A DNA stretch of 64,000 nt from Faecalibacter bovis (GTDB taxonomy: Bacteria; Bacteroidota; Bacteroidia; Flavobacteriales; Weeksellaceae), in contig NZ_CP072842.1 of the NCBI RefSeq assembly GCF_017948305.1, positions 164,001 through 228,000 on the forward strand, given 5' to 3'. The translations under genes and the position numbers were made by a program. Below the pieces are notes generated by a model. That model was not told the origin of the DNA. It did not search any database and saw only the letters and a list, made by a program, of their open reading frames with translations. Of this stretch, positions 1-64,000 are shown in pieces; positions within the stretch are counted from its first letter, which is position 1; every line of letters begins with the position of its first letter.

Positions 1-1301
1 TAGTAGCCGAACCATACAATGTCTACCAAACAAAACAGCCTAAATTAAAAGCGGCTTTAATCTTACATGATGCCAACGATAAAGAAATACGAAAAGATTT
101 AATCAAAGGCTTTAAAAGTGGTAAAGTAGACATCTTATTTGTATATAATATGCTACTAACAGGTTTCAGTGCAAATCGTTTAAAGAAATTGTATCTAAAT
201 CGTGTTATAAAAGATCATAATTTATTACAAGCCTTAACACGTGTTAACCGTCCATACAAAAGTTATGAATACGGTTACGTTGTTGATTTTGCAGATATAT
301 CAAAAGCGTTCGATCGTACCAACGCCTTGTATTATCAAGAGCTACAAAATCAATTAGGAGACGATTTCGAATTCTACAACAACTTATTCAAATCCAAAGA
401 AGAAGTTCAAAGGGATTTACAACAAGTGAAAGAAACCTTATTTCAGTACAATACCCAGAACAAAGAAATATTCTCTCAACAAATCCAGCAAATCCAAGAC
501 AAGAAAATTGTTTTAGATTTGGTTAAGGCACTTCAACTTGCTAAGGATTTGAGAAACGTAATCAAATTAGAAGGTTATGAGGATGTTGAGGTAGACATTA
601 ATTTTTCAGATTATAACCGTTTCTTAATCGAAGCACGTGCACAACTGGATAAATTAAACGTCGTTGACAACTTAAAAAATAAAGAAGAAAACACCAAGCT
701 ATTAAACTTAGCGTTAGAAGATGTTTATTTTGACTTTGTGAAAATTGGCGAAAACGAATTGGTGTTAGCCGATCAATTAAAAAATCAAATTCGTTCGACA
801 AGAGAAGCATTGCAACACAATTTCGACCAGCAAGATCCACGTTTTATTTCGTTAAGAGAAGAGTTAGAACGTATCTTTGCCAACAAGAAATTAGATGAGG
901 TATCTCAAGACGAAATGCAAGAGCATATTCACTTACTTAAAAATATTCACGACAAAGTAAAAGAGCTCAATCGTTTAAATAATAACCTAAAAGATAAGTA
1001 TCAAAACGACGAAAAGTACGTGCGTATCCATAATCGTTTAACCGAAAATGAATGGTTAGGTGTACAAGAGTCTAAATTATACGAGGCATTAATCAAAGTA
1101 AAAGAAAAGACAGACGAGCAAATCCTTAAAAATCAAAATATTTTAAGCAATACCGCTTTTTTCGAAAAGAATTTGATGCAAAATGTGGTGAAAGAGTTTG
1201 TGCAAACTCAAAAAATAAATTTAGATTTTAAAACAACTCAGAAAATTAATTATTTGATTGTAAACGAGTATCAACAACAATATAACGGATATAGACACTA
1301 A
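1..1301 (+). CDS. hsdR: Type I restriction enzyme R subunit (3' part)
   Basis: This is the C-terminal part of the ATP-dependent translocase/endonuclease subunit of a type I restriction enzyme; the gene starts before the window and the frame is open from base 3. The start retains the end of the second RecA-like helicase lobe: an LLTGFSA segment, then QALTRVNRP, the arginine-bearing motif VI of superfamily 2 helicases, at about 230-260. The rest is a long charged helical region, as in HsdR C-termini that dock on the M/S complex. The nuclease and Walker A parts lie upstream and cannot be checked. A PD-(D/E)XK gene, hsdM and hsdS follow on the same strand, so this is probably one operon. Family assignment is firm; activity cannot be judged from this piece. 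Confidence 0.93.
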   Translation, partial: VAEPYNVYQTKQPKLKAALILHDANDKEIRKDLIKGFKSGKVDILFVYNMLLTGFSANRLKKLYLNRVIKDHNLLQALTRVNRPYKSYEYGYVVDFADISKAFDRTNALYYQELQNQLGDDFEFYNNLFKSKEEVQRDLQQVKETLFQYNTQNKEIFSQQIQQIQDKKIVLDLVKALQLAKDLRNVIKLEGYEDVEVDINFSDYNRFLIEARAQLDKLNVVDNLKNKEENTKLLNLALEDVYFDFVKIGENELVLADQLKNQIRSTREALQHNFDQQDPRFISLREELERIFANKKLDEVSQDEMQEHIHLLKNIHDKVKELNRLNNNLKDKYQNDEKYVRIHNRLTENEWLGVQESKLYEALIKVKEKTDEQILKNQNILSNTAFFEKNLMQNVVKEFVQTQKINLDFKTTQKINYLIVNEYQQQYNGYRH

Positions 1302-1305
1302 ACTA

Positions 1306-2397
1306 ATGAAAGCACCTAATATTTTTAAATTTGCTACGAAAGAGTTATCGCAAGATGCTTTCTTGTGTTGGTTATTTTCCTTTGCTGATAAAAAATATAA
1401 GAAAAGCGAATACGAACACTTACATCAGCTTGCTACAAAATTTATTCAACGGTTAATTGATAATGATAAATTAAAAATTGAATCAATTAAAGTAAGAAAG
1501 CAAATTCATAAAATTGATATTTGGGTTGAAGTTAACGATGATACGTTGTTAATCATCGAAGACAAAACAGATAGTAAAGCGGGTAAGAATCAATTAGAAA
1601 AATATTATGAGGTTGCAACAAAAGAATGTCCTAACCGTAAGATCTCTGCCATTTATTTTAAAACAGGTAACGAATCTACACATACGTTTACAAAATCGAA
1701 TACAACTGGGCATTGGGAAGCTTTTAAGCTCGAAGATATTGTGGAGGTTTTATCACCTTTTCAAAAGAAAATTTCTCATGCATTTTTTACAGATTATTTA
1801 GAGATCTGTTTAGAGAAATACAACCGATTAAATGATTTTGAGAAGTGGATAAAGAAAACAGAGCTTAATGCAGAAATTAACGATGTTGTAGAAGCCTTCT
1901 ATGTGCATTTAGAAAAAGATAATGTGTTTTACAATTGGCAATCAAACGACATGCGTGGGGTTAAATACTATTATGCCAACAATTACAAATATTCTGCCGA
2001 TGGCGACACGATTTATACCGAATTAAATCGTTTCGATTTTAAGTTAATCTTAGATTTAGATTTAATGGGGGATGCCACAGGAAAAAAATATAAAAAATTT
2101 AAAGATGATTTAGCTAATCGTCAAGTTCGTTTTGCTTACGACGAATTATTTAAACTATTTCAATCCAAAGCTCCAAAGTTAAACCTAGTAAAACCTAAAA
2201 AATACAGTTGCCACAACTTTCTTAAATTTGCAGTCATTCCAGCAGAAGAATGGATGGTTTTTAACAGCGATAATACTTTTAATTATCAAAGTTCTAAAGA
2301 AAATATTGAGAGTATAAACAAACTTGTAGCTAAAGTTATTGAAGAGAATAAACAAGAAATTAGAACAATTACTGCACAAGCCAAAGAATACAAATAA
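1306..2397 (+). CDS. PD-(D/E)XK nuclease family protein inside the type I R-M operon
   Basis: A 363-residue protein starting 4 bp after hsdR. A nuclease core is visible: D71 in KIDIWVEV and IIEDKTD around residues 83-89 (E85 and K87) fit the D...ExK pattern of the PD-(D/E)XK superfamily. The N-terminal ELSQDAFLCWLFSFAD motif is typical of the Bacteroidota proteins in this group (PDDEXK_4-like, from memory). The C-terminal half is unassigned. Its place between hsdR and hsdM, with tight spacing, suggests co-expression with the restriction system. It may be an accessory nuclease, an anti-phage module of its own, or a guard against R-M loss; the sequence does not decide. Confidence 0.75.
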   Translation: MKAPNIFKFATKELSQDAFLCWLFSFADKKYKKSEYEHLHQLATKFIQRLIDNDKLKIESIKVRKQIHKIDIWVEVNDDTLLIIEDKTDSKAGKNQLEKYYEVATKECPNRKISAIYFKTGNESTHTFTKSNTTGHWEAFKLEDIVEVLSPFQKKISHAFFTDYLEICLEKYNRLNDFEKWIKKTELNAEINDVVEAFYVHLEKDNVFYNWQSNDMRGVKYYYANNYKYSADGDTIYTELNRFDFKLILDLDLMGDATGKKYKKFKDDLANRQVRFAYDELFKLFQSKAPKLNLVKPKKYSCHNFLKFAVIPAEEWMVFNSDNTFNYQSSKENIESINKLVAKVIEENKQEIRTITAQAKEYK

Positions 2398-2410
2398 CGA
2401 AAACAATAAA

Positions 2411-4024
2411 ATGACAGATATAAATTTCATTAACCAAACAAAGGCATTAATCGACAACTTAAAAAGTGTATGTGCCAATTATGGGTTAGGAAACGACGGG
2501 AACGAATTTAAGATCATTACTCAAATGTTCTTATATAAATTCTTAAACGATAAATTTCGTTTCGAAGCGAAGAAGGTCAATCCAACTTTAGCAGAGGCAA
2601 CAAATTTTCAAGAAGCGTTAGAAAGTTTATCAGAAGATGAATACCAATTCTTAACGGTTTTAATTGGGGCAGATATCCCACAATTAAGACCTCAACACAT
2701 GATTACGTATTTATACAACAACCAAAATCAAGAGGATTTTGCCAAGTTGTTTGATGATACCTTACGCCAAATCAGTGTAGAGAACGCAGAGATATTCTCT
2801 ATTAAATCATCTTCGGGAGCAAAAGATAAAATGTTTGATGAGTTAAGCCAATTCATTTCAGACGGTTCGCAACGTGATGCTTTTTGTCGTGCTTTGGTAA
2901 ATAAATTATTCGAATTTTCTTTTGAGAAAATGTTCGAAGAGAAATATGATTTCTTTGCTACTATTTTCGAATATTTAATCAAAGATTACAATACCGATTC
3001 GGGTGGTAAATATGCCGAATATTATACACCACATGCAGTTGCACGAATAATGGCTAAAATCTTAGCACCAGACCCTGTAAGTGGCGTAAAATGTTACGAC
3101 CCAAGTGCAGGTTCGGGAACGTTGTTAATGAGTATTGCGCACCAAATTGGAGAAGAAAATTGTAGTATTTATTCAGAAGATATTTCGCAGAAATCGTCGA
3201 ATATGTTGCGTTTAAATTTAGTGCTTAACAATTTATCGCACAGTATCCCGAATATCATTAAAACCAATACCATTGCCGAACCAACGTATTTAAACGAGAA
3301 GTTTGATTACATTGTATCTAATCCTCCGTTTAAATTAGATTTCTCCGATTTTAGAGAAGATTTACAAAAGGATGCTTTTAAAGACCGTTTCTTTGCTGGG
3401 ATTCCTAATGTGCCTAAAACGAAGAAGGAATCAATGGCTATTTACTTAATGTTTATCCAACACATTATGTACAGCTTATCCGAAAATGGAAAAGCAGCTA
3501 TTGTGTTACCTACAGGTTTTATTACGGCACAAAGTGGTATTGAAAAGAAAATTCGCCAAGCGATGATAGAGCGTGGGTGGTTACGTGGAGTAGTTTCTAT
3601 GCCATCTAATATTTTTGCAAGTACTGGGACTAATGTATCCGTGATATTCCTAGATAAAAATGCCGACAACGAACATATTGTGTTAATGGATGCATCAAAG
3701 TTAGGAACAACGGTAAAAGATGGGAAGAACCAACGTACGGTTTTAACGCAAGAGGAAGAAGCTAAAATCATTGAAACGTTTAACAATAAAGAAGTTGTTG
3801 AAGATTTAAGCGTAGTCGTTTCTAAAGAAGATATCATCGCCAAAAATTATTCGTTCTCAGCTGGACAATACTTCGAGGTAAAGATTGAATATGTTGACAT
3901 CACGCCCGAAGAGTTCCAACAAAAAATGAACGATTTCGAAACGCGTTTAGCGGCTTTATTTGCAGAAGGCAACGTCTTAGACCAAGAAATTCAGAAACAA
4001 TTAAAAGGATTGAAGTATGAATAG
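2411..4024 (+). CDS. hsdM: Type I restriction-modification DNA methyltransferase subunit
   Basis: HsdM transfers a methyl group from S-adenosylmethionine to adenine N6 in the sequence chosen by HsdS. SAM motif I (DPSAGSGT) lies near residue 230 and the catalytic NPPF motif near residue 304. The N-terminal helical HsdM domain (FINQTKALIDNL onward) precedes them. I chose ATG 2411 (537 aa) rather than the upstream ATG 2339: the extra 24 residues are low-complexity, overlap the previous gene, and HsdM proteins usually begin as this one does at 2411. The 3' end overlaps hsdS by 8 bp, which implies translational coupling. Confidence 0.95.
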   Translation: MTDINFINQTKALIDNLKSVCANYGLGNDGNEFKIITQMFLYKFLNDKFRFEAKKVNPTLAEATNFQEALESLSEDEYQFLTVLIGADIPQLRPQHMITYLYNNQNQEDFAKLFDDTLRQISVENAEIFSIKSSSGAKDKMFDELSQFISDGSQRDAFCRALVNKLFEFSFEKMFEEKYDFFATIFEYLIKDYNTDSGGKYAEYYTPHAVARIMAKILAPDPVSGVKCYDPSAGSGTLLMSIAHQIGEENCSIYSEDISQKSSNMLRLNLVLNNLSHSIPNIIKTNTIAEPTYLNEKFDYIVSNPPFKLDFSDFREDLQKDAFKDRFFAGIPNVPKTKKESMAIYLMFIQHIMYSLSENGKAAIVLPTGFITAQSGIEKKIRQAMIERGWLRGVVSMPSNIFASTGTNVSVIFLDKNADNEHIVLMDASKLGTTVKDGKNQRTVLTQEEEAKIIETFNNKEVVEDLSVVVSKEDIIAKNYSFSAGQYFEVKIEYVDITPEEFQQKMNDFETRLAALFAEGNVLDQEIQKQLKGLKYE

Positions 4025-5129
4025 TTTTTATTTAAAGGATCTTCTTGAAATAAAAAATGGTAGTGATCATAAACATTTAAATGATGGAAATATACCTGTT
4101 TATGGTAGTGGTGGTTTGATGAGAATGGTTGATACTGCAATCTATAAAGATGAAAGTATTTTATTACCAAGAAAAGGTACTTTGTCAAATATTCAATATA
4201 CAAATAAACCATTTTGGACAGTAGATACATTATATTATACTATTGTCAATAAAGAAAAGGCAGTTCCTTATTATTTATATCATTATTTAAAGAGATTAGA
4301 TTTAAGTAATCTTAATTCAGGAACTGGTGTTCCAAGTATGACATTTGGAGCATATTATGGTGTTAAAATTAATTTACCAAATTTACCAACCCAACAAAAA
4401 ATAGCCGCAGTTCTTTCAGCCTTAGACGATAAAATCGAAGTCAACAATAAAATCAATGCAGCGTTAGAAGCCATGGCAAAAACACTGTACGATTATTGGT
4501 TTGTGCAATTCGAGTTTCCAAATGTAGAAGGTAAACCTTACAAATCAGCAGGCGGTAAAATGGTCTACAACCCAACACTAAAACGCGAAATTCCTGAGGG
4601 ATGGGAGGTGAAATTTGTAGATGATTTATTGAGAAAAAATGAAAATAACCTTAAATTAAATGCGAAAGAGTATTCTTCTGAAGGTAAATTTCCAATTGTA
4701 GATCAAAGTACTGATTTCATTGCTGGTTTTTCTGATAAAGAAGATTATAAAATAGATATTTCTGTAGATTTTCCTGCAATTGTATTTGGAGATCACACAA
4801 GAATATTAAAACTTATTAATTTTGATTTTATAAGAGGAGCAGATGGTACACAAGTTTTATTTAGTAACAATGAAAGATTACCCCAAATTTTATTTTACCA
4901 TTCATTATTAAAAATAGATTTATCTAATTATGGATATGCACGTCATTTCAAATTTTTGAAAGATAGTATGATTATTTTGCCACATTTAGATTTAGCTAAT
5001 AAATTTGAGCGTAAAGCAAATATTTTTTACAAGAAAATCTTAAATAATCAAAAACAAAATCAAGAACTCGCACAATTACGCGATTGGTTATTACCAATGT
5101 TGATGAATGGGCAAGTAACGGTGGAGTAA
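4017..5129 (+). CDS. hsdS: Type I restriction-modification specificity subunit
   Basis: HsdS recognises a bipartite DNA target and bridges HsdM and HsdR. The 370 residues show the usual plan: a first target-recognition domain (about 1-125), a conserved helical spacer with LPTQQKIAAVLSALDDKIE (about 122-165), a second recognition domain (about 195-345) and a terminal helix ending LRDWLLPMLMNGQVTVE. Codon and base use change within the gene: both recognition domains are markedly more A+T-rich than the spacer, consistent with domain exchange by recombination. The gene overlaps hsdM and is followed by a terminator at 5221-5250. The first recognition domain is rather short. Confidence 0.93.
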   Translation: MNSFYLKDLLEIKNGSDHKHLNDGNIPVYGSGGLMRMVDTAIYKDESILLPRKGTLSNIQYTNKPFWTVDTLYYTIVNKEKAVPYYLYHYLKRLDLSNLNSGTGVPSMTFGAYYGVKINLPNLPTQQKIAAVLSALDDKIEVNNKINAALEAMAKTLYDYWFVQFEFPNVEGKPYKSAGGKMVYNPTLKREIPEGWEVKFVDDLLRKNENNLKLNAKEYSSEGKFPIVDQSTDFIAGFSDKEDYKIDISVDFPAIVFGDHTRILKLINFDFIRGADGTQVLFSNNERLPQILFYHSLLKIDLSNYGYARHFKFLKDSMIILPHLDLANKFERKANIFYKKILNNQKQNQELAQLRDWLLPMLMNGQVTVE

Positions 5130-5220
5130 GAAACAAGATCAAATTACAGAAGAATATAAAAGTCTACAACTTAGTATTCAAACTGAAATCAGTAATCTAA
5201 AATCAATAATATAACAAAAT

Positions 5221-5250
5221 AGCCTTAATCATCGATTAAGGCTATTTTTA
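5221..5250 (+). terminator. Terminator after hsdS
   Basis: AGCCTTAATC and GATTAAGGCT form a perfect 10-bp stem with a 3-nt loop, followed by a T-rich tract. It lies between convergent genes (hsdS on plus, deaminase on minus) and could serve both. The 90 bp before it could encode a short remnant (ITEEYKSLQLSIQ...), perhaps the tail of a lost gene. Confidence 0.8.
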
Positions 5251-5253
5251 TTT

Positions 5254-7281
5254 CTATTTTTTGATAAGAGTTATTATTTTATCAAAATCTATATTACCAT
5301 CTTTATCAAGGTATGAAGTTTTAATTTCCTTAGAATTAAGTAATTCTAATAATTCTTTACTTTCAACTTTCTTTTCTTGAGGTTTAATAGTTGTTCTCAA
5401 AAATAATTCATCTTTAGTAGATAAAAATGGTTCATAAAATTTTAAGTAACCTTTACCAATACCTCCGATATAATTAAATAGTCTAGGATTATTCTTTCCA
5501 GATTTTAAAATATGCTTTTGTGATATTCCAGGATAATAATCTATAAAAAAGATATTAGATATACCTAATTGATAAGCTTTCTTAGAACATAATTCACAAG
5601 GTGATGCAGTAGTAAAAAGATAACCACCTTTTAAAGGTTGTCCTCCAAATTTTGTAATTTGAAGCATAGCATTTTCTTCGGCATGTAAAGAACGTGTATG
5701 TACTTGGTTTTCTTTCCCTTCAAAAGCATTATGTTGTGATTTAAAACAATAGGGACACGATCTACCTTTAAGTTGATCATCAGATAAAGCACTAAAGTTT
5801 TCTTTAATTTTTTCTTTAAAGGTTTTGTTATCTTCATATGTTCCATCACCTTTTTCAAAATCAGAAAACATAAGCGATTTTTCATTATTCATTAAATACC
5901 TTACATCTCTACTCGAACAGGGAGTTTGTCCTTCAGGTACTTCATTCCAACCTATTCCTTTTACCGAAAAATTAGCATCGGTAACAACAGCACCAACTTG
6001 TCTAGAAATACACCCAGAATTTATTTTAGTGTTATAGGCGATTTGCATAATTCGTTCGACATAAGAAGGTGTAATTAACCCAGGTTGTTGGATTAAGGCA
6101 ATAAGTTTAAAAACTTGAAATTCTAAAATAGGATACACATATTCGATATTCAATTTAGAAATTTTGTTCGCTTTTACATCATTAATAACTTTATCTAAAT
6201 TACAATTATAATGTGCGATAGTAGTATTTTTATAATCGTAGCTTAAGTAAATATGATAATCTGACTTTTGTACGCAGTTTTCTATATCTGGTGAAGCAAA
6301 TTCTCCTTTTTTAAAATCATTTATTTTGTATTCTGATTGGTCTAATGCTAAAATTCCTTCTAAATTTAAATCTTTGTCTGTAATAAATGTTTTAGCAAAT
6401 AATTTATCTTGAATATTTTTTGTCCTAATTGTATTATCCGTATCAATTGAACACATATAAAAACCTGAATACTTCTCTTTGAAATAATTCATCTCAATCG
6501 ATGATTTTAATCGATCAATAATTAAATGTGCTTTTTGATTATTCTTCTTTCTAAATTCTTTAATGATTTTATTTATTTGTTCAGCAACAGTATAAATATG
6601 TTGAGAGCTGTTATTATTTTCATTCTTTTTTTCTATTTCAATTAGAGCATCTAAATCAAAATTTTTTCCATATTTACGAAAAATATAACCTAAAATATGA
6701 ATAAATCGGTACCTTAAATTAGGACTATAACTATCCATTTTTTTATAAAAATCATCAAAAAAATCTGTTAAAGTAGGTTTAAAAAAATCTTCTTCAATAT
6801 TTGTTAAATGAATAGATGTAATATTACTTAAGTTGCTGATTAAAAAATCATTAAATTCGTCAGAAATAAAATCTGAACTTTTTTCATATCCTTTATGATC
6901 ACTTCCAAATCGAGGATTAATGAATGATTTATAATCTCCAATATTTAAAATAAAATCTACAATATTTGTAGCAAATTTATTTACATCTGGATCATAATAT
7001 TTCTTTAATAGAAGCAGTAAAATAACATTTTTATATTCTATAACTTCAAATTTTTTCCAATTCCCTTCGTAATTTAAATAATTGATTGTTTTATAAAATT
7101 TCTCAGCTTCTGAACTACTAATTTCCTGATACTTATTTATAAAATCTTTGTATTGATCATAGTTTTCGAATCTTTCTCTTTTTAAAAGATCAATAACTAA
7201 GTCTGTACCTCCCTGCATTTTTCCTGTTAAACCAAGGATTATGAAATCATTTCTTAATTGATAGATATTATCTAATGACAT
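5254..7281 (-). CDS. P-loop + deoxycytidylate deaminase protein (antiviral AvcD/DCTD-like)
   Basis: A two-part protein. The N-terminus has a kinase-like P-loop variant, GLTGKMQGGTD, near residues 16-26. The C-terminal third has a zinc deaminase domain: HAEENAML near residue 533 (zinc ligand His plus catalytic Glu) and PCELC near 560 (two Cys ligands). Extra cysteine pairs (CPYC and a CSSRD segment) lie just upstream, as in dCMP deaminases. This layout matches anti-phage deoxycytidylate/dCTP deaminases that drain the dC nucleotide pool during infection. The protein (675 aa from ATG 7281) is longer than the AvcD I know of (about 530 aa), with an expanded middle region. ATG 7281 is preferred to 7317 because the extra 12 residues look non-native. 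Its place in a defence island supports the role. Confidence 0.8.
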   Translation of the reverse strand: MSLDNIYQLRNDFIILGLTGKMQGGTDLVIDLLKRERFENYDQYKDFINKYQEISSSEAEKFYKTINYLNYEGNWKKFEVIEYKNVILLLLLKKYYDPDVNKFATNIVDFILNIGDYKSFINPRFGSDHKGYEKSSDFISDEFNDFLISNLSNITSIHLTNIEEDFFKPTLTDFFDDFYKKMDSYSPNLRYRFIHILGYIFRKYGKNFDLDALIEIEKKNENNNSSQHIYTVAEQINKIIKEFRKKNNQKAHLIIDRLKSSIEMNYFKEKYSGFYMCSIDTDNTIRTKNIQDKLFAKTFITDKDLNLEGILALDQSEYKINDFKKGEFASPDIENCVQKSDYHIYLSYDYKNTTIAHYNCNLDKVINDVKANKISKLNIEYVYPILEFQVFKLIALIQQPGLITPSYVERIMQIAYNTKINSGCISRQVGAVVTDANFSVKGIGWNEVPEGQTPCSSRDVRYLMNNEKSLMFSDFEKGDGTYEDNKTFKEKIKENFSALSDDQLKGRSCPYCFKSQHNAFEGKENQVHTRSLHAEENAMLQITKFGGQPLKGGYLFTTASPCELCSKKAYQLGISNIFFIDYYPGISQKHILKSGKNNPRLFNYIGGIGKGYLKFYEPFLSTKDELFLRTTIKPQEKKVESKELLELLNSKEIKTSYLDKDGNIDFDKIITLIKK

Positions 7282-7416
7282 TTTTGCTAAAATTTCTCTA
7301 AAAATACAAAAAAACAACTACCTAAAAGGTTAAAATTATTTATATGTTTTTTTATAAATAATAATAATATTTAGATTGATTTTGATAAATTTATAATAAA
7401 CCTACTTAACTTTAAT

Positions 7417-8130
7417 ATGAATCAATATACTAAGTCAGAATGGAAAAAATTTCGTGATGAACTAATAGAATTAGACAATTATAAATGTAGAGAATGTAAA
7501 AGATCTAATTCGGAGGTAATTCTTCAAGTTCATCATAAAAGATATATTCCTGGGCATTTACCCTGGCAATATCCTTTAGAAGATTGTGAAACTTTATGTA
7601 AATATTGTCATGCCGTTAAACATCAAATTATTCGACCTTCAACAGGATGGGAATTCATTACACAAGAAGATTTAGGAGATCTAAATGGTACATGCCAAAA
7701 TTGTAATACAACTATTAGACATATGTTCCTTATTCAACATAAAGATTGGGGTATAATGGAAGTAGGTACAAATTGTTGTGATAAGCTAACAGATACAATT
7801 TTAGCATCTAACTTAGTCGAATCTCAAACCAGTTATTTCAATAGAAAAAAGCGATTTTTAAATTCGATTCGCTGGAAGCAAGATAAAAATATATATTTTA
7901 TATCTCAAGGTTCATTTGAGATACAAATTCAAGAAAAAGATAAAGATATTTTCGTCTTAACAATACACAATATTCAGGGTAAAAACCTTTATTATTCTTT
8001 AAACGAAGCAAAGGAAAAAGCTTTCGATGTTATTGAGAGTAATACTTTTATAGATTATTTAAAAAAACATAATATACCTTTTAAAGATAAAAAAACAAAG
8101 AAAAAATCTAATATCAAAAAGGCTTCGTAA
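7417..8130 (+). CDS. HNH endonuclease-like zinc protein
   Basis: A 237-residue protein with an HNH-type zinc nuclease fold at the N-terminus: C24xxC27, the H39-H40 pair, C61xxC64-H65 and H69. A second zinc-knuckle-like segment follows (C93xxC96 and C120-C121 around IRHMFLIQH and MEVGTNCC). The lysine-rich tail could contact nucleic acid. It starts 99 bp from the divergently read deaminase gene and ends 57 bp before the OLD nuclease gene, so it may belong to the Gabija-like unit or be a separate nuclease. A TAACTTTA sequence about 5 bp before the ATG resembles a Bacteroidota -7 box. The exact target is unknown. Confidence 0.75.
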   Translation: MNQYTKSEWKKFRDELIELDNYKCRECKRSNSEVILQVHHKRYIPGHLPWQYPLEDCETLCKYCHAVKHQIIRPSTGWEFITQEDLGDLNGTCQNCNTTIRHMFLIQHKDWGIMEVGTNCCDKLTDTILASNLVESQTSYFNRKKRFLNSIRWKQDKNIYFISQGSFEIQIQEKDKDIFVLTIHNIQGKNLYYSLNEAKEKAFDVIESNTFIDYLKKHNIPFKDKKTKKKSNIKKAS

Positions 8131-8151
8131 TCTTTATAATAACAATATTAT

Positions 8152-8189
8152 ATATACGTTTAATTAATATTATTTTATTAAACGTATAT
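8152..8189 (+). promoter_or_regulatory. Inverted repeat overlapping the OLD nuclease start codon
   Basis: ATATACGTTTAAT at 8152-8164 and ATTAAACGTATAT at 8177-8189 are perfect 13-nt inverted arms with a 12-nt spacer. The right arm runs into the ATG at 8188. As RNA it would bury the start codon of the OLD gene; as DNA it could be an operator. There is no T-tract, so it is unlikely to be an ordinary terminator of the HNH gene. Confidence 0.7.
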
Positions 8190-10254
8190 GTACATATCAA
8201 AAATAAACATAAATAATTTTCGAAACTTTAAGAGTAAAGAAATTGAATTTAACGACGGTGTAAATGTTATTATAGGACATAATAATGCAGGTAAGACTAA
8301 TTTAATAAAAGCATTATCTCTAGTGATTGACTCTAATAATTCTAAAAGATTAGAAGTTGATGATTTTCATAAGAATATAACATTATCAGAATTAAAATCT
8401 GCTCCTCCAAAAATTAGCATTTCTATTACTATAAAAAAAGGTAAAGAAGAGGAACCCGATGACTTAGTCATGATTTCAAATTGGTTAACTAAATTGGATA
8501 ATGATTATGAAGCTGTATTAACATATGAATTTTTTCTCCCAGAAAAAAAAGTTGAAGAGTACATTACTGAAATATCATCAATTGATGATGAGGATGATAA
8601 GGCTATGGTCAAAGCTTTGAAAATTTTAAACCATAATTTTATTAGATATTATGTGTATAAAATTTGGGGTGGTGACATTGTTAATCAAGCAACTGCAGAC
8701 AATGAATCATTAAAGAAAATTGATTTTCAATTTCTTAATGCTATTAGAGATGTTGAGAGAGACATGCTAACGGGTAGAAACACATTGCTTAGAGAAGTAT
8801 TTAATTTTTTTATGGATTATGATATCAAAATTGATAACACAAAAGATACTGTTACTAAATACCAAGACATAAAAGCTAAAAAAGTTGCTTTTTCTGAAAA
8901 GGCAGATATACTTGTTGAAGATTTGGCTAATAGAATTGAAGAAGGTAAAAATCAAATTTTATCTTATGCTAAAAAAACAGGAGCGTCTTTTAATAAAGCC
9001 AATCCTAACTTCGAAGGTTCTATATCTGAAAATGAAATGTATTCAGTATTAAAACTTATAGTTGAATATGAAAGTGGGATTAAAATTCCTGCAACACATA
9101 ATGGTTTAGGATACAATAATTTAATTTTCATGTCTTTACTTCTAGCAAAAATGCAAGTAAATGCAGATGTAAATTATTTAGATACAAATGCTAAGGTATT
9201 TACGACATTAGCAATCGAAGAACCAGAAGCTCATCTACATCCAGCAATGCAATATAAATTCCTAAAATTTTTAAATGAGAATAAGGAAGAAAAGAAAGTT
9301 AGGCAAATATTTGTAACGACTCATTCAACGCATATTACTTCAGCTGTTTCATTAGATGAGATTATCTGTTTACATAATGAAAATGGAGAAACAAATATTG
9401 GCTATCCAAGTAAGGTTTTTGAAGATGATAAGAGTAAAAAATATGTTCAAAGGTTTTTAGATGCAACCAAATCAGATATGCTTTTTGCTCAAAAGGTACT
9501 ATTTGTTGAAGGGATTGCAGAACAACTATTAATGTCAATATTTGCAAATTATATGGATGAATCTCTAGAAAACAATCATGTTGCTATAATTAACGTAGGT
9601 GGACGATATTTCTCACATTTTTTAACTCTTTTTGATAGTGAAAAAAATAATTCAATACCTAAAAAAATAGTTTGTTTAACCGATAGAGATCCCGAAAGTA
9701 AAGCAAAACCCGATGGTAGATTTAAAAAGTGTTATCCATACGAATTAAACATAGATAACGATAACTATGAATATCGAACAAATACTAACGCAGATTTGTA
9801 TCCAAATGGCAATCAATCTAATATCACGTTCTATACTCAACCTTCTGATTTAGGAAAAACATTTGAATATGACTTAATTTTTAATAATCCTGCATGTGAA
9901 TTACTAGTAACAGACTCTATAAGTAATAGAGAAGAAATATTACAACTAATGGATCTATATAAAACGAAAGGTAAAACTTTTCATGATTTATTGGCAATAT
10001 TGCCTGATGGCGTAAAAAATAAAGAAAATAGACGAATAAAAGATAGCATCACTGCTAATTCAGTTTTAACGGATGACCAAAAAAAGAGAGCAATTATAGC
10101 ATCAAGGTATTTGAATTCGATTGGAAAAGGGGAAAATGCTTTAGAAATTTGTTATGCACTTCAAGAAAATTTAAATAAGAAAGGTACTGAAGATTTTACG
10201 GATTTTGTTATCCCAGAATATATTAAAGACGCAATTGAAGAGTTATGCCAATAA
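8188..10254 (+). CDS. OLD-family ATP-dependent nuclease (GajA-like)
   Basis: An overcoming-lysogenization-defect (OLD) protein: an ABC-type ATPase fused to a TOPRIM nuclease. Seen in the 688 residues: Walker A GHNNAGKT (30-37), the Walker B/signature region IEEPEAHLHPAMQ near 341-353, FVTTHSTH shortly after, then TOPRIM signatures VLFVEGIAEQ near 438-447 (the conserved Glu) and CLTDRDPE near 497-504 (the DxD pair). The gene overlaps a UvrD-like helicase gene by 10 bp, the layout of Gabija (GajA + GajB) and class 2 OLD systems. It is about 100 residues longer than the reference GajA, so 'Gabija-like' is safer than 'Gabija'. In Gabija, GajA cleaves DNA when nucleotide levels fall. Confidence 0.85.
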   Translation: MYISKININNFRNFKSKEIEFNDGVNVIIGHNNAGKTNLIKALSLVIDSNNSKRLEVDDFHKNITLSELKSAPPKISISITIKKGKEEEPDDLVMISNWLTKLDNDYEAVLTYEFFLPEKKVEEYITEISSIDDEDDKAMVKALKILNHNFIRYYVYKIWGGDIVNQATADNESLKKIDFQFLNAIRDVERDMLTGRNTLLREVFNFFMDYDIKIDNTKDTVTKYQDIKAKKVAFSEKADILVEDLANRIEEGKNQILSYAKKTGASFNKANPNFEGSISENEMYSVLKLIVEYESGIKIPATHNGLGYNNLIFMSLLLAKMQVNADVNYLDTNAKVFTTLAIEEPEAHLHPAMQYKFLKFLNENKEEKKVRQIFVTTHSTHITSAVSLDEIICLHNENGETNIGYPSKVFEDDKSKKYVQRFLDATKSDMLFAQKVLFVEGIAEQLLMSIFANYMDESLENNHVAIINVGGRYFSHFLTLFDSEKNNSIPKKIVCLTDRDPESKAKPDGRFKKCYPYELNIDNDNYEYRTNTNADLYPNGNQSNITFYTQPSDLGKTFEYDLIFNNPACELLVTDSISNREEILQLMDLYKTKGKTFHDLLAILPDGVKNKENRRIKDSITANSVLTDDQKKRAIIASRYLNSIGKGENALEICYALQENLNKKGTEDFTDFVIPEYIKDAIEELCQ

Positions 10255-12011
10255 ATACAATTACATCTGATTATATTTTACCAGATATAGATAATCATTT
10301 TAAAGTTTCAGCAGGTCCAGGTGCTGGTAAAACACATTGGTTAGTTAATCATATAAAACATGTTTTGCATAATTCTGACAAACTTTTTAGAACAAAGAAA
10401 ATTGCTTGCATTACATATACAAATATCGCCGTAGAAACTATTCTTAAACGTCTTGGAACATCAGCTGAACGAGTTGAAGTATCAACAATTCATAGTTTTC
10501 TTTATAATAATGTTGTCAAACCATATGTTTCTTTCATTGCTGATGAATATCAACTCGATGTTTCTAAAATTGACGGGCACGATGATATCACCCCAAATTG
10601 GATGTATATTAATGAATGGATAACAAATCATCCAAATAGTAATTTATTAAAGCATCCTTATTCGGTTAATCAATTAACAAAACTTCCAAATTATAAATAT
10701 GCTCTTATTAATTGGTTAAACTCTCTAGTTTATAAAATCGATGTAAAGACAGAAGAAGTAAGTATAATTAGTGATAGATCTGATGCTTTTTATTTGGAAG
10801 GTACTTCAAGAAGGTATTTAAACAAAAAATGTTTAGATGCCTTAGAAATTGATTTTCTAGAATATAAAAAAAAATATTGGCAAAATGGAAAAATATCACA
10901 TGATGATATACTATTTTTTAGTTTTCAAATAATAATTAGATTTCCTTTTGTCTTAGATATATTAAGCAGCAGGTTTCCATATATTTTTGTTGATGAGTTC
11001 CAAGACAGTAATCCAATACAAGTAGAAATTATAAAAAAAATCGCATCAAAAAAAACAATTACTGGTGTAATTGGAGATGTAGCTCAATCAATCTATGAAT
11101 TTCAAGGAGCAGATTGCACACAATTCGAATTATTTACATTACCAAATATTGAAAATTATATTTTACAGGAAAACAGAAGAAGTAGTAATGAAATAATTGA
11201 TGTTTTAAATTTTATTAGAACAGATATATCACAAATTAAATTCAGAAATTTCACTAACGTAAAACCTTCAATTTTTATTGGAGATATGGACAAAGCATTA
11301 AGAATCGCTAAAGACGTTTGTGTTGGTGAAAAGGTATATACTCTATCTAGGAATAATATAACATCGAACGCCATGAAAGCAGAAATTAACGGTGCTGGCT
11401 TAGATTATACATTATTAGATAAACTTAAGGAGGAAGATTCAAATAGGCGAAGTAAGCTATTTTACTCTTGTATTAAAGCTATTGCTTATGCTAAAGAAAA
11501 GAAGTTCAAGGACGCTGTTAAGGAATTGGAAAAGTATTTTAATTATAAAACAGATAAGATTCGAGGAAAGAAGAAGGCTTTAAATTATATAACAATTTTT
11601 CTTGAAAAGTTTTCTGAATTTGAAAATGGTTCTTTATTAGAGTTTTCTGAATTCGTAAGAAACAATATTGATTCAGATTTGACAAAAGTAACTAAAGGTG
11701 CTGTTAAAGTATTTTATGAGAATCACACATTTACTCAACTTTACTTTTGTGTATCTATACCTGATGATTTAAGTTTACATAAAACAATTCATAAAGCAAA
11801 GGGAGATGAATTTGATAACGTATTGTTAGTTTTAAAGCAAGAAAATGATTTAGATTTTTTACTTAACAGAAATTTATCAAATAATGAAGAACATAGAATA
11901 AATTATGTTGGTTGTAGTAGGGCTAAGAATAGGTTATTTATATCCGTTCCATCATTATCAGATGAAAAGAAAGAAATATTGACACCTCTATTTGAGATAC
12001 ATAATATATAA
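10245..12011 (+). CDS. UvrD/PcrA-like superfamily 1 helicase (GajB-like)
   Basis: A 588-residue SF1A helicase. Motifs in order: Walker A SAGPGAGKT (22-30), motif Ia in TYTNIAVETI, a TIHSFLYN segment, Walker B VDEFQDSN near 249-256, motif III GDVAQSIYEFQGAD, motif IV QENRRS, motif V HKAKGDEFDNV near 515, and motif VI YVGCSRAKNRLF near 553. It overlaps the OLD nuclease gene by 10 bp, so the two are translated together. In Gabija the helicase partner senses DNA ends or single strands and supports the nuclease. No deletion in the helicase core is apparent. A strong terminator follows at 12019-12056. Confidence 0.87.
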   Translation: MPINTITSDYILPDIDNHFKVSAGPGAGKTHWLVNHIKHVLHNSDKLFRTKKIACITYTNIAVETILKRLGTSAERVEVSTIHSFLYNNVVKPYVSFIADEYQLDVSKIDGHDDITPNWMYINEWITNHPNSNLLKHPYSVNQLTKLPNYKYALINWLNSLVYKIDVKTEEVSIISDRSDAFYLEGTSRRYLNKKCLDALEIDFLEYKKKYWQNGKISHDDILFFSFQIIIRFPFVLDILSSRFPYIFVDEFQDSNPIQVEIIKKIASKKTITGVIGDVAQSIYEFQGADCTQFELFTLPNIENYILQENRRSSNEIIDVLNFIRTDISQIKFRNFTNVKPSIFIGDMDKALRIAKDVCVGEKVYTLSRNNITSNAMKAEINGAGLDYTLLDKLKEEDSNRRSKLFYSCIKAIAYAKEKKFKDAVKELEKYFNYKTDKIRGKKKALNYITIFLEKFSEFENGSLLEFSEFVRNNIDSDLTKVTKGAVKVFYENHTFTQLYFCVSIPDDLSLHKTIHKAKGDEFDNVLLVLKQENDLDFLLNRNLSNNEEHRINYVGCSRAKNRLFISVPSLSDEKKEILTPLFEIHNI

Positions 12012-12018
12012 AACTCAT

Positions 12019-12056
12019 TCCCCAACTCAATTTCAAATTCAGTTGGGGATTTTTTT
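12019..12056 (+). terminator. Terminator of the OLD/helicase operon
   Basis: TCCCCAACT and AGTTGGGGA form a 9-bp stem with a 13-nt loop, followed by seven T. It closes the defence island; unrelated repeat-rich DNA begins immediately after it. Confidence 0.88.
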
Positions 12057-12265
12057 AGCTGCCAACAAAAGCAAAAAAACTCAAAACTCATCACTCAAAA
12101 CCCACAACTCGAACCCAGCCGCCCCACCAAAGCTATGTTTACATAACATGGCATTATAGTCACCTGCGGGCTAACGGGGGACAAGCCCCACTATAATCAC
12201 ATTATGCAAAATAGCCCCTTCCATTACCTGTCCAAAACTAATCGAATCTCATATCGTTTTTTGCA

Positions 12266-12295
12266 CTTGTTGAGGTTTTAAATTATCGCAACAAG
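12266..12295. repeat. Hairpin with conserved loop, copy A
   Basis: CTTGTTG and CAACAAG pair around the loop AGGTTTTAAATTATCG. Copy B at 22996-23027 keeps the loop (AAGTTTTAAATTATCG) but uses a different stem, GATTGTTG/CTACAATC, still complementary except for one T-T mismatch. Confidence 0.7.
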
Positions 12296-12716
12296 CATTT
12301 TTGTACAAACGATTTACTCCGTTAGGTTCATTCCACTTTACTTCATTGCATTTCAGTATGAAAATAATGTACTTCCATTTCATTACGTTTCGTTTCATTC
12401 ACCAAACTCCACAAACCAGCCCTTGCATTCGTTGCTAAGAACTGTTTTTCACAAAGCAGAAAAACAAAAGCAACCAATGCTGATCAGGGCTTTCGTTCTA
12501 CACAAAAAATGCTTGATAAGCGATAAGATTTCCACATTTCCCCGCCACCCCATTAGTAGCTACAGGCTCAGAAAAGCAAAGTTTTATACAAGGTACATTT
12601 GTGATTGCGCTAAACAGCAAGTCGCATCACATCGTTCAGTACTCCATTGCAAGCAATTCGTAACCCCTCACTTTTGTGCTGCTTGATTGCTTATTAGCCC
12701 ACACAAATTGGTTCGG

Positions 12717-12750
12717 TGTAGTAAAACATCCTGAAGGATGTTCCACTACA
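12717..12750. repeat. Covarying hairpin, copy A
   Basis: TGTAGT, AACATCC, loop TGAA, GGATGTT, ACTACA: a two-part stem with two small unpaired dinucleotides. Copy B at 24250-24284 has TGTAGC paired with GCTACA, so one outer base pair changed on both sides. Confidence 0.7.
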
Positions 12751-12950
12751 TATCCTCACCACCTTTTAAAATAGAAGCATGCTTTTCTTCGCCTGCGCAT
12801 ATTTCCCCGATTGAAATTTTTAATGCTAACAAATCCCACATTGAAAAAAGACAATTCCACTTCCAAATTAAAACCTGGAATCAAGACAATTCGATTTTCC
12901 AAAAATCCAACAAAAAGAACCGCAAAAGTCTATCAGTTTCATTTTTAGTC

Positions 12951-13023
12951 AAGGTCAAGCCTTGCAGATTTACATCAAAATCTCCACCTATACAGGTTGT
13001 ATTTGGATGTAAAACCTTGCCTT
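12951..13023. repeat. Three-tier hairpin upstream of DUF6943-like gene, copy A
   Basis: A 73-nt segment with three nested stems: AAGGTCAAG with CTTGCCTT, TTTACATC with GATGTAAA, and CCT/AGG around ATAC. It is almost identical to 24485-24557, a much higher identity than in the sequence around it. Both copies lie about 140-180 bp before a DUF6943-like coding region, so a leader RNA is possible. Confidence 0.65.
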
Positions 13024-13077
13024 AAAAAATACTCCTGCTATATCGAAGAGCTTTCTTTTTTTTCCTTTTTTCTTTTA

Positions 13078-13112
13078 TTTGAGATTAAGAGGAGAAGCTT
13101 AATAAGCTTCGG
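13078..13112. repeat. GGAG-foot hairpin repeat (REP-like), copy 1
   Basis: The consensus TTTGAGATTAAGAGGAG is followed by the hairpin GAAGCTT-AAT-AAGCTTC and GG. Three more copies occur at 23041-23075, 25249-25285 and 26087-26121. Here the element sits where the first codons of the DUF6943-like gene should be, so it marks the break point of that gene. Confidence 0.75.
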
Positions 13113-13163
13113 AATACAACGTCTTTTGAAACGAATCTATTTGCTTTATCCAAAGGTTTAAAT

Positions 13164-13499
13164 GTGGGGAAACCACTTGAAAAACCTTGTCCGAATTGTT
13201 TTGTGATCCATTGTAAAAGCTGGAGACAATACGAAATGTATAAAGCGATTTTATATACTGCATGGAAAGCAAATGCTTTTGATGCTTATCTATTTGGATC
13301 CGTTATTCCATATATCCGAATCAGCGATTTTAAAAAAGTAGTATATGAAAAAGCACATAAAGTATATTGTAGTTACCGCCAATTTGAGAATGATTTTCAG
13401 CGTTATCTAGAATTGGAGAAATACGAAACTTCAATCGCTAAGCAATTGCAACTCATTCGAGAATTGAAACAGGTGTATATTATGCGAAACATCAAGTAA
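13164..13499 (+). pseudogene. DUF6943-like small protein gene, 5'-truncated copy
   Basis: The coding sequence matches the complete copy at 24661-25080 from NLFALSKGLN onward. The first roughly 22 codons have been replaced by a REP-like hairpin (13078-13112) and unrelated DNA. The surviving part is nearly identical in DNA to the other copy up to about 13400, then drifts by synonymous and a few amino-acid changes. A GTG at 13164 could still start a 111-residue product. A CPNC pair and many aromatic residues are visible; no function is known to me. The DUF6943 name is from memory and unverified. A terminator follows at 13503-13531. Confidence 0.6.
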
Positions 13500-13502
13500 C
13501 AG

Positions 13503-13531
13503 AAAAGGCCCTTCCAACGAAGAGCCTTTTT
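13503..13531 (+). terminator. Terminator after truncated DUF6943-like gene
   Basis: AAAAGGC and GCCTTTT form the stem, with CTTC/GAAG pairing inside the loop, followed by T-rich DNA. The same terminator follows the complete copy at 25086-25112. Confidence 0.75.
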
Positions 13532-13605
13532 CTATTTCTCCAAAATCAAAAATAGCCTCTAATTCGTCAGCGTTAAGAAAATCATTTTCATAAAAACACG
13601 GCATA

Positions 13606-13720
13606 ACGATTAGCAGACGAGTTTCAATCCATTGAGTGAATCGCAAAAATGTTTACCGACTGAAAGGAGTGATTTAAACATTTTAGTGAAACGAAATGAT
13701 GATTGACCGTCGAAAATCGT
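13606..13720. repeat. Nested-hairpin element HE1
   Basis: The outer stem is ACGATT (13606-13611) with AATCGT (13715-13720). Inside it, GTCAAT-like and ATTGAC arms lie near CAGACGA and CCGTCG. The inner stem is AAATGTTTA (13647-13655) with TAAACATTT (13675-13683), around the core CCGACTGAAAGGAGTGATT. Five related copies are in the window; see HE2-HE6. HE1 is followed directly by a CTTGAC...GTCAAG hairpin and a 100-nt repeat. No coding potential is seen. Confidence 0.75.
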
Positions 13721-13820
13721 AGCCTTGACTTTTTTATTTCGTTTTTGTGTCAAGACAAATCCGAAGGATTCATGAATACATTATTCATAAAATAATAAAT
13801 CCATGAATAAAAATGAACAT
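13721..13820. repeat. 100-nt repeat R, copy 1
   Basis: It begins with AGCCTTGAC, forms CTTGAC/GTCAAG across 13724-13754 with a T-rich GGTTCG-like loop, and ends in CATGAATA-rich DNA (TCATGAATACATTATTCAT and CCATGAATAAAAATG). Near-identical copies are at 14458-14552, 23535-23634 and 25341-25440, each right after an HE element or its trace. Confidence 0.8.
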
Positions 13821-13832
13821 ATAGAAATGAAT

Positions 13833-13858
13833 AAAGGTTCCTCCATTGAAGAACCTTT
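13833..13858 (-). terminator. Terminator of the 75-aa/46-aa membrane gene pair, copy A
   Basis: Read on the minus strand, AAAGGTTC and GAACCTTT pair around a 10-nt loop just after the 46-aa gene. It is identical in copy B at 25453-25478. Confidence 0.75.
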
Positions 13859-13862
13859 ACTT

Positions 13863-14003
13863 TTATTTATCAAATTTCTTTAAAATATACGAAACCACGA
13901 AACTCACAAATGCACCTACACCAGCTAAAACCGCAGTTTGTACTAAATCATTTATGCCTAAGTTCCCCGCAATACTAAATAGTGTACCCCAAAGTGTACC
14001 CAT
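13863..14003 (-). CDS. 46-aa small membrane protein, copy A
   Basis: A short gene starting at ATG 14003. The product has one clear hydrophobic segment, VQTAVLAGVGAFVSFVVSYI, followed by a basic tail LKKFDK. The second copy (25483-25623) has the same length and differs mainly by conservative changes and silent codon changes, which indicates a real, selected gene. It begins about 10 bp after the stop of the 75-aa gene and ends before a terminator, so the two form a small operon. A holin-like or other membrane role is possible; nothing in the sequence proves it. Confidence 0.75.
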   Translation of the reverse strand: MGTLWGTLFSIAGNLGINDLVQTAVLAGVGAFVSFVVSYILKKFDK

Positions 14004-14013
14004 TTTCAATTGA

Positions 14014-14241
14014 CTATCCTGAATCATGTGTATTGACACCATCTACAACGGTCAATTGGCTGACAGAACTTAGTATTCCACCTGCAACAGTTAAGTATCC
14101 GCCAAGATCATTTAACCAACTTGGTAAATCTACTGGAGAGGCTAAAAGCACTCCACCAATTGCAGCTAATACCAAACCAATATTTCGGAGCAATTGAAAC
14201 AACTTAGGCGTCGGGGATTGAATTCGATCAACTATTTTCAT
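14014..14241 (-). CDS. 75-aa small membrane protein, copy A
   Basis: The product starts MKIVDRIQSPTPKLFQLLRN, followed by two hydrophobic stretches: IGLVLAAIGGVLLASP and, after a loop with WLNDLGG, YLTVAGGILSSVSQLTVV. This is a hairpin-like two-helix membrane protein. The copy at 25634-25861 differs at about a dozen residues but keeps length and topology. A 46-aa membrane gene follows at once. Such pairs recur beside DUF5675 and the 251-aa protein family in Bacteroidota mobile DNA (from memory). The plus-strand reading of this DNA is a shadow frame. Confidence 0.75.
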   Translation of the reverse strand: MKIVDRIQSPTPKLFQLLRNIGLVLAAIGGVLLASPVDLPSWLNDLGGYLTVAGGILSSVSQLTVVDGVNTHDSG

Positions 14242-14286
14242 CCGATACTTTTTTTAAATTAAACATTACTAAAAAGCACCGGCCTT

Positions 14287-14399
14287 AAAACGATACCGTT
14301 AAGAAAATGAAAAGTGAGTAGGATTAGAATAAATTAGTGACTGAAAGGAATCATTTAATTTATTCCCGAAACACGATTCATTTTTAGGTAAATCGTTTT
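14287..14399. repeat. Nested-hairpin element HE2
   Basis: Three nested stems: AAAACGAT (14287-14294) with ATCGTTTT (14392-14399); AAAATG (14304-14309) with CATTTT (14379-14384); GAATAAATTA (14327-14336) with TAATTTATTC (14356-14365). The loop GTGACTGAAAGGAATCATT matches the core of HE1. Every stem differs in sequence from HE1 yet pairs perfectly. A CCTTGAT/ATCAAGG hairpin follows at 14404-14436. Confidence 0.78.
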
Positions 14400-14403
14400 A
14401 TAG

Positions 14404-14436
14404 CCTTGATTTTTTTGGTTCGTTTTTTCATCAAGG
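14404..14436. repeat. GGTTCG-loop hairpin with changed stem
   Basis: CCTTGAT and ATCAAGG pair around a T-rich loop containing GGTTCG. In repeat R the same position reads CTTGAC/GTCAAG, so one base pair has changed on both sides (T-A for C-G). Confidence 0.7.
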
Positions 14437-14457
14437 AAAAAAGAACATCTAAATCGT

Positions 14458-14552
14458 AGCCTTGACTTTTTTGTTTCGTTTTTGTGTCAAGACAAATCCG
14501 AAGGATTCATGAATACATTATTCATAAAATAATAAATCCATGAATAAAAATG
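14458..14552. repeat. 100-nt repeat R, copy 2
   Basis: It is almost identical to 13721-13820 and ends at TGAATAAAAATGAA, 55 bp before the start of the DnaD-like gene. It may mark the right boundary of copy A. Confidence 0.8.
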
Positions 14553-14606
14553 AAAATTAATCTTAATACATATTACTTTTTTACATCATACATTAATACA
14601 CACAAA

Positions 14607-15377
14607 ATGAACTACATCAAACATTTATCATTCTTCTTTCAAAAAGTACAAAGTGATCCAGATATATCACCAAGCCAAATCTCTATTTATTTAGCATTAT
14701 TCAATACATGGAACAGGCATCAATTCTCTAATCCAATAGTAGTCATTCGTGATGAAATCATGCGTTTAAGTAAGATCATGTCTAAAAGCACGTATCATCG
14801 CTCCATGAAGATTTTACATGATAATGGATATATCATTTACGAACCTTCGTACAATCCATTTTTAGGGAGTAAAGTGTATCTCATTGATTTTACAAAATCA
14901 GCACAATTCTCAAAACGTAGGAGTTCAAAAAATAATCAAGTCAATAACACAGATATAAAACAGAGCAGTACACAAAATGATACGGCTTTAGATACAGCGA
15001 ATGATAAAGGGAACGAGCCTTTTATAAAACATATAAACAATAAAACAATAAACAATAATAATTGTTTATCTAAACCTAACGATAAAAGTGATCAACAGTC
15101 TGAAATAAAATCAAGTGAAAAATCTAATATTCCAACATTGGATGAAGCAAAAGAATATTTTCAAGAAAAAGGAAAGCCAATGCTTGATGCTGAAAAATTC
15201 TTTTATTATTTCGAGTCGGTTGGCTGGCTAGTAGGGGGAAAGACCAAAATGAAAAATTGGAAAGCAGCTGCAAACAATTGGATGATTAATGCTTCACAAT
15301 ACACACATTATTCACGATTTACAGCACAAAAACCATTAGATACATCCATCAACAAACGATACGACGAACCTTTATAA
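14607..15377 (+). CDS. DnaD-like/replication-associated protein of a mobile element
   Basis: From ATG 14607 the product starts MNYIKHLSFFFQKV and has 256 residues. The first 110 form a winged-helix-like domain (SPSQISIYLALFNTWNRH, DEIMRLSKIMSKSTYHRSM, LHDNGYI) as in initiator/primosome proteins of Bacteroidota integrative elements. A polar linker rich in N, K and S (about 115-190) leads to a C-terminal DnaD-like segment (DEAKEYFQEKG...MKNWKAAANNWM). I reject the upstream ATG at 14550 because its 19 residues look non-coding. The ATPase gene begins 12 bp downstream, so the pair probably loads a helicase for element replication (inference). Confidence 0.75.
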   Translation: MNYIKHLSFFFQKVQSDPDISPSQISIYLALFNTWNRHQFSNPIVVIRDEIMRLSKIMSKSTYHRSMKILHDNGYIIYEPSYNPFLGSKVYLIDFTKSAQFSKRRSSKNNQVNNTDIKQSSTQNDTALDTANDKGNEPFIKHINNKTINNNNCLSKPNDKSDQQSEIKSSEKSNIPTLDEAKEYFQEKGKPMLDAEKFFYYFESVGWLVGGKTKMKNWKAAANNWMINASQYTHYSRFTAQKPLDTSINKRYDEPL

Positions 15378-15389
15378 CCAAATTGTAAT

Positions 15390-15998
15390 GTGATGATTAA
15401 TTATCAAAAGCTATTATTTCATTTAGAACAACAAGGAAGAAAATACATTCATCCAGGATATACTTTTCATAAAGAAGATTTTCCGTTTATTGTACGTTTA
15501 GCTGCTTATTTCTTGCATGATGAAGAGAAATGTCAAGAGCTACAAATGGATTTAAGTAAAGGGATTTTATTAACTGGTCCAATCGGAATGGGAAAAACAA
15601 CTTGGTTCCGGTTAATGCAAACCATTATGGCCAAAGAACAAAAGTTTTATTACACCACTTGCAGAGATGTTTCTTTTGAGTTTATCAGAGATGGTTATAA
15701 CACCATTAGCAAATACAGCAAAGGAATCCCTTTCGATTTTCCAATGAAAAACATTTGCTTTGATGATCTTGGTACAGAAAACAACATCAAATATTTCGGT
15801 AACGAATGCAATGTAATGGCTGAGGTCATCCTTAGCCGTTACGATTTATTTATTGATCTTAAAATTAAAACCCACATCACAACCAACCTATCAGCATCCG
15901 AGATCGAAAAATATTATACCGAACGTGTCCGATCTCGTCTCCGTCAAATGATGAATGTTATTTCTATTCCACCAGATAGGAAAGATAAAAGAGTATAG
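15390..15998 (+). CDS. DnaC/IstB-like AAA+ ATPase (helicase-loader type)
   Basis: A 202-residue AAA+ protein. Walker A GPIGMGKTT lies near 64-72, Walker B ICFDDLG near 126-132, the sensor region THITTNLSASEIEKYY near 169-184, and an arginine-finger-like RVRSRLRQM near 187-195. Length and motifs fit DnaC-type loaders and IstB-like ATPases. It follows the DnaD-like gene by 12 bp. No transposase is nearby, so a replication role for the mobile element is more likely than IS21 transposition. Confidence 0.8.
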   Translation: MMINYQKLLFHLEQQGRKYIHPGYTFHKEDFPFIVRLAAYFLHDEEKCQELQMDLSKGILLTGPIGMGKTTWFRLMQTIMAKEQKFYYTTCRDVSFEFIRDGYNTISKYSKGIPFDFPMKNICFDDLGTENNIKYFGNECNVMAEVILSRYDLFIDLKIKTHITTNLSASEIEKYYTERVRSRLRQMMNVISIPPDRKDKRV

Positions 15999-16086
15999 GA
16001 ACGATTTGTTATAATTAATCTATAAATAATTCTGATTAGCAAGAAGTTACTATATGTTAGTATTTAGAAAAAAACATACATATATC

Positions 16087-16178
16087 AAAAAAAAAGATGC
16101 TGTAATAACAGCACCTTTTAACCTACTTCTACATAGATTTATAAATCCTAACTAACTAATTTATTGCACCTATAAAAG
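16087..16178 (-). ncRNA. Candidate small RNA A
   Basis: On the minus strand a TATCTTTG box (16184-16191) matches the Bacteroidota -7 consensus. About 90 nt downstream, GGTGCTGT/ACAGCATC (16096-16115) followed by a run of A on the plus strand forms a good minus-strand terminator. No reading frame is seen between them. The RNA would contain TTAGTTAGTTAGG. It could instead be the leader of a lost gene. Confidence 0.35.
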
Positions 16179-16286
16179 TGCTACAAAGATAAGTATTAGG
16201 TTTGTTTTATATAACATTCATTACTAAAAATATAAATGATTTTAATCAGATATTTACAGTGTGTTGAGAAATTTTATTTTAGTTTA

Positions 16287-16316
16287 AAAAATACCGCTCT
16301 ACTGAGCGGTATTTTT
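16287..16316 (-). terminator. Terminator of the fibrinogen-like surface gene
   Basis: ATACCGCTC and GAGCGGTAT pair around TACT, with A/T runs on both sides. It lies 40 bp past the stop of the 525-aa gene. The same hairpin plus about 60 bp of flank recurs at 19714-19803. Confidence 0.75.
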
Positions 16317-16355
16317 ATGGTTTAATTTTACTATAGTTATATGAAAGTTATAGTC

Positions 16356-17933
16356 TTATTTAATCCATACTTGGTGTAGTGTATGATAATTCCATCCATT
16401 AGTATCTTTAAAGTAATTATCCACTTCCCATCGACCATCGGTTCCCATATTCCAACACTCTTTTCCGGAATTATAAAATGTATGAGAAAGTATAGTATTA
16501 GAGTAAGAATTAGCTGACTGTGGTAACAATCCATTATGATTAATAAATTGTATATGGTTAGTTTTTATACCCTCATATGATAAAGTTTTATCGTATATAA
16601 ATGCTTTAACTATATTAATGTTACGAGATTTAAAATGTATAACACGGCTATGTTGATTTGTACTACCGAATATTCTTAATTCAGTTTCATTTTCAACTAT
16701 AGGATAATATTGTAAAAGCTCTTTTGATGTTTGCCCCCATGCTTCTGTATTAGATTCATCATATCCATGTGTGCTATTTTTTAAAATAGGAAAAGAATCA
16801 TTTCTTAATTTTTTTACAGGGTTTGTACCACCTAAATGATTATAATTTAAAACTAATGTCCAACCTCCATTATCTATCATATTATTTTTAGTAGCTTTTG
16901 GTTCCATATCACAATATGCTTGTAAAGCTGGTACATTTAATTTATTACCATCTAAATCAATCGTATAAACTCCTGATAATGAGTTAGGATATAAATTTTT
17001 AATTTCTTTACAGTGATAAGGATATCTACCTACTGCAAAATAACATCCGGCAAAATTACCAAATACTGCAGGTGTGAAATCTAGACCGGTGTAGGTACCA
17101 GTTATTGTATATCTTAAAATTCCATTTAAAGAACCAGATACAACTTCTCTTGTAAGAGTTAATCCATCTTTAGTGATATTTAATTCTTCAAAAGAGTAAC
17201 CTTCTGAATTAGGAATAGGAACTGTATATATTAAATTGTATGTTTTACCATTTTTTAAAAGTCCATCATCTTCTAACGGTAAATCTGTTACCCATGTTCC
17301 ATTGTTACAATCTGCTATATATTCAATCTCTTGTTCATCTTCGTGAGATAGAATAATTTTATTCCAAATCCCTGTAAGCTTAGTGTAGGGTGCATTAAGC
17401 GTACCGCTTAATTTATAAACAATGGTACGGCTACTTCCTGCAGGTATAGTGATGTCGATAGATTCTTGTGGGTCAGTAGTACTTTTACCTTCGCTAGGAA
17501 TACTTAGCATGGTTACGGTAATATCGCTTTGATCAATTTCTAAATCAGTAAGATTAAATCCTAATGTAGCTTCTCTAAAAGTATTATTGGTAATAGTTAC
17601 CTCGTATGTAGCATCAGTTAGTTGTTGTCCACGTATGTATGTCCCCTTAAAACCAGGTCCATCTACACGTACAACTGGATCTTCTTGTTTGGCACCAAAA
17701 CAATCAGACCAACCACTTAGTTGATATCCTTTGAAGCAATGCTCTATATAATCATATACGATCATACCAAGATAAGGGTTTGTAATTTTTGCAAAATCAT
17801 CTACATGATTAAGGATTAAAGTTTTGTTTTTAGAAGCCAAATGTAAATCTGCTTCATGATGTGGGTTTTCTGTATTTACCCCAATCTGCGCAAATAGCAT
17901 AAATGGGAGAAATAATAATAAGAATCTAAACAT
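16356..17933 (-). CDS. Secreted surface protein with fibrinogen-like C-terminal domain
   Basis: A 525-residue secreted protein. Residues 1-16 form a signal peptide (MFRFLLLFLPFMLFA). Residues about 17-70 match the 'QIGVNTENP...LHL' leader of its paralogues. About 85-205 is a beta-rich module (GPGFKGTYIRG, TIVYKLSG) shared with both downstream paralogues. The last 220 residues resemble a fibrinogen/collagen C-terminal domain: C-K-E-I with YPNSLSGVYTIDLDG, then AYCDM and GGWTLVLNYNH. Such domains bind sugars or proteins in animals; in bacteria they are rare. It is the last of three tandem paralogues read leftwards, probably as one unit with a terminator at 16287-16316. A cell-surface adhesin is inferred. 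Confidence 0.75.
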   Translation of the reverse strand: MFRFLLLFLPFMLFAQIGVNTENPHHEADLHLASKNKTLILNHVDDFAKITNPYLGMIVYDYIEHCFKGYQLSGWSDCFGAKQEDPVVRVDGPGFKGTYIRGQQLTDATYEVTITNNTFREATLGFNLTDLEIDQSDITVTMLSIPSEGKSTTDPQESIDITIPAGSSRTIVYKLSGTLNAPYTKLTGIWNKIILSHEDEQEIEYIADCNNGTWVTDLPLEDDGLLKNGKTYNLIYTVPIPNSEGYSFEELNITKDGLTLTREVVSGSLNGILRYTITGTYTGLDFTPAVFGNFAGCYFAVGRYPYHCKEIKNLYPNSLSGVYTIDLDGNKLNVPALQAYCDMEPKATKNNMIDNGGWTLVLNYNHLGGTNPVKKLRNDSFPILKNSTHGYDESNTEAWGQTSKELLQYYPIVENETELRIFGSTNQHSRVIHFKSRNINIVKAFIYDKTLSYEGIKTNHIQFINHNGLLPQSANSYSNTILSHTFYNSGKECWNMGTDGRWEVDNYFKDTNGWNYHTLHQVWIK

Positions 17934-17959
17934 TTTATTTATTTATTGCGGTTAGTAAT

Positions 17960-18571
17960 TTAATTTGTAGTTATTTCTTGAGTATCATTATAGGATAATG
18001 TTATTTTTTTCCATATTCCAACAAGTGTAGTATGTGGTGGTTTCAATTCACCTGTTAATCGATAAACTATGGTTTTAGAACCTTTGGAAGGGAAATTAAC
18101 ATCTATTGTAGAAGTATTAGTTGTACTACTGCCAGATTGATAAACAGCTGTAACATTTACATCCTCTAAATTTGGTTGTAGGTCTTCTACGCCAAAACCT
18201 AAAATAGCAGGTTTAGATGAATTGTTGGTTAATGTGACTTCAAATGTGGCATTGGTTAATGTTGTTCCACTAGTATATGTTCCTTTAAAGCCTATTCCTT
18301 TTAATCCAAAGGATAGGTTAGATACATTATTACTGAAACATGTAGACCAACCGTCTTGTTGATATCCTCTTACACAACCAGAAGTAGAATCATAGGCAAT
18401 CATTCCTAATTGTGGATCTGTAATCGCATTTAAATCTGTTAAATGATTTACAATCATGGTTTTATTTAAGCCGCCTAAGTGTAAATCGGATTCGGGATGC
18501 GGATTTTCTGTATTTACCCCAATTTGTGCAAAGAGCATAAAAGGGAGTAACAAGAATAGAAATCTATACAT
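17960..18571 (-). CDS. Secreted surface protein, short paralogue (203 aa)
   Basis: It has a signal peptide (MYRFLFLLLPFMLFA) and then the QIGVNTENP leader and beta module, aligning with residues 1-205 of the 525-aa neighbour and stopping where the fibrinogen-like part would begin. It is either a complete single-module protein or a shortened copy; the stop falls cleanly at the module edge, which favours the former. The leader segment AACTAACTCTCA precedes the ATG. No catalytic residues are seen. Confidence 0.7.
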   Translation of the reverse strand: MYRFLFLLLPFMLFAQIGVNTENPHPESDLHLGGLNKTMIVNHLTDLNAITDPQLGMIAYDSTSGCVRGYQQDGWSTCFSNNVSNLSFGLKGIGFKGTYTSGTTLTNATFEVTLTNNSSKPAILGFGVEDLQPNLEDVNVTAVYQSGSSTTNTSTIDVNFPSKGSKTIVYRLTGELKPPHTTLVGIWKKITLSYNDTQEITTN

Positions 18572-18622
18572 TGAGAGTTAGTTTTTAAAATTAATAGTTA
18601 TAATTAAATAATTTTTCTTGAT

Positions 18623-19135
18623 TTATTGTGCGATAATCGCTTGACTGTCATGATAGGTAAAAAAGAATTTTTTCCAAATCCCTTTTATAGCGTTCTGATC
18701 AGTGTTTAAATCACCAGACAGTTGGTAAACAATAGTTTTAGTGGAATAGGGTGCAAATGTTAGGTCAATAGATGTAGTGGTAGAGTTTTGCATACCAGCC
18801 TCATAAACAGCAGTAACATGTACATCTTCAATATTCAACTGCAAATCTTTAGTATCAAATTTCCATACAATAGGCTGTTTAGCAGTATTAGTTAACCTAA
18901 CTTCAAAGGTGTTGTCAGTTAACGCATTTCCTGTAACATAAGAACCTTTAAAACCAAGTCCTACAAATCCAAAAGCCCAATGGTAATAATTGGCATTGCC
19001 CTGCATACAAGTAGGATTTTCTTCCATTGCAGTTTTACCTGTATGCCAACATAAATTAGTTGTAAAATACGTTTTACCCTTACCTATACCTGAAAAAACA
19101 AGTACGGGTAGTAATAAGAAAATGATATGTCTCAT
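18623..19135 (-). CDS. Secreted surface protein, divergent short paralogue (170 aa)
   Basis: Signal peptide MRHIIFLLLPVLVFSG. The C-terminal 120 residues carry the same beta module as the two genes after it (GLGFKGSYVTGNAL, TKTIVYQLSGDL, GIWKKFFFTYHDSQAI). The QIGVNTENP segment is replaced by KGKTYFTTNLCWHTGK. It is first of three tandem paralogues, so a promoter for the cluster probably lies in 19136-19300. The leader contains ACTAACTAAC. The function is unknown; it is exported and probably surface-located. Confidence 0.65.
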   Translation of the reverse strand: MRHIIFLLLPVLVFSGIGKGKTYFTTNLCWHTGKTAMEENPTCMQGNANYYHWAFGFVGLGFKGSYVTGNALTDNTFEVRLTNTAKQPIVWKFDTKDLQLNIEDVHVTAVYEAGMQNSTTTSIDLTFAPYSTKTIVYQLSGDLNTDQNAIKGIWKKFFFTYHDSQAIIAQ

Positions 19136-19713
19136 TTTTTTGTTAGTTAGTATTATTGTTAGTTGTAATGAATATTTATATTAAGATCGGATTACATTAA
19201 AGATTCAATAGGAAATTTTATTGTTATTCAGATTATTAAAGCAAGCTTCAACAGAGCTGAATAATTTTAGTTTTAGTTTATTGCACAAAATTAGAAAACA
19301 ATTCTAAATTGATTATTAAGCGATTAAAAATATTTAGATGATTTAAATCATTGATTATAAATATTTTATAATGAGTAAAAATTACCGAAAATTTTCAAAA
19401 ATCATCAAAAAACTATTTTATATCTCAAATTTTATTTTATGTACCTATTTAATAAATAATGAAGTAAATTATCAAATAATTAAGTTAATAGTTTAATTAT
19501 CATGAATTTAAATTTCATAAAATACAGAAATAGATTATGCTGTTTTTGGCTGTTTTTAAGAAAAATAATTGATATTATAACATAACGGATGAACTGTTAA
19601 ATTATTAATCTGTGAGTATATAATCTTTTATAAAACCAACTTACATATAAATGAGCGTTAGTTTTAGAATTATAAACTTCTATGTAAATTAAAATCGACT
19701 AATTTCTATAAAA

Positions 19714-19808
19714 AAAAATACCGCTCTACTGAGCGGTATTTTAATGGTCTAATTTTACTATAGTTATATGAAAGTTATAGTCTTATCGTACCCATACTTG
19801 GTGATAAT
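19714..19808 (-). pseudogene. 3'-end scrap of a fourth fibrinogen-like paralogue
   Basis: On the minus strand the last codons read YYHQVWVR and stop (19779-19805), matching LHQVWIK at the end of the 525-aa gene. The following 60-70 bp and the ATACCGCTC/GAGCGGTAT terminator (19714-19743) are nearly identical to 16287-16355. Only the tail of the gene survives. Confidence 0.7.
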
Positions 19809-19816
19809 ACAAAAAA

Positions 19817-19838
19817 ATACCGCTCCTAAGAGCGGTAT
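19817..19838 (-). terminator. Orphan terminator hairpin
   Basis: ATACCGCTC and GAGCGGTAT pair around CTAA, followed on the minus strand by seven T. It differs in loop and flanks from the 19714 hairpin. The roughly 85 nt upstream on the minus strand lack an ORF, so a small RNA similar to candidate A is possible but weak. Confidence 0.55.
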
Positions 19839-20167
19839 GTGGTTGGTATAGTTAGCTAAATACTAGTTTGAGTTAGTTATTATATAATCGAAACTAAAAT
19901 TTTTAAAAGTATAAAGTTACATTTTACCTATATTTTTATAATGAAGGTATAAATTATATAATTTTCATTTTGTAGTATACACAAACAAATTCAATTAAAA
20001 TGGAAATTAATATGATACTAATAACCGCTAAAATTTAATAATATATCTAATTAATAATCATTTAACTTTAGAATACTTTTATAAAGTATAGGATAATTCA
20101 ATTGTAAATAATAAATTTACAGAGTAATTATTGATTGCTAAAAGATTGTATGCTAAACGATTTGAAT

Positions 20168-20273
20168 AAAAGGTGCTGCGCCAACAGCACCTTTTATTTG
20201 CCTCTACAATCTTTAAATGAATGCTTTGTATAACCAACTTAAACCTAAAATTGTTGCTTTAAGATGTAAAAGC
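20168..20273 (-). ncRNA. Candidate small RNA B with terminator
   Basis: A symmetric terminator, AAAAGGTGCTG/CAGCACCTTTT, occupies 20168-20195. On the minus strand a TACCTTCG box (20278-20285) resembles the -7 consensus. The intervening 80 nt hold no ORF and include AGGTTTAAGTTGGTTAT, which can pair with the ATAACCAACCTAAATCT leader of the pseudogene at 35011 with one mismatch and one G-U. Low confidence; the terminator itself is convincing. Confidence 0.35.
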
Positions 20274-20894
20274 GGTGCGAAGGTATAAAAAAAATCAATT
20301 TTTGATAAAAAACAGAGTTATTTTTTAACTGATTTAAATCAGTTAAGGTGCTGATATGTTGTATTTTATAATGAGTAAAAATTTGATTTATTAAGTAATT
20401 TTTATTCATTAAAAAATAGGTTTAAAATGTTTTTTTATTGATAATTAAATTGGAATTGTCAAAAAAAGATATAAAAACAATAATAGTTATTGTGTAAACA
20501 ATAGGATTTATATTTACATAATATGCTATTATATTTTAAAAGTTAGCTGTCAATCAACTTTCTAAGATAAGTATTTAAAGATATTTAATCTTTGACTTAA
20601 GAATCAAACAAATATTCATACACCCTCCACTTAATGATAATATCTCGAAATGTAGACTTTAACATTTTTATATTTTAAAGAATGATATACAAATAGAGTG
20701 ATCAGTTCTAATATTACTTTCATTAAAATTTCACACCTCAATCATTTATTGATAAAGTTTGTTATCGTGAATTATCCAAAATAGACATGCTTAATTAATT
20801 TAATAGTAGTTAATTAACAACCTGTTGATAACCTTTTTAAAAATCATATAATAATAGTATAGTAGAAATAAGGGAAAACATAGATTTGTAAAAT

Positions 20895-21734
20895 ATGGAG
20901 AATACGATAGTTGTTAAAATTGGAGGTGATCTAACTACAAATTTTGTAGGAATCAATGAATTATTTAAATTTTATAATGAAGCGAAAGATTATTTCGACT
21001 GTATAATATCTATCGATTTCTATCATCTAAGATGGTTTGATGCGAATTTAAGCGCCATATTTGGAGCGATGATTCAATTATTAATAGATAATAATAATCT
21101 AAAGTTTACTACAGATTTAGCATTTCTAGAAAATAGATTTGATGTACTCTTTCGTAATGGATTTTTAAATTCAGAGAATTATAAATCGGACGAAAGAAAT
21201 TCAACAATCGCTTTCCAAAATTTTGATCAGAAAGATAAAGAGGGTTTCAATCATTATATAGAAAATAATTTGATGCAACATAGAGGTATGCCAAATTTAT
21301 CTGATGAACAGAGTGATTGTATACTAGATGCATTAAATGAAATTTTTTGTAATATTCAACTTCATGCTCAAACCGAAAACGATTTCTTTGTGTGTGGTCA
21401 ATACTACCCTAGACAATCTAAACTTATTTTTACGATGGTAGATTTAGGGATAGGTTTTCTTCCCGCAATCGCTGAAAAAACAAAGAATGAAGTACAGTCA
21501 AACTATCAAGCAATCAAATGGGCATTAGAAAAAAGAAATACAACTAAAAAAAATACACCAGGAGGGCTTGGTTTATATGATTTAAATAATTATTTTAGTT
21601 CAAGTAATGGAGATTTTCAAATTATAACAGGTGATACATTTTGGAGTAAAAATCTTGAAAATTCTCCTTTGAAAAAACAGATTTTTAATAAACCATTCAT
21701 AGGTACAATAGTAAATTTGGTATTTGAAATTTAG
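20895..21734 (+). CDS. STAS-like domain fused to GHKL ATPase (anti-sigma-kinase-like)
   Basis: A 279-residue protein. Residues 1-95 resemble a STAS-like alpha/beta domain (VVKIGGDL, FDCIISIDF, WFDANLSAIFGAMI). Residues about 130-279 are a GHKL ATP-binding fold: N-box DALNEIFCNIQLHA (145-158, with E149 and N153), G1 DLGIGF (183-188) and G2 PGGLGL (222-227). No histidine-phosphorylation domain is present, so it resembles RsbT/RsbW-type switch kinases rather than sensor kinases. The next genes encode a STAS-like partner and a PIN protein. Inference: a partner-switch module controlling the PIN effector. Confidence 0.75.
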   Translation: MENTIVVKIGGDLTTNFVGINELFKFYNEAKDYFDCIISIDFYHLRWFDANLSAIFGAMIQLLIDNNNLKFTTDLAFLENRFDVLFRNGFLNSENYKSDERNSTIAFQNFDQKDKEGFNHYIENNLMQHRGMPNLSDEQSDCILDALNEIFCNIQLHAQTENDFFVCGQYYPRQSKLIFTMVDLGIGFLPAIAEKTKNEVQSNYQAIKWALEKRNTTKKNTPGGLGLYDLNNYFSSSNGDFQIITGDTFWSKNLENSPLKKQIFNKPFIGTIVNLVFEI

Positions 21735-21747
21735 TATTGTACCTTTG
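21717..21747 (+). promoter_or_regulatory. Bacteroidota-type promoter for the STAS-like gene
   Basis: TTG at 21717-21719 and TACCTTTG at 21740-21747 are spaced by 20 bp, matching the TTG-N17-23-TAnnTTTG consensus. The promoter sits over the stop codon of the ATPase gene and would give a roughly 22-nt leader before ATG 21776. The two downstream genes can therefore be expressed apart from the ATPase. Confidence 0.65.
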
Positions 21748-21775
21748 CAAACACAAACCGTTTAAAAGCAAAATT

Positions 21776-22096
21776 ATGAAAATCAATATTTTAGATATTA
21801 TAAATTCTAATTTAGCTACAAATATTGAAGATGGTGTTAATGTTTTTAATGCAATTAAAGAGATTAAGCCAGATTCTTTAATTCTTTCATTTGAAGGAAT
21901 TAAGCGTATTTCTACAGCTTTTTTAAATGAATCAATAGGGCAATATGCTTTAATTTATAACAATTTGAATATTAATAACTTTGTATTTCCAGAAGATAAA
22001 CCAATGTTTAAATTCAAAGTTGAAGATATCATTGAAAACGCTCTTTTAGGAGACCAATACGATGAATTAGTAGATAATATGATTGTTTCTTTATAA
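21776..22096 (+). CDS. STAS-like (DUF4325-type) small protein
   Basis: From ATG 21776 the product has 106 residues. SLILSFEGIKRISTAFLNESIGQ follows the 'beta strand - G - S/T - helix' pattern of DUF4325/STAS-like proteins, where a serine or threonine may be phosphorylated by a GHKL kinase; here S and T in RISTAF are candidates. The GTA start region at 21737 is rejected: the extra residues cover the promoter. It stands between the ATPase and the PIN gene, 18 bp before the latter. Inference: antagonist or phospho-switch partner of the upstream ATPase. Confidence 0.7.
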   Translation: MKINILDIINSNLATNIEDGVNVFNAIKEIKPDSLILSFEGIKRISTAFLNESIGQYALIYNNLNINNFVFPEDKPMFKFKVEDIIENALLGDQYDELVDNMIVSL

Positions 22097-22114
22097 AAAA
22101 AGAAAAGGTTAATT

Positions 22115-22720
22115 ATGCCTTATAAATATTCAAAAACACAAAATGCACGTCCAAAAGATGGTGCATTTTATTTTTTAGATGCTAACATTTGGATTAAAAT
22201 TCTAACTCCTAAATCTAAACCTTCTTTCAAGGACAAAAATTACATCACATTTGTAGAGAAAATTCAAGATAATAGTAAGTGTAAAATTGTTGTTACCGCA
22301 TTAGTATTATCAGAAGTAATTAATCGTATTCTCAGAGATGTACATATGGAAAAGTTTTTATTAAAAATGAAAAGACAAGATCCAAATTACATTCCTCCTA
22401 AAGATTTTTATAAAGCTGTATTTAGAAAATCGTCCGATTTTAAAAGAGCATATGTGATGTTATGTGATGAAATCAGAGATATGCATGATACTTTATATTT
22501 AGTGTCAGATGAATTAGGAGAAAAATTCAAATTAAAACATATACTTAAAGATTTACCAACTCATTTAGATTTTAATGATCATTACTATTACCAGATCTGT
22601 AAAGCAAATAATTATATATTAATTACAGATGATAAAGATTTTTGGGTAGAGGATGTAGAGGTTATGACAGAAAGCGATACATTATTTAATAGATTCTTAC
22701 AAGTAAATATTCCTAAATAA
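22115..22720 (+). CDS. PIN-domain RNase-like protein
   Basis: A 201-residue protein with PIN-fold acidic residues: D22 and N24 in FLDANIWI, E67 in LVLSEVIN, the D152-D155 region in LDFNDHYYY, and T171-D175 in ITDDKDFW. PIN proteins are metal-dependent RNases, often toxins. There is no VapB-like antitoxin; instead a STAS-like protein and a STAS/GHKL ATPase precede it, 18 bp and about 400 bp upstream. A clear terminator ends the unit at 22746. This arrangement suggests an effector held in check by protein partners (inference). Confidence 0.75.
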   Translation: MPYKYSKTQNARPKDGAFYFLDANIWIKILTPKSKPSFKDKNYITFVEKIQDNSKCKIVVTALVLSEVINRILRDVHMEKFLLKMKRQDPNYIPPKDFYKAVFRKSSDFKRAYVMLCDEIRDMHDTLYLVSDELGEKFKLKHILKDLPTHLDFNDHYYYQICKANNYILITDDKDFWVEDVEVMTESDTLFNRFLQVNIPK

Positions 22721-22745
22721 TGTAGTTTTTTTAAATAGATAAAAT

Positions 22746-22779
22746 AAAAATGTGAGATTTTTCAATAATCTCACATTTT
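22746..22779 (+). terminator. Terminator of the STAS/PIN cluster
   Basis: AAAATGTGAGATT and AATCTCACATTTT form a long stem with a short loop, then T. It ends the cluster and marks the left limit of the structured locus copy B. Confidence 0.85.
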
Positions 22780-22995
22780 TTACTTTATTATAACCTCATC
22801 CGCCAACCCTTTCTAAAAAATCCATCCAGTTCCATTCGAACAGCAATTCAATATCTCTCACTCGTTTCGGAAGTAAAATCCATCCAACAGCGTATATACA
22901 CCGGAATGTTAGACGCTATTGGATTGAAATCACGGCACTTTCCGATGGTCTGATTCCTTCCATTTTCCGAAAGTCCTTGATGATGGATTTTTGGA

Positions 22996-23027
22996 GATTG
23001 TTGAAGTTTTAAATTATCGCTACAATC
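22996..23027. repeat. Hairpin with conserved loop, copy B
   Basis: GATTGTTG and CTACAATC (one T-T mismatch) enclose AAGTTTTAAATTATCG. Compare 12266-12295: same loop, different stem. Confidence 0.7.
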
Positions 23028-23040
23028 ATTTTATTGCAAC

Positions 23041-23075
23041 TTTGAGATTAAGAGGAGAAGCTTGAGAAGCTTCGG
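23041..23075. repeat. GGAG-foot hairpin repeat, copy 2
   Basis: TTTGAGATTAAGAGGAG is followed by GAAGCTT-GAG-AAGCTTC-GG. It is the standard form of the repeat. Confidence 0.75.
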
Positions 23076-23418
23076 GTTTAAAAACTCCAATAATGTGCAA
23101 CTTCAATTTCATTCAGTAACAATCATTCTAACCTATAAAAATGGCTAGGTTTTGAGTAAGAAATATAAAAACCTATTCATTTTAAACTTGATTCGAAAAT
23201 TACTATTCAAACCAAAAGTTGCACACCATTGGGCAAAAACAGCCCTAGCATTCGTTGCTCTTTACTGTTTTTCACAAAGCAGAAAAACAAAAGCAACCAA
23301 TGCTGATAAAGGGCTTTCGTTAGGTGCAAAAAATGTTTGATTAGCGATAAGAATCCACCATGAAAACATAATCTTTCATAAGAAGAAAAACTCTTAAATA
23401 AAGATAAAAATGGCCTCT

Positions 23419-23532
23419 AAATCGTCATCGTTAAGAAAATCATTTTTTATGAAGGACAAGTATGAATTACCGACCATCGGGAGCGATTTAATTCATTCCC
23501 GAAATGAAAAGGATTTTTAGCCAAGACGATTT
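23419..23532. repeat. Nested-hairpin element HE3
   Basis: Outer stem AAATCGTC (23419-23426) with GACGATTT (23525-23532); middle AAAATCATTTT (23436-23446) with AAAAGGATTTT (23507-23517), one mismatch; inner ATGAATTA (23462-23469) with TAATTCAT (23489-23496). The core loop is CCGACCATCGGGAGCGATT. It shares loops with HE2 (CGTTAAG on the left, CCCGAAA on the right) but all three stems differ. Repeat R copy 3 follows. Confidence 0.8.
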
Positions 23533-23534
23533 AA

Positions 23535-23634
23535 AGCCTTGACTTTTTTGGTTCGTTTTTGTGTCAAGACAAATCCGAAGGATTCATGAATACATTATTC
23601 ATAAAATAATAAATCCATGAATAAAAATGAACAT
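23535..23634. repeat. 100-nt repeat R, copy 3
   Basis: It is almost identical to 13721-13820 and 25341-25440; the CTTGAC/GTCAAG hairpin is at 23538-23568. Confidence 0.8.
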
Positions 23635-23829
23635 ATACAAACTATACCTAAGCTACACTGAAGCTTCTCCTTTTAATTTCAAATGTTCTACACAAAAATG
23701 CTTGATTCGGGATAAAAATCCACCATGAAAACTTAATCTTTCATAACAAAAAAAACTTTTATATAAAGAAAAACCGGCCTCCAAATCGTCAGCGTTAAGA
23801 AAAACATTTCAGAAACAAAAACGGCATAA

Positions 23830-23942
23830 CAATTCGCAGACGAGCGTCAATCCATTGAGAGTAACGTAAAAATGTTTACCGACTGAAAGGAGTGATTTAA
23901 ACATTTTAGTGTAACGAAATGATGATTGACCGTCGAGAATTG
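23830..23942. repeat. Nested-hairpin element HE4
   Basis: Outer stem CAATTC (23830-23835) with GAATTG (23937-23942); inner AAATGTTTA (23870-23878) with TAAACATTT (23898-23906). The inner part matches HE1, but the outer stem has changed on both sides (HE1 has ACGATT/AATCGT). A CTTGAT/ATCAAG hairpin with GGTTCG loop follows. Confidence 0.78.
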
Positions 23943-24249
23943 AAGCCTTGATTTTTTTTTGGTTCGTTTTTTTGATCAAGCAAAAAAATGAACATAGAAA
24001 TACAATATCTAAGTTTCATTGAAGCTTCTACTCTTAAACCACATTTCCCCACCACCCCATTAATAGCTACAGGTCAAGAAAAGCAAAAGTTTTATAAAAG
24101 GTACATTGGTCTATTACGCTAAATCGCTAGTCGCATCACATCGTTCGGTACTCCATTGCAAGCCTGTGCTGAGCCCAGTCGAAGTGCAATTCGTAACCCC
24201 TCACTTTTGTGCTGCTTGGTAGCTTATTAGCCCACACCAATTGGCTCGG

Positions 24250-24284
24250 TGTAGCAAAACACCCTAAAGGGATGTTCAGCTACA
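24250..24284. repeat. Covarying hairpin, copy B
   Basis: TGTAGC pairs with GCTACA, and AACA-CCC with GGG-TGTT inside. Compare 12717-12750. Confidence 0.7.
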
Positions 24285-24484
24285 ATCCCTCGCCACCTAT
24301 TTAAATAGTAGATAACTTTTCTTTCCCTGCGCGTATTTCCCCGATTTTAAAAACCTGAATCTTAACACAGCCCACTTTTGAATTGAAACATTTAATTTCA
24401 AACAAAAATCCTGATTGAAGAAAATTTTGAAAAAAAAATTCCAACAAAAAGAAACGCAAAGGTCTATCCGATTCATTTTTAGTC

Positions 24485-24557
24485 AAGGTCAAGCCTTGCA
24501 GGTTTACATCAAAATCTCCACCTATACAGGTTGTATTTGGATGTAAAACCTTGCCTT
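24485..24557. repeat. Three-tier hairpin upstream of DUF6943-like gene, copy B
   Basis: It has the same nested stems as 12951-13023, with one base difference visible. The DUF6943-like gene starts about 100 bp downstream. Confidence 0.65.
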
Positions 24558-24660
24558 TAAAATGCCTCTGATAAGGAGAAATGGCTTTCTTTTTTTTTGT
24601 TTTTTCTTTGGAAGAATATTCTGCGAAGCGTAGCGAGCATAAATTTTTAAATGCCTAGCT

Positions 24661-25080
24661 ATGAATTTACCAGAAATTAAACACTTTTCAGCCAAAGCGA
24701 AAATTCAACCAAATGATCTATTTGCATTGTCCAAAGGTTTAAATGTGGGGAAACCACTTGAAAAACCTTGTCCGAATTGTTTTGTGATCCATTGTAAAAG
24801 CTGGAGACAATACGAAATGTATAAAGCGATTTTATATACTGCATGGAAAGCAAATGCTTTTGATGCTTATCTATTTGGATCCGTTATTCCATATATCCGA
24901 ATCAGCGATTTTAAAAAAGTAGTATATGAAAAAGCACATAAAGTATATTGTAGTTACCGCCAATTTGAGAATGATTTTCAACGCTATCTCGAATTGGAGA
25001 AATATGAAGAATCAATCGCTAAACAACTTCAACTCATCCGAGAACTGAAACAGGTGTACATCATGCGACACATTAAGTAA
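24661..25080 (+). CDS. DUF6943-like small protein, complete copy
   Basis: A 139-residue protein starting MNLPEIKHFSAKAK. Residues 33-60 include KPCPNCFVIHCKSW, a CxxC...C pattern that may bind metal; the remainder is aromatic and basic, ending in a helical tail with QLQLIRELKQVYIM. The truncated twin at 13164-13499 shares about 270 bp of identical DNA, so the copies recombined or duplicated recently even though the surrounding non-coding DNA is only about 75-80% alike. A terminator follows at once. The DUF6943 name is from memory. It recurs in mobile DNA of Bacteroidota; function unknown. Confidence 0.7.
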   Translation: MNLPEIKHFSAKAKIQPNDLFALSKGLNVGKPLEKPCPNCFVIHCKSWRQYEMYKAILYTAWKANAFDAYLFGSVIPYIRISDFKKVVYEKAHKVYCSYRQFENDFQRYLELEKYEESIAKQLQLIRELKQVYIMRHIK

Positions 25081-25085
25081 AAACT

Positions 25086-25112
25086 AAAGGCCCTTCAAAC
25101 GAAGAGCCTTTT
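25086..25112 (+). terminator. Terminator after DUF6943-like gene
   Basis: AAAGGC pairs with GCCTTT, with CTTC/GAAG inside the loop, then T. It matches the terminator at 13503-13531. Confidence 0.75.
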
Positions 25113-25188
25113 TCTATTTCTCCAAAATCAAAAATAGCCTCTAATTCGTCTGCGTTAAGAAAATCATTTTCATAAAAAAACGGCATAA

Positions 25189-25339
25189 CAATTCGCAGAC
25201 GAGTGTCAATCCATTGAGAGTAACGTAAATATGTTTACTGACCGAAGATTTGAGATTAAGAGGAGAAATCATGAGATGATTTCGGTTTAAAATTTAAACA
25301 TTTTAGTGAAACGAAATGATGATTGACCGTCGAGAATTG
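25189..25339. repeat. Nested-hairpin element HE5, interrupted by a GGAG-foot hairpin
   Basis: Outer stem CAATTC (25189-25194) with GAATTG (25334-25339); ATGTTTA and TAAACAT remain as inner arms. The usual core loop is replaced or interrupted by GGAG-foot hairpin copy 3 (25249-25285), making this element about 35 nt longer than the others. This shows the two repeat families can nest. Confidence 0.75.
25249..25285. repeat. GGAG-foot hairpin repeat, copy 3 (changed stem)
   Basis: It has the same TTTGAGATTAAGAGGA lead and GAG loop, but the stem is GAAATCAT/ATGATTTC instead of GAAGCTT/AAGCTTC. All changed bases are compensated. Confidence 0.78.
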
Positions 25340-25340
25340 A

Positions 25341-25440
25341 AGCCTTGACTTTTTTGGTTCGTTTTTGTGTCAAGACAAATCCGAAGGATTCATGAATACA
25401 TTATTCATAAAATAATAAATCCATGAATAAAAATGAACAT
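25341..25440. repeat. 100-nt repeat R, copy 4
   Basis: It is near-identical to the other three copies and immediately follows HE5. Confidence 0.8.
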
Positions 25441-25452
25441 ATAGAAATGAAT

Positions 25453-25478
25453 AAAGGTTCCTCCATTGAAGAACCTTT
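25453..25478 (-). terminator. Terminator of the 75-aa/46-aa membrane gene pair, copy B
   Basis: AAAGGTTC/GAACCTTT hairpin on the minus strand, identical to 13833-13858. Confidence 0.75.
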
Positions 25479-25482
25479 ACTT

Positions 25483-25623
25483 TTATTTATCTAATTTCTT
25501 TAAAATGTAAGAAACCACGAAACTCACAAAAGCACCAACTCCAGCAAGAATAGCAGTTTGTAACAAATCACTTAAACCTAAATTCCCAATGATACTAAAT
25601 ATTGTACCACAGAGAACCCCCAT
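25483..25623 (-). CDS. 46-aa small membrane protein, copy B
   Basis: Starts at ATG 25623 with MGVLCGTIFSIIGNLG, then one membrane segment (LLQTAILAGVGAFVSFVVSY) and a basic tail ILKKLDK. It has the same length as copy A, with mostly conservative or silent changes, so both are under selection. It is coupled to the 75-aa gene just upstream. Confidence 0.75.
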   Translation of the reverse strand: MGVLCGTIFSIIGNLGLSDLLQTAILAGVGAFVSFVVSYILKKLDK

Positions 25624-25633
25624 TTTCATTTGA

Positions 25634-25861
25634 CTATCCTGTATCATCTTTATTCACGCCATCTACAACCGTCAATTGGCTAACTGCACCCAAAACACCA
25701 CCTGCAACCGTTAAATATCCACCGAGATCATTTAACCATTCCGGCAATGCTACTGGAGAAGCTAAAAGCACTCCACCAACAGCAGCTAAAACCAAACCGA
25801 TATTTCGGAGCCATTGAAACAACTTAGGCGTTGGGGATTGTAATCGATCAATTATTTTCAT
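25634..25861 (-). CDS. 75-aa small membrane protein, copy B
   Basis: Two hydrophobic helices (IGLVLAAVGGVLLASP and YLTVAGGVLGAVSQLTVV) are joined by a short loop with EWLNDLGG. It is paralogous to 14014-14241. It is read in the same direction as the DUF5675 and 251-aa genes upstream (26184-27340), from which it is separated by HE6 and a GGAG-foot hairpin. A membrane role in the same mobile module is inferred. Confidence 0.75.
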   Translation of the reverse strand: MKIIDRLQSPTPKLFQWLRNIGLVLAAVGGVLLASPVALPEWLNDLGGYLTVAGGVLGAVSQLTVVDGVNKDDTG

Positions 25862-25938
25862 CCGTTAAATCATCCGTTTTTAATTACACAATTTTTTAAA
25901 AATGGCATTAAAAGCCTTACATAAATCAACCCGACATA

Positions 25939-26053
25939 GCGATTAGCAGACGAGTGTCAATCCATTGAGTGAATCGCAAAAATGTTTACCGACTGAAAGG
26001 AGTGATTTAAACATTTTAGAGAAACGAAATGATGATTGACCGTCGAAAATCGT
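25939..26053. repeat. Nested-hairpin element HE6
   Basis: Outer stem GCGATT (25939-25944) with AATCGT (26048-26053), containing one G-U pair; the inner AAATGTTTA/TAAACATTT and core are as in HE1. A CTTGATTTTTTGATTAC...ATCAA hairpin and GGAG-foot copy 4 follow. Confidence 0.75.
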
Positions 26054-26086
26054 AGTCTTGATTTTTTGATTACTTTTTTCATCAAA

Positions 26087-26121
26087 TTTGAGATTAAGAG
26101 GAGAAGCTTGAGAAGCTTCGG
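26087..26121. repeat. GGAG-foot hairpin repeat, copy 4
   Basis: TTTGAGATTAAGAGGAG followed by GAAGCTT-GAG-AAGCTTC-GG, 60 bp from the 3' end of the DUF5675 gene. Confidence 0.75.
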
Positions 26122-26183
26122 TAAGTGTCATTCTGAATTCATTTCAGAATCACATCAAGTGAAATATCATTATGTCTTAAGTC

Positions 26184-26585
26184 TTACATCTCACTCCTAA
26201 TCACCAATTCAACCTTTTGCCCTTTATCAATCGCTTGATAAACCAAATCCTTTACTTTATTAAAAGCTTTTTTGCTTTCCCATCCAATTCCAGCTCCTCC
26301 AATAGAAGTCACCGGAGCAATACAACCCAACAATTCTTTTTTGGCATTATTCGCAGGATGCATCAAAATATAAGTCCTGTTCGGTACATCCTTCAGTAAA
26401 ATATGCCATCCGTATTTTTGGCTGTATCGTTTCACTAAAACATATTTCCCTTCCGGAATACACGATTTTCTCAATTCATTATTCAACCATGGCAACTCAA
26501 TCGTATAACAAATGATACCCTTCGAATTTTGAAGAATACCATTTGTTCCATTAGGGAAATATGAACGTATCAGTTCTAATTTCAT
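26184..26585 (-). CDS. DUF5675 family protein
   Basis: A 133-residue protein. The pattern MKLELIRSYF, GKIICYTIELPW-like strand, CIPEGKYVL, ILLHP-like MHPANNAKKELLGCIAP and a final KVEL strand fits DUF5675, a family found in phage and integrated elements of Bacteroidota and often placed near lysis or cell-wall genes. The start overlaps the stop of the 251-aa gene by one base, so translation is coupled. No catalytic site is assigned. The recognition is from motif memory. Confidence 0.75.
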   Translation of the reverse strand: MKLELIRSYFPNGTNGILQNSKGIICYTIELPWLNNELRKSCIPEGKYVLVKRYSQKYGWHILLKDVPNRTYILMHPANNAKKELLGCIAPVTSIGGAGIGWESKKAFNKVKDLVYQAIDKGQKVELVIRSEM

Positions 26586-27340
26586 TACGGTTGATTCACA
26601 TCAATTAATTGTAGCGCATTGTATGCACCATTTTTCAGTACATACTTTTCACCATTAATTTCTTGATAGAATTCCACTCCCAGAACCAAGAAGATTGGTT
26701 CTGTACTGTTCGCAGGTAGTTCAGTTTCTAAACTGATGGCAGAAGTTTCAACCGAATCATACGGTAAAATTCCCGTATCGGCATTTGATACATTAAATGT
26801 CCCATCCGTAAAATTCACATCTGCAGCAGCAGCTTCAATTTTAAAATGCGTCGTTCCCGATGGTGCATTAATCATATTAATCGGAATAAATGCTGGTATA
26901 TCAACTTTAACCTCACCTTGTGCACGATCTAACGTAGTCGTGTAAGGCGCATAAATTGTTGTAGATAACTTACCATTGATATTGAAATCAAATCCCTTTA
27001 ATAGTGATAAATCACCGTTAATTACATTTCTATCCCCACGTTCACTAATCATATCAGTCTGAATCACCTTCACCATTTCACGTGTCAAACGTCCAACCAT
27101 TCTCGAATCAGCAGAGTTTAATAACACTCCTCGAATCGAAGTTCTCAACATCTTTCCAGAAGCCCCTGCTCTACCAAACTCAGCTCCATTTTCACGCGTA
27201 CGCTGAAAGTTAGGATCATTCATAATTCGGCTTTTATCCACGCCACCTTTCTCGCGTGCTAAAAACCCTTCTTTTGCTTTGTAAAAGGTAATGTCACCAA
27301 CAGTACCTAATAGCTTAATAATGCCCTTTTGCCTTGCCAT
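26585..27340 (-). CDS. 251-aa conserved mobile-element protein of Bacteroidota
   Basis: Starts MARQKGIIKLLGTVGDITFY, a beginning I recognise from many unnamed Bacteroidota proteins in mobile DNA. The N-terminal 90 residues are basic (REKGGVDKSRI, RTRENGAEFGRAG), like a nucleic-acid-binding or structural arm; the remaining 150 are beta-rich (KVDIPAFIPINMI, SAISLETELP). It heads a minus-strand unit with DUF5675 and probably the 75/46-aa membrane genes. A virion-like or shell role is conceivable but unproven. The promoter region carries iteron-like repeats (27371-27520). Confidence 0.65.
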   Translation of the reverse strand: MARQKGIIKLLGTVGDITFYKAKEGFLAREKGGVDKSRIMNDPNFQRTRENGAEFGRAGASGKMLRTSIRGVLLNSADSRMVGRLTREMVKVIQTDMISERGDRNVINGDLSLLKGFDFNINGKLSTTIYAPYTTTLDRAQGEVKVDIPAFIPINMINAPSGTTHFKIEAAAADVNFTDGTFNVSNADTGILPYDSVETSAISLETELPANSTEPIFLVLGVEFYQEINGEKYVLKNGAYNALQLIDVNQP

Positions 27341-27370
27341 TTCTTCAACATTTTAATCATTCAACATTCT

Positions 27371-27520
27371 ATATTCTACCGGTATATAATACAAGTATAG
27401 AAAAAACCGTAACTTTATTAAAACCAGCAAATCCCAAATGACTTTTTATTCATCTTTTGTCACCATTTGACATATAGATGAGGTATATATACAGTATAGA
27501 TAAAGTATAGATAGTGTATG
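27371..27520. promoter_or_regulatory. Iteron-like repeats between divergent genes
   Basis: The 193-bp gap between the 251-aa gene and the 60-aa gene carries repeated (G)GTATA/GTATAGA units: GGTATATAATAC and AAGTATAGAAA near 27380-27402, and GGTATATATACAGTATAGAT, AAAGTATAGATA and GTGTATG near 27481-27521. Spacing on the right side is about 11 bp, one DNA turn. An operator for the 60-aa protein or an origin are both possible. Confidence 0.5.
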
Positions 27521-27533
27521 AAAATGTATAATT

Positions 27534-27716
27534 ATGCAAAACAAGAAGTTACAACGAATTTGCGTGTACCCGAAAGACATCCAAATCATCACCGGCAAAA
27601 GTTATAGACAATCACTTCGCATTTATCACCAAATCAAAAAGCATTACAACAAGCAACCTCATCAGGTCATTACTTGGAAGGAATTAGAGGAGTATTTGGG
27701 GGTTAATGAGATATAA
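27534..27716 (+). CDS. 60-aa DNA-binding-like protein of mobile elements
   Basis: Product MQNKKLQRICVYPKDIQIIT..., with a predicted helix-turn-helix-like body (DIQIITGKSYRQSLRIYHQI then ITWKELEEYLG). Small proteins of this kind recur in Bacteroidota beside mobile DNA. It is divergent from the 251-aa gene across an iteron-like gap, as expected for an autoregulated repressor or excision factor (inference). Confidence 0.6.
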   Translation: MQNKKLQRICVYPKDIQIITGKSYRQSLRIYHQIKKHYNKQPHQVITWKELEEYLGVNEI

Positions 27717-27850
27717 ATTTAATATCTTTGTAATTCAATCAAGAAGTTCATTCTAAACCAATTATTGAAATAAGCGACCCTATAGCGACCTTTTGAATTG
27801 CATATTTCTAAAGTAGCTAAAAATGGGAGATACAAAATATAGTTCCGGAG

Positions 27851-27952
27851 CCTCACTCTCCGCTAAAAGCCTTGAAGTTTTACTTCGAGGCTTTTTTTAT
27901 ACAAATAATTTCTCTAAAATTAAATTTTAAAATAAACTATTATTGAAATTAA
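27851..27952. repeat. Direct repeat with tRNA 3' end (left att-like site)
   Basis: CCTCACTCTCCGC plus a terminator-like AGCCTTGAAG...CTTCGAGGCT hairpin and about 50 bp of A+T-rich DNA. It is about 93% identical to 29900-30000. The start resembles the 3' end of a tRNA acceptor arm; the preceding AGTTCCGGAG replaces the normal T-arm. Upstream, AGCGACC-CTAT-AGCGACC is a direct repeat that could bind a recombinase. Confidence 0.65.
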
Positions 27953-27985
27953 TATCTATATTTATCTCATCATAAAACGTAATGA

Positions 27986-29077
27986 TTGAGAATTTTAAGT
28001 TTAAATAATATACTTCCATTCGGTTTAAAACACACAGGATATCAACCTTTACAACAAGTAATTATTACACCAACAGATCCAACAGATGGTGCCCGTATAT
28101 CAATTGTAGCCAAAGCTGCTATTGGTGGTGATTTTGGTTTAATTGAAAATACTCCTATTACAGGTTCTGCGACGTATAATTACAAATACAATGGTAAAGA
28201 ACTACAAGAGGAATTAAACCTAAACTTGTACGACTACGGTGCAAGAAACTACGACCCTGCTATTGGACGTTGGTTTAACATAGACCCGTTGGCTGAGAAA
28301 TTTACTGATAATTCTACTTACAACTATACATTAAATAATCCTATTTATTTTATAGATCCTACAGGAATGTCTTCTGAATCAAATAATGGAGATGAAACTG
28401 ATTGTAGTAAAAAAGGTTCTTGTGTTCAACTTGCTGAAGCTGTTATTACCGCAAAATCAACCGCAACTAAAGTTAAAGAAGAAGTAAGTATTTTTTTTAA
28501 TATTGCTTTCAATGATATAAAATCAATAGAAAAATCAGCTTTTAAAAGTTATGATAATTTATTTAATGATCCGAATGCTACTAAGTGGTATTTAGAAATG
28601 CATAATGGAAAGTTATCTAAAAGTATTGACAATACTATTAATGGTACAGCTATTAGTATTGTTATGCTACCTATTGCAGTAGAGTATGGTACAATAATAT
28701 TAGTTAAATATGGAGCAGATGTTTTTATGCAGGCTGCTATTTCTAAAACTTTTACAGGTGAATACAAAGTTAATTTTATAAATGCAGCCATAGGAAGCGT
28801 TAGTCCAGGATTTATTTCACCAATAACGACCGAAATGTCAGATGTTTCTCAAAATTTAATAAACAGTGAACTTAAATTTAGTGACTTAAAATCAACAGAA
28901 TTCCTTATGTCAGAGACATTAAAAATAGGTACTGGATATATTGGGAATGGTTTAGGGAAATTAGGTGAAGGAACGAGTGTTTTAGGAGATAAAGCATCTC
29001 CACTTATTAATGAAGGTTTACAATCTTTTCATAATAATTTACAATCTCAAATGATAACTGAAAATTCTAAAAAATAA
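27986..29077 (+). pseudogene. RHS core tip with variable C-terminal (toxin-like) domain, 5'-truncated
   Basis: The frame has no convincing start. It opens inside an RHS protein ([11 protein letters not shown]), keeps [34 protein letters not shown] and [12 protein letters not shown], the hallmark end of the RHS shell near residues 65-127, and continues with a 235-residue variable domain that is helical and partly hydrophobic. In intact proteins this tip is the cleaved toxin. A membrane protein gene follows 1 bp later and is the likely immunity partner. Lying between tRNA-end repeats, it looks like a displaced tip cassette. The toxin activity is not recognised. Confidence 0.7.
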
Positions 29078-29078
29078 A

Positions 29079-29471
29079 ATGAATAAGAAAAAAGTATTAA
29101 CAGTAATTTCTTTATTATTAATTTTCATATTAATAATAATCTCAATAGGTAAATACAATTCTTTAAAAGCTTCAAAGGTGTACAGGAATTCATCTTTTAC
29201 AATTGGAATTATAAAAGATATAGATGGTTCAACAAGAAGTAATGTCTATTATTATGAGTATATAATTAACAACATTAAATATAATGGTAGTTCAGCAACT
29301 TATAAACAAAAGAAAGAAAAAAACAATAAAGTTTTAATAATGTTTAATAAGAATAGAATATCAGAATCTTTTCTTTTTGAAAACACAATTATTCCTGATG
29401 AATATTTAAATAAAGATACTATTTGGACAACTCCTCCTAATTTTATAGATCCAGAAGATTTAAATTTTTAG
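29079..29471 (+). CDS. Putative immunity protein of the RHS tip
   Basis: 130 residues, with an N-terminal membrane anchor (VLTVISLLLIFILIIISIG) and an exposed domain rich in Y, N and K (NVYYYEYIINNIKYNG), resembling small DUF3592-like domains. It starts 1 bp after the RHS tip, the usual place for a cognate immunity gene. A membrane location would fit a toxin acting at the envelope. The assignment rests on position. Confidence 0.55.
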   Translation: MNKKKVLTVISLLLIFILIIISIGKYNSLKASKVYRNSSFTIGIIKDIDGSTRSNVYYYEYIINNIKYNGSSATYKQKKEKNNKVLIMFNKNRISESFLFENTIIPDEYLNKDTIWTTPPNFIDPEDLNF

Positions 29472-29489
29472 ATGATTAGAAATAGATTC

Positions 29490-29518
29490 CCGCTACCGCA
29501 CGATTATATCGTGTAGCA
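29490..29518. repeat. Imperfect hairpin after the immunity gene
   Basis: GCTAC and CACGAT face TCGTG and TAGC around a TATA loop. It may be a terminator without a T-run or a REP-like hairpin; a RAYT fragment lies 95 bp away. Confidence 0.4.
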
Positions 29519-29612
29519 AGTAACAATAAAACAACCTACAAGGTAATATTTGTGGGATTTGTAATTTTATAAAATTATTATTTTTTAATAGCTTAAACTA
29601 AAACCTAAGCTA

Positions 29613-29720
29613 ATGAGCAGAAATTATAAATTTCATAATCCCAACGGATTATATTTTGTCAGTTTTGCTGTGGTAGAATGGTTAGATGTCTTTACCTGTA
29701 AAGAATATTCTACATCATAA
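29613..29720 (+). pseudogene. RAYT (REP-associated tyrosine transposase) fragment
   Basis: 35 codons read MSRNYKFHNPNGLYFVSFAV then VEWLDVF, the typical start of Bacteroidota IS200-like/RAYT Y1 transposases. The frame then stops (EYSTS). The HUH motif and catalytic tyrosine are absent. It shows that a RAYT once lived here and might have mobilised the REP-like hairpins nearby. Confidence 0.75.
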
Positions 29721-29884
29721 TTTTTAACGATTGCCTTACCAAATTTTGGCTAAGTAAATCACAATAAAAACATTAGATTTCGTACATTTGTATTAATCAA
29801 TTTTTTCATTCAAACATATGGTGTCCAAACTGATACCATCGTAAAATAAGATTCATCAATCAAACTGATATAAAGGAACACGAG

Positions 29885-29911
29885 TTGAGGTTCGAATCCC
29901 TCACTCTCCGC
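29885..29911 (+). pseudogene. tRNA 3'-end remnant (probably tRNA-Ser type)
   Basis: TTGAGGTTCGAATCCCTCACT then CTCCG: a T-arm with the invariant GGTTCGAATCC and an acceptor 3' strand CTCTCC plus discriminator G. No matching 5' half (GGAGAG...) is found upstream, so only the 3' part remains, as left by site-specific integration or excision at a tRNA gene. Confidence 0.65.
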
Positions 29912-30000
29912 AAAAGCCTTGAAGTTTTACTTCGAGGTTTTTTTTTATACAAATAATTTCTCTAAAATTATATTTTAAAATAAACCATTACTGAAATTAA
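29900..30000. repeat. Direct repeat with tRNA 3' end (right att-like site)
   Basis: This is the partner of 27851-27952, about 2 kb apart, bracketing the RHS tip, its immunity gene and the RAYT fragment. Together with the tRNA end it fits an attachment-site duplication. Confidence 0.65.
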
Positions 30001-30050
30001 TTTGTAGGATTGGTTGCTTGTTAAATTATTATTTTTTAGAATACATAAAA

Positions 30051-30082
30051 AAGATAAGATTCAAGTTAATAAATCTTATCTT
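30051..30082 (-). terminator. Terminator of the DUF892 gene
   Basis: AAGATAAGATT pairs with AATCTTATCTT, with A/T-rich flanks, 30 bp past the stop codon on the minus strand. Confidence 0.75.
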
Positions 30083-30113
30083 CTTTTATTAGTATTCTTT
30101 AGCTAATTGAATT

Positions 30114-30635
30114 TTATTTATCAGCTTTGATATTAATTTCTTTTTTTGCCAAATTACTTAATAATTTATCAGCATTTTTTTCTTGCTTGAGAATATCATC
30201 AATTAATTTCTTTGCTTCTTTGTGTCCTAATAATTTAGCATAAGAACTCATCGTTCCATAAGATGCAATTTCATAATGTTCTACTTTTTGACATGCAGCA
30301 ATAATTCCTGCATCTCTAACCGAACCTGGCTCTGTTTCTTCTAAAATACCTTCACCTTCTTCCAGTATTCCTTGCATGGCATCGCATTTTTCCTCTTCGG
30401 GTTTTACTCCAATTGACTTAAAAACTTCTTTTAAATGCTTTATTTGCTCTTTAGTCTCTTTTAAATGATCTTCTAATGCTGTTTTTAAAGCTTTCGAGGT
30501 TGAATTTTTAATCATAATTGGCAGTGCATCTTTAACTGCATTTTCTGCCCACAATGCGTCTTTTAAACAATCTTCAAAAAGATCTTGCAAATTTTTAGCA
30601 GCATCCTTTTTAGCTTCAACTTTTTTAGTAGTCAT
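30114..30635 (-). CDS. DUF892 ferritin-like protein (YciE/YciF family)
   Basis: 173 residues. The helical pattern LQDLFEDCLKDALWAENAV, HLKETKEQIKHLKEVF, VEHYEIASYGTM and EAKKLIDDILKQEKNAD fits the ferritin-like DUF892 family; E and H residues in WAENAV, ETKEQ..H and KVEHYEIASY are likely di-metal ligands. Relatives are induced by osmotic, envelope or oxidative stress. The lysine-rich start (TTKKVEAKKDAAK) is typical. It is a single-gene unit with its own terminator. Confidence 0.88.
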   Translation of the reverse strand: MTTKKVEAKKDAAKNLQDLFEDCLKDALWAENAVKDALPIMIKNSTSKALKTALEDHLKETKEQIKHLKEVFKSIGVKPEEEKCDAMQGILEEGEGILEETEPGSVRDAGIIAACQKVEHYEIASYGTMSSYAKLLGHKEAKKLIDDILKQEKNADKLLSNLAKKEINIKADK

Positions 30636-30921
30636 AATGTTTATTTTTAAAGGTTGTAAATAATCATATCAAAAAATAAACCATTGTTTTAAAACTACTT
30701 ATAATGAAGTCGTGTTAATAATTAATAAATGTTTAAAATGATAAAGTAATAGTCAATTTCAAAATCCTATTTTGAATAGAATTTATAACTATAATTATTA
30801 TGGATAAAAAATTAAAAATCCTTAGTAAAACTATACACTAAAATAAATAAATATTCAATAGTACTTTTTCGTTATATTTATATGTAAATAATTGATTATT
30901 TTTGTTTTATAACCAACTTAC

Positions 30922-32660
30922 GTGCAAACAAAGTATATTCTTTATCTAATTTTTTTATGTCTAATTTTTAGTTGTAAAAAAAGTATAAATTTTGAGAATA
31001 ATAGAGTCAATGATTCTATCAATACAATGCACAAAATAATTGAAATTCATACCTCATCATTAAAAGATTCAAACAAAACTAAATCGGTAGAAAGACTCGA
31101 TTCATTAATTAATGATTTAGAAAAAAAGACATCCATTATCCTTTAATGATTGCCTATGTTTCTTACAGTTCGCAAGGTAAAAACGAAGAAATAATTTCTA
31201 ATCTTAAGAAAGCACAATCAATTGCCGATCGTTCAAACGACACGGTTATACATGCGATCAATTATCAATTAAAAGCAAAATATTATCATTTAAACAATGA
31301 CAGATCCAAGGCGTTTAAATATGCACTTCTAGCCAATGAATATAGTAGAAATAAAAATCCAGCTACTTACGATAATAGTTTAACGATTTTGGGAGATATT
31401 GCATTTCAGAACGGAAATTATAATAGTGCTATCTCCTACTACAATGAAATTTTACAGAGAGGAAAAGAAAGAAAAATTGAACCAATATATATCACAGAAG
31501 ATTATTTATCTATTGCATTAGCAAATGCGAGAATTAATGAATATGAAATTGCTAAACAATATTACGATTCAGCAAATTTAATTCTGAAAGAAAATCATTA
31601 CTCAGAAGTTTACTTCCACAACATGGTGAATGGTTTTTTTAAAATGAAAAATAAACAGTTCAAAGAAGCGATTGAATTATTTGACAAAGAAATTAAATTA
31701 TTAGGGTATTATAATTTATTGTACATAAAAAAAGCTGAAGCTTTCCATCATTTAGGTATGAAAGATTCTGTAATTGCTAACCTAAAAATTGTTGAAAAAA
31801 ACATTGATAAACAAAGTATATTTTATGATTATGATAGTCTAAAAGAATATTTCCCTTTGAAGATTAAATATTCTGAAGGCGAAGTACAAGATTCTATCAT
31901 CAATGAGTACGCAAAATTTACTGAAAACTCTTTGAAAGGAAATAAAACATTAGTTATACAAGAAAGCAGACACTATTCTAATATTTCTAAATTAAAAAAT
32001 GAAAAGAATAAAATCTTAGAAAAAGAAAGGAACATTAAAATAGCCTTCATATCTTTAAGTATAATATTTATATTACTTATAATAATTATTGCATTCTATT
32101 ATGTTAACAGAAAAAAACGATTGGAATTAATTTTTATTAAAAAGGAATTCGAGACATCAAAACAAGAAAGAAATAGAATTTCGCAAGAATTACATGACGA
32201 TTTAGGCGCTAATTTTACTAGTATTTCTTTGGCTAGAAAAATATTAGAATCAAAATTAAATTTAAAAGACTTTAAAGAATTAGAAATAATTTTTAGGAAT
32301 ACAAAAGATATTTATTTAAAACTAACTGAGATTGTATGGAGTATGGATAACAATAACGACAAATTATTGGATCTTGTTTTATACACCAAAAAATTTTTAA
32401 AGGAATTTCTAAGTGATCAAAATATTGGTTGGAATGTTATTCATTCAGATCAAATAAATAAATGTGATATAACTTTAACAACAAACGAAAGAAAACAATT
32501 ATTCTTAAGTATTAAAGAAATCGTCAATAACAGTATAAAACATTCTGAAGCCACAGAATTGACAGTAGACTTTCAGTTAACCGATACAATTTTAACCATT
32601 ACTATAACTGATAATGGCAAAGGATTTAATACAGCTATTGAAAGTGTTGGCAATAAATAG
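30922..32660 (+). pseudogene. TPR-containing sensor histidine kinase, frameshifted and C-terminally truncated
   Basis: Two frames carry one protein. 30922-31146 encodes a lipoprotein-type start (LIFLCLIFSCKK, GTG start); 31146-32660 continues in another frame with TPR repeats, a membrane helix (IAFISLSIIFILLIIIIAFYY), the H-box RISQELHDDLGANFTS and HATPase N and G1 boxes (EIVNNSIKHSEA, DNGKGFN). It stops right after G1, beside a GCAATAAATA duplication, so the G2 box and final strand are missing. No response-regulator gene follows. A small overlap could permit restart at 31146, but the truncated ATPase makes activity unlikely. Confidence 0.7.
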
Positions 32661-32703
32661 CAATAAATATATTGATTTTCTCATTGTGATATCTATTTTT
32701 TTA

Positions 32704-33828
32704 CTAAAGCTCTACTACAGAAAAGTTATTATAACCGGCTGCAGTTGTTATAGTTTTAGTTGATGAGTTATGATAAACTGCTGGATTAATGGTTTCACCT
32801 GCATTTAATCGCATAACAAATGTGATATTAGCTGTTCCTATGACATCATTTGTAACACCTGGAAATCCAATCACACTTTTTTTATAATTAATATTTCCTC
32901 TACTACTTTGCAATTGTGCTTCAATACGGTCATCATTATAATTTCCTGAATCAAAACCATAACTGAAAGATATAAGATAATTTCCTGTTCTAGGTGCAGT
33001 AAAAGTTCCTTTTGCAGGGTTAAACAAATTTTGATTATCAACAGTTTCCGACCAATCAAGGATCTTTAAGTCTATTGCTTCAGGAATAGACATAGAAGTA
33101 GTTTTTGTAGCCACAACTGTTGCCTTAGAAATATCACCTTTTAAAGTATACCAATCTATACCATTACTGTACTGTAATATTCCTCCTGCAATCGTATTGT
33201 ATCTAATTGCTCCAGCACCAGCAGCACTTGCAGAAGTATCGTAAGCTGTCCCGATACCAATTTCACCTTCACCAGGATCGGTTGTTGATGTAGGTAGCGT
33301 ACGTATATCCAATCTTGCATTAGGTGTTAGCGTACCTATACCCACTTTATTGGCATTCGTATCAACAGAAAATAAATTACCTCCGATGGAAAATTGATTT
33401 GCAATTGGATTACCTGTCACATTTTCAAAAGCCAATTTTTTTCCATCTAAATTTAGAGTTCTATTGCTAGTCAAATGATAATCATCTTCGTAAAGATTTT
33501 TATCCTCTATATTAATTTTTTGCCAAAGCGTACCATCAAAAAAATAATAGCCTATTGAAGCAATATTTTCTCTTTGTGATAATCGATTTCCTCCTGAAAT
33601 ATCATGGATATAAATGATTGCACCTGTATGATTAGTATTGTATAAATTATTTCCTTTTGATGTTAGCTCTGCTAATGATAATTGAGGGAAAATTACACCA
33701 TCTGCATAATTTATATTCTTAGAGGCATTGATATGTAGCGTTGCTTTTGGATTAAGTTCCATAATTCCAACTTGAGAATAACCTAGAAAGGGCATTATTA
33801 CAAGTATAGCATATATATATTTTGTCAT
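32704..33828 (-). CDS. Secreted protein with C1q-like C-terminal domain
   Basis: 374 residues with a signal peptide ending at GYSQ. It begins with QVGIMELNPKATLHIN, the leader common to flavobacterial surface proteins, then a middle part with NKVGIGTLTPNARLDIRT (tail-fibre-like repeats) and a final jelly-roll-like domain (FTAPRTGNYLISFSYGF...FVMRLNAGETINP...FSVVEL) of the C1q/TNF type. A frameshifted paralogue lies directly upstream. Surface binding is inferred. Confidence 0.72.
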   Translation of the reverse strand: MTKYIYAILVIMPFLGYSQVGIMELNPKATLHINASKNINYADGVIFPQLSLAELTSKGNNLYNTNHTGAIIYIHDISGGNRLSQRENIASIGYYFFDGTLWQKINIEDKNLYEDDYHLTSNRTLNLDGKKLAFENVTGNPIANQFSIGGNLFSVDTNANKVGIGTLTPNARLDIRTLPTSTTDPGEGEIGIGTAYDTSASAAGAGAIRYNTIAGGILQYSNGIDWYTLKGDISKATVVATKTTSMSIPEAIDLKILDWSETVDNQNLFNPAKGTFTAPRTGNYLISFSYGFDSGNYNDDRIEAQLQSSRGNINYKKSVIGFPGVTNDVIGTANITFVMRLNAGETINPAVYHNSSTKTITTAAGYNNFSVVEL

Positions 33829-33873
33829 AATATTTTATTTTAAATAGTATTAATATTTTTCACTCTACTTTAA

Positions 33874-35011
33874 CTACATTTCTACGACAGAAAAATTAAC
33901 AAATCCAGTTCCATTACCTACTCACTAGGTTCTACCCTTAAAGGTATGCCACTATTTTGATATGCTACAAAAGAAATTTGTTCACCTGCTGTTAATTTTA
34001 AAGTTTTGGTCATATATGAACTCATCTGAGTACCTCCAGCACGAGTATAAACAACTCTACTCTTTTGTGTATTTGTGCTTATACTTGATTTTATTGATAT
34101 CTCTACATAGCTATTTGCTGGGATTTGTGCATGCCCAAAACTAAGACTATATGATACGATGTAGTTACCCGTTCTTGGCACCGTAAAAACTCCTGTATTT
34201 GGGTTAAAAGCGTTTACATTATCTGTAATTTTCTCCCAAGTTGAATAACAGTCTCACTATTACTAGGAATAGTTTGATGCTGATTTTTACGAGCATTTAA
34301 AACAACTTTTTCAACTTCACTTTCCATGTTATTCCAAACTATACCATTACTGAATTGTAAACCTCCGTTATTGAAATTATCAACATGGTAACGTATAGCA
34401 CCTGCTCCTGCTACATTTGCAGCTGTAGTTGTTGTACCAATCCCTATGTATCCATGTCCAGGATCAGTATTACTATTTGTATTCGTACGAACATCTAACT
34501 TAGTGGTAGGAAAAATATTCCCCACTCCTATTCTTTTATTAATCGTATTGATTGAAAATGTTGAATTATCAATTGAAAATTGATTGAGATTTCCGAAGCC
34601 TGAAACATTATTAAAAGAAAGTGTTTTTCCATCTAAATTTACTTTACGACCGCCCGATAATTTGCTATTGGTCGTGTAAAGGCTAATATCTTTCTGGATT
34701 TTATTCCAAAAAGAGCCATCGAAATAATAGTGTCCTACCCCATTAATATTGGCTCTTTGCCCCAAAGTGTTACCAGATGAAGTATTTGAAATATAAATCA
34801 TGGTACCACGATGTTCGGTAGTATAGACGTTTTCTCCTTTCGCTGTTAGTTGTTCTAATGTTAAACTTGGCAATTTAAATCCATCAGCTTTTGTAGTAGA
34901 GGCTGAAGATTTCACATGTAATAAAGCATTTGGTTGATCAATTCCAATACCTACATATTGTGCAAATAAACAATTAGATAATAGAATTAATAAAAAGTAT
35001 CTTTTTTTCAT
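33874..35011 (-). pseudogene. C1q-like secreted protein paralogue with two frameshifts
   Basis: Starting at ATG 35011 (MKKRYFLLILLSNCLFA, signal peptide), the frame follows the 32704 paralogue until about 34245, where ...VIQL runs into a stop. Shifting frame restores WEKITDNVNAFNPNTG and the C1q-like PRTGNYIVSYSLSFG region. A second shift near 33920 is needed to reach the proper end GNGTGFVNFSVVEM. Both breaks leave the rest well conserved, so decay is recent or the frames are phase-variable; no simple repeat tract is seen at the breaks. Confidence 0.78.
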
Positions 35012-35164
35012 AGATTTAGATTTAGGTTGGTTATTCAAAATTATAAATAGTTAAGTGTATGAAAAATAGTACTTTATCATTACAAACATTCTGAAAGACT
35101 CTTATCATTACATATATATTTTGAGTTTATATTACTTAATAATTTATACTTAATTTATACGCAA

Positions 35165-35198
35165 AACAAAGGCTTAGAATAAATTCTAAGCCTTTGTT
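35165..35198 (-). terminator. Terminator of the adhesin operon
   Basis: AACAAAGGCTTAGAAT pairs with ATTCTAAGCCTTTGTT, a long, nearly perfect stem just past the stop of the 181-aa gene on the minus strand. Confidence 0.85.
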
Positions 35199-35206
35199 AT
35201 TATTAA

Positions 35207-35752
35207 TTACCACTCTTGGGGTTTCCAAAAAGCCCAATCTTTACCGTTAAATACACATAGTAAATTGTCTTTTGTATCAAATACTATCATTCCAGGTGAA
35301 GGATTAATGATATTCAAATGAGGTTGATAAACTTTAGGTAAAACCATTGCTTTATTTTTATCCTCAAGAACTAAAATACCTTTAGTTGCAGTTAATTCTC
35401 CGATATATACTTTTGCATCTACTTGCTCGTTAACCGAACTTGATTGTATAGTTAACCCATCAACTTGTGTAATTGGATCTATAGTAGTACCCGTTGTGTT
35501 TACTGTTAAATCTTTCCATCCATTGGCTAATTTAACTTTCACTTTTTTATCTTGGCTATCGTAACTCATTGTTCCATTTTCAGGAGATTCTACGACTGAT
35601 ACATTTGTAACCCAAGGTAAAAGTAAACCTCTGTTTTCATCTCCAAATTCCAACGATACAGCAGTTGAAGTAGGAGTTGATTTTCCAATAGTAATTTGAG
35701 AAAATACTACATTAGAAAATAAGATTAATATGGCTATGAATATATTTTTCAT
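35207..35752 (-). CDS. Secreted hypothetical protein downstream of the adhesin
   Basis: 181 residues with a signal peptide (MKNIFIAILILFSNVVFS) followed by QITIGKSTP. Two similar halves each end in a 'G-M/T-x-x-x-D-T/S-x-x-x-x-x-x-x-NG-W/DW' segment (GTMSYDSQDKKVKVKLANGW and GMIVFDTKDNLLCVFNGKDW), the short repeat that also ends the 1509-aa neighbour. It starts 30 bp after that gene and ends at a terminator, so the two are one unit. The leader has ACCAACCTAAAATT. Confidence 0.65.
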   Translation of the reverse strand: MKNIFIAILILFSNVVFSQITIGKSTPTSTAVSLEFGDENRGLLLPWVTNVSVVESPENGTMSYDSQDKKVKVKLANGWKDLTVNTTGTTIDPITQVDGLTIQSSSVNEQVDAKVYIGELTATKGILVLEDKNKAMVLPKVYQPHLNIINPSPGMIVFDTKDNLLCVFNGKDWAFWKPQEW

Positions 35753-35782
35753 AATAATTTAATTTTAGGTTGGTGTATTATA

Positions 35783-38700
35783 TTATTGAGGACATGCTTG
35801 TTGATCTAAACAATTCCATCCGGTAGCCGAACCTTCAATATAGATTTGTAAACAATTAAGTGTATTATTGTAAATCATCATTCCTGAAACTAGTTCTGAT
35901 GGTGGAATTAAAGCGATTTCTGCTGCTGTTAATCGATTCGGAACAAAACCTTTTGTATTAGATTCTAATGCAACCCAAGCTCCATTTCTTACCATTGGCC
36001 AATTATCTGGGTTTTCTACTCCTCTACCTAATGCAGAAATACCAGTGTTAGTATTTAATATCGTACCGTCAGTTTTAGATGGAATATAACAGAAACATCC
36101 ATTAACCATAGCGTCGATAGTACTTCCTAGACTTTGCCCAATTGCATTATCTGTATTAACTAAAGGATTTTCATTTACGATAATTGGAATACCATCAGCA
36201 TTAACTCCCTCTGGTGTATTCGCTAAGTTTTGATTAGCTGCAGAAGAACCTACACCTACAGTTAAATTGCTATCAGCTGTTACTAAATCAGCATAAGTTA
36301 CATTGTCACCACCTTCCATAGCATCAGGACATCCATCGTTGTCAGAGTCTAAATCTAGATCATTTGGAATACCATCTCCATCTGCATCACATGATACACT
36401 TTCATAATAAGCAAACGTGAATCTTGTATTATCTCGTTGCATAATATTTAAAACTTTTTTATAAGTAAAAGTTGTTAAAGGCGATCCATCTACAGAAGAA
36501 ATCTTAATAACACCATAACCATCTCTAGTTGGGTTACTTCCAGTTCCAGGTCTTATATCTCTAAACATTCTTGTTTTTTCGTCAAAACGTATCTCAGTAC
36601 CAGAAGAAATAATTTCTTCTCTATGATTTTCTCCGATAAATTGCGTATTTGCGTTATCCCAGTTAATTGCATAAAAATAGATTGCATCCACTGGTTTATC
36701 TAAAGTCGCAGTATAAGTAACAGAGGTTCCACCTCTTACATCAGCATAATCTTGTATAACGACTCTACTAGCATCTCCTCTCGGTGTAAATGGATCTCTA
36801 TTAAGATTTTCTCTAGTTCTACTACTACCATTTAAAATACCAGTAGCCGTCTTTCTTAAAGTCATCGTAACATCGCCTAAACGTATTCTAGAAAATGTTC
36901 TGGTATTTCCTACATCAGTATATCCCCAATTTGAAATATCAGCAAATTTTAATCTACTACCTGTACATTCGACAGTATCTAAAATTCCATCATTATCATC
37001 ATCCAAATCAAAAGCATCTGCTATACCATCATTATCACTATCGTAAGAAATAGCAAAATTTACATTTCTAATAGGAGCTTGAGACGCAATAATACTAGGC
37101 CCTTGAGTTTCAGCAGTAGAATATGGAGAAACTGCACCTAATTCTACAATTCCATCTACAGTACCTACATTATATCCTCGCTGACCTTCGCCAAGGTAAA
37201 TGTATCTATCAGGAAGTGTACCTGCACTAATTGGACTACCTATTGTTGATTGAGTAGTAGTAATTTGAACTTTAGCATCTGTTAAGAATACATATGATGA
37301 AAATTCAAAACTTCCGTAATTATTAACCGGTAAAGATTCAATAACTACTCCATCATCTATTAAATTAGCATATAAAGTCCCATTTATATTTGTTGGAACA
37401 CCATCGATAAAATCTCCGTCACGATCAATATAAACTCTTCCTCGGATTGTGAATTTTGGTAAAGAATCACAATCATTTACTTCAGCGTCTTGAGATGAAC
37501 CTACAGATTGTCCTGTGTTAACGATTGTTGGTATCCCTTCTGCATTTACACCGGCTGCTGAATTAGCTAAATTCTGGTTTTGTGCACTACTTCCAACACC
37601 TGTAGTTAAATTTCCTCCTGCAGTAACTAGATTTGTTAAATTAATATCACCACCACCTTCAATCGCATCAACGCAACCATCGTTGTCAGAGTCTAAATCT
37701 AAAATATTTGGGACACCATCACCGTCAGCATCACATCTTTCTGTAATAGCTATACTGAAACTATTACCATCTGTATCATTGCCTGAATGAGAAGGATTTC
37801 TAAACTTTCTAAAAGTCATCGTAGTAAATGGTGTTCCATCTTTGCTGGTTACTTTAATAACTGCTTGACCATCTCTTCCTGCTTGACCTACTGAAGTTGT
37901 CTCAGTATCATACAAACGTCTAAGTTCATAATCAAAAGCCATTTGTGTCGCATTTTTTACCATTTGCTCTTGCAAATTAGGAGAAGTAAATTCTACCAAA
38001 GCATAATCTAAACCATGCGTATAGAAATACAAGCTTGTAACGGGCTGATTAAATGTTAATGTATAAGTATTCATCCCAGCCAACCATGTATGATCTACAA
38101 ATATACCAAGAGATGTTGGAGGCGCTGGATAATGATGTGTTGAATTAAATTCTGTTGAAGTTGATGTATTAATAATATTTGTATCAAAACGGTTATTATC
38201 ATCAGTAGCCTTTTTATTAATAGTCGCTGTTATATTACCAAATTTAATATTTGAAATGGTATGATTTAGCGTATTTGATCCTTCAACTGATATTGCACAA
38301 AAATCAGGGAAAGTTAAATCCGTTCCACACTCATCCGTATCCAAAATACCATCATTATCAGTATCTAAATCCAAATTATCATAAACACCATCGCCATCAG
38401 AATCTGTAGAAATAGCGAAGTTACCAAAGTAACTGTTGTTTAAAGTTAAATTTCCTAACTCTACAATACCATCCGCAGTTCCAGCCTCTGGTTGTACCGT
38501 TTTACTATCTGCAGTAAAGATATGATTTGTAGGTAAAGTACTTGCTGGCATTGCTGATCCAGTAGTACCTGCAACCGTAGAAATTTGGATTTTAGCATCA
38601 GTTATTGGCGATATGCTTGAATAAGTATAAATACCGTTATAATTTACAGGAACAGAAGCTACAACTGTATTTCCAGATATAATATTGGCAAATAATGTAT

Positions 38701-40312
38701 TATTAAGATTCGTTGGAGTTCCATCAATAAAACCTGCGTTATAATCTAAATATACTCTACCCGTAATTTTTACAAAACATTCTGAAACTGAATTGTTAAA
38801 AGCTGAATCTACTGTTTGACCTGTACCTACAATAGTTGGAATACCATTAGAATTAACTCCAGAAGCAGAATTTGCTAAATTTTGATTAGCAGCTATACTT
38901 CCTGGACCAACAGATACACTTCCTCTAGCTGTTACAAGATTAGATAAAAGAATATTATTTCCTCCCTCTAATGCATCTGTACATCCATCATTGTCAGAAT
39001 CTAAATCTACAGTATTAGGTACACCGTCACCGTCAAAATCACATGGTTTATCGATTGCGAATGTTAATGAATTTCCATCGTTGTCAGAACTTGTAGTTGA
39101 TAACATATTAGGGTCCCTTTCCTTATAGTAAGAAATGGTAGTAAATGGCGATCCATCAACCGATGTAATTTTTACAATTCCGTATCCATCACGAGCAACA
39201 TCACTATGATTGTTAGGATTATTATCATAAAGAGTACGATCTATATTGTTATAATGCAACTCTCTACCTCCGCTCATCAGCTGCTCTTGTAAACCAGCTG
39301 TTGTGAAATAAGTTCTTGCAAAATCCCAATTATCAATGTAGATATAAAAATCTTTTACAGGTTTATCAAGTTGTATAGTATAGTTGATACGATTATTAAT
39401 TCCAGCTGTAGTTCTAATGACACTTTTCAAACCACCCTGAGTTGCTGCTAAAGGTCTTTGGTAAACAGTATTATTAGAAAGATTTAAACTCACGCGAGTC
39501 ATCCTTTGATCTGGCACTACTCCCACTAGTGCAACTTCAGTTAATGAAGCTGTCACATCTCCTAATTTAATATTTGATGCTACGTTAGTAATTCCTCCAT
39601 TAGCAGTAGTTGAAGTAATTGATGTAGCTGAAAAGTCTGCTACATGGAAGTTGGTTGGGCATTCTACTGTATCTACAATACCATCGTTATCGTCATCGTG
39701 ATCAGTAATATCATTAAATCCATCACTATCAGAATCTCCTGAAATTGCGAAGTTAGCATGTGCTACATTATTTACAGTTAAATTACCAAGATCTACGACA
39801 CCATCAATAGTACCATCTGATGTAATAGTTTTACCTTCTGCCATATAGTAATAGGTTGCTGGTAAAGTACTTGCAGGCATAGGGTCATACATTGATCCTT
39901 GCGTTGTAGAAATTTGCACTTGCACACCATCAAGATCTCCTCCATGATTATAACTATATACACCATTCGCATTAACAGGTACAGATTCAATCACCATTCC
40001 ACTTGAAATGATGTTAGCATATAGTTTATTGTTTAAATTAGTTGGTGTACCATCGATAAAACTACCATTATAATCGTAATATACTTTTCCTGTAATTAAT
40101 ACACCTTCAACAGCTGTAGTATTTGTTTGGGTAATACTACTAGTTTTCTTAAATATTTTTTCGGTGTTTAGCTTTAAACTATTTAAAGTTTCCGAGACTT
40201 TGGTTAGTATTAAGGAATCGTAGCGTCCACTTTCAGCATTCAATAAAGCCAATCCTGAAAGTAGTCCCAAAGCAGAATCTACGATTACTTTCTTATATTT
40301 CTTAATTATCAT
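35783..40312 (-). CDS. Large secreted adhesin with thrombospondin-type-3-like calcium repeats
   Basis: 1509 residues in three similar modules of about 400-450 (roughly 73-510, 511-970, 975-1395). Each has an ITGxVYxDYNxxFIDGTPTN beta domain, a calcium-binding segment (for example SDSDGDGVYDNLDLDTDNDGI), a roughly 190-residue unassigned domain, and a second DxDGDGVPNxxDLDSDNDG segment ending in GG. The C-terminal 110 residues (SGMMIYNNTLNCLQIY...GWNCLDQQ) resemble those of neighbouring surface proteins. The N-terminus is a weak signal (SALGLLSGLALLNA). Large flavobacterial adhesins look like this; no clear type IX sorting domain is seen. Confidence 0.75.
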   Translation of the reverse strand: MIIKKYKKVIVDSALGLLSGLALLNAESGRYDSLILTKVSETLNSLKLNTEKIFKKTSSITQTNTTAVEGVLITGKVYYDYNGSFIDGTPTNLNNKLYANIISSGMVIESVPVNANGVYSYNHGGDLDGVQVQISTTQGSMYDPMPASTLPATYYYMAEGKTITSDGTIDGVVDLGNLTVNNVAHANFAISGDSDSDGFNDITDHDDDNDGIVDTVECPTNFHVADFSATSITSTTANGGITNVASNIKLGDVTASLTEVALVGVVPDQRMTRVSLNLSNNTVYQRPLAATQGGLKSVIRTTAGINNRINYTIQLDKPVKDFYIYIDNWDFARTYFTTAGLQEQLMSGGRELHYNNIDRTLYDNNPNNHSDVARDGYGIVKITSVDGSPFTTISYYKERDPNMLSTTSSDNDGNSLTFAIDKPCDFDGDGVPNTVDLDSDNDGCTDALEGGNNILLSNLVTARGSVSVGPGSIAANQNLANSASGVNSNGIPTIVGTGQTVDSAFNNSVSECFVKITGRVYLDYNAGFIDGTPTNLNNTLFANIISGNTVVASVPVNYNGIYTYSSISPITDAKIQISTVAGTTGSAMPASTLPTNHIFTADSKTVQPEAGTADGIVELGNLTLNNSYFGNFAISTDSDGDGVYDNLDLDTDNDGILDTDECGTDLTFPDFCAISVEGSNTLNHTISNIKFGNITATINKKATDDNNRFDTNIINTSTSTEFNSTHHYPAPPTSLGIFVDHTWLAGMNTYTLTFNQPVTSLYFYTHGLDYALVEFTSPNLQEQMVKNATQMAFDYELRRLYDTETTSVGQAGRDGQAVIKVTSKDGTPFTTMTFRKFRNPSHSGNDTDGNSFSIAITERCDADGDGVPNILDLDSDNDGCVDAIEGGGDINLTNLVTAGGNLTTGVGSSAQNQNLANSAAGVNAEGIPTIVNTGQSVGSSQDAEVNDCDSLPKFTIRGRVYIDRDGDFIDGVPTNINGTLYANLIDDGVVIESLPVNNYGSFEFSSYVFLTDAKVQITTTQSTIGSPISAGTLPDRYIYLGEGQRGYNVGTVDGIVELGAVSPYSTAETQGPSIIASQAPIRNVNFAISYDSDNDGIADAFDLDDDNDGILDTVECTGSRLKFADISNWGYTDVGNTRTFSRIRLGDVTMTLRKTATGILNGSSRTRENLNRDPFTPRGDASRVVIQDYADVRGGTSVTYTATLDKPVDAIYFYAINWDNANTQFIGENHREEIISSGTEIRFDEKTRMFRDIRPGTGSNPTRDGYGVIKISSVDGSPLTTFTYKKVLNIMQRDNTRFTFAYYESVSCDADGDGIPNDLDLDSDNDGCPDAMEGGDNVTYADLVTADSNLTVGVGSSAANQNLANTPEGVNADGIPIIVNENPLVNTDNAIGQSLGSTIDAMVNGCFCYIPSKTDGTILNTNTGISALGRGVENPDNWPMVRNGAWVALESNTKGFVPNRLTAAEIALIPPSELVSGMMIYNNTLNCLQIYIEGSATGWNCLDQQACPQ

Positions 40313-40366
40313 TTTAATATTTTATTTTAAAATTAAATTCTGATATACTTTAATATTATGTGTTAA

Positions 40367-40792
40367 TTAAACTGTTATAAATGGCGGGTATCTATTTGAT
40401 AGACGATTTTTAATAATTTTCTTTTCATCTTGTAAAGCGCTTGGTTCATCACTTGATTGATAAGGCCAGTTTGAAAAAAGAACATATACAAATTTCATCT
40501 CATCAATAGCATTCCTATAATCATTATAACTTGGGTTTATTTTTGATTTTTCGTCTACTTCTTGAATGAGTCTATCTTGCTTATTATTTATGTATATAGA
40601 TGTATTAGTTACTGAATATTTTATATTTACTTTAGATGTAATATTTACATAATCAAGAATTTCTAACTTCTCAATGGTCATAGCATTTTCAAATTCTTTG
40701 TTAATTGAATGAAATACTATATCATTAGAATATGATAAAATCTTGCTGAAAGCATGTATTAAGGAAACTATATCAGTATTTAATAAATTCAT
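40367..40792 (-). CDS. Hypothetical protein upstream of the adhesin
   Basis: 141 residues, not recognised. It is acidic/polar with no signal peptide or membrane segment (MNLLNTDIVSLIHAFSKIL..., KFVYVLFSNWPYQ). It lies 54 bp before the adhesin gene on the same strand and may be cotranscribed. Codon use resembles the neighbours. It might be a cytoplasmic partner or a remnant. Confidence 0.45.
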   Translation of the reverse strand: MNLLNTDIVSLIHAFSKILSYSNDIVFHSINKEFENAMTIEKLEILDYVNITSKVNIKYSVTNTSIYINNKQDRLIQEVDEKSKINPSYNDYRNAIDEMKFVYVLFSNWPYQSSDEPSALQDEKKIIKNRLSNRYPPFITV

Positions 40793-40800
40793 ATATATGA

Positions 40801-40941
40801 AATAATAAATACTTCAACCCCACAGAAGTAAAGCTGAAACACAATGACTATAATTTAAAAATTGAAGGGACTTTAAACAACTATGTTAAAGTCAATGAAT
40901 CAAATTGTATGACTGATATTGGTGTAGTCAAAAAGGAATAA
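40801..40941 (+). pseudogene. C-terminal scrap of a lost gene
   Basis: An open stretch with no start encodes NNKYFNPTEVKLKHNDYNLK then IEGTLNNYVKV and ends VVKKE. The codon pattern looks protein-like, but the frame opens directly after a TGA and nothing upstream belongs to it. On the opposite strand 40900-40968 reads MKKKLLLSELFLFDY, a possible signal-peptide start preceded by an ACCAACCTAAAAC leader. At most one of these is a real remnant. Confidence 0.35.
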
Positions 40942-41199
40942 TTCACTAAGAAGTAATTTTTTTTTCATAGATTAATTAAATTTTATAGTTATAATTCAGT
41001 TTTAGGTTGGTTTAACTATATATGTATTAATAGGTTATAATACAACACATAGTAACTACAAAATTATAATGGAAGTTTAGGATATGTAATAGTACTTTAT
41101 CATTAGATTTATGAGATTATTTCATTTTTTTATTTAGTTTTATTGTAATATAGTACTAATTTTGCTTAGAAATAAAATTAAAAAATACAATTATAAATT

Positions 41200-41844
41200 A
41201 TGAAATATTCCTTACTAAAAGAAATCATTTGTAGTTTAGAAAAATACGATGAACATTGTAAAAAAGAAGCTATTGAAGATGTGGACTTCGAGTCTTACAA
41301 ATCTTGGCTATTAGACGAACCTAATCAAATTATATCTTGGGATGGCAAGGATACAGGTCGTTCAATGAATAGCGTTATCAACACCTTAATTGTCCATTTA
41401 AACCGATACGCAAAAACCTATTCTAAATCCGTTATTCAGAATACTGAATTTGTTTCGCAAGAAGATTTTATCTACTTAATAAATCTGAATGCTTTTGGAG
41501 CTATGACCAAGATGGATTTAATTAAGAAAAATATCCACGAAAAATCTCCAGGAATGCAAATCATTAACAGATTAATTGCTAAAGGTTGGATCAATCAAAT
41601 AGATGATAAAATAGATAAAAGACAAAAACTAATTTCTATAACTGAGGAAGGAAAAAAGATTCTGGACGAGAACATGGAAAAAATTAGAAATGCAACAAAT
41701 ATTGTTACTGGTAATTTAACAGACAAAGAAAAAATGGTTTTAATTTCTTTACTTCAAAAATTAGATACCTATCATCATCCAATTTATCACGCGAATAAAA
41801 AACCTGAAGAACTTTTAGATTATGTAAATAATTTAGAAAAGTAA
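41200..41844 (+). CDS. MarR-family transcriptional regulator
   Basis: 214 residues. The C-terminal half is a winged helix: TKMDLIKKNIHEKSPGMQI (recognition helix region), INRLIAKGWI, then DKIDKRQKLISITEEGKKIL, the MarR wing with the conserved D-x-R. The first 90 residues are an additional helical part. MarR proteins sense small ligands or oxidants. The catalase-peroxidase gene lies 400 bp downstream on the same strand, so oxidative-stress control is possible. A TAATTTTG box at 41157-41164 resembles a -7 element. Confidence 0.8.
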   Translation: MKYSLLKEIICSLEKYDEHCKKEAIEDVDFESYKSWLLDEPNQIISWDGKDTGRSMNSVINTLIVHLNRYAKTYSKSVIQNTEFVSQEDFIYLINLNAFGAMTKMDLIKKNIHEKSPGMQIINRLIAKGWINQIDDKIDKRQKLISITEEGKKILDENMEKIRNATNIVTGNLTDKEKMVLISLLQKLDTYHHPIYHANKKPEELLDYVNNLEK

Positions 41845-44499
<2,655 letters not shown>

Positions 44500-44522
44500 T
44501 CAAAACATCTTAATATAATTTT

Positions 44523-44556
44523 AAAAAGTGTGAATCATTAGATTCACACTTTTTTT
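44523..44556 (+). terminator. Terminator of katG
   Basis: AAAAAGTGTGAATC pairs with GATTCACACTTTTT around ATTA, followed by more T. Confidence 0.9.
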
Positions 44557-44622
44557 ATAGAATTTAATTTTCAAAATTTCATTCATCATTTCGCTTTTAA
44601 AGATTATTTGTAATTTTGAATT

Positions 44623-45177
44623 ATGAATACAATTGCAGTTATCGTAGCTATAATAGTAATCCTAATTTTAGGAATCGTATATTTAAATCATCTCGCAAAA
44701 AAGAAAATAAAAGTAACAATTCAAGAAAACGAGATTAAAGAACCAAAGGTATCTTACATAGCAATCAAAAAATCTGAAGTAGATAATAGAAACGATCAGC
44801 AGGATTTTATTTTCGACATTTCTACTATTACCAAAAGAGGAAATGAATTAGATATTTTAGTCACTTTCCAAAATAACAGTACAAAACATATTAGAATAGA
44901 TATACAAAAAGCAACCTTAGTTTTAAAAGATCAAGAAATCATTGGTGACCATCAGCTAAAAGAAATGACAATGGGCACAAATGATATTATTCTAAAAAAC
45001 ACAATTCTATCAACAGGAAATCTGATTCGAAATATATATTTTACAACGACCGAAAATTTAGAATTTCAATCTAATGACTTATTAAAAATTGAATTATTAA
45101 TTAACAATGATTTTTTTGTTCTAGAAAGTACAATAGGAAATTCTACCGTTGATAAAGTAAAAGTAATTGAAGATTAG
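44623..45177 (+). CDS. Membrane-anchored hypothetical protein
   Basis: 184 residues with a single N-terminal membrane helix (IAVIVAIIVILILGIVYLNH), then a charged linker and a beta-rich domain (NELDILVTFQNNSTKHIRI). The domain resembles an immunoglobulin-like fold of the kind with conserved 'N-x-S/T-x-K/R-x-I' after a V-x-F strand. No family is named with confidence. It is a monocistronic unit with its own terminator at 45196-45222. Confidence 0.65.
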   Translation: MNTIAVIVAIIVILILGIVYLNHLAKKKIKVTIQENEIKEPKVSYIAIKKSEVDNRNDQQDFIFDISTITKRGNELDILVTFQNNSTKHIRIDIQKATLVLKDQEIIGDHQLKEMTMGTNDIILKNTILSTGNLIRNIYFTTTENLEFQSNDLLKIELLINNDFFVLESTIGNSTVDKVKVIED

Positions 45178-45195
45178 ATTACAATTTAATAAAAC

Positions 45196-45222
45196 AATCC
45201 TACAACAACAGATGTAGGATTT
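45196..45222 (+). terminator. Terminator after the membrane protein gene
   Basis: AATCCTACA and TGTAGGATT form a 9-bp stem with an 8-nt loop, then T. Confidence 0.8.
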
Positions 45223-45296
45223 TTTATTACAACTACTTTTGATTCGTATGGACTAAATTAATTACCTTTGGATATAATTTGAATTAAAATTTAGTT

Positions 45297-45935
45297 TTGA
45301 ATTTAGAAGAACTTAAATATATATTATCTGAATCTGTAGAAGAATTACCAGGTTGGAATTCTCATGAAAAACTTTCACCTCCTTACAGAGAAAGGTACGA
45401 CATTGAAATGATCAAACGTACAAATCCTCGTGCAGCCGCAGTGATGATTTTATTATACGAAAATGAATTAGGTGATATTGAATTCCCTGTAACAATGCGT
45501 GTTTCTTATGACGGAACACATTCTAATCAATTTTCATTACCAGGAGGACAATTTGAGGAAAGTGATATTTCTTTTGATTTAACAGCTGTAAGAGAAACGG
45601 TTGAAGAATTAGGTGTTTTTGATGAAGATATTGAAGTTGTAAAACAATTATCTGAAATCTTTATTCCACCAAGTAATTTTTTAGTTTATCCTTTCATTGG
45701 TGTTCACCACGGACAACCAAATTTTATCCCTGAAGAAGCGGAAGTTGAATATGTAATTCCATTAGATTTGGAAGCATTTCTTGATGCAGAACCTGAAACT
45801 TTCGTTAAAGAATTTTCTGGTCAAAAAGTAGATATTCCAGGGTATAATATTGGAGACGAAGAATACATCTGGGGCGCTACTGCAATGATTCTTGAAGAGT
45901 TTAAGGATGTTTTAAAAAATCATCTTAATTATTAA
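45297..45935 (+). CDS. Nudix hydrolase, CoA pyrophosphatase-like (NudL type)
   Basis: 212 residues from a TTG start; no in-frame ATG fits. The Nudix box is GGQFEESDISFDLTAVRETV then EELG, with one extra residue relative to the short consensus, as in CoA diphosphatases. The upstream FPVTMRVSYDGTHSNQFSLP also matches that subfamily. These enzymes hydrolyse CoA or related nucleoside diphosphates. It is followed by an acyltransferase gene 15 bp later, also with a TTG start. Confidence 0.82.
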   Translation: MNLEELKYILSESVEELPGWNSHEKLSPPYRERYDIEMIKRTNPRAAAVMILLYENELGDIEFPVTMRVSYDGTHSNQFSLPGGQFEESDISFDLTAVRETVEELGVFDEDIEVVKQLSEIFIPPSNFLVYPFIGVHHGQPNFIPEEAEVEYVIPLDLEAFLDAEPETFVKEFSGQKVDIPGYNIGDEEYIWGATAMILEEFKDVLKNHLNY

Positions 45936-45950
45936 TAAAAAGCTTAAAAA

Positions 45951-46844
45951 TTGGCACAAAAATCAAATAAAAAATCCTTTTATAGAGATGCTTTCGGACA
46001 TTTATATTTCCTAAAACGTTCGTTAATTTTCTTATTAGGATCTTTCACATATAATCGATACAACGGTTTCAATAAACTTAAGGTTTCTGGAACTGAAAAA
46101 TTAGTTAATTTACCTACTCAAAACGTATTATTTGTATCTAATCACCAAACTTATTTTGCTGATGTTTTTGCAATGTACCATGTTTTTTGTAGCGTAAAAA
46201 ATGGATTTATTGATACCATTAAAAATCCTGTTTATTTATTAAATCCAAAGATTGACTTTTATTACGTTGCTGCCGAAGAAACGATGAAAGACAATGTACT
46301 TACAAAGTTATTTGCTTACACTGGTGCAGTTACTGTAAAAAGAACTTGGCGTGCAAAAGGTCAAGACGTGAACAGAAAGGTAGATTTAACTGAGGTTAAT
46401 AATATTGATAAAGCATTACAAAACGGTTGGGTAGTTACTTTTCCACAAGGTACAACAAAAGCATTTGCGCCAGGTCGTCGCGGAACTGCTCACTTAATTC
46501 GTAAAAATAACCCGATTGTTATTCCTGTTGTTATCGATGGTTTCCGACGTGCATTTGATAAAAAAGGTTTAAAAATCAAAAAAAGAGGAATTAATGCTAC
46601 AATGACATTTAAAGATCCTTTGATTTTCGATTTTGAAAAAGAAACTTCAGATGAAATTATGAAAAGGATTATGGATGCCATAGAGCAATCTCCTGAATTT
46701 AATAAGGTACGTCCGATTGAAGATATTTTAGAAGAAATAAAAAATAAATCTCTTGATGATTATTTAAATGAAGATGAAGACTTCGAAGAGGAAGAAGAAA
46801 TCTCAACATTAAATGAATCTGAAAAAGATAAATCACACGATTAA
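45951..46844 (+). CDS. 1-acyl-sn-glycerol-3-phosphate acyltransferase family protein
   Basis: 297 residues (TTG start). PlsC-type motifs: SNHQTYFADVF (H-x4-D), a KRTW segment, FPQGTTKAF (motif III, EGTR-like with Q) and PVVIDGF (motif IV). The enzyme acylates lysophosphatidic acid at the membrane. A hydrophobic stretch (SLIFLLGSFTY) lies near the start. The C-terminal 50 residues are unusually acidic (NEDEDFEEEEE). It is part of an apparent Nudix-acyltransferase-Mpl unit. Confidence 0.85.
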   Translation: MAQKSNKKSFYRDAFGHLYFLKRSLIFLLGSFTYNRYNGFNKLKVSGTEKLVNLPTQNVLFVSNHQTYFADVFAMYHVFCSVKNGFIDTIKNPVYLLNPKIDFYYVAAEETMKDNVLTKLFAYTGAVTVKRTWRAKGQDVNRKVDLTEVNNIDKALQNGWVVTFPQGTTKAFAPGRRGTAHLIRKNNPIVIPVVIDGFRRAFDKKGLKIKKRGINATMTFKDPLIFDFEKETSDEIMKRIMDAIEQSPEFNKVRPIEDILEEIKNKSLDDYLNEDEDFEEEEEISTLNESEKDKSHD

Positions 46845-46864
46845 TTCCCACCGCTTTTATACGA

Positions 46865-48217
46865 ATGAAAAAAGTACATTTTATTGCAATTGGTGGTAGC
46901 GCAATGCACAATTTAGCTATTGCATTACACGAGAAAGGATACCAAGTTACAGGTTCTGATGATGCTATTTTCGAACCATCTAAAACTCGTTTACAACAAC
47001 GTGGTATTTTACCAGAAGAATTAGGTTGGTTTCCTGAAAAAATAACAGAAGATTTAGATGCTGTAATTTTAGGAATGCATGCACATGCTGATAATCCTGA
47101 AATGTTACGTGCACAAGAATTAGGAATCAAAATCTATTCATATCCTGAATATTTATACGAACAATCAAAAGATAAAACGCGTGTTGTGATTGGTGGTTCT
47201 CATGGTAAAACTACAATTACATCTATGGTTTTACACTGTTTACATTATCATGGTATCGATGTAGATTATATGGTTGGTGCACAATTGGAAGGTTTTGATG
47301 TAATGGTTAAATTAACCGAGGATAACGAATTTATGATTATGGAAGGTGATGAATATTTATCATCTACATTAGATCGTCGTTCAAAATTCTTATTATATCA
47401 ACCAAATATTGCATTAATTTCTGGTATAGCTTGGGATCATATCAATGTGTTTCCAACTTTCGAATCTTACAAAGAACAATTCTCTAAATTCATTGATAGC
47501 ATTGTAAATGGTGGTGCTTTAATCTACAATTCTACTGACAAAGAAGTTGTAGAAGTTGTAGAAAATGCCGAACGTGCGTTGAAGAAATTTCCTTACGAAA
47601 TTCCTGCTTCTACAATCGATAATGGAATAACATACTTAGAAACTGAAGATGGACCTATTCCTTTAGAAGTTTTTGGTGATCATAATTTAATGAATTTGGA
47701 TGGAGCTCGAGCGATTTGTAAACAACTAGGAATGATGGATGATGACTTTAACGAGGCAATACAATCATTTAAAGGAGCTTCTAAAAGATTAGAGTTAATT
47801 AATCGTACAAAAGACTTCGTTGCATACAAAGACTTCGCACACGCACCAAGTAAGGTGACTTCGGTTACAAATGCAGTAAAAGCGCAGTATAAAGAGAAAG
47901 ATGTTGTGGGATGTTTAGAGATTCACACCTACTCTTCTTTAAATCCTGAATTTTTAGTTCAATACAAAGGAGCTTTAGATAAAGCTGATATCAAGATTGT
48001 AAATTATGATCCTGAAGCTTTGAAAATTAAACGAATGGAAATGATTTCGCCTGACGATATTAAAAAAGCATTTGGAGACGATTCTATCTTAGTTTTCACT
48101 TCTTCAGATGAATTAAAAAATTATATCGAAACGTTAGATAAAACAAATAAAGTATTTCTGATGATGAGTTCCGGAAATTTTGGCGGAACTGATTTGAATG
48201 AATTATTTAAAGGATAA
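46865..48217 (+). CDS. mpl: Mpl-like UDP-MurNAc tripeptide ligase (peptidoglycan recycling)
   Basis: 450 residues of the Mur ligase family. Rossmann-like start MKKVHFIAIGGSAMHNLAIA; ATP-binding loop GGSHGKTT near 109-116; EGDEYLSS and a central-domain HINVFPTFESY; C-terminal domain with GASKRLEL. 'GGSAMHNLA' (in place of MurC's GGIGMSG) marks the Mpl branch, which rejoins recovered murein tripeptide with UDP-MurNAc. It ends at a terminator. The nearest alternative is MurC, less likely from the N-terminal motif. Confidence 0.87.
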   Translation: MKKVHFIAIGGSAMHNLAIALHEKGYQVTGSDDAIFEPSKTRLQQRGILPEELGWFPEKITEDLDAVILGMHAHADNPEMLRAQELGIKIYSYPEYLYEQSKDKTRVVIGGSHGKTTITSMVLHCLHYHGIDVDYMVGAQLEGFDVMVKLTEDNEFMIMEGDEYLSSTLDRRSKFLLYQPNIALISGIAWDHINVFPTFESYKEQFSKFIDSIVNGGALIYNSTDKEVVEVVENAERALKKFPYEIPASTIDNGITYLETEDGPIPLEVFGDHNLMNLDGARAICKQLGMMDDDFNEAIQSFKGASKRLELINRTKDFVAYKDFAHAPSKVTSVTNAVKAQYKEKDVVGCLEIHTYSSLNPEFLVQYKGALDKADIKIVNYDPEALKIKRMEMISPDDIKKAFGDDSILVFTSSDELKNYIETLDKTNKVFLMMSSGNFGGTDLNELFKG

Positions 48218-48223
48218 AAATTA

Positions 48224-48258
48224 AAAGCATAATCATACATCTGATTATGCTTTTTTTT
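48224..48258 (+). terminator. Terminator after mpl
   Basis: AAAGCATAATCA pairs with TGATTATGCTTT around a 6-nt loop, followed by a long T-run. Confidence 0.88.
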
Positions 48259-48470
48259 TTATATGATAATAAACATAAAAAGTATTGAAAATCAAAGTGT
48301 AATATTTCCATTTTCATAAAATTTTTTAGATTATCTAATGTTTCCTCAAAAAAAGATTCAATTTATTGTTGTTAACTAAATTTTTTGATTATTTTAGATA
48401 ATATTAAGAAATCGAACAGAAAATTAGTTAACTGGTTTTGTTTCACCTCTTAATCTAAATTGAAAGCGCA

Positions 48471-48506
48471 AAAAAAGCTGTAGGAAAATCCTGCAGCTTT
48501 TTTATT
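48471..48506 (-). terminator. Terminator of the YceI-like lipoprotein gene
   Basis: AAAAAGCTGTAGGA and TCCTGCAGCTTTTT pair with one G-U. It lies 20 bp past the stop on the minus strand. The 200 bp between this and the mpl terminator show nothing further. Confidence 0.85.
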
Positions 48507-48525
48507 TTATTATATATTGTTAATA

Positions 48526-49176
48526 CTATTTACCAAAATCTTCAGCAAATTCGATAGAACCTTCAATTTCAACTTCAGACCAAGTTTTTGTAATTCCATC
48601 AGCACCTTTGTGTAAATCTGCACAAGCTGTATTTAAAGCCTCTACAGCACTATTAGCGTTAAAGTTTGCTAAATCTAAAGTTGTATTAATCGTAAACACA
48701 TTATTTTCAAATTTAGACGCAACTTCGTATTCTTTTGACACATTATTTAAAGTGAAAGTGATGAACGTTTTTCCTCCTTTAAAATTAATTACTCCATTGA
48801 TATAAGAAGTATTTGCCATTGTACCGAATAAGATCATCTTCAATTTACCGTCACGATCTTCAGCACCAGAATTAATTGACGATACAGCTACACGTACCTT
48901 CGCTCCTTGTAATACTTGCTCAGGTGTCGTACCTTCTTTTGTATCTGTAACTTGTACAGCTTCAAAAGTTCCAGATACAGCTAACTTTTCAGTCGTTTTA
49001 AAACCAGTCCACTTTACAACTGAATTTCTAACTACTCCATCTACGATATCTGAAGGTTCTTCTTGTGTAACAACAACTTCTTCTATTGGTGTATTTACAT
49101 TTTCTTCTACTTTACTTTCTGTACAACTAAAAATTGTTAAACCAACAACTCCTAAAACTATCGCTATTTTTTTCAT
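48526..49176 (-). CDS. YceI-family lipoprotein
   Basis: 216 residues. Lipoprotein signal MKKIAIVLGVVGLTIFSC (lipidated Cys 18), an acidic linker, then a YceI-like lipocalin fold: SVVKWTGFKT, INSGAEDRDGKLKMILFG, INFKGGK and a final VEIEGSIEFAEDFG. YceI proteins bind isoprenoid-like lipids in the periplasm. It is a monocistronic unit with its own terminator. Confidence 0.85.
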   Translation of the reverse strand: MKKIAIVLGVVGLTIFSCTESKVEENVNTPIEEVVVTQEEPSDIVDGVVRNSVVKWTGFKTTEKLAVSGTFEAVQVTDTKEGTTPEQVLQGAKVRVAVSSINSGAEDRDGKLKMILFGTMANTSYINGVINFKGGKTFITFTLNNVSKEYEVASKFENNVFTINTTLDLANFNANSAVEALNTACADLHKGADGITKTWSEVEIEGSIEFAEDFGK

Positions 49177-49273
49177 ATCAAATTATAAGATGCACGAAGT
49201 TACAACATGGATCAATAATCTATGTATTGATTTTTATCAACTTATTTTTATAATAATCATTTAACTTTGCAGT

Positions 49274-49372
49274 ATGATAAAACATATTTTAAACACTTTA
49301 CTAATTATCGTTTGCCTTCCTTTTATATTGATATACGAAGTGTATTGTTCTATCTATAAATACAGAAAATAA
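49274..49372 (+). CDS. 32-aa single-helix membrane microprotein
   Basis: An ORF (MIKHILNTLLIIVCLPFILI...YKYRK) encodes one hydrophobic helix and a basic end. It sits right after a TAACTTTG box (-7 consensus, 49262-49269) and 15 bp before the MTA/SAH nucleosidase ATG. Because the box is only a few bases from the ATG, the transcript may be almost leaderless, or the ORF may be just the leader of the next gene. Confidence 0.35.
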   Translation: MIKHILNTLLIIVCLPFILIYEVYCSIYKYRK

Positions 49373-49387
49373 TTTTCATACCACTTT

Positions 49388-50146
49388 ATGAAACAGCGTA
49401 TAATTGGAATAATGGGTGCTCTTCCAGAAGAAATTAATGGAGTAGTTAATCTATTACAAAACAAAGAAGAACATCGTATTGGTAAACGCATTTACTACAC
49501 TGGTACTATAAACAACCAATCGGTAATAGTCGTTTATTCTCGTATTGGTAAAGTTGCAGCAGCAGCTACAGTTTCTACATTAATTTTAAAATTTAATATT
49601 ACAGAATTAATTTTTACTGGTGTTGCAGGAGGTATAGCATCTGATCTTAAAATTGGAGATATTGTTTTAGGAACCGAATTAGTACAGCACGATATGGATG
49701 CTTCTCCTTTATTTCCTGAATTTGAAATACCTTTGATCGGAAAATCACATTTTAAGTCGGATAAAGATTTATTACAATTAGGTGAAAATTCTATTCAACA
49801 AATTTTAGAAAACTCATATTTACATCAAGTAATTGAAGAGAAATATTTAGATCAATTTAATATCCATCATCCAAAATTACACTTAGGTTTAATAGCTTCA
49901 GGAGATCAGTTTTTTAAGAATTCTACACAAAAAAATAAGCTATTAACTGTTTTACCAGCTACTAAATGTGTTGAAATGGAAGGTGCGGCAGTTGCACAAA
50001 TTTGTTATGAGTTTGATATTCCTTTTATAATTATTAGGACAATATCTGACGAAGCGGATCAACATTCGACCATAGATTTTATGAAATTCACAGAAAAAAT
50101 TTCAAACATCTATTCGATTGAAATAATCAAAAACATCATCAAATAA
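49388..50146 (+). CDS. mtnN: 5'-methylthioadenosine/S-adenosylhomocysteine nucleosidase
   Basis: 252 residues. It cleaves the adenine of MTA and SAH in methyl-group recycling. Visible: MGALPEEI at the start, SRIGKVAAA, FTGVAGGIASDLKIGDIVLG, the substrate-site MEGAAVAQICY and TISDEAD (the catalytic Asp region). Length is slightly above the roughly 232 of E. coli, owing to an insertion before residue 155. A terminator follows. Confidence 0.93.
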   Translation: MKQRIIGIMGALPEEINGVVNLLQNKEEHRIGKRIYYTGTINNQSVIVVYSRIGKVAAAATVSTLILKFNITELIFTGVAGGIASDLKIGDIVLGTELVQHDMDASPLFPEFEIPLIGKSHFKSDKDLLQLGENSIQQILENSYLHQVIEEKYLDQFNIHHPKLHLGLIASGDQFFKNSTQKNKLLTVLPATKCVEMEGAAVAQICYEFDIPFIIIRTISDEADQHSTIDFMKFTEKISNIYSIEIIKNIIK

Positions 50147-50149
50147 AAA

Positions 50150-50176
50150 GTCCTTAAAAAAAGGGCTTTTTTTTCT
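50150..50176 (+). terminator. Terminator after the nucleosidase gene
   Basis: AAAGTCCTT and AAGGGCTTT (one G-U) with an A-rich loop and T-run. Confidence 0.7.
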
Positions 50177-50303
50177 TGATGCACACATTAATAATTCTGG
50201 TTAATTTTTCTTACAAGAACTGTAAAAAATTTAAAACAGAGAGTTTTAGTAAAATAAAGATATAAAAAAAAGAAGCATATATTATATACTTCTTTGTTCT
50301 ATG

Positions 50304-50377
50304 AGCCGATGGAGGGATTCGAACCCACGACCTGCTGATTACAAATCAGCTGCTCTGGCCAACTGAGCTACATCGGC
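50304..50377 (-). tRNA. tRNA-Thr (TGT), copy 1
   Basis: On the minus strand: acceptor GCCGATG/CATCGGC, D-arm AGCTCAGTTGGCCAGAGC, anticodon stem-loop GCTGATTTGTAATCAGC (anticodon TGT), T-arm GTGGGTTCGAATCCC. No CCA is encoded. It is last in a five-gene array. Confidence 0.97.
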
Positions 50378-50384
50378 AATTTAG

Positions 50385-50465
50385 TGGGGAGAGCAGGATT
50401 CGAACCTGCGAAGGTTACCCAACGGATTTACAGTCCGTCCTCGTTGGCCGCTTGAGTATCTCCCC
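50385..50465 (-). tRNA. tRNA-Tyr (GTA), copy 1
   Basis: Acceptor GGGGAGA/TCTCCCC, anticodon stem ACGGACTGTAAATCCGT (anticodon GTA), a class II long variable arm and T-arm CAGGTTCGAATCCTG. 81 nt. Confidence 0.97.
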
Positions 50466-50496
50466 AATAAAATAATATTTTTTTTCAAAGAATTTG

Positions 50497-50570
50497 AGCC
50501 GATGGAGGGATTCGAACCCACGACCTGCTGATTACAAATCAGCTGCTCTGGCCAACTGAGCTACATCGGC
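50497..50570 (-). tRNA. tRNA-Thr (TGT), copy 2
   Basis: Identical in the mature part to copy 1, in the same array. Confidence 0.97.
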
Positions 50571-50577
50571 ATTTTAG

Positions 50578-50658
50578 TGGGGAGAGCAGGATTCGAACCT
50601 GCGAAGGTTACCCAACGGATTTACAGTCCGTCCTCGTTGGCCGCTTGAGTATCTCCCC
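50578..50658 (-). tRNA. tRNA-Tyr (GTA), copy 2
   Basis: Identical in the mature part to tRNA-Tyr copy 1. Confidence 0.97.
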
Positions 50659-50680
50659 ATCTAGTATAATATTTTCTTTG

Positions 50681-50754
50681 AGCCGATAGAGGGATTCGAA
50701 CCCACGACCTGCTGATTACAAATCAGCTGCTCTGGCCAACTGAGCTATATCGGC
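50681..50754 (-). tRNA. tRNA-Thr (TGT), copy 3
   Basis: Same as copies 1 and 2 except that the seventh acceptor pair is A-T (GCCGATA/TATCGGC) instead of G-C, a compensated double change. It is the first gene of the array in the direction of transcription. Confidence 0.97.
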
Positions 50755-51042
50755 AAAAAATATTTGATTTTAATTTCAAACTTGAAAACCTCAACGATTG
50801 TGTTATTAATAACTGTCGTATCATTTTCGTGGTGCAATATTAGGGCGAGAATTTTAATCTCGCAAATGTTTTTGATAAAAAAATCAAAGTTTTTTTAAAG
50901 TTTTTTGCATTTATTTTGATTATCAATTTTTTACAAATCAAAAAAAAATGAAGTTTTATTTCAGATAAAATCCAAAAATTAGGGAAAACATAATATTTAA
51001 TTTACAATAGATGCCTTATTTTTGTGAACTATTAAAACTTTA

Positions 51043-52686
51043 ATGCACATCATTATCCAAATATTACAGATTTTAGGAGCAATTTCCTTGTTTATTTTCG
51101 CCATAAAATATCTGAGTGAAAATTTACAAGCATTGTCTGGATCTAATTTCAAGCGAACATTAAACAAAATTACCTACAATGATACTTCATCAATTGTTGC
51201 TGGTACAATTTTTACGACGACTATACAATCGTCATCAGCCGCTTCTGTATTCATCTTAGGATTTATTAATGCTGGATTAATTAATCTGAAAAAAGCGTTT
51301 GGATTAATTTTAGGTGCTAATATTGGAACAACACTAACGCTTTGGTTAGTTTATTTAGGATTAAAGTTTGATTTTTTGATGATCGCTTTGCCTATATTAT
51401 TTTTTTCAGTTCCATTTTATTTATCAAAATTTAAAACGAAAAGAAAATTAGGTGGAATTTTCTTTTCACTTGCGTTATTGTTTATATCTATCCATTTTTT
51501 AAAAATATACTTACCAAATTTTGATAATAACATCATCCAACAATACATTCAGGATTTACAAAACTTTGGAATCTTAACGAAATTGTTGTTTGTTGTTATC
51601 GGAATCGTATTAACCATATTCGTACACTTTTCGTCAGCTTCAATTACAATTTCTATATTATTAGCAGAAAAAGGCTTACCTATAGAATTGGCTGCTATGA
51701 TGGTTTTGGGAGCGAATATTGGTACAACATTAACTGCACATTTGGTGGCTGCAATAGGAAATTATCAAACAAAATTAGTTGCTGCTTTCCATACTTTCTT
51801 TAACACTTTATGTGCTATACTTTTCTTTTTCTTAGGTCATCTATTATTAGAACAAATAGAAAAATATTCAGATCAAATCAGTGCTACATTAATCACTTTT
51901 GATATTATAGTTAACATAATAGGAGTTATTTTAATTTATCCTTTTATCGGTAAAATAACTTCATATTGTTACAAATTAATCATGAAACAGAAAGGTCGTC
52001 CTACGAAAAGTATAGAATTTTTCTCTTTTCCATTTGGAACCAATTCTGATTTATATCGTTTTGAAACAAACAAAAAAATGACAAGATTGGCTGGAAATGC
52101 GAGTCAAATTGTTCACGTTTTAGGGCGAATGATTACTGAAAGTGATGAAGACAAAATGATTGTTTTTCGTGAACGAATTTATCAATTAGAAAAAGAAGGC
52201 GATGATTTGGAAGATGAGGTGAAAGTGTTTTTAAATGATATTTCTAATTTGGATATTCCAAACGAAAATAGATTTGAATTACATCAATTAATTACATTGT
52301 CACAGCATTTAGAAAGTGTTGGAGATATTGCTATTAAAATTGCGGCAATACATAGAAAACGCCGTTTAACTAATAGTTATTTTACTCCTAAAATGCGTGA
52401 ATTTTTGGTAACATTACAAACAAGTTTAGATCAGGCGACAACAATTTTACATCAAAATCTGAATGATAATGATTTTGAAATTTCCATTCGCGATGCAGAA
52501 ATAATTGAAAAAGCTATAAATTCTACCTACAAAGAAGCAGACAATTATTTACTTCGTACCATAGATAAGGAAAACCTTAATGCTTTAAGTTCTATTTACT
52601 ACAAAGAATTAATACAACATTACGAGCAGTTAGGCGATCATTTGTATCGTGCCAACAAAACGATTGTAAAACTAAATCAGCAATAG
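51043..52686 (+). CDS. Na+/phosphate cotransporter family protein with PhoU-like tail
   Basis: 547 residues. Two inverted transport repeats with QSSSAAS (near 65) and SSASITISILL (near 205), each followed by GANIGTT and a membrane helix, are the signature of Na/Pi cotransporters (NptA/YjbB type). Residues about 345-547 are helical and PhoU-like (AGNASQIVHVLGRMI, LSQHLESVGDIAIKI, HYEQLGDHLYRAN). It imports or exports phosphate across the inner membrane. It stands in a unit with the LuxE-like gene 34 bp downstream. Confidence 0.88.
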   Translation: MHIIIQILQILGAISLFIFAIKYLSENLQALSGSNFKRTLNKITYNDTSSIVAGTIFTTTIQSSSAASVFILGFINAGLINLKKAFGLILGANIGTTLTLWLVYLGLKFDFLMIALPILFFSVPFYLSKFKTKRKLGGIFFSLALLFISIHFLKIYLPNFDNNIIQQYIQDLQNFGILTKLLFVVIGIVLTIFVHFSSASITISILLAEKGLPIELAAMMVLGANIGTTLTAHLVAAIGNYQTKLVAAFHTFFNTLCAILFFFLGHLLLEQIEKYSDQISATLITFDIIVNIIGVILIYPFIGKITSYCYKLIMKQKGRPTKSIEFFSFPFGTNSDLYRFETNKKMTRLAGNASQIVHVLGRMITESDEDKMIVFRERIYQLEKEGDDLEDEVKVFLNDISNLDIPNENRFELHQLITLSQHLESVGDIAIKIAAIHRKRRLTNSYFTPKMREFLVTLQTSLDQATTILHQNLNDNDFEISIRDAEIIEKAINSTYKEADNYLLRTIDKENLNALSSIYYKELIQHYEQLGDHLYRANKTIVKLNQQ

Positions 52687-52720
52687 TTTTTAAATCCTGA
52701 AATGTTTGTAATTTTGCTTC

Positions 52721-53707
52721 ATGCAAGAAGCTAAAAGTATATTTTCAATACAATCCGAAGAAGATTTCAAGAACAAAACTTTAGAAGTTTTTAGATACCA
52801 AGCAACACATAATCCGATTTATAAATCATTTGTTGAAAATCTAAAAATTGACATTGATTCTGTTTTAGCAATTGAGAACATTCCGTTTTTACCCATCAAA
52901 TTTTTCAAACAATTTGAAATTATTACAGGAAATAAGCCTGTTGAAAAAACATTTACAAGTTCTGGAACTACTGGTATGGCGACAAGTAAACACTTGGTTA
53001 CTGATTTAGCTTTATACCATTATAGTTTAGAGAAATGCTTTGAGCAATTTTATGGTCCATTGTCAGATTATACCATTTTTGCGTTACTTCCATCCTATTT
53101 AGAAAGAAACGGATCATCTCTGATTGATATGGTTGAATATTGGATTGAAAAATCTGGTCGTCCTGAAAATGGATTCTATTTATACAATCATCAAGAGTTA
53201 TATGATAATTTAATCGCTCATGAAAAAACGGGTAAAAAAGCCATTTTAATCGGTGTTTCTTTTGCTTTATTGGATTTTGTTGAACATTATAAAATGGAAT
53301 TAAAAAATACCATTGTAATGGAAACTGGTGGCATGAAAGGTCGAAAAAAAGAAATTACTCGTGAAGAATTACATACAATTTTAAAAGCTGGTTTTGGAAC
53401 AAACGAAATTCATTCGGAATATGGAATGACAGAACTTTTAAGCCAAGGATATTCTCGTGGAGATTTAACGTTTAAAACACCTAATTGGATGCGAATTATG
53501 ATTCGTGAAACAGAAGATCCTTTCCAATATGTTGGGATCGGAAAAACTGGAGGAATAAATGTTATTGACCTTGCAAATGTAAACTCGTGTAGTTTTATTG
53601 CTACTGATGATTTAGGTAAAAAAGTAAGTGATAATAAATTTGAAATTTTAGGAAGATTTGACCATTCTGACGTGCGTGGTTGTAATCTTTTAGTGATAAA
53701 TGAATAA
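52721..53707 (+). CDS. LuxE-like acyl-protein synthetase family protein
   Basis: 328 residues resembling the adenylate-forming LuxE family: FTSSGTTGMATSKH (the P-loop-like ATP motif), MKGRKKEITREEL, SEYGMTELLSQGY (the A5-like motif) and a final FEILGRFDHSDVRGCNLL. Without lux partner genes it is not bioluminescence; flavobacterial homologues probably activate an acyl substrate for surface lipids or polyketides (inference). A terminator follows. Confidence 0.82.
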   Translation: MQEAKSIFSIQSEEDFKNKTLEVFRYQATHNPIYKSFVENLKIDIDSVLAIENIPFLPIKFFKQFEIITGNKPVEKTFTSSGTTGMATSKHLVTDLALYHYSLEKCFEQFYGPLSDYTIFALLPSYLERNGSSLIDMVEYWIEKSGRPENGFYLYNHQELYDNLIAHEKTGKKAILIGVSFALLDFVEHYKMELKNTIVMETGGMKGRKKEITREELHTILKAGFGTNEIHSEYGMTELLSQGYSRGDLTFKTPNWMRIMIRETEDPFQYVGIGKTGGINVIDLANVNSCSFIATDDLGKKVSDNKFEILGRFDHSDVRGCNLLVINE

Positions 53708-53708
53708 T

Positions 53709-53740
53709 AAAAAAATCCTCCAGTTCGGAGGATTTTTTTA
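53709..53740 (+). terminator. Bidirectional terminator, LuxE-like / DUF3857 genes
   Basis: AAAAATCCTCC and GGAGGATTTTT pair around AGTTC with T-runs on both strands, between convergent genes. Confidence 0.88.
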
Positions 53741-53747
53741 TTATAAT

Positions 53748-55592
53748 CTATTTCTTTTTCAATGTGATTTGTTTTGCAGCTTCTTTTTGAACCTTATCAT
53801 AAAATTGTTTTAAAACGGGATAATCTTTCGCTTCGAAAACAGCTTTTCCTAAATACAATTCATAAGAAATAACTAACATATTTCCATTAACTTTTTGTCG
53901 TTGCGAATAAACTAAATCATTATTCGGATTAATTGTTTGGTCGAAATAATCAGATTTTAAAATTTCAAAACCATCAGGAACTTCAACTTGAACATTTATT
54001 TTAAAAAAATAAGGAAAATTAAATTCAACTGGAATTTGCCTATCCATCTCATCAAAATCGTATGTTGAAATAAACTGTAATAAAGGATTTTCTAAAACAT
54101 AAAAAGAATCTAAGTCAGAAAAAGGTACTTTAGAATTATGTCCTACTACAAATCGATTATTTATAAAACGTATTTCGGAACTTTGATTATCACCTTGAAT
54201 ATTAATTGGAGAATTTAAATATCTGCTAATTAATTTTTTACTATCCTTTTCGTTTTTATCGAAAAAATAACCATTAAAAACATCTTTTCTACTTTCACTA
54301 ATAGATCCATTTCTAAAATTATATTTAAAATCGACAAAATTCTCTGATAAAATCTGATTAATAATTACAAATTTTCCATTTTTAGATTCGTCCAACAAAT
54401 ACGCTTTGTCGTTGTACATGTTAAGATTAGCAAAGCGAATGTCATGCTCAGGAATATCAACTGCATTGATTACAAAACTTTCTCCATTTTTTAATTCAAC
54501 ATAGTTTACTAAATAATCGAAATGGTCGATGTAAGGAATTGATGTTAACACCTTCCCATGAATTCTTGAAGTAAGCAGAATTAAATTTGTTTTAAACCCT
54601 TTTTGTTTTAATATATCACTCAGTAAAATATTTAAATCGGCTAGGTTTCCTTCATTGGTATTTAATGTTACACGTTGTGATTTTTCGGAAATAATCCCTC
54701 TGTAATTATTCCATCTAAAATCTTTTTTAAACTGATAAATGACATTATTTAGCGTTTCAAATTCATTTTCACCATCTGGAATTTTCTTCGCATAATTTTT
54801 TACTGCAAATTCGCTTTCATTTAATAAATTATACTTTTCAAAATCCTTTCTAAATTCTGGATATGTATCATATTTTGTGAATTGCAAACGAATACTTTCT
54901 GAAACCATATCAGGATTATAAACATATTTTAATTCTTTTACACTTGGAATATTTGTAAGCTCGAATAAATATGCTGTTCTGTCAATATTTTTATATTTTG
55001 ATTGTAATCTTTTACCCAAAATTAACTTTGTATGAGAACCGTATAATTCAACCTTGGTTTCATATTTACTGTATAATGTTGGAATATCATGTTGAAAAAA
55101 CCAAGGATCTGCTGAAAAGATATTTTGACTTCTTAATGTATATTGATATTCGAGAATAGAACCAACTTTTACGTTAGGAAAAGCGAATCTTATTACATTA
55201 TAATCATCTCCATTTTTCACATCAAATATATCTTTCGATTGAACTTCTGAATTGATATATGAACCATTAACTTCGTTAATAGTTTGAGCACTAATTTTTG
55301 TAATTTTTTCAGTATTATTTTTGGCGTAATATTCTAATTCTATATTACCCAAATGATACGCGTTTTCGTTTAGAATTTTAATTCTCCTTTTAACAGTTAA
55401 TTGATATCCACCTAAATAAACATTCATATAACCAGACTCATCCAATATTACTGCTTGAGCGTCTTGTTCAAATGAAACGGATTTTAACTCTAATTGTTGA
55501 GTCGTTAAAGCAGGAAAATCTGACAAAGATTTTTGACCAAATGAAAAAAACGAACTCAAAAAAAATATCAAGAGATAATGATTAAATTTCAT
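53748..55592 (-). CDS. DUF3857/transglutaminase-like exported protein, paralogue 2
   Basis: 614 residues with a signal peptide (FLSSFFSFG). The N-terminal DUF3857 domain (VILDESGYMNVYLGGYQLTVKRR-type strand pattern, PNVKVGSILEYQYTL) is followed by a transglutaminase-like core (NEGNLADLNILLSDILKQKG, SYPYID-like and NAVDIPEHD). The catalytic Cys position (usually G-x-C) reads NLADLN, so the triad appears lost: probably a binding or structural protein. It is the second of two tandem paralogues 4 bp apart. Confidence 0.8.
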   Translation of the reverse strand: MKFNHYLLIFFLSSFFSFGQKSLSDFPALTTQQLELKSVSFEQDAQAVILDESGYMNVYLGGYQLTVKRRIKILNENAYHLGNIELEYYAKNNTEKITKISAQTINEVNGSYINSEVQSKDIFDVKNGDDYNVIRFAFPNVKVGSILEYQYTLRSQNIFSADPWFFQHDIPTLYSKYETKVELYGSHTKLILGKRLQSKYKNIDRTAYLFELTNIPSVKELKYVYNPDMVSESIRLQFTKYDTYPEFRKDFEKYNLLNESEFAVKNYAKKIPDGENEFETLNNVIYQFKKDFRWNNYRGIISEKSQRVTLNTNEGNLADLNILLSDILKQKGFKTNLILLTSRIHGKVLTSIPYIDHFDYLVNYVELKNGESFVINAVDIPEHDIRFANLNMYNDKAYLLDESKNGKFVIINQILSENFVDFKYNFRNGSISESRKDVFNGYFFDKNEKDSKKLISRYLNSPINIQGDNQSSEIRFINNRFVVGHNSKVPFSDLDSFYVLENPLLQFISTYDFDEMDRQIPVEFNFPYFFKINVQVEVPDGFEILKSDYFDQTINPNNDLVYSQRQKVNGNMLVISYELYLGKAVFEAKDYPVLKQFYDKVQKEAAKQITLKKK

Positions 55593-55595
55593 AAT

Positions 55596-57467
55596 CTATT
55601 TCTTTTTCAATGTGATTTGTTTTGCAACTTCTTTTTGAACGGCTTCAAAATGGTTTTTCAACATTTCATAATCTGTTGCTGGATAAACCGCTTGACCAAG
55701 ATAAAATTCGTACAGAATTTGTAATTTATTTGTGGCTACTGCGCTATTTTGAGAATACACTAAATTGTCATTCGTTTTTACAACACCTTTAAAATCGTCC
55801 GATTTAATAACTTCATAACCTTCCGGAATATCAACGGTAACTAAAATTTTAAAATAATATGGAAAATTGAATTCTATTTTATTTTTTCGGTTCGTTTCAG
55901 TAAATGTATAAGCATTAATAAATTGTGCCAATGGATTTTCTAATGTTATAAAATTGCTTGAATTTAAACCCATTTTAGCCGTATGGTTTACTACATATTT
56001 ATCCTGTAAAAACTTAAGTTCATTGCCTTTATCATCATTTACTACATGTATAGGTGAATTGATGTATCGATTGATTAAATCTTTAGAATCTTTAACCTCA
56101 TCATCATAAAAATAACCCGAAAACAAATCTTTTCTTTGCTCTATTAATTCACCATCTTTTACAGTGTATTTAAATTCTACATGGTTTTCTGACAAAAATT
56201 GATTTAATGTTACAAAATTTTCTTCAACACCGTTATCTAAAACAAAACCATAATCGTTAAATAAACTTAGCGGCGCAAATTTGAAAGTGTTTTTAGGAAT
56301 ATCAACTGCGTTGATTACATACGAATTACCGTCTTTTAATTTCACAGAATTGATGACATAATCAAACTGATCTAAATAAGGAAAAGTTGTAACTAATTTA
56401 CCATTGCTACGAGAAGACAATAAAATTAAATCTGCTTTAATTCCTTTATTAGTCAAAATACTGTTGAATAAAACATTAAGATCTGCTAAATTGGAACTGC
56501 GAGTATCTAAAATTTCTTTTTGCGTTTTATTGGTATAAATTCCTTTGAATTCATTCCATTTAAAATCATTTTGAAATTTTTTAACTACATTATCTAAAGT
56601 TTCTTTTTCTGTTGCTCCATTCGGAATTGTTTCAGCATATTTTTTAACAGCTACATTATTTGATAATCGAGAATAATCTTCTTTTACCTCTTTTTTCAAA
56701 TCTTTCCATTTTCCAATTGTGCTTTTGTAACCTGTATCAGCCAAATAACCTGACAATTGTAAACGAATACTTTCTAAAACATTTTTACGATTATACACAT
56801 ATTGTAAACCATTATAACTTGGTATATTAGTTAATTCCCAAGTATCAATATTTTTTCGATTTTTATATTTATCCGTTAATTGTTGCCCAACGGATAAATT
56901 TGTAAAATCTGCATTGGTATTAATTTTTAATTTGAAATTACTTTTAAGTGTAGGTAATTCGTGTTGAAATTGCCAAGCGTCTATGTTGTACAATTGCTTG
57001 CTATTTAAAGTATATTGATATTCGATAATCGTACCAACACGCACATTTGGAATAGCAAATCGGATTGCTTTATAATATTTATTAACATCAATTTCAAAAA
57101 TATCTTTGTCCGTAATTGGAGTACTTACATATTCTCCATTGACTAAATTAATTGACTGCGCTTTCACATTTTTAATATCCTCTATATTATTGTGTGCATA
57201 AAACAATAATTGTATATCCCCTTCAGTAATTGCCTTTTCATTTAGAATTTTAATTCTTCTACGAGTTGTTAACTGATGCCCACCACCGTTAACATCTAAA
57301 TATCCACTTTCATCTAAAATTACCGCTGAAGCATCTTGATCAAAAGATACGGTCTTTAATTCTAATTGGTTTGCGGTTAACTTATCGAAACCTGAAAGTG
57401 ATTTTTGAGCAAAAATTGGAGTCGAGAAATATAAGAGTGGTAAAAGTAAAAAGTAATTAATTTTCAT
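55596..57467 (-). CDS. DUF3857/transglutaminase-like exported protein, paralogue 1
   Basis: 623 residues, signal peptide ending at PIFAQ. It has the same plan as the gene after it: DUF3857 (PNVRVGTIIEYQYTL), then a transglutaminase-like part (SSNLADLNVLFNSILTNKG, YVINAVDIPKN) with the catalytic Cys replaced, and a C-terminal beta domain (IEFNFPYYFKILVTVDIPEGY). The two proteins are roughly half identical, showing an old tandem duplication. Both end in KEVAKQITLKKK-like tails. Confidence 0.82.
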   Translation of the reverse strand: MKINYFLLLPLLYFSTPIFAQKSLSGFDKLTANQLELKTVSFDQDASAVILDESGYLDVNGGGHQLTTRRRIKILNEKAITEGDIQLLFYAHNNIEDIKNVKAQSINLVNGEYVSTPITDKDIFEIDVNKYYKAIRFAIPNVRVGTIIEYQYTLNSKQLYNIDAWQFQHELPTLKSNFKLKINTNADFTNLSVGQQLTDKYKNRKNIDTWELTNIPSYNGLQYVYNRKNVLESIRLQLSGYLADTGYKSTIGKWKDLKKEVKEDYSRLSNNVAVKKYAETIPNGATEKETLDNVVKKFQNDFKWNEFKGIYTNKTQKEILDTRSSNLADLNVLFNSILTNKGIKADLILLSSRSNGKLVTTFPYLDQFDYVINSVKLKDGNSYVINAVDIPKNTFKFAPLSLFNDYGFVLDNGVEENFVTLNQFLSENHVEFKYTVKDGELIEQRKDLFSGYFYDDEVKDSKDLINRYINSPIHVVNDDKGNELKFLQDKYVVNHTAKMGLNSSNFITLENPLAQFINAYTFTETNRKNKIEFNFPYYFKILVTVDIPEGYEVIKSDDFKGVVKTNDNLVYSQNSAVATNKLQILYEFYLGQAVYPATDYEMLKNHFEAVQKEVAKQITLKKK

Positions 57468-57626
57468 GATGTTTTATATAATCATCAAAATTATAACAAT
57501 ATAACTTTAAAAGTTTGTTATACGATAAAAATCTTTTATTTAATGTTCACTTCTTAAACCATAAAATTTTAATAATCAATAAGAAAACTTATATTTATTT
57601 CATTATTTAAAAAAACCAATCTACTT

Positions 57627-58325
57627 ATGAGAAATTATTTAGCTGAATTCTTCGGAACTTTTTGGTTAGTTTTCGGAGGATGCGGAAGCGCATTATTTGC
57701 AGCAGGAATTCCTGATTTAGGAATCGGATTTGTTGGAGTTTCATTAGCCTTCGGTCTTACCGTTTTAACGATGGCATACGCAGTAGGACATATTTCGGGT
57801 GGACATTTTAATCCGGCCGTTTCGGTAGGATTATTTGTTAGTGGCCGTTTCGATGCAAAACAATTAATTCCTTACATCATTTCGCAATGTATAGGAGCAA
57901 TTGCAGCTGCTGCAGTTTTATATGTAATTTGTACAGGAAAAGCTGATTTTGTTATAGATCCTAACGCTGCTGGAAGTTTCGCTGCCAATGGTTATGGAAA
58001 TTTATCACCCAATGGCTATAGCGCAACTGCGGCTTTTTTAGCTGAATTTGTATTAACTGCATTTTTCCTTATTGTTATTTTAGGAGCAACGGACAAATAT
58101 GCAAACGGAAAATTTGCTGGTATTGCAATTGGATTAGCTTTAACATTAATTCATTTAATCTCAATTCCAATTACAAACACATCTGTAAATCCAGCTCGTT
58201 CAACATCACAAGCAATTTTTGTTGGAGGTGATTACATTCCACAATTACTATTATTTTGGGCTGCACCTATTGCCGGAGCAATAGTTGGAGGTTTAATTTA
58301 TAAAACTTTGTTAGAAAAGAAATAA
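57627..58325 (+). CDS. aqpZ: Aquaporin Z
   Basis: 232 residues, six membrane helices and two half-helices with the NPA boxes [11 protein letters not shown] (N62) and SVNPARS (N188). Pore residues F, H, R of the water-selective type are consistent with FNPAV, LTLIHL and NPARS. Length is typical. It is a water channel of the inner membrane. A terminator follows at 58329. Confidence 0.95.
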
Positions 58326-58328
58326 TAA

Positions 58329-58362
58329 AAAAAGCGTCAAACTTTAGTTTGACGCTTTTTTT
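58329..58362. terminator. Bidirectional terminator, aqpZ / epimerase
   Basis: AAAGCGTCAAACT pairs with AGTTTGACGCTTT with A/T runs on both sides, between convergent genes; it overlaps the last codon of the epimerase gene. Confidence 0.88.
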
Positions 58363-59245
58363 AAACTATATCCTCAAAAGCTTGATCCAATGTTTCAAAT
58401 TTAAATTTAAAACCTGAATCTAAAATTTTTTGATTATCTAATCGTGCACCTTCTAAAATTAAACTCGACTTCTCTCCCATTCCAATTTTAACGAATGCAG
58501 CAGGAATGTTGGGCAAAATTATTTTAGACCCTAAATGCGACGCCAATTTTTTCATAAAATCCTGATGATTGATCTGTTCTGAAGCCGAAGCGTTATAACT
58601 TCCTTCCATTTTTATATCTTCAACTGCTTTTATATATATTTCGCATAAATCATCAATATGTATCCAAGGCGACCATTGCGAACCTTTACCAAGAGATGCA
58701 CCTAAACCATATTGAGTTGGAAGTTTCATTAACTTAAAAGATTCCGCATTTTTTGCCAAAACTAATGGCGTTCTTATACAAACAACTCTTGCATTAACTT
58801 CATTAAAATTATATGCAGCTTGCTCCCACAATTTGCAAACCTCAGCTAAAAAATCATTTCCAGCATTTGCAGTTTCATTGAAAATTGTATCAGAAAATTT
58901 TTGCCCATAAAAACTTGATCCTGAAGCTGAAATAAAAAATTGAAGTTTTACCTCTAATTTTTTTACATATTTCAATAATAAATTAGCTGTTTCAACTCGG
59001 CTATCAATAATTTCTTTTTTGAATTTTGTACTCCAACTTTTCATCAAAGGTGCACCAGCTAAATGAATAATTCCATCTAAATCCTCAAACACTTTTTCAT
59101 CAATCTTATTTTTATTCCAATGATAATATGGATGATTCACTTCATGATCTCTTGTAAGTATTCGTACTTTATGTCCTTTATCAATTAACTTTTTTACCAA
59201 TTCATTTCCAATCAATCCGCTTCCACCGGTTAACAAAATATTCAT
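58361..59245 (-). CDS. TIGR01777-type NAD-dependent epimerase/SDR protein
   Basis: From ATG 59245 the product is 294 residues and starts MNILLTGGSGLIGNEL with the Rossmann TGGSGLIG. IIHLAGAPL, SASGSSFYG (with Y) and ASEQINHQDFM fit the TIGR01777 family (YfcH-like). ATG 59290 is rejected because the first 15 residues precede the normal Rossmann start. The substrate is unknown. Confidence 0.88.
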   Translation of the reverse strand: MNILLTGGSGLIGNELVKKLIDKGHKVRILTRDHEVNHPYYHWNKNKIDEKVFEDLDGIIHLAGAPLMKSWSTKFKKEIIDSRVETANLLLKYVKKLEVKLQFFISASGSSFYGQKFSDTIFNETANAGNDFLAEVCKLWEQAAYNFNEVNARVVCIRTPLVLAKNAESFKLMKLPTQYGLGASLGKGSQWSPWIHIDDLCEIYIKAVEDIKMEGSYNASASEQINHQDFMKKLASHLGSKIILPNIPAAFVKIGMGEKSSLILEGARLDNQKILDSGFKFKFETLDQAFEDIV

Positions 59246-59345
59246 AAAATCAATTTTATATAAAGCTAATACATAGAAGTTAATTCCCAAAAGAACACAT
59301 CAATCAATATTTTTTCTATTTTAGCACTGTACAAAATCCTAACCG

Positions 59346-60221
59346 ATGCTAAAGAAACGTATTCCTTTTTTAAACCTTTCAGAAGACGAAGAGAATCGTT
59401 TAAAACACCAAATATTTGATATAATTTTCGAAACAAATACACGTACCGGAAAGTTATTCAATATCATTTTATTACTACTTATTTTAGCTAGTGTGGGATT
59501 GGTAATGCTAGAATCTATACCTTCTATCAACGCGAGATACCATAAGCTTTTGGTCGTTTTAGAATGGATTTTAACAACCATCTTTACGATAGAATATTTA
59601 CTTAGGATTTATTGTACAAAAAAGCATTGGAAATACATTTTTAGCTTTTATGGTATAATTGATTTATTAGCTATTTTACCATTCTTTATCGGATTAATTT
59701 ACCCAGGAAGTAAATTCCTTTCAAGCATACGCATATTACGCTTGTTACGTGTTTTCCGAATTTTTGGTTTAACTCAATTTACGCGTGGAAGAAATGTATT
59801 AGTCATCGCTTTAGTCCAAAGTCGTGAAAAGATTATTGCTTTTTTATCGTTCGTTTTATTAATCGTAGTTGTAATTGGATCTATTATGTACATGGTGGAA
59901 AGAAACCATCCTGAATCTGGATTTACCAGTATTCCGATTAGTATTTATTGGGCAATTGTAACTCTAACAACAGTAGGTTATGGTGATGTTGCTCCTGTTA
60001 CTACTTTAGGCCAGTTTTTAGCTTCGGTAGTTATGATTATAGGTTATGGAATTATTGCTGTTCCAACTGGAATTGTAACGATGGAAATGAATAAAGCTGC
60101 AAAAGATGATATTCCGAAAAATACAGAAGTTTGTCCACATTGTGCCGATGATTATCATTTAGATAGTTCTAAATATTGCAAAACTTGTGGTTATCAATTA
60201 AATCCTCATCATAAAAAATAA
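59346..60221 (+). CDS. Voltage-gated-type potassium channel with C-terminal zinc ribbon
   Basis: 291 residues. Six membrane segments including an S4-like FLSSIRILRLLRVFRIF (regular arginines), the pore TLTTVGYGDV with GYGD near 210, and S6. The C-terminal 30 residues hold CPHCADDYHLDSSKYCKTCG, two CxxC pairs typical of a zinc ribbon, which is uncommon in Kch-type channels. It is divergent from the epimerase (about 100 bp gap) and convergent with the YihY gene. Confidence 0.88.
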   Translation: MLKKRIPFLNLSEDEENRLKHQIFDIIFETNTRTGKLFNIILLLLILASVGLVMLESIPSINARYHKLLVVLEWILTTIFTIEYLLRIYCTKKHWKYIFSFYGIIDLLAILPFFIGLIYPGSKFLSSIRILRLLRVFRIFGLTQFTRGRNVLVIALVQSREKIIAFLSFVLLIVVVIGSIMYMVERNHPESGFTSIPISIYWAIVTLTTVGYGDVAPVTTLGQFLASVVMIIGYGIIAVPTGIVTMEMNKAAKDDIPKNTEVCPHCADDYHLDSSKYCKTCGYQLNPHHKK

Positions 60222-60227
60222 ATGATA

Positions 60228-61196
60228 TTATTTTTTCAAGTCTATGACATTTGTTTTGTCTAAAGAATTTACTTGGTCATAATTTTTCGCATAAGTGATT
60301 GACATGTTTAATTCATATCCTATCAACATCAAAATAACGTTAATATACACGAAAATCATCATTATCATTACTAATCCTAATGAACCGTATAGTAAATCTA
60401 TATTCGTAAATTTCTTTAAATAAAGATTAAAACCAATAACGGTTAATAAAAATAAAATTGACGTTAAGATTGCTCCTGGAATTACGGTACTTTTCGTTTT
60501 TTTATGATTCGGACCAAAAGTATATAACATACACATGGAAATAAAATAGAACATAAATACCGAAAAGTAATTGATAAAATGCGAGAAATGACCCAATATA
60601 GATAGAAACTCAACATTCGTAATAAACTTCCAAATTACAGTTGTATAATACGCTAATGCAACTTGCAGAATTATAAAGGCAGTGAAAAATAATGTCAGAA
60701 TAATTGAGATAATCCTTGATCTTGAATTACGTCTTTTTACATAAACATTTTGATAAGATATATTAAAAGAATTTATGATTCCTTGAATTCCATTCGACGA
60801 CATAAAAATTGTAACCAAGATTAAATACCAATCTACTTTTTTCTGTCCTTGACTTTCAGTCGTTTTTTCGATATATGAAATTACCTCTGATGAAACTTGA
60901 TGTGGAAGAATTTGTGGTAAAAATTGTGTAAATAATAACTTTTTAATTTCAATGTAATATGGTATATGAGGTAATACACTAAATAGAAATAAAAGAAATG
61001 GAAAAAGACTAAAAAATATAATCCAAGAAACTGCAGCTGAACGTAATGGGAAATTCCCTTTCATCACACGAATCCAAAAAACCTTCAAAAAATCGTAAAC
61101 CGTAATCTTAGCTTCAGAATTAATCATGGTTGAACCTGTCCAACTTTTAATTGAATTATATCCTGAATAAGTTTTAAAAGTTTGGATAATGCTCAT
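60228..61196 (-). CDS. YihY/BrkB-family inner membrane protein
   Basis: 322 residues with six predicted helices. SAAVSWIIFFSLFPFLLFL at the start and the YGSLGLVMIMMIFVYINVILML region near 280 are typical of YihY/BrkB, once called RNase BN by mistake. Function is not established. It runs divergently from rlmH, whose start lies 27 bp away. Confidence 0.87.
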   Translation of the reverse strand: MSIIQTFKTYSGYNSIKSWTGSTMINSEAKITVYDFLKVFWIRVMKGNFPLRSAAVSWIIFFSLFPFLLFLFSVLPHIPYYIEIKKLLFTQFLPQILPHQVSSEVISYIEKTTESQGQKKVDWYLILVTIFMSSNGIQGIINSFNISYQNVYVKRRNSRSRIISIILTLFFTAFIILQVALAYYTTVIWKFITNVEFLSILGHFSHFINYFSVFMFYFISMCMLYTFGPNHKKTKSTVIPGAILTSILFLLTVIGFNLYLKKFTNIDLLYGSLGLVMIMMIFVYINVILMLIGYELNMSITYAKNYDQVNSLDKTNVIDLKK

Positions 61197-61223
61197 ATTT
61201 TTGTACTTAGAATTATTTCATCC

Positions 61224-61697
61224 ATGAATATTACAACAATCTGCATAGGTAAAACAGACGAAAAAGCAATTGAATTACTTTTACAAAAGTATGAAAATCG
61301 TTTACCTACTCACATCAATTATCAACGTATTGAAATTCCTGATCTTAAAAATAGGAAGAATCTTTCTGAAATTCAACAGAAACAGAAAGAAGGTGAGCAA
61401 ATATTATCTAAAATTCAAAATACAGATTTTGTTATTATTTTGGACGAAAAAGGGAAACAACCTACTTCGATGCAATTTGCTCAAGATCTACAAAATTACA
61501 TGAATCAATCGGTAAAAAATTTAGTATTTGTAATTGGTGGTCCTTATGGATTTGATGAACCTGTTTATCAACGAGGAAATAAAAAAATGTCATTATCAAA
61601 TATGACCTTCACTCACCAAATGGTTCGTTTGTTTTTAACTGAACAAATCTACCGTGGATTTAGTATATTGCAAGGTAAACCATACCACCATGAATAA
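61224..61697 (+). CDS. rlmH: 23S rRNA (pseudouridine-1915-N3)-methyltransferase
   Basis: 157 residues from ATG 61224, the standard RlmH length; the upstream in-frame start at 61182 overlaps the divergent gene and is rejected. SPOUT-fold motifs: DFVIILDEKGKQPTS, FVIGGPYGFDEPVY (SAM-binding knot) and SLSNMTFTHQMVRLFLTEQIY. It methylates pseudouridine 1915 in helix 69 of the ribosome. It overlaps the next gene by 8 bp. Confidence 0.96.
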   Translation: MNITTICIGKTDEKAIELLLQKYENRLPTHINYQRIEIPDLKNRKNLSEIQQKQKEGEQILSKIQNTDFVIILDEKGKQPTSMQFAQDLQNYMNQSVKNLVFVIGGPYGFDEPVYQRGNKKMSLSNMTFTHQMVRLFLTEQIYRGFSILQGKPYHHE

Positions 61698-62517
61698 TTT
61701 TGAAGATATTAAAGTCACAAATCCTTTACCATTTTCATTCGGAATCGTAAAAGCTATTTTTTACAGCATTATAGCTGTATTCGTTATGCAAGTTATAGGT
61801 AGTATAATACAATTACCTGCCTTCTTTTACCCTATCCTCAATCATGTGTTGTTGCCACTTGGTTTTTTAGTTGGTATATGCGCCGCAATTGGTACTTTAT
61901 TAGGAACTTTAAAAACGAATTCTAAACCAATCATAGCAGAGATAAAGCATAAAATTTCTGTAACTGAAATTGTTTTATCCATTTTAATTTGGGTTGGATT
62001 TTTACCACTTTGTGAATATTTCACAACGTTAATTCCGACAAATGGTCCTTTAGAAGGTTTATACAAACAATTCGAAACTTCGTTTGAAATGTTGCTCAAC
62101 TATAAATTCTCAGGATTTTTAATGGTTTGTATTTTTGCACCAATTTTCGAAGAAATCCTATTTAGAGGAATCATTTTAAGAGGAATGCTAAATGCGAAAA
62201 TCACTCCAATTGTAGCCATCGTTATTAGTGGATTAATCTTTGGAATGGCTCATTTAAATCCTTGGCAATTCGTAGGAGCTGGATTATTAGGAACAATTTT
62301 CGGATTTGTTTATTACAGAACAAAATCTTTGTTTTTGCCTATCATATTACATGCACTAAACAATAGTTTGTCCTTTTTTATCATGTTACAAGATAACTCT
62401 ATGAGCGAAAATGTTTTTGATACAACTAATTTTGTATCCATCGGAATTTTCACAGCTTTAGCAATGATTCTAAGTTTTATCTTATATCGTACAACACACA
62501 AAAACTTTATCAAATAA
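61690..62517 (+). CDS. CPBP-family intramembrane glutamic endopeptidase
   Basis: 275 residues from ATG 61690. Multiple membrane helices and the Abi/CPBP motifs: EEILFRGII (the EExxxR catalytic pair), FGMAHLNPWQF (FxxxH) and HALNNS. Such proteases process membrane substrates. Translation is coupled to rlmH (8-bp overlap) and to rdgB (1-bp overlap TAATG). Confidence 0.88.
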   Translation: MNNFEDIKVTNPLPFSFGIVKAIFYSIIAVFVMQVIGSIIQLPAFFYPILNHVLLPLGFLVGICAAIGTLLGTLKTNSKPIIAEIKHKISVTEIVLSILIWVGFLPLCEYFTTLIPTNGPLEGLYKQFETSFEMLLNYKFSGFLMVCIFAPIFEEILFRGIILRGMLNAKITPIVAIVISGLIFGMAHLNPWQFVGAGLLGTIFGFVYYRTKSLFLPIILHALNNSLSFFIMLQDNSMSENVFDTTNFVSIGIFTALAMILSFILYRTTHKNFIK

Positions 62518-63092
62518 TGGAATTAATTTTCGCTACACATAATCAACATAAATTAGAAGAAGTAAAACAAATGCTTCCTCAAAATATTCAATTCAAATCA
62601 TTAACTGAGATTAATTTTCATGATGATATTGAAGAAACAGGATCTACATTCAAAGAAAATGCAAGTATTAAAGCACAAACAATTTTCCAAAAAACTGGAG
62701 TAAATGTTTTTGCTGATGATTCTGGTTTAGTAATTGAAGCTTTAGACGGAGCTCCAGGAGTTTATTCAGCGCGTTATGCTGGTACTGGAAAATCTGAAGA
62801 TAATATTGCAAAGGTTTTAGAAGAATTAAAAGGAATCGAAAATAGAAAAGCTTATTTTATCGCTGTTTTCTGTTTAATATTAGATGGGAAAGAATATTTT
62901 TTCGAAGGACGCGTAAACGGAACAATTGCAGATGTTGTTTTAGGAGCTGATGGTTTTGGATACGATCCTATCTTTATTCCAGAAGGTCACTCAAAATCAT
63001 TTGCACAAATGAGTGCCGAAGAAAAAAATAGCATGAGCCATCGTGGTCACGCTGTTGAACAATTAAATGAATTCTTAACTAAAATAATATAA
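62517..63092 (+). CDS. rdgB: XTP/dITP pyrophosphatase (HAM1/RdgB)
   Basis: 191 residues. ATHNQHKLEEV at the start, the active-site FADDSGLVIEALDGAPGVYS and the final MSHRGHAVEQL are diagnostic. It removes deaminated purine nucleotides (ITP, XTP, dITP) from the pool. Its start overlaps the stop of the protease gene. Confidence 0.96.
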   Translation: MELIFATHNQHKLEEVKQMLPQNIQFKSLTEINFHDDIEETGSTFKENASIKAQTIFQKTGVNVFADDSGLVIEALDGAPGVYSARYAGTGKSEDNIAKVLEELKGIENRKAYFIAVFCLILDGKEYFFEGRVNGTIADVVLGADGFGYDPIFIPEGHSKSFAQMSAEEKNSMSHRGHAVEQLNEFLTKII

Positions 63093-63094
63093 AA

Positions 63095-64000
63095 TTGAGT
63101 TTAGAACTAACCATATTAGGATTTAACTCTGCAGTCCCCACAGCGTACTCGCATCCTTCTGCACAGCTATTAAATATTGCCGAAAGATATTTTTTGATAG
63201 ATTGTGGCGAAGGTACACAAGTACAACTAAGAAAAGCGAAAGCTAAATTCAACCGAATTAATAACATTTTCATTTCCCATTTACATGGTGATCATGTTTT
63301 TGGATTAGTTGGGTTAATTTCTACTTTGCAACTTTTAGGTCGTGATACGCCGCTAAATATACATGGCCCGAAAGGAATTGAAGAATTTATTATGACGCAA
63401 TTACGTCTTACAGAGTCTAATTGTTCTTTTAAAATTGTTTTTAACGAGTTAAGTGGAAAAGAATCTGTTTTGGTTTTTGAGGATGATAAAGTTGAAGTTT
63501 TTTCCATTCCATTAAATCACAGAATTTACACCAATGGTTACCTTTTCAGAGAGAAATCAAAGCAACGCAAACTAAATATGGATGCTATAGAGCAATATCC
63601 TGAAATTGAAATTTGCGATTATCAAAACCTAAAAAATGGTCGAGATTATGTAATGGAAGATGGTACAATCATCGATAATGAAGATTTAACCTTCGAAGGT
63701 CCTCGTGCATTAAGTTATGCTTATTGTTCGGACACAAAATACAAACCTAATATTATTCCGATAATTAAAGGTGTCGATTTATTATATCACGAAAGTACCT
63801 TCTTGCACGAAGCGAAAGATTTGGCCAATTATACAGGTCATTCTACAGCCAAAGAAGCTGGTATAATTGCAAGAGATGCAGAAGTTGGTAAATTAATCCT
63901 TGGACATTTCTCTAATAGATATCATGATTATAGTTTGTTATTGAATGAAGCTAAAATAGAGTTTGAAAATACGGTTTTACCTAAATTATTGGGAACAATA
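63095..64000 (+). CDS. rnz: Ribonuclease Z (3' end beyond window)
   Basis: The reading frame from TTG 63095 runs past the window end, 302 codons so far. FISHLHGDHVFGLVG carries the metallo-beta-lactamase HxHxDH motif; YCSDTKY, HESTFLHE and TGHSTAKEAG follow, and LGHFSNRY is near the end. RNase Z matures tRNA 3' ends; expected length is about 300-305, so only a few residues are missing. It starts 2 bp after rdgB, same unit. Confidence 0.93.
   Translation, partial: MSLELTILGFNSAVPTAYSHPSAQLLNIAERYFLIDCGEGTQVQLRKAKAKFNRINNIFISHLHGDHVFGLVGLISTLQLLGRDTPLNIHGPKGIEEFIMTQLRLTESNCSFKIVFNELSGKESVLVFEDDKVEVFSIPLNHRIYTNGYLFREKSKQRKLNMDAIEQYPEIEICDYQNLKNGRDYVMEDGTIIDNEDLTFEGPRALSYAYCSDTKYKPNIIPIIKGVDLLYHESTFLHEAKDLANYTGHSTAKEAGIIARDAEVGKLILGHFSNRYHDYSLLLNEAKIEFENTVLPKLLGTI

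Follow-up and report, generated by a model that had tools for sequence, protein, structure and literature searches.

A candidate family of non-coding mobile repeats with a conserved single-strand fold, represented by six hairpin elements in Faecalibacter bovis

The six nested hairpins HE1-HE6, which lie in a 64,000-nucleotide stretch of the Faecalibacter bovis genome (here called the window), have a fold that is conserved across genera and families, with strong and reproducible covariation. We consider it somewhat probable that they belong to an undescribed group of non-coding, non-autonomous mobile repeats that are short and are recognised as a folded single strand, and on the best reading this family would be akin in kind to the bcr or Flavo-1 repeats. 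The elements lie where the initial annotation had put them, their bodies being re-found within 13600-26062; all of the stems that it quoted are there with complementary arms, the paired change that it described between copies is real, and all six elements match the covariance models of the family. Two body types occur in the window, type A (HE1, HE4, HE5 and HE6) and type B (HE2 and HE3), and the scores below are bits from the covariance model R1 for type B and from R2 for type A.

13555..13597, + strand: upstream of HE1, 5' half of a type B body, directly adjoining HE1 (chimeric junction)
13600..13729, + strand: HE1, type A body, GGC...GCC hairpin with apex CCGA-CTGAAAG-GAGTGATT (R2, 146.3 bits)
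13724..13818, + strand: HE1 pseudoknot tail, CTTGAC with GTCAAG loop
14281..14410, + strand: HE2, type B body (R1, 133.8 bits)
14405..14446, + strand: HE2 pseudoknot tail, CTTGAT with ATCAAG
14451..14555, + strand: 3' remnant of a type A body (AAATCGTAGCC, 14451-14461) and a second complete tail with T insert
23412..23543, + strand: HE3, type B body (R1, 124.1 bits)
23538..23632, + strand: HE3 tail with T insert from 23573
23776..23818, + strand: upstream of HE4, 5' half of a type B body (type B nhmmer profile)
23823..23952, + strand: HE4, type A body (R2, 145.1 bits)
23947..23993, + strand: HE4 pseudoknot tail, CTTGAT with ATCAAG
25137..25178, + strand: upstream of HE5, 5' half of a type B body (type B nhmmer profile)
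25182..25349, + strand: HE5, type A body with a separate 37-nt S hairpin in the apex (25249-25285) (R2, 123 bits)
25344..25438, + strand: HE5 tail with T insert from 25379
25933..26062, + strand: HE6, type A body (R2, 148.1 bits)
26087..26121, + strand: S hairpin that interrupts the HE6 tail after ATCAA

Upstream of HE1, HE4 and HE5 stands a type B body reduced to its 5' half. At HE1, which also scores 42.2 bits with R1, the type B nhmmer profile aligns across 13555-13769, running through the type A tail, and this tail carries a T insert of ~52 nt in the 3' arm of its stem, from 13759. The element at 14451..14555 was classed as a tail without a body in a tail scan that covered both strands and overlapping loci, some tails being counted twice. 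It is likely that the copies in the window spread inside the duplicated region of mobile elements that they flank, or along with it.

Throughout the family, a copy is a non-coding unit of ~180-200 bp that consists of a body (~130 bp) and a tail. The body is a single long jointed hairpin with GGC/GCC closing (its ends are GGC/GCC or GAC/GTC), conserved internal loops and an apical helix containing a tandem G.A. The initial annotation had described a shared core TA...TAA; this sequence does recur above expectation, with four occurrences of the core pattern (≤3 mismatches) in the window against 0.05 expected, but it is not invariant, the apexes of HE2 and HE5 diverging more from the pattern. The core is instead a small covarying helix around the tandem G·A motif, with the variants CC.GA../GA.G.G, GT../A.C, GC../G.C and CT../A.G. 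The helix pattern, which permitted just A or G at one of four places, was fitted by 107 of 200 bodies; of these 107 distinct bodies, 96 have both pairs of the helix complementary. In seven bodies, the tandem G.A is replaced by A-A/T-T and the adjacent pairs still match.

The tail, which the initial annotation lacked, lies directly 3' of the body and has an H-type pseudoknot-like pairing: the loop of a T-rich/A-rich hairpin is complementary to the CTTGAY immediately 3' of the body. The two pseudoknot strands covary (CTTGAT/ATCAAG, CTTGAC/GTCAAG, CTTGAA/TTCAAG and AGCG/CGCT). At one orthologous tail, a T-like insert is present in genome G013 and absent from G010.

The covariation was assessed in several alignments. 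In the set of 15 type B copies, two-sided change affects 17 of 40 pairs, giving 65 two-sided cells against 20.9 +/- 3.3 after shuffling, a number that none of 500 shuffles reached. In the set of 36 type A copies it affects 9 of 35 pairs, and the 57 two-sided cells (21.1 when shuffled) were likewise reached in 0 of 500 shuffles; two other measures for type A were matched more often, the two-sided-pair count in 26 and the pair-type count in 243 of 500. With 118 distinct copies, the pairs that change on both sides number 36 of 40 (1056 cells against 310 shuffled; the covariation score is 0.54, compared with 0.16 after shuffling and no more than 0.10 after sliding), and with 37 distinct copies, none of them from the genus of the window, they number 38 of 40, both alignments being model-fitted and therefore leaning towards structure. 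Wobble changes are scarce, with 62 one-sided against 1056 two-sided changed cells in the 118 copies. All of these cells come from related sequences and are not independent events. Alignments A1 and A2 are plain MAFFT alignments, the outermost pairs being misaligned in 15 of the 36 rows of A1; A3 and A7 were fitted with covariance models, lean to structure and mix the body types, and the rows of A7 include overlapping loci and two weak matches on the reverse strand, each distinct row being counted once. The larger alignments that the initial annotation called for hence contain strong covarying pairs.

The genome of the window has at least 32 R2 matches and at least 30 R1 matches, at no fewer than 35 distinct places. 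Within the genus Empedobacter/Faecalibacter, 12 of 14 genomes carry elements; elements were also found in 148 of 320 genomes in a family-level search and in five genomes across four other families of the class, where the architecture is the same and the stem letters are unrelated; genus and family names are labels of the genome collection searched, and copy numbers are lower bounds, since 43, 10 and 8 candidates were scored per genome in the genus, the family and the other families, respectively. The elements are many in G003, G004, G008, G009 and G012, copy number being high in G000, G004 and G012, and none were found in G005 and G007; locus L258 has a match at 37.4 bits. Phages, plasmids and viral contigs gave no element match, one of these searches using a single exact type A pattern, and we rejected a phage or plasmid element on this ground. 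At the loci examined, all copies but two, which fall within mechanically called open reading frames, are intergenic. They form arrays and inverted pairs around sugar-nucleotide and SusC/SusD genes and also lie inside mobile elements, and some tails stop a few tens of bases from a start codon (e.g. at L071). Relative to the downstream gene, 87 copies have the same orientation and 48 are opposed, including every copy at locus L068, where they oppose the surrounding sugar-nucleotide genes; the bias would also suit a regulatory RNA, and to that extent it speaks against mobile repeats.

Orthologous sites were compared at two gaps of a maltodextrin operon (with GH65, cyclomaltodextrinase and GH31 neighbours) in 11 genomes. 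The upstream gap holds an element in G000, G001 (truncated), G004 and G012, with the bodies confirmed, a tail alone in G010 and G013, and no element in G002, G003, G007, G009 and G011; these presence/absence differences are between species and not between strains. Ahead of an orthologous tail, G004 has a type A body and G000 a type B body, and when G001 is compared with G000, the first element has a common body with another tail and the second a common tail with another body. Bodies and tails therefore reassort at the GCC/TTGA joint. The 5'-truncated remnants inspected share nearly one breakpoint (AAATCGTAGCC or close to it), and their ends are not random. The empty-site comparisons yielded no clean target-site duplication, flanks being too diverged or inserts compound, and at the sole near-empty paralogous site the overlap is only 4 bases (CCAC) and the insert is larger. 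Among the partial matches of the type B profile, no gene was seen lying between two halves of an element.

The initial annotation knew of no described family with this core, and in agreement with this, Rfam 15 gave no credible match or known element that explains the fold. At gathering score, the window yielded five tRNAs and nothing on the elements; to E 10, the matches overlapping the elements were all weak, namely BTnc231 with 25 and 22 bits (cut-off 80.4) at 13501-13599 and 25083-25226 on the minus strand, and ArcZ with 17 bits (cut-off 66) at 13700-13781. Flavo-1 (RF01705) had no match in the window at gathering score and none to E 10 on eight element-bearing loci and 13500-26200. The literature found, with most subscription papers and preprints outside its reach, does not describe the family, nor do the accessible parts of PMC2267715, PMC9723704, PMC2864571, PMC12306157, PMC6542083, PMC3446304 and PMC2817692.

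Candidate enzymes were sought in the 14 genus genomes. The Y1 (REP) transposase PF01797 occurs in six of them (G000, weakly, G001, G002, G005, G010 and G013), the genome of the window being counted among the six through a weak match; it is present in the element-free G005 and absent from the element-rich G003, G004, G008, G009 and G012. As Y1 transposases do not track the copies, we rejected a REP/RAYT origin. Shared tails and 5'-truncated remnants prompted us to consider a retroelement (group II intron, retron or DGR), but the reverse transcriptase PF00078 was found in G002, G005, G007 and the element-rich G008 and not in the other 10 genomes, that of the window included. Because it is absent from most carriers and because the remnants lie near one breakpoint, this origin was ruled out as well, although a reverse transcriptase partner could conceivably have been lost earlier.

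For the nature of the fold, the initial annotation had offered a structured RNA, a recombination site read as a single strand and a non-autonomous element, which we judge to be the right possibilities to weigh. Its view that paired change marks selection for folding, of RNA or of single-stranded DNA, holds in part: the conserved internal loops and the interleaved pseudoknot speak for selection acting on a fold, but hairpin-templated mutation contributes to the pairing as well, because in one G000 copy the 3' arm has been rewritten so that it equals a 5' arm in reverse complement. That site, the great excess of two-sided over one-sided changes and the equality of the two strands in shuffle z-scores would be consistent with pairing that is largely a by-product of DNA chemistry, hairpins templating their own repair by strand switching so that arms are rewritten without selection on the fold. 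We regard this as improbable; such repair would erase internal loops and bulges, yet both are conserved across families, the tail pairs are interleaved and covarying, and the neighbouring pairs still match in the seven bodies with A-A/T-T in place of the tandem G.A. All 47 non-redundant bodies have the lower minimum free energy on the + strand (39 of 47 with DNA parameters), and we rejected this advantage as evidence for RNA: dinucleotide-shuffle z-scores are nearly equal by strand (-3.51 vs -3.34), so the difference reflects base composition. A cis-acting structured RNA (a leader, or one for processing or anti-termination), kept in transcribed intergenic regions and amplified because it helps the expression of long operons (SusC/SusD, capsule and replication modules), would fit the prevailing orientation, the tails close to start codons, the pseudoknots, which are typical of RNA, and the excess of G.U over A.C mismatches in the model-fitted type A alignment (47 vs 17; 38 non-redundant rows). 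This explanation is nevertheless unlikely in our estimate, given that approximately one-third of the copies oppose the downstream gene, as do all those at L068, that the model-fitted type B alignment lacks the asymmetry (16 vs 14), that wobble changes are rare overall and strand z-scores equal, and that presence is erratic among species at one operon.

A site of the attC or shufflon kind would be cut and joined as a folded strand by a tyrosine recombinase, exchanging genes between copies, here capsule, transport and replication modules. The attC sites of integrons fold as a single strand and conserve structure while their letters vary; they have extrahelical bases, occur in arrays, and carry consensus boxes RYYYAAC at the 5' end and GTTRRRY at the 3' end. 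The elements resemble them in keeping structure without sequence, in their arrays and inverted pairs around sugar-nucleotide and SusC/SusD genes, in the recombination of bodies with tails and in the paucity of wobble pairs, and in G008, G009 and G010 tyrosine recombinases that resemble integron integrases (288 aa, scoring below the cut-off) lie ~3 kb or less from copies. In G000 and G004, however, the best such recombinase is ~30 kb from the nearest copy among the matches listed. Some type A copies have the 5' end GCCTAAC, but the 3' end GCC-TTGA lacks a GTTRRRY (R') box; no one-gene cassettes and no exchange of a whole gene cassette were seen. The integron integrase TIGR02249 is above cut-off in 0 of 14 genus genomes, on which basis an integron origin was rejected, and its sub-cut-off matches occur in all 14 of these genomes and likewise in all 14 control genomes. 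We accordingly give recombination of this kind little chance.

For the mobile repeats that we favour, an enzyme would recognise the folded single strand when a copy is moved or duplicated, and because the fold would be what is recognised, base pairing and internal loops would be kept while the letters drift. The pseudoknot may mark the 3' end of the element, and the common body-tail joint may be the place where copies recombine. Against this reading, the tests for Y1, reverse transcriptase and integron integrase in 14 genomes found no mobilising enzyme. The absence of a clean target-site duplication at the sites compared and of matches among phages, plasmids and viral contigs also counts against it, as does the fact that presence and absence were compared between species. 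A bolder proposal, which we put forward only tentatively and think rather doubtful, is a new class of Bacteroidia mobile element recognised purely as a folded single strand, in which the body would bear identity and the pseudoknot tail, separable from it, would provide a universal 3' handle. SINEs share the tail of a partner LINE, and the logic of a separable tail might be comparable, albeit bacterial. If this were true, exchange at the elements might also reshuffle modules for capsule, SusC/SusD and replication. The class-wide spread, the 36-38 of 40 covarying pairs and the covarying pseudoknot together point strongly to a structured element that has gone unrecognised; because the family has members inside mobile elements and arrays among SusC/SusD and sugar-nucleotide genes, it may help to explain rearrangement there. 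The elements offer a candidate substrate for a mobilising enzyme, and the covariance models could be used to mask or annotate the family in many genomes, such as the 148 carriers among the 320 genomes of the family-level search.

Among known repeats, bcr1-bcr18 of the Bacillus cereus group (100-400 bp) are likewise intergenic, non-coding and present in many copies, and the elements here have these MITE- or bcr-like properties together with presence/absence at orthologous sites between species. In the parts of the literature available, bcr1-3 are described as MITE-like and often located in UTRs or operon gaps, and some bcr families keep secondary structure (PMC6542083, PMC3446304). The bcr repeats belong to another phylum and have a TTTAT site that is not known for our elements, whose covarying pseudoknot tail, body/tail reassortment and class-wide spread are absent from the portions of the bcr descriptions compared. 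REP/BIME sequences are also intergenic palindromes, clustered, of alternating orientation and with complementary stem changes (PMC2817692, in part), and two Flavobacterium genomes hold thousands of REP-type palindromes according to the accessible part of PMC12306157; REPs are 20-40 bp, many with a GTAG-type head (PMC3733652, PMC2817692, both in part), whereas the bodies here are ~130 bp and do not have such a head on a palindrome of that size. Flavo-1, listed in the available part of PMC2864571, is, like the elements, a structured Bacteroidetes motif with many copies per genome, and its matches in Flavobacterium psychrophilum fall indistinctly sense or antisense of transcribed regions (PMC9723704, in part). 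Its sequence differs from that of the elements, and so does its fold (the motif has 76 positions, and six copies of it were folded). The two are also distributed differently, G005 having at least 89 Flavo-1 copies and no elements, and G012 four Flavo-1 copies and at least 37 elements.

The six nested-hairpin elements (HE1 to HE6) proposed in the initial annotation are present as noted: direct reading of the sequence and covariance models built from related copies agree, with HE5 as the sole independent model match and HE1, HE2, HE3, HE4 and HE6 among the model-building sequences. The genome is one contig of 2.84 Mb, of which the window is 164001-228000; HE1, HE4, HE5 and HE6 are of type A, and HE2 and HE3 are of type B. 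The body spans about 125 nt, from GGC to GCC, and comprises, in inward order, an outer helix (ACGATT/AATCGT in type A; AAAACGAT/ATCGTTTT in type B), internal loops that are conserved, and then the middle and inner helices, the inner one with the variants AAAATGTTTA/TAAACATTTT, GAATAAATTA/TAATTTATTC and ATGAATTA/TAATTCAT. The conserved core claimed earlier was located at the body apex, but it is not invariant: in the layout N1 N2 GA - small stem-loop - GA N2' Y N1' ATT, the pairs N1:N1' and N2:N2' covary. Both apex pairs are complementary in 96 of the 107 bodies (among 200 distinct bodies) that match this pattern, which permitted only A or G at N2'; the pair types are CC/G.G (41), GT/A.C (30), GC/G.C (11), CT/A.G (6) and others that are fewer. 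The tandem GA/GA is swapped for AA/TT in seven bodies, with the adjacent pairs intact, and the 93 bodies outside the pattern include other apex types.

Directly 3' of the GCC lies a tail composed of CTTGAY, a T-run and a hairpin, for example GTTCGTTTTTGT-GTCAAG-ACAAAAATGAAC, in which the loop (GTCAAG) is the reverse complement of CTTGAY, thereby giving an H-type pseudoknot. Scanning for RTCAAG-loop hairpins, on both strands and with overlapping loci included, returned 141 with the matching upstream CTTGAY, 8 with the wrong Y and 132 with neither. A hairpin scoring at least 7 was found in 157 of 182 distinct tails; the loop pairs with the upstream segment by at least four bases in 111 of these 157 and by at least five in 92, as against a mean of 72 and a maximum of 81 in 500 permutations. 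The 46 hairpin tails without four-base pairing include 13 AATGTC tails, which belong to a third body type and have the loop GACG with three pairs, and 7 CAAGTC tails, and variant tail pairs were observed (CTTGAA/TTCAAG, AGCG/CGCT and AGAG/CTCT). The scan recognized a plain tail behind 116 of 223 bodies; the first 45 listed of the remaining bodies mostly have variant loops or inserts.

Covariation in the body was evaluated against shuffled and slid alignments. In type B (15 sequences), two-sided change occurs in 17 of 40 pairs, with a score of 0.296 versus 0.085 shuffled and at most 0.058 slid; in type A (36 sequences), it occurs in 9 of 35 pairs, with a score of 0.153 versus 0.075 and at most 0.050, and here the weak measures are the pair count, equalled in 26 of 500 shuffles, and the pair types, equalled in 243 of 500. 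When 118 distinct copies were combined in a fitted alignment, two-sided change was seen in 36 of 40 pairs (0.539 versus 0.155 shuffled and at most 0.098 slid; pair-type count reached in 19 of 500 shuffles), and the changed cells of this alignment were one-sided in 62 cases versus two-sided in 1056. In a fitted alignment restricted to other genera and families (37 distinct copies), the figures were 38 of 40 pairs and 0.548 versus 0.153 shuffled and at most 0.119 slid.

By DNA similarity, elements occur in 14 of 60 relatives, namely 12 of the 14 Empedobacter/Faecalibacter genomes and two others by the tail alone; an exact pattern scan found them in Faecalibacter rhinopitheci, F. macacae, Empedobacter brevis, E. 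tilapiae, E. falsenii and E. stercoris. Among 79 genomes, the type A model matched 15 and the type B model 21, all within one family, and neither matched any of 31 genomes from other families of the order. Within the family, type B matched 148 of 320 genomes in 11 of 33 genera; 121 of these 148 belong to one genus with genomes of 3.1-6.2 Mb, which is probably Chryseobacterium. Class-wide, 8 of 395 genomes match, five of them in four other families; copies inspected from three of these four resemble the other copies at the joints (GCGTTAAGAAAAT or GCGTAAAAAATC, with ATTTTTAGC), their stems are unrelated, and the pseudoknot tail was seen in two of the three. Plasmids, phages and viral contigs contained no element match.

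At orthologous gaps in 11 genomes, the presence of copies varies by species. One such gap has the same tail behind a type A body in G004 and a type B body in G000, the genome of the window; between loci L035 and L065, the first element has the same body and a different tail, and the second the same tail and a different body. Because structure is kept across families despite the change of letters, presence is erratic and modules are exchanged, we consider a non-autonomous mobile repeat, recognized as a folded single strand, the most likely working explanation; the folded strand of the element would be the form recognized.

The rival readings are a regulatory RNA, an attC-like site and stem pairing as a mutational by-product. 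As regards strand and molecule, G.U mismatches number 47 versus 17 A.C in the alignment fitted to the type A model, whereas the one fitted to the type B model shows no excess (16 versus 14); wobble changes are scarce, and z-scores are alike on both strands. Copies are intergenic, and 87 have the same orientation as the downstream gene versus 48 opposite (135 copies with two neighbours, mechanically called ORFs). Arrays stand amid capsule-type sugar-nucleotide genes (UDP-sugar dehydrogenases, epimerases, nucleotidyl transferase and DegT aminotransferase), and copies also precede SusC/SusD genes (L171), sit within a maltodextrin operon and lie ahead of integrative-element replication modules, whose products (primase-polymerase-like at L031; DnaC-like ATPase for the window ORF 15390-15998) match well below the curated cut-offs. 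The mutational by-product is real to a degree, because at one site an arm has been rewritten as a copy of the other, but it leaves the conserved loops and the pseudoknot unexplained.

Three candidates for the enzyme moving the repeat were tested and do not fit: Y1 transposases, reverse transcriptases and integron integrases. Three genomes (G008:C14, G009:C67 and G010:C1 at about 1350000) have, no more than about 3 kb from elements, a 288-aa tyrosine recombinase that is integron-integrase-like but below cut-off. At the L196 downstream site, a tail follows an arm whose sequence is the reverse complement of a type B 5' arm, possibly a trace of hairpin strand-switching. In L079 (6356-8939), L169 and L078, two diverged element types are paired head-to-head, about 60 bp apart; this pair forms a composite unit, with four repeats in L079.

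The bcr repeats and Flavo-1 are similar in kind to these elements. Flavo-1 is a separate sequence family, and its abundance differs from theirs: at least 89 Flavo-1 copies and none of these elements were found in G005, and 4 Flavo-1 copies and at least 37 of these elements in G012. No Rfam family accounts for the elements, and our literature search found no description of the family.

Small hairpins are inserted into elements, as with the S hairpin in the HE5 apex and in tails. The S repeat (TTTGAGATTAAGAGGAG, then a short hairpin) lies inside the HE5 apex, interrupts the HE6 tail and occurs 3' of tails in other genomes; the motif scan gave five window matches versus 0.21 expected:

13078-13112, S repeat
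23041-23075, S repeat
23667-23683, minus strand, S repeat
25249-25285, S repeat
26087-26121, S repeat

T is a third small repeat, a palindromic insert (ATCCGAAGGATTCATGAATACATTATTC...) that at all four window sites lies in the tail stem, within its 3' arm; a similar insert of about 54 nt at one orthologous tail is present in G013 and absent from G010:

from 13759, T insert, about 52 nt
from 14496, T insert, about 52 nt
from 23573, T insert, about 52 nt
from 25379, T insert, about 52 nt

A mobile-element region is duplicated (12257-14250 and 22988-25860), with DUF6943 in both copies and DUF5675 3' of the second; what distinguishes the two copies is HE3 and HE4 plus the flanks of these elements. 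Between 20895 and 22720 lies a three-gene cluster: one ORF, which has no Pfam match, looks on inspection like a GHKL-type ATPase, and the other two genes encode a DUF4325 STAS-like protein and a PIN-domain protein. The start of ORF 27986-29077 resembles an RHS-repeat core by eye, with no Pfam match at 0.001, and 50304-50754 (minus strand) holds five tRNA genes arranged as tandem repeats.
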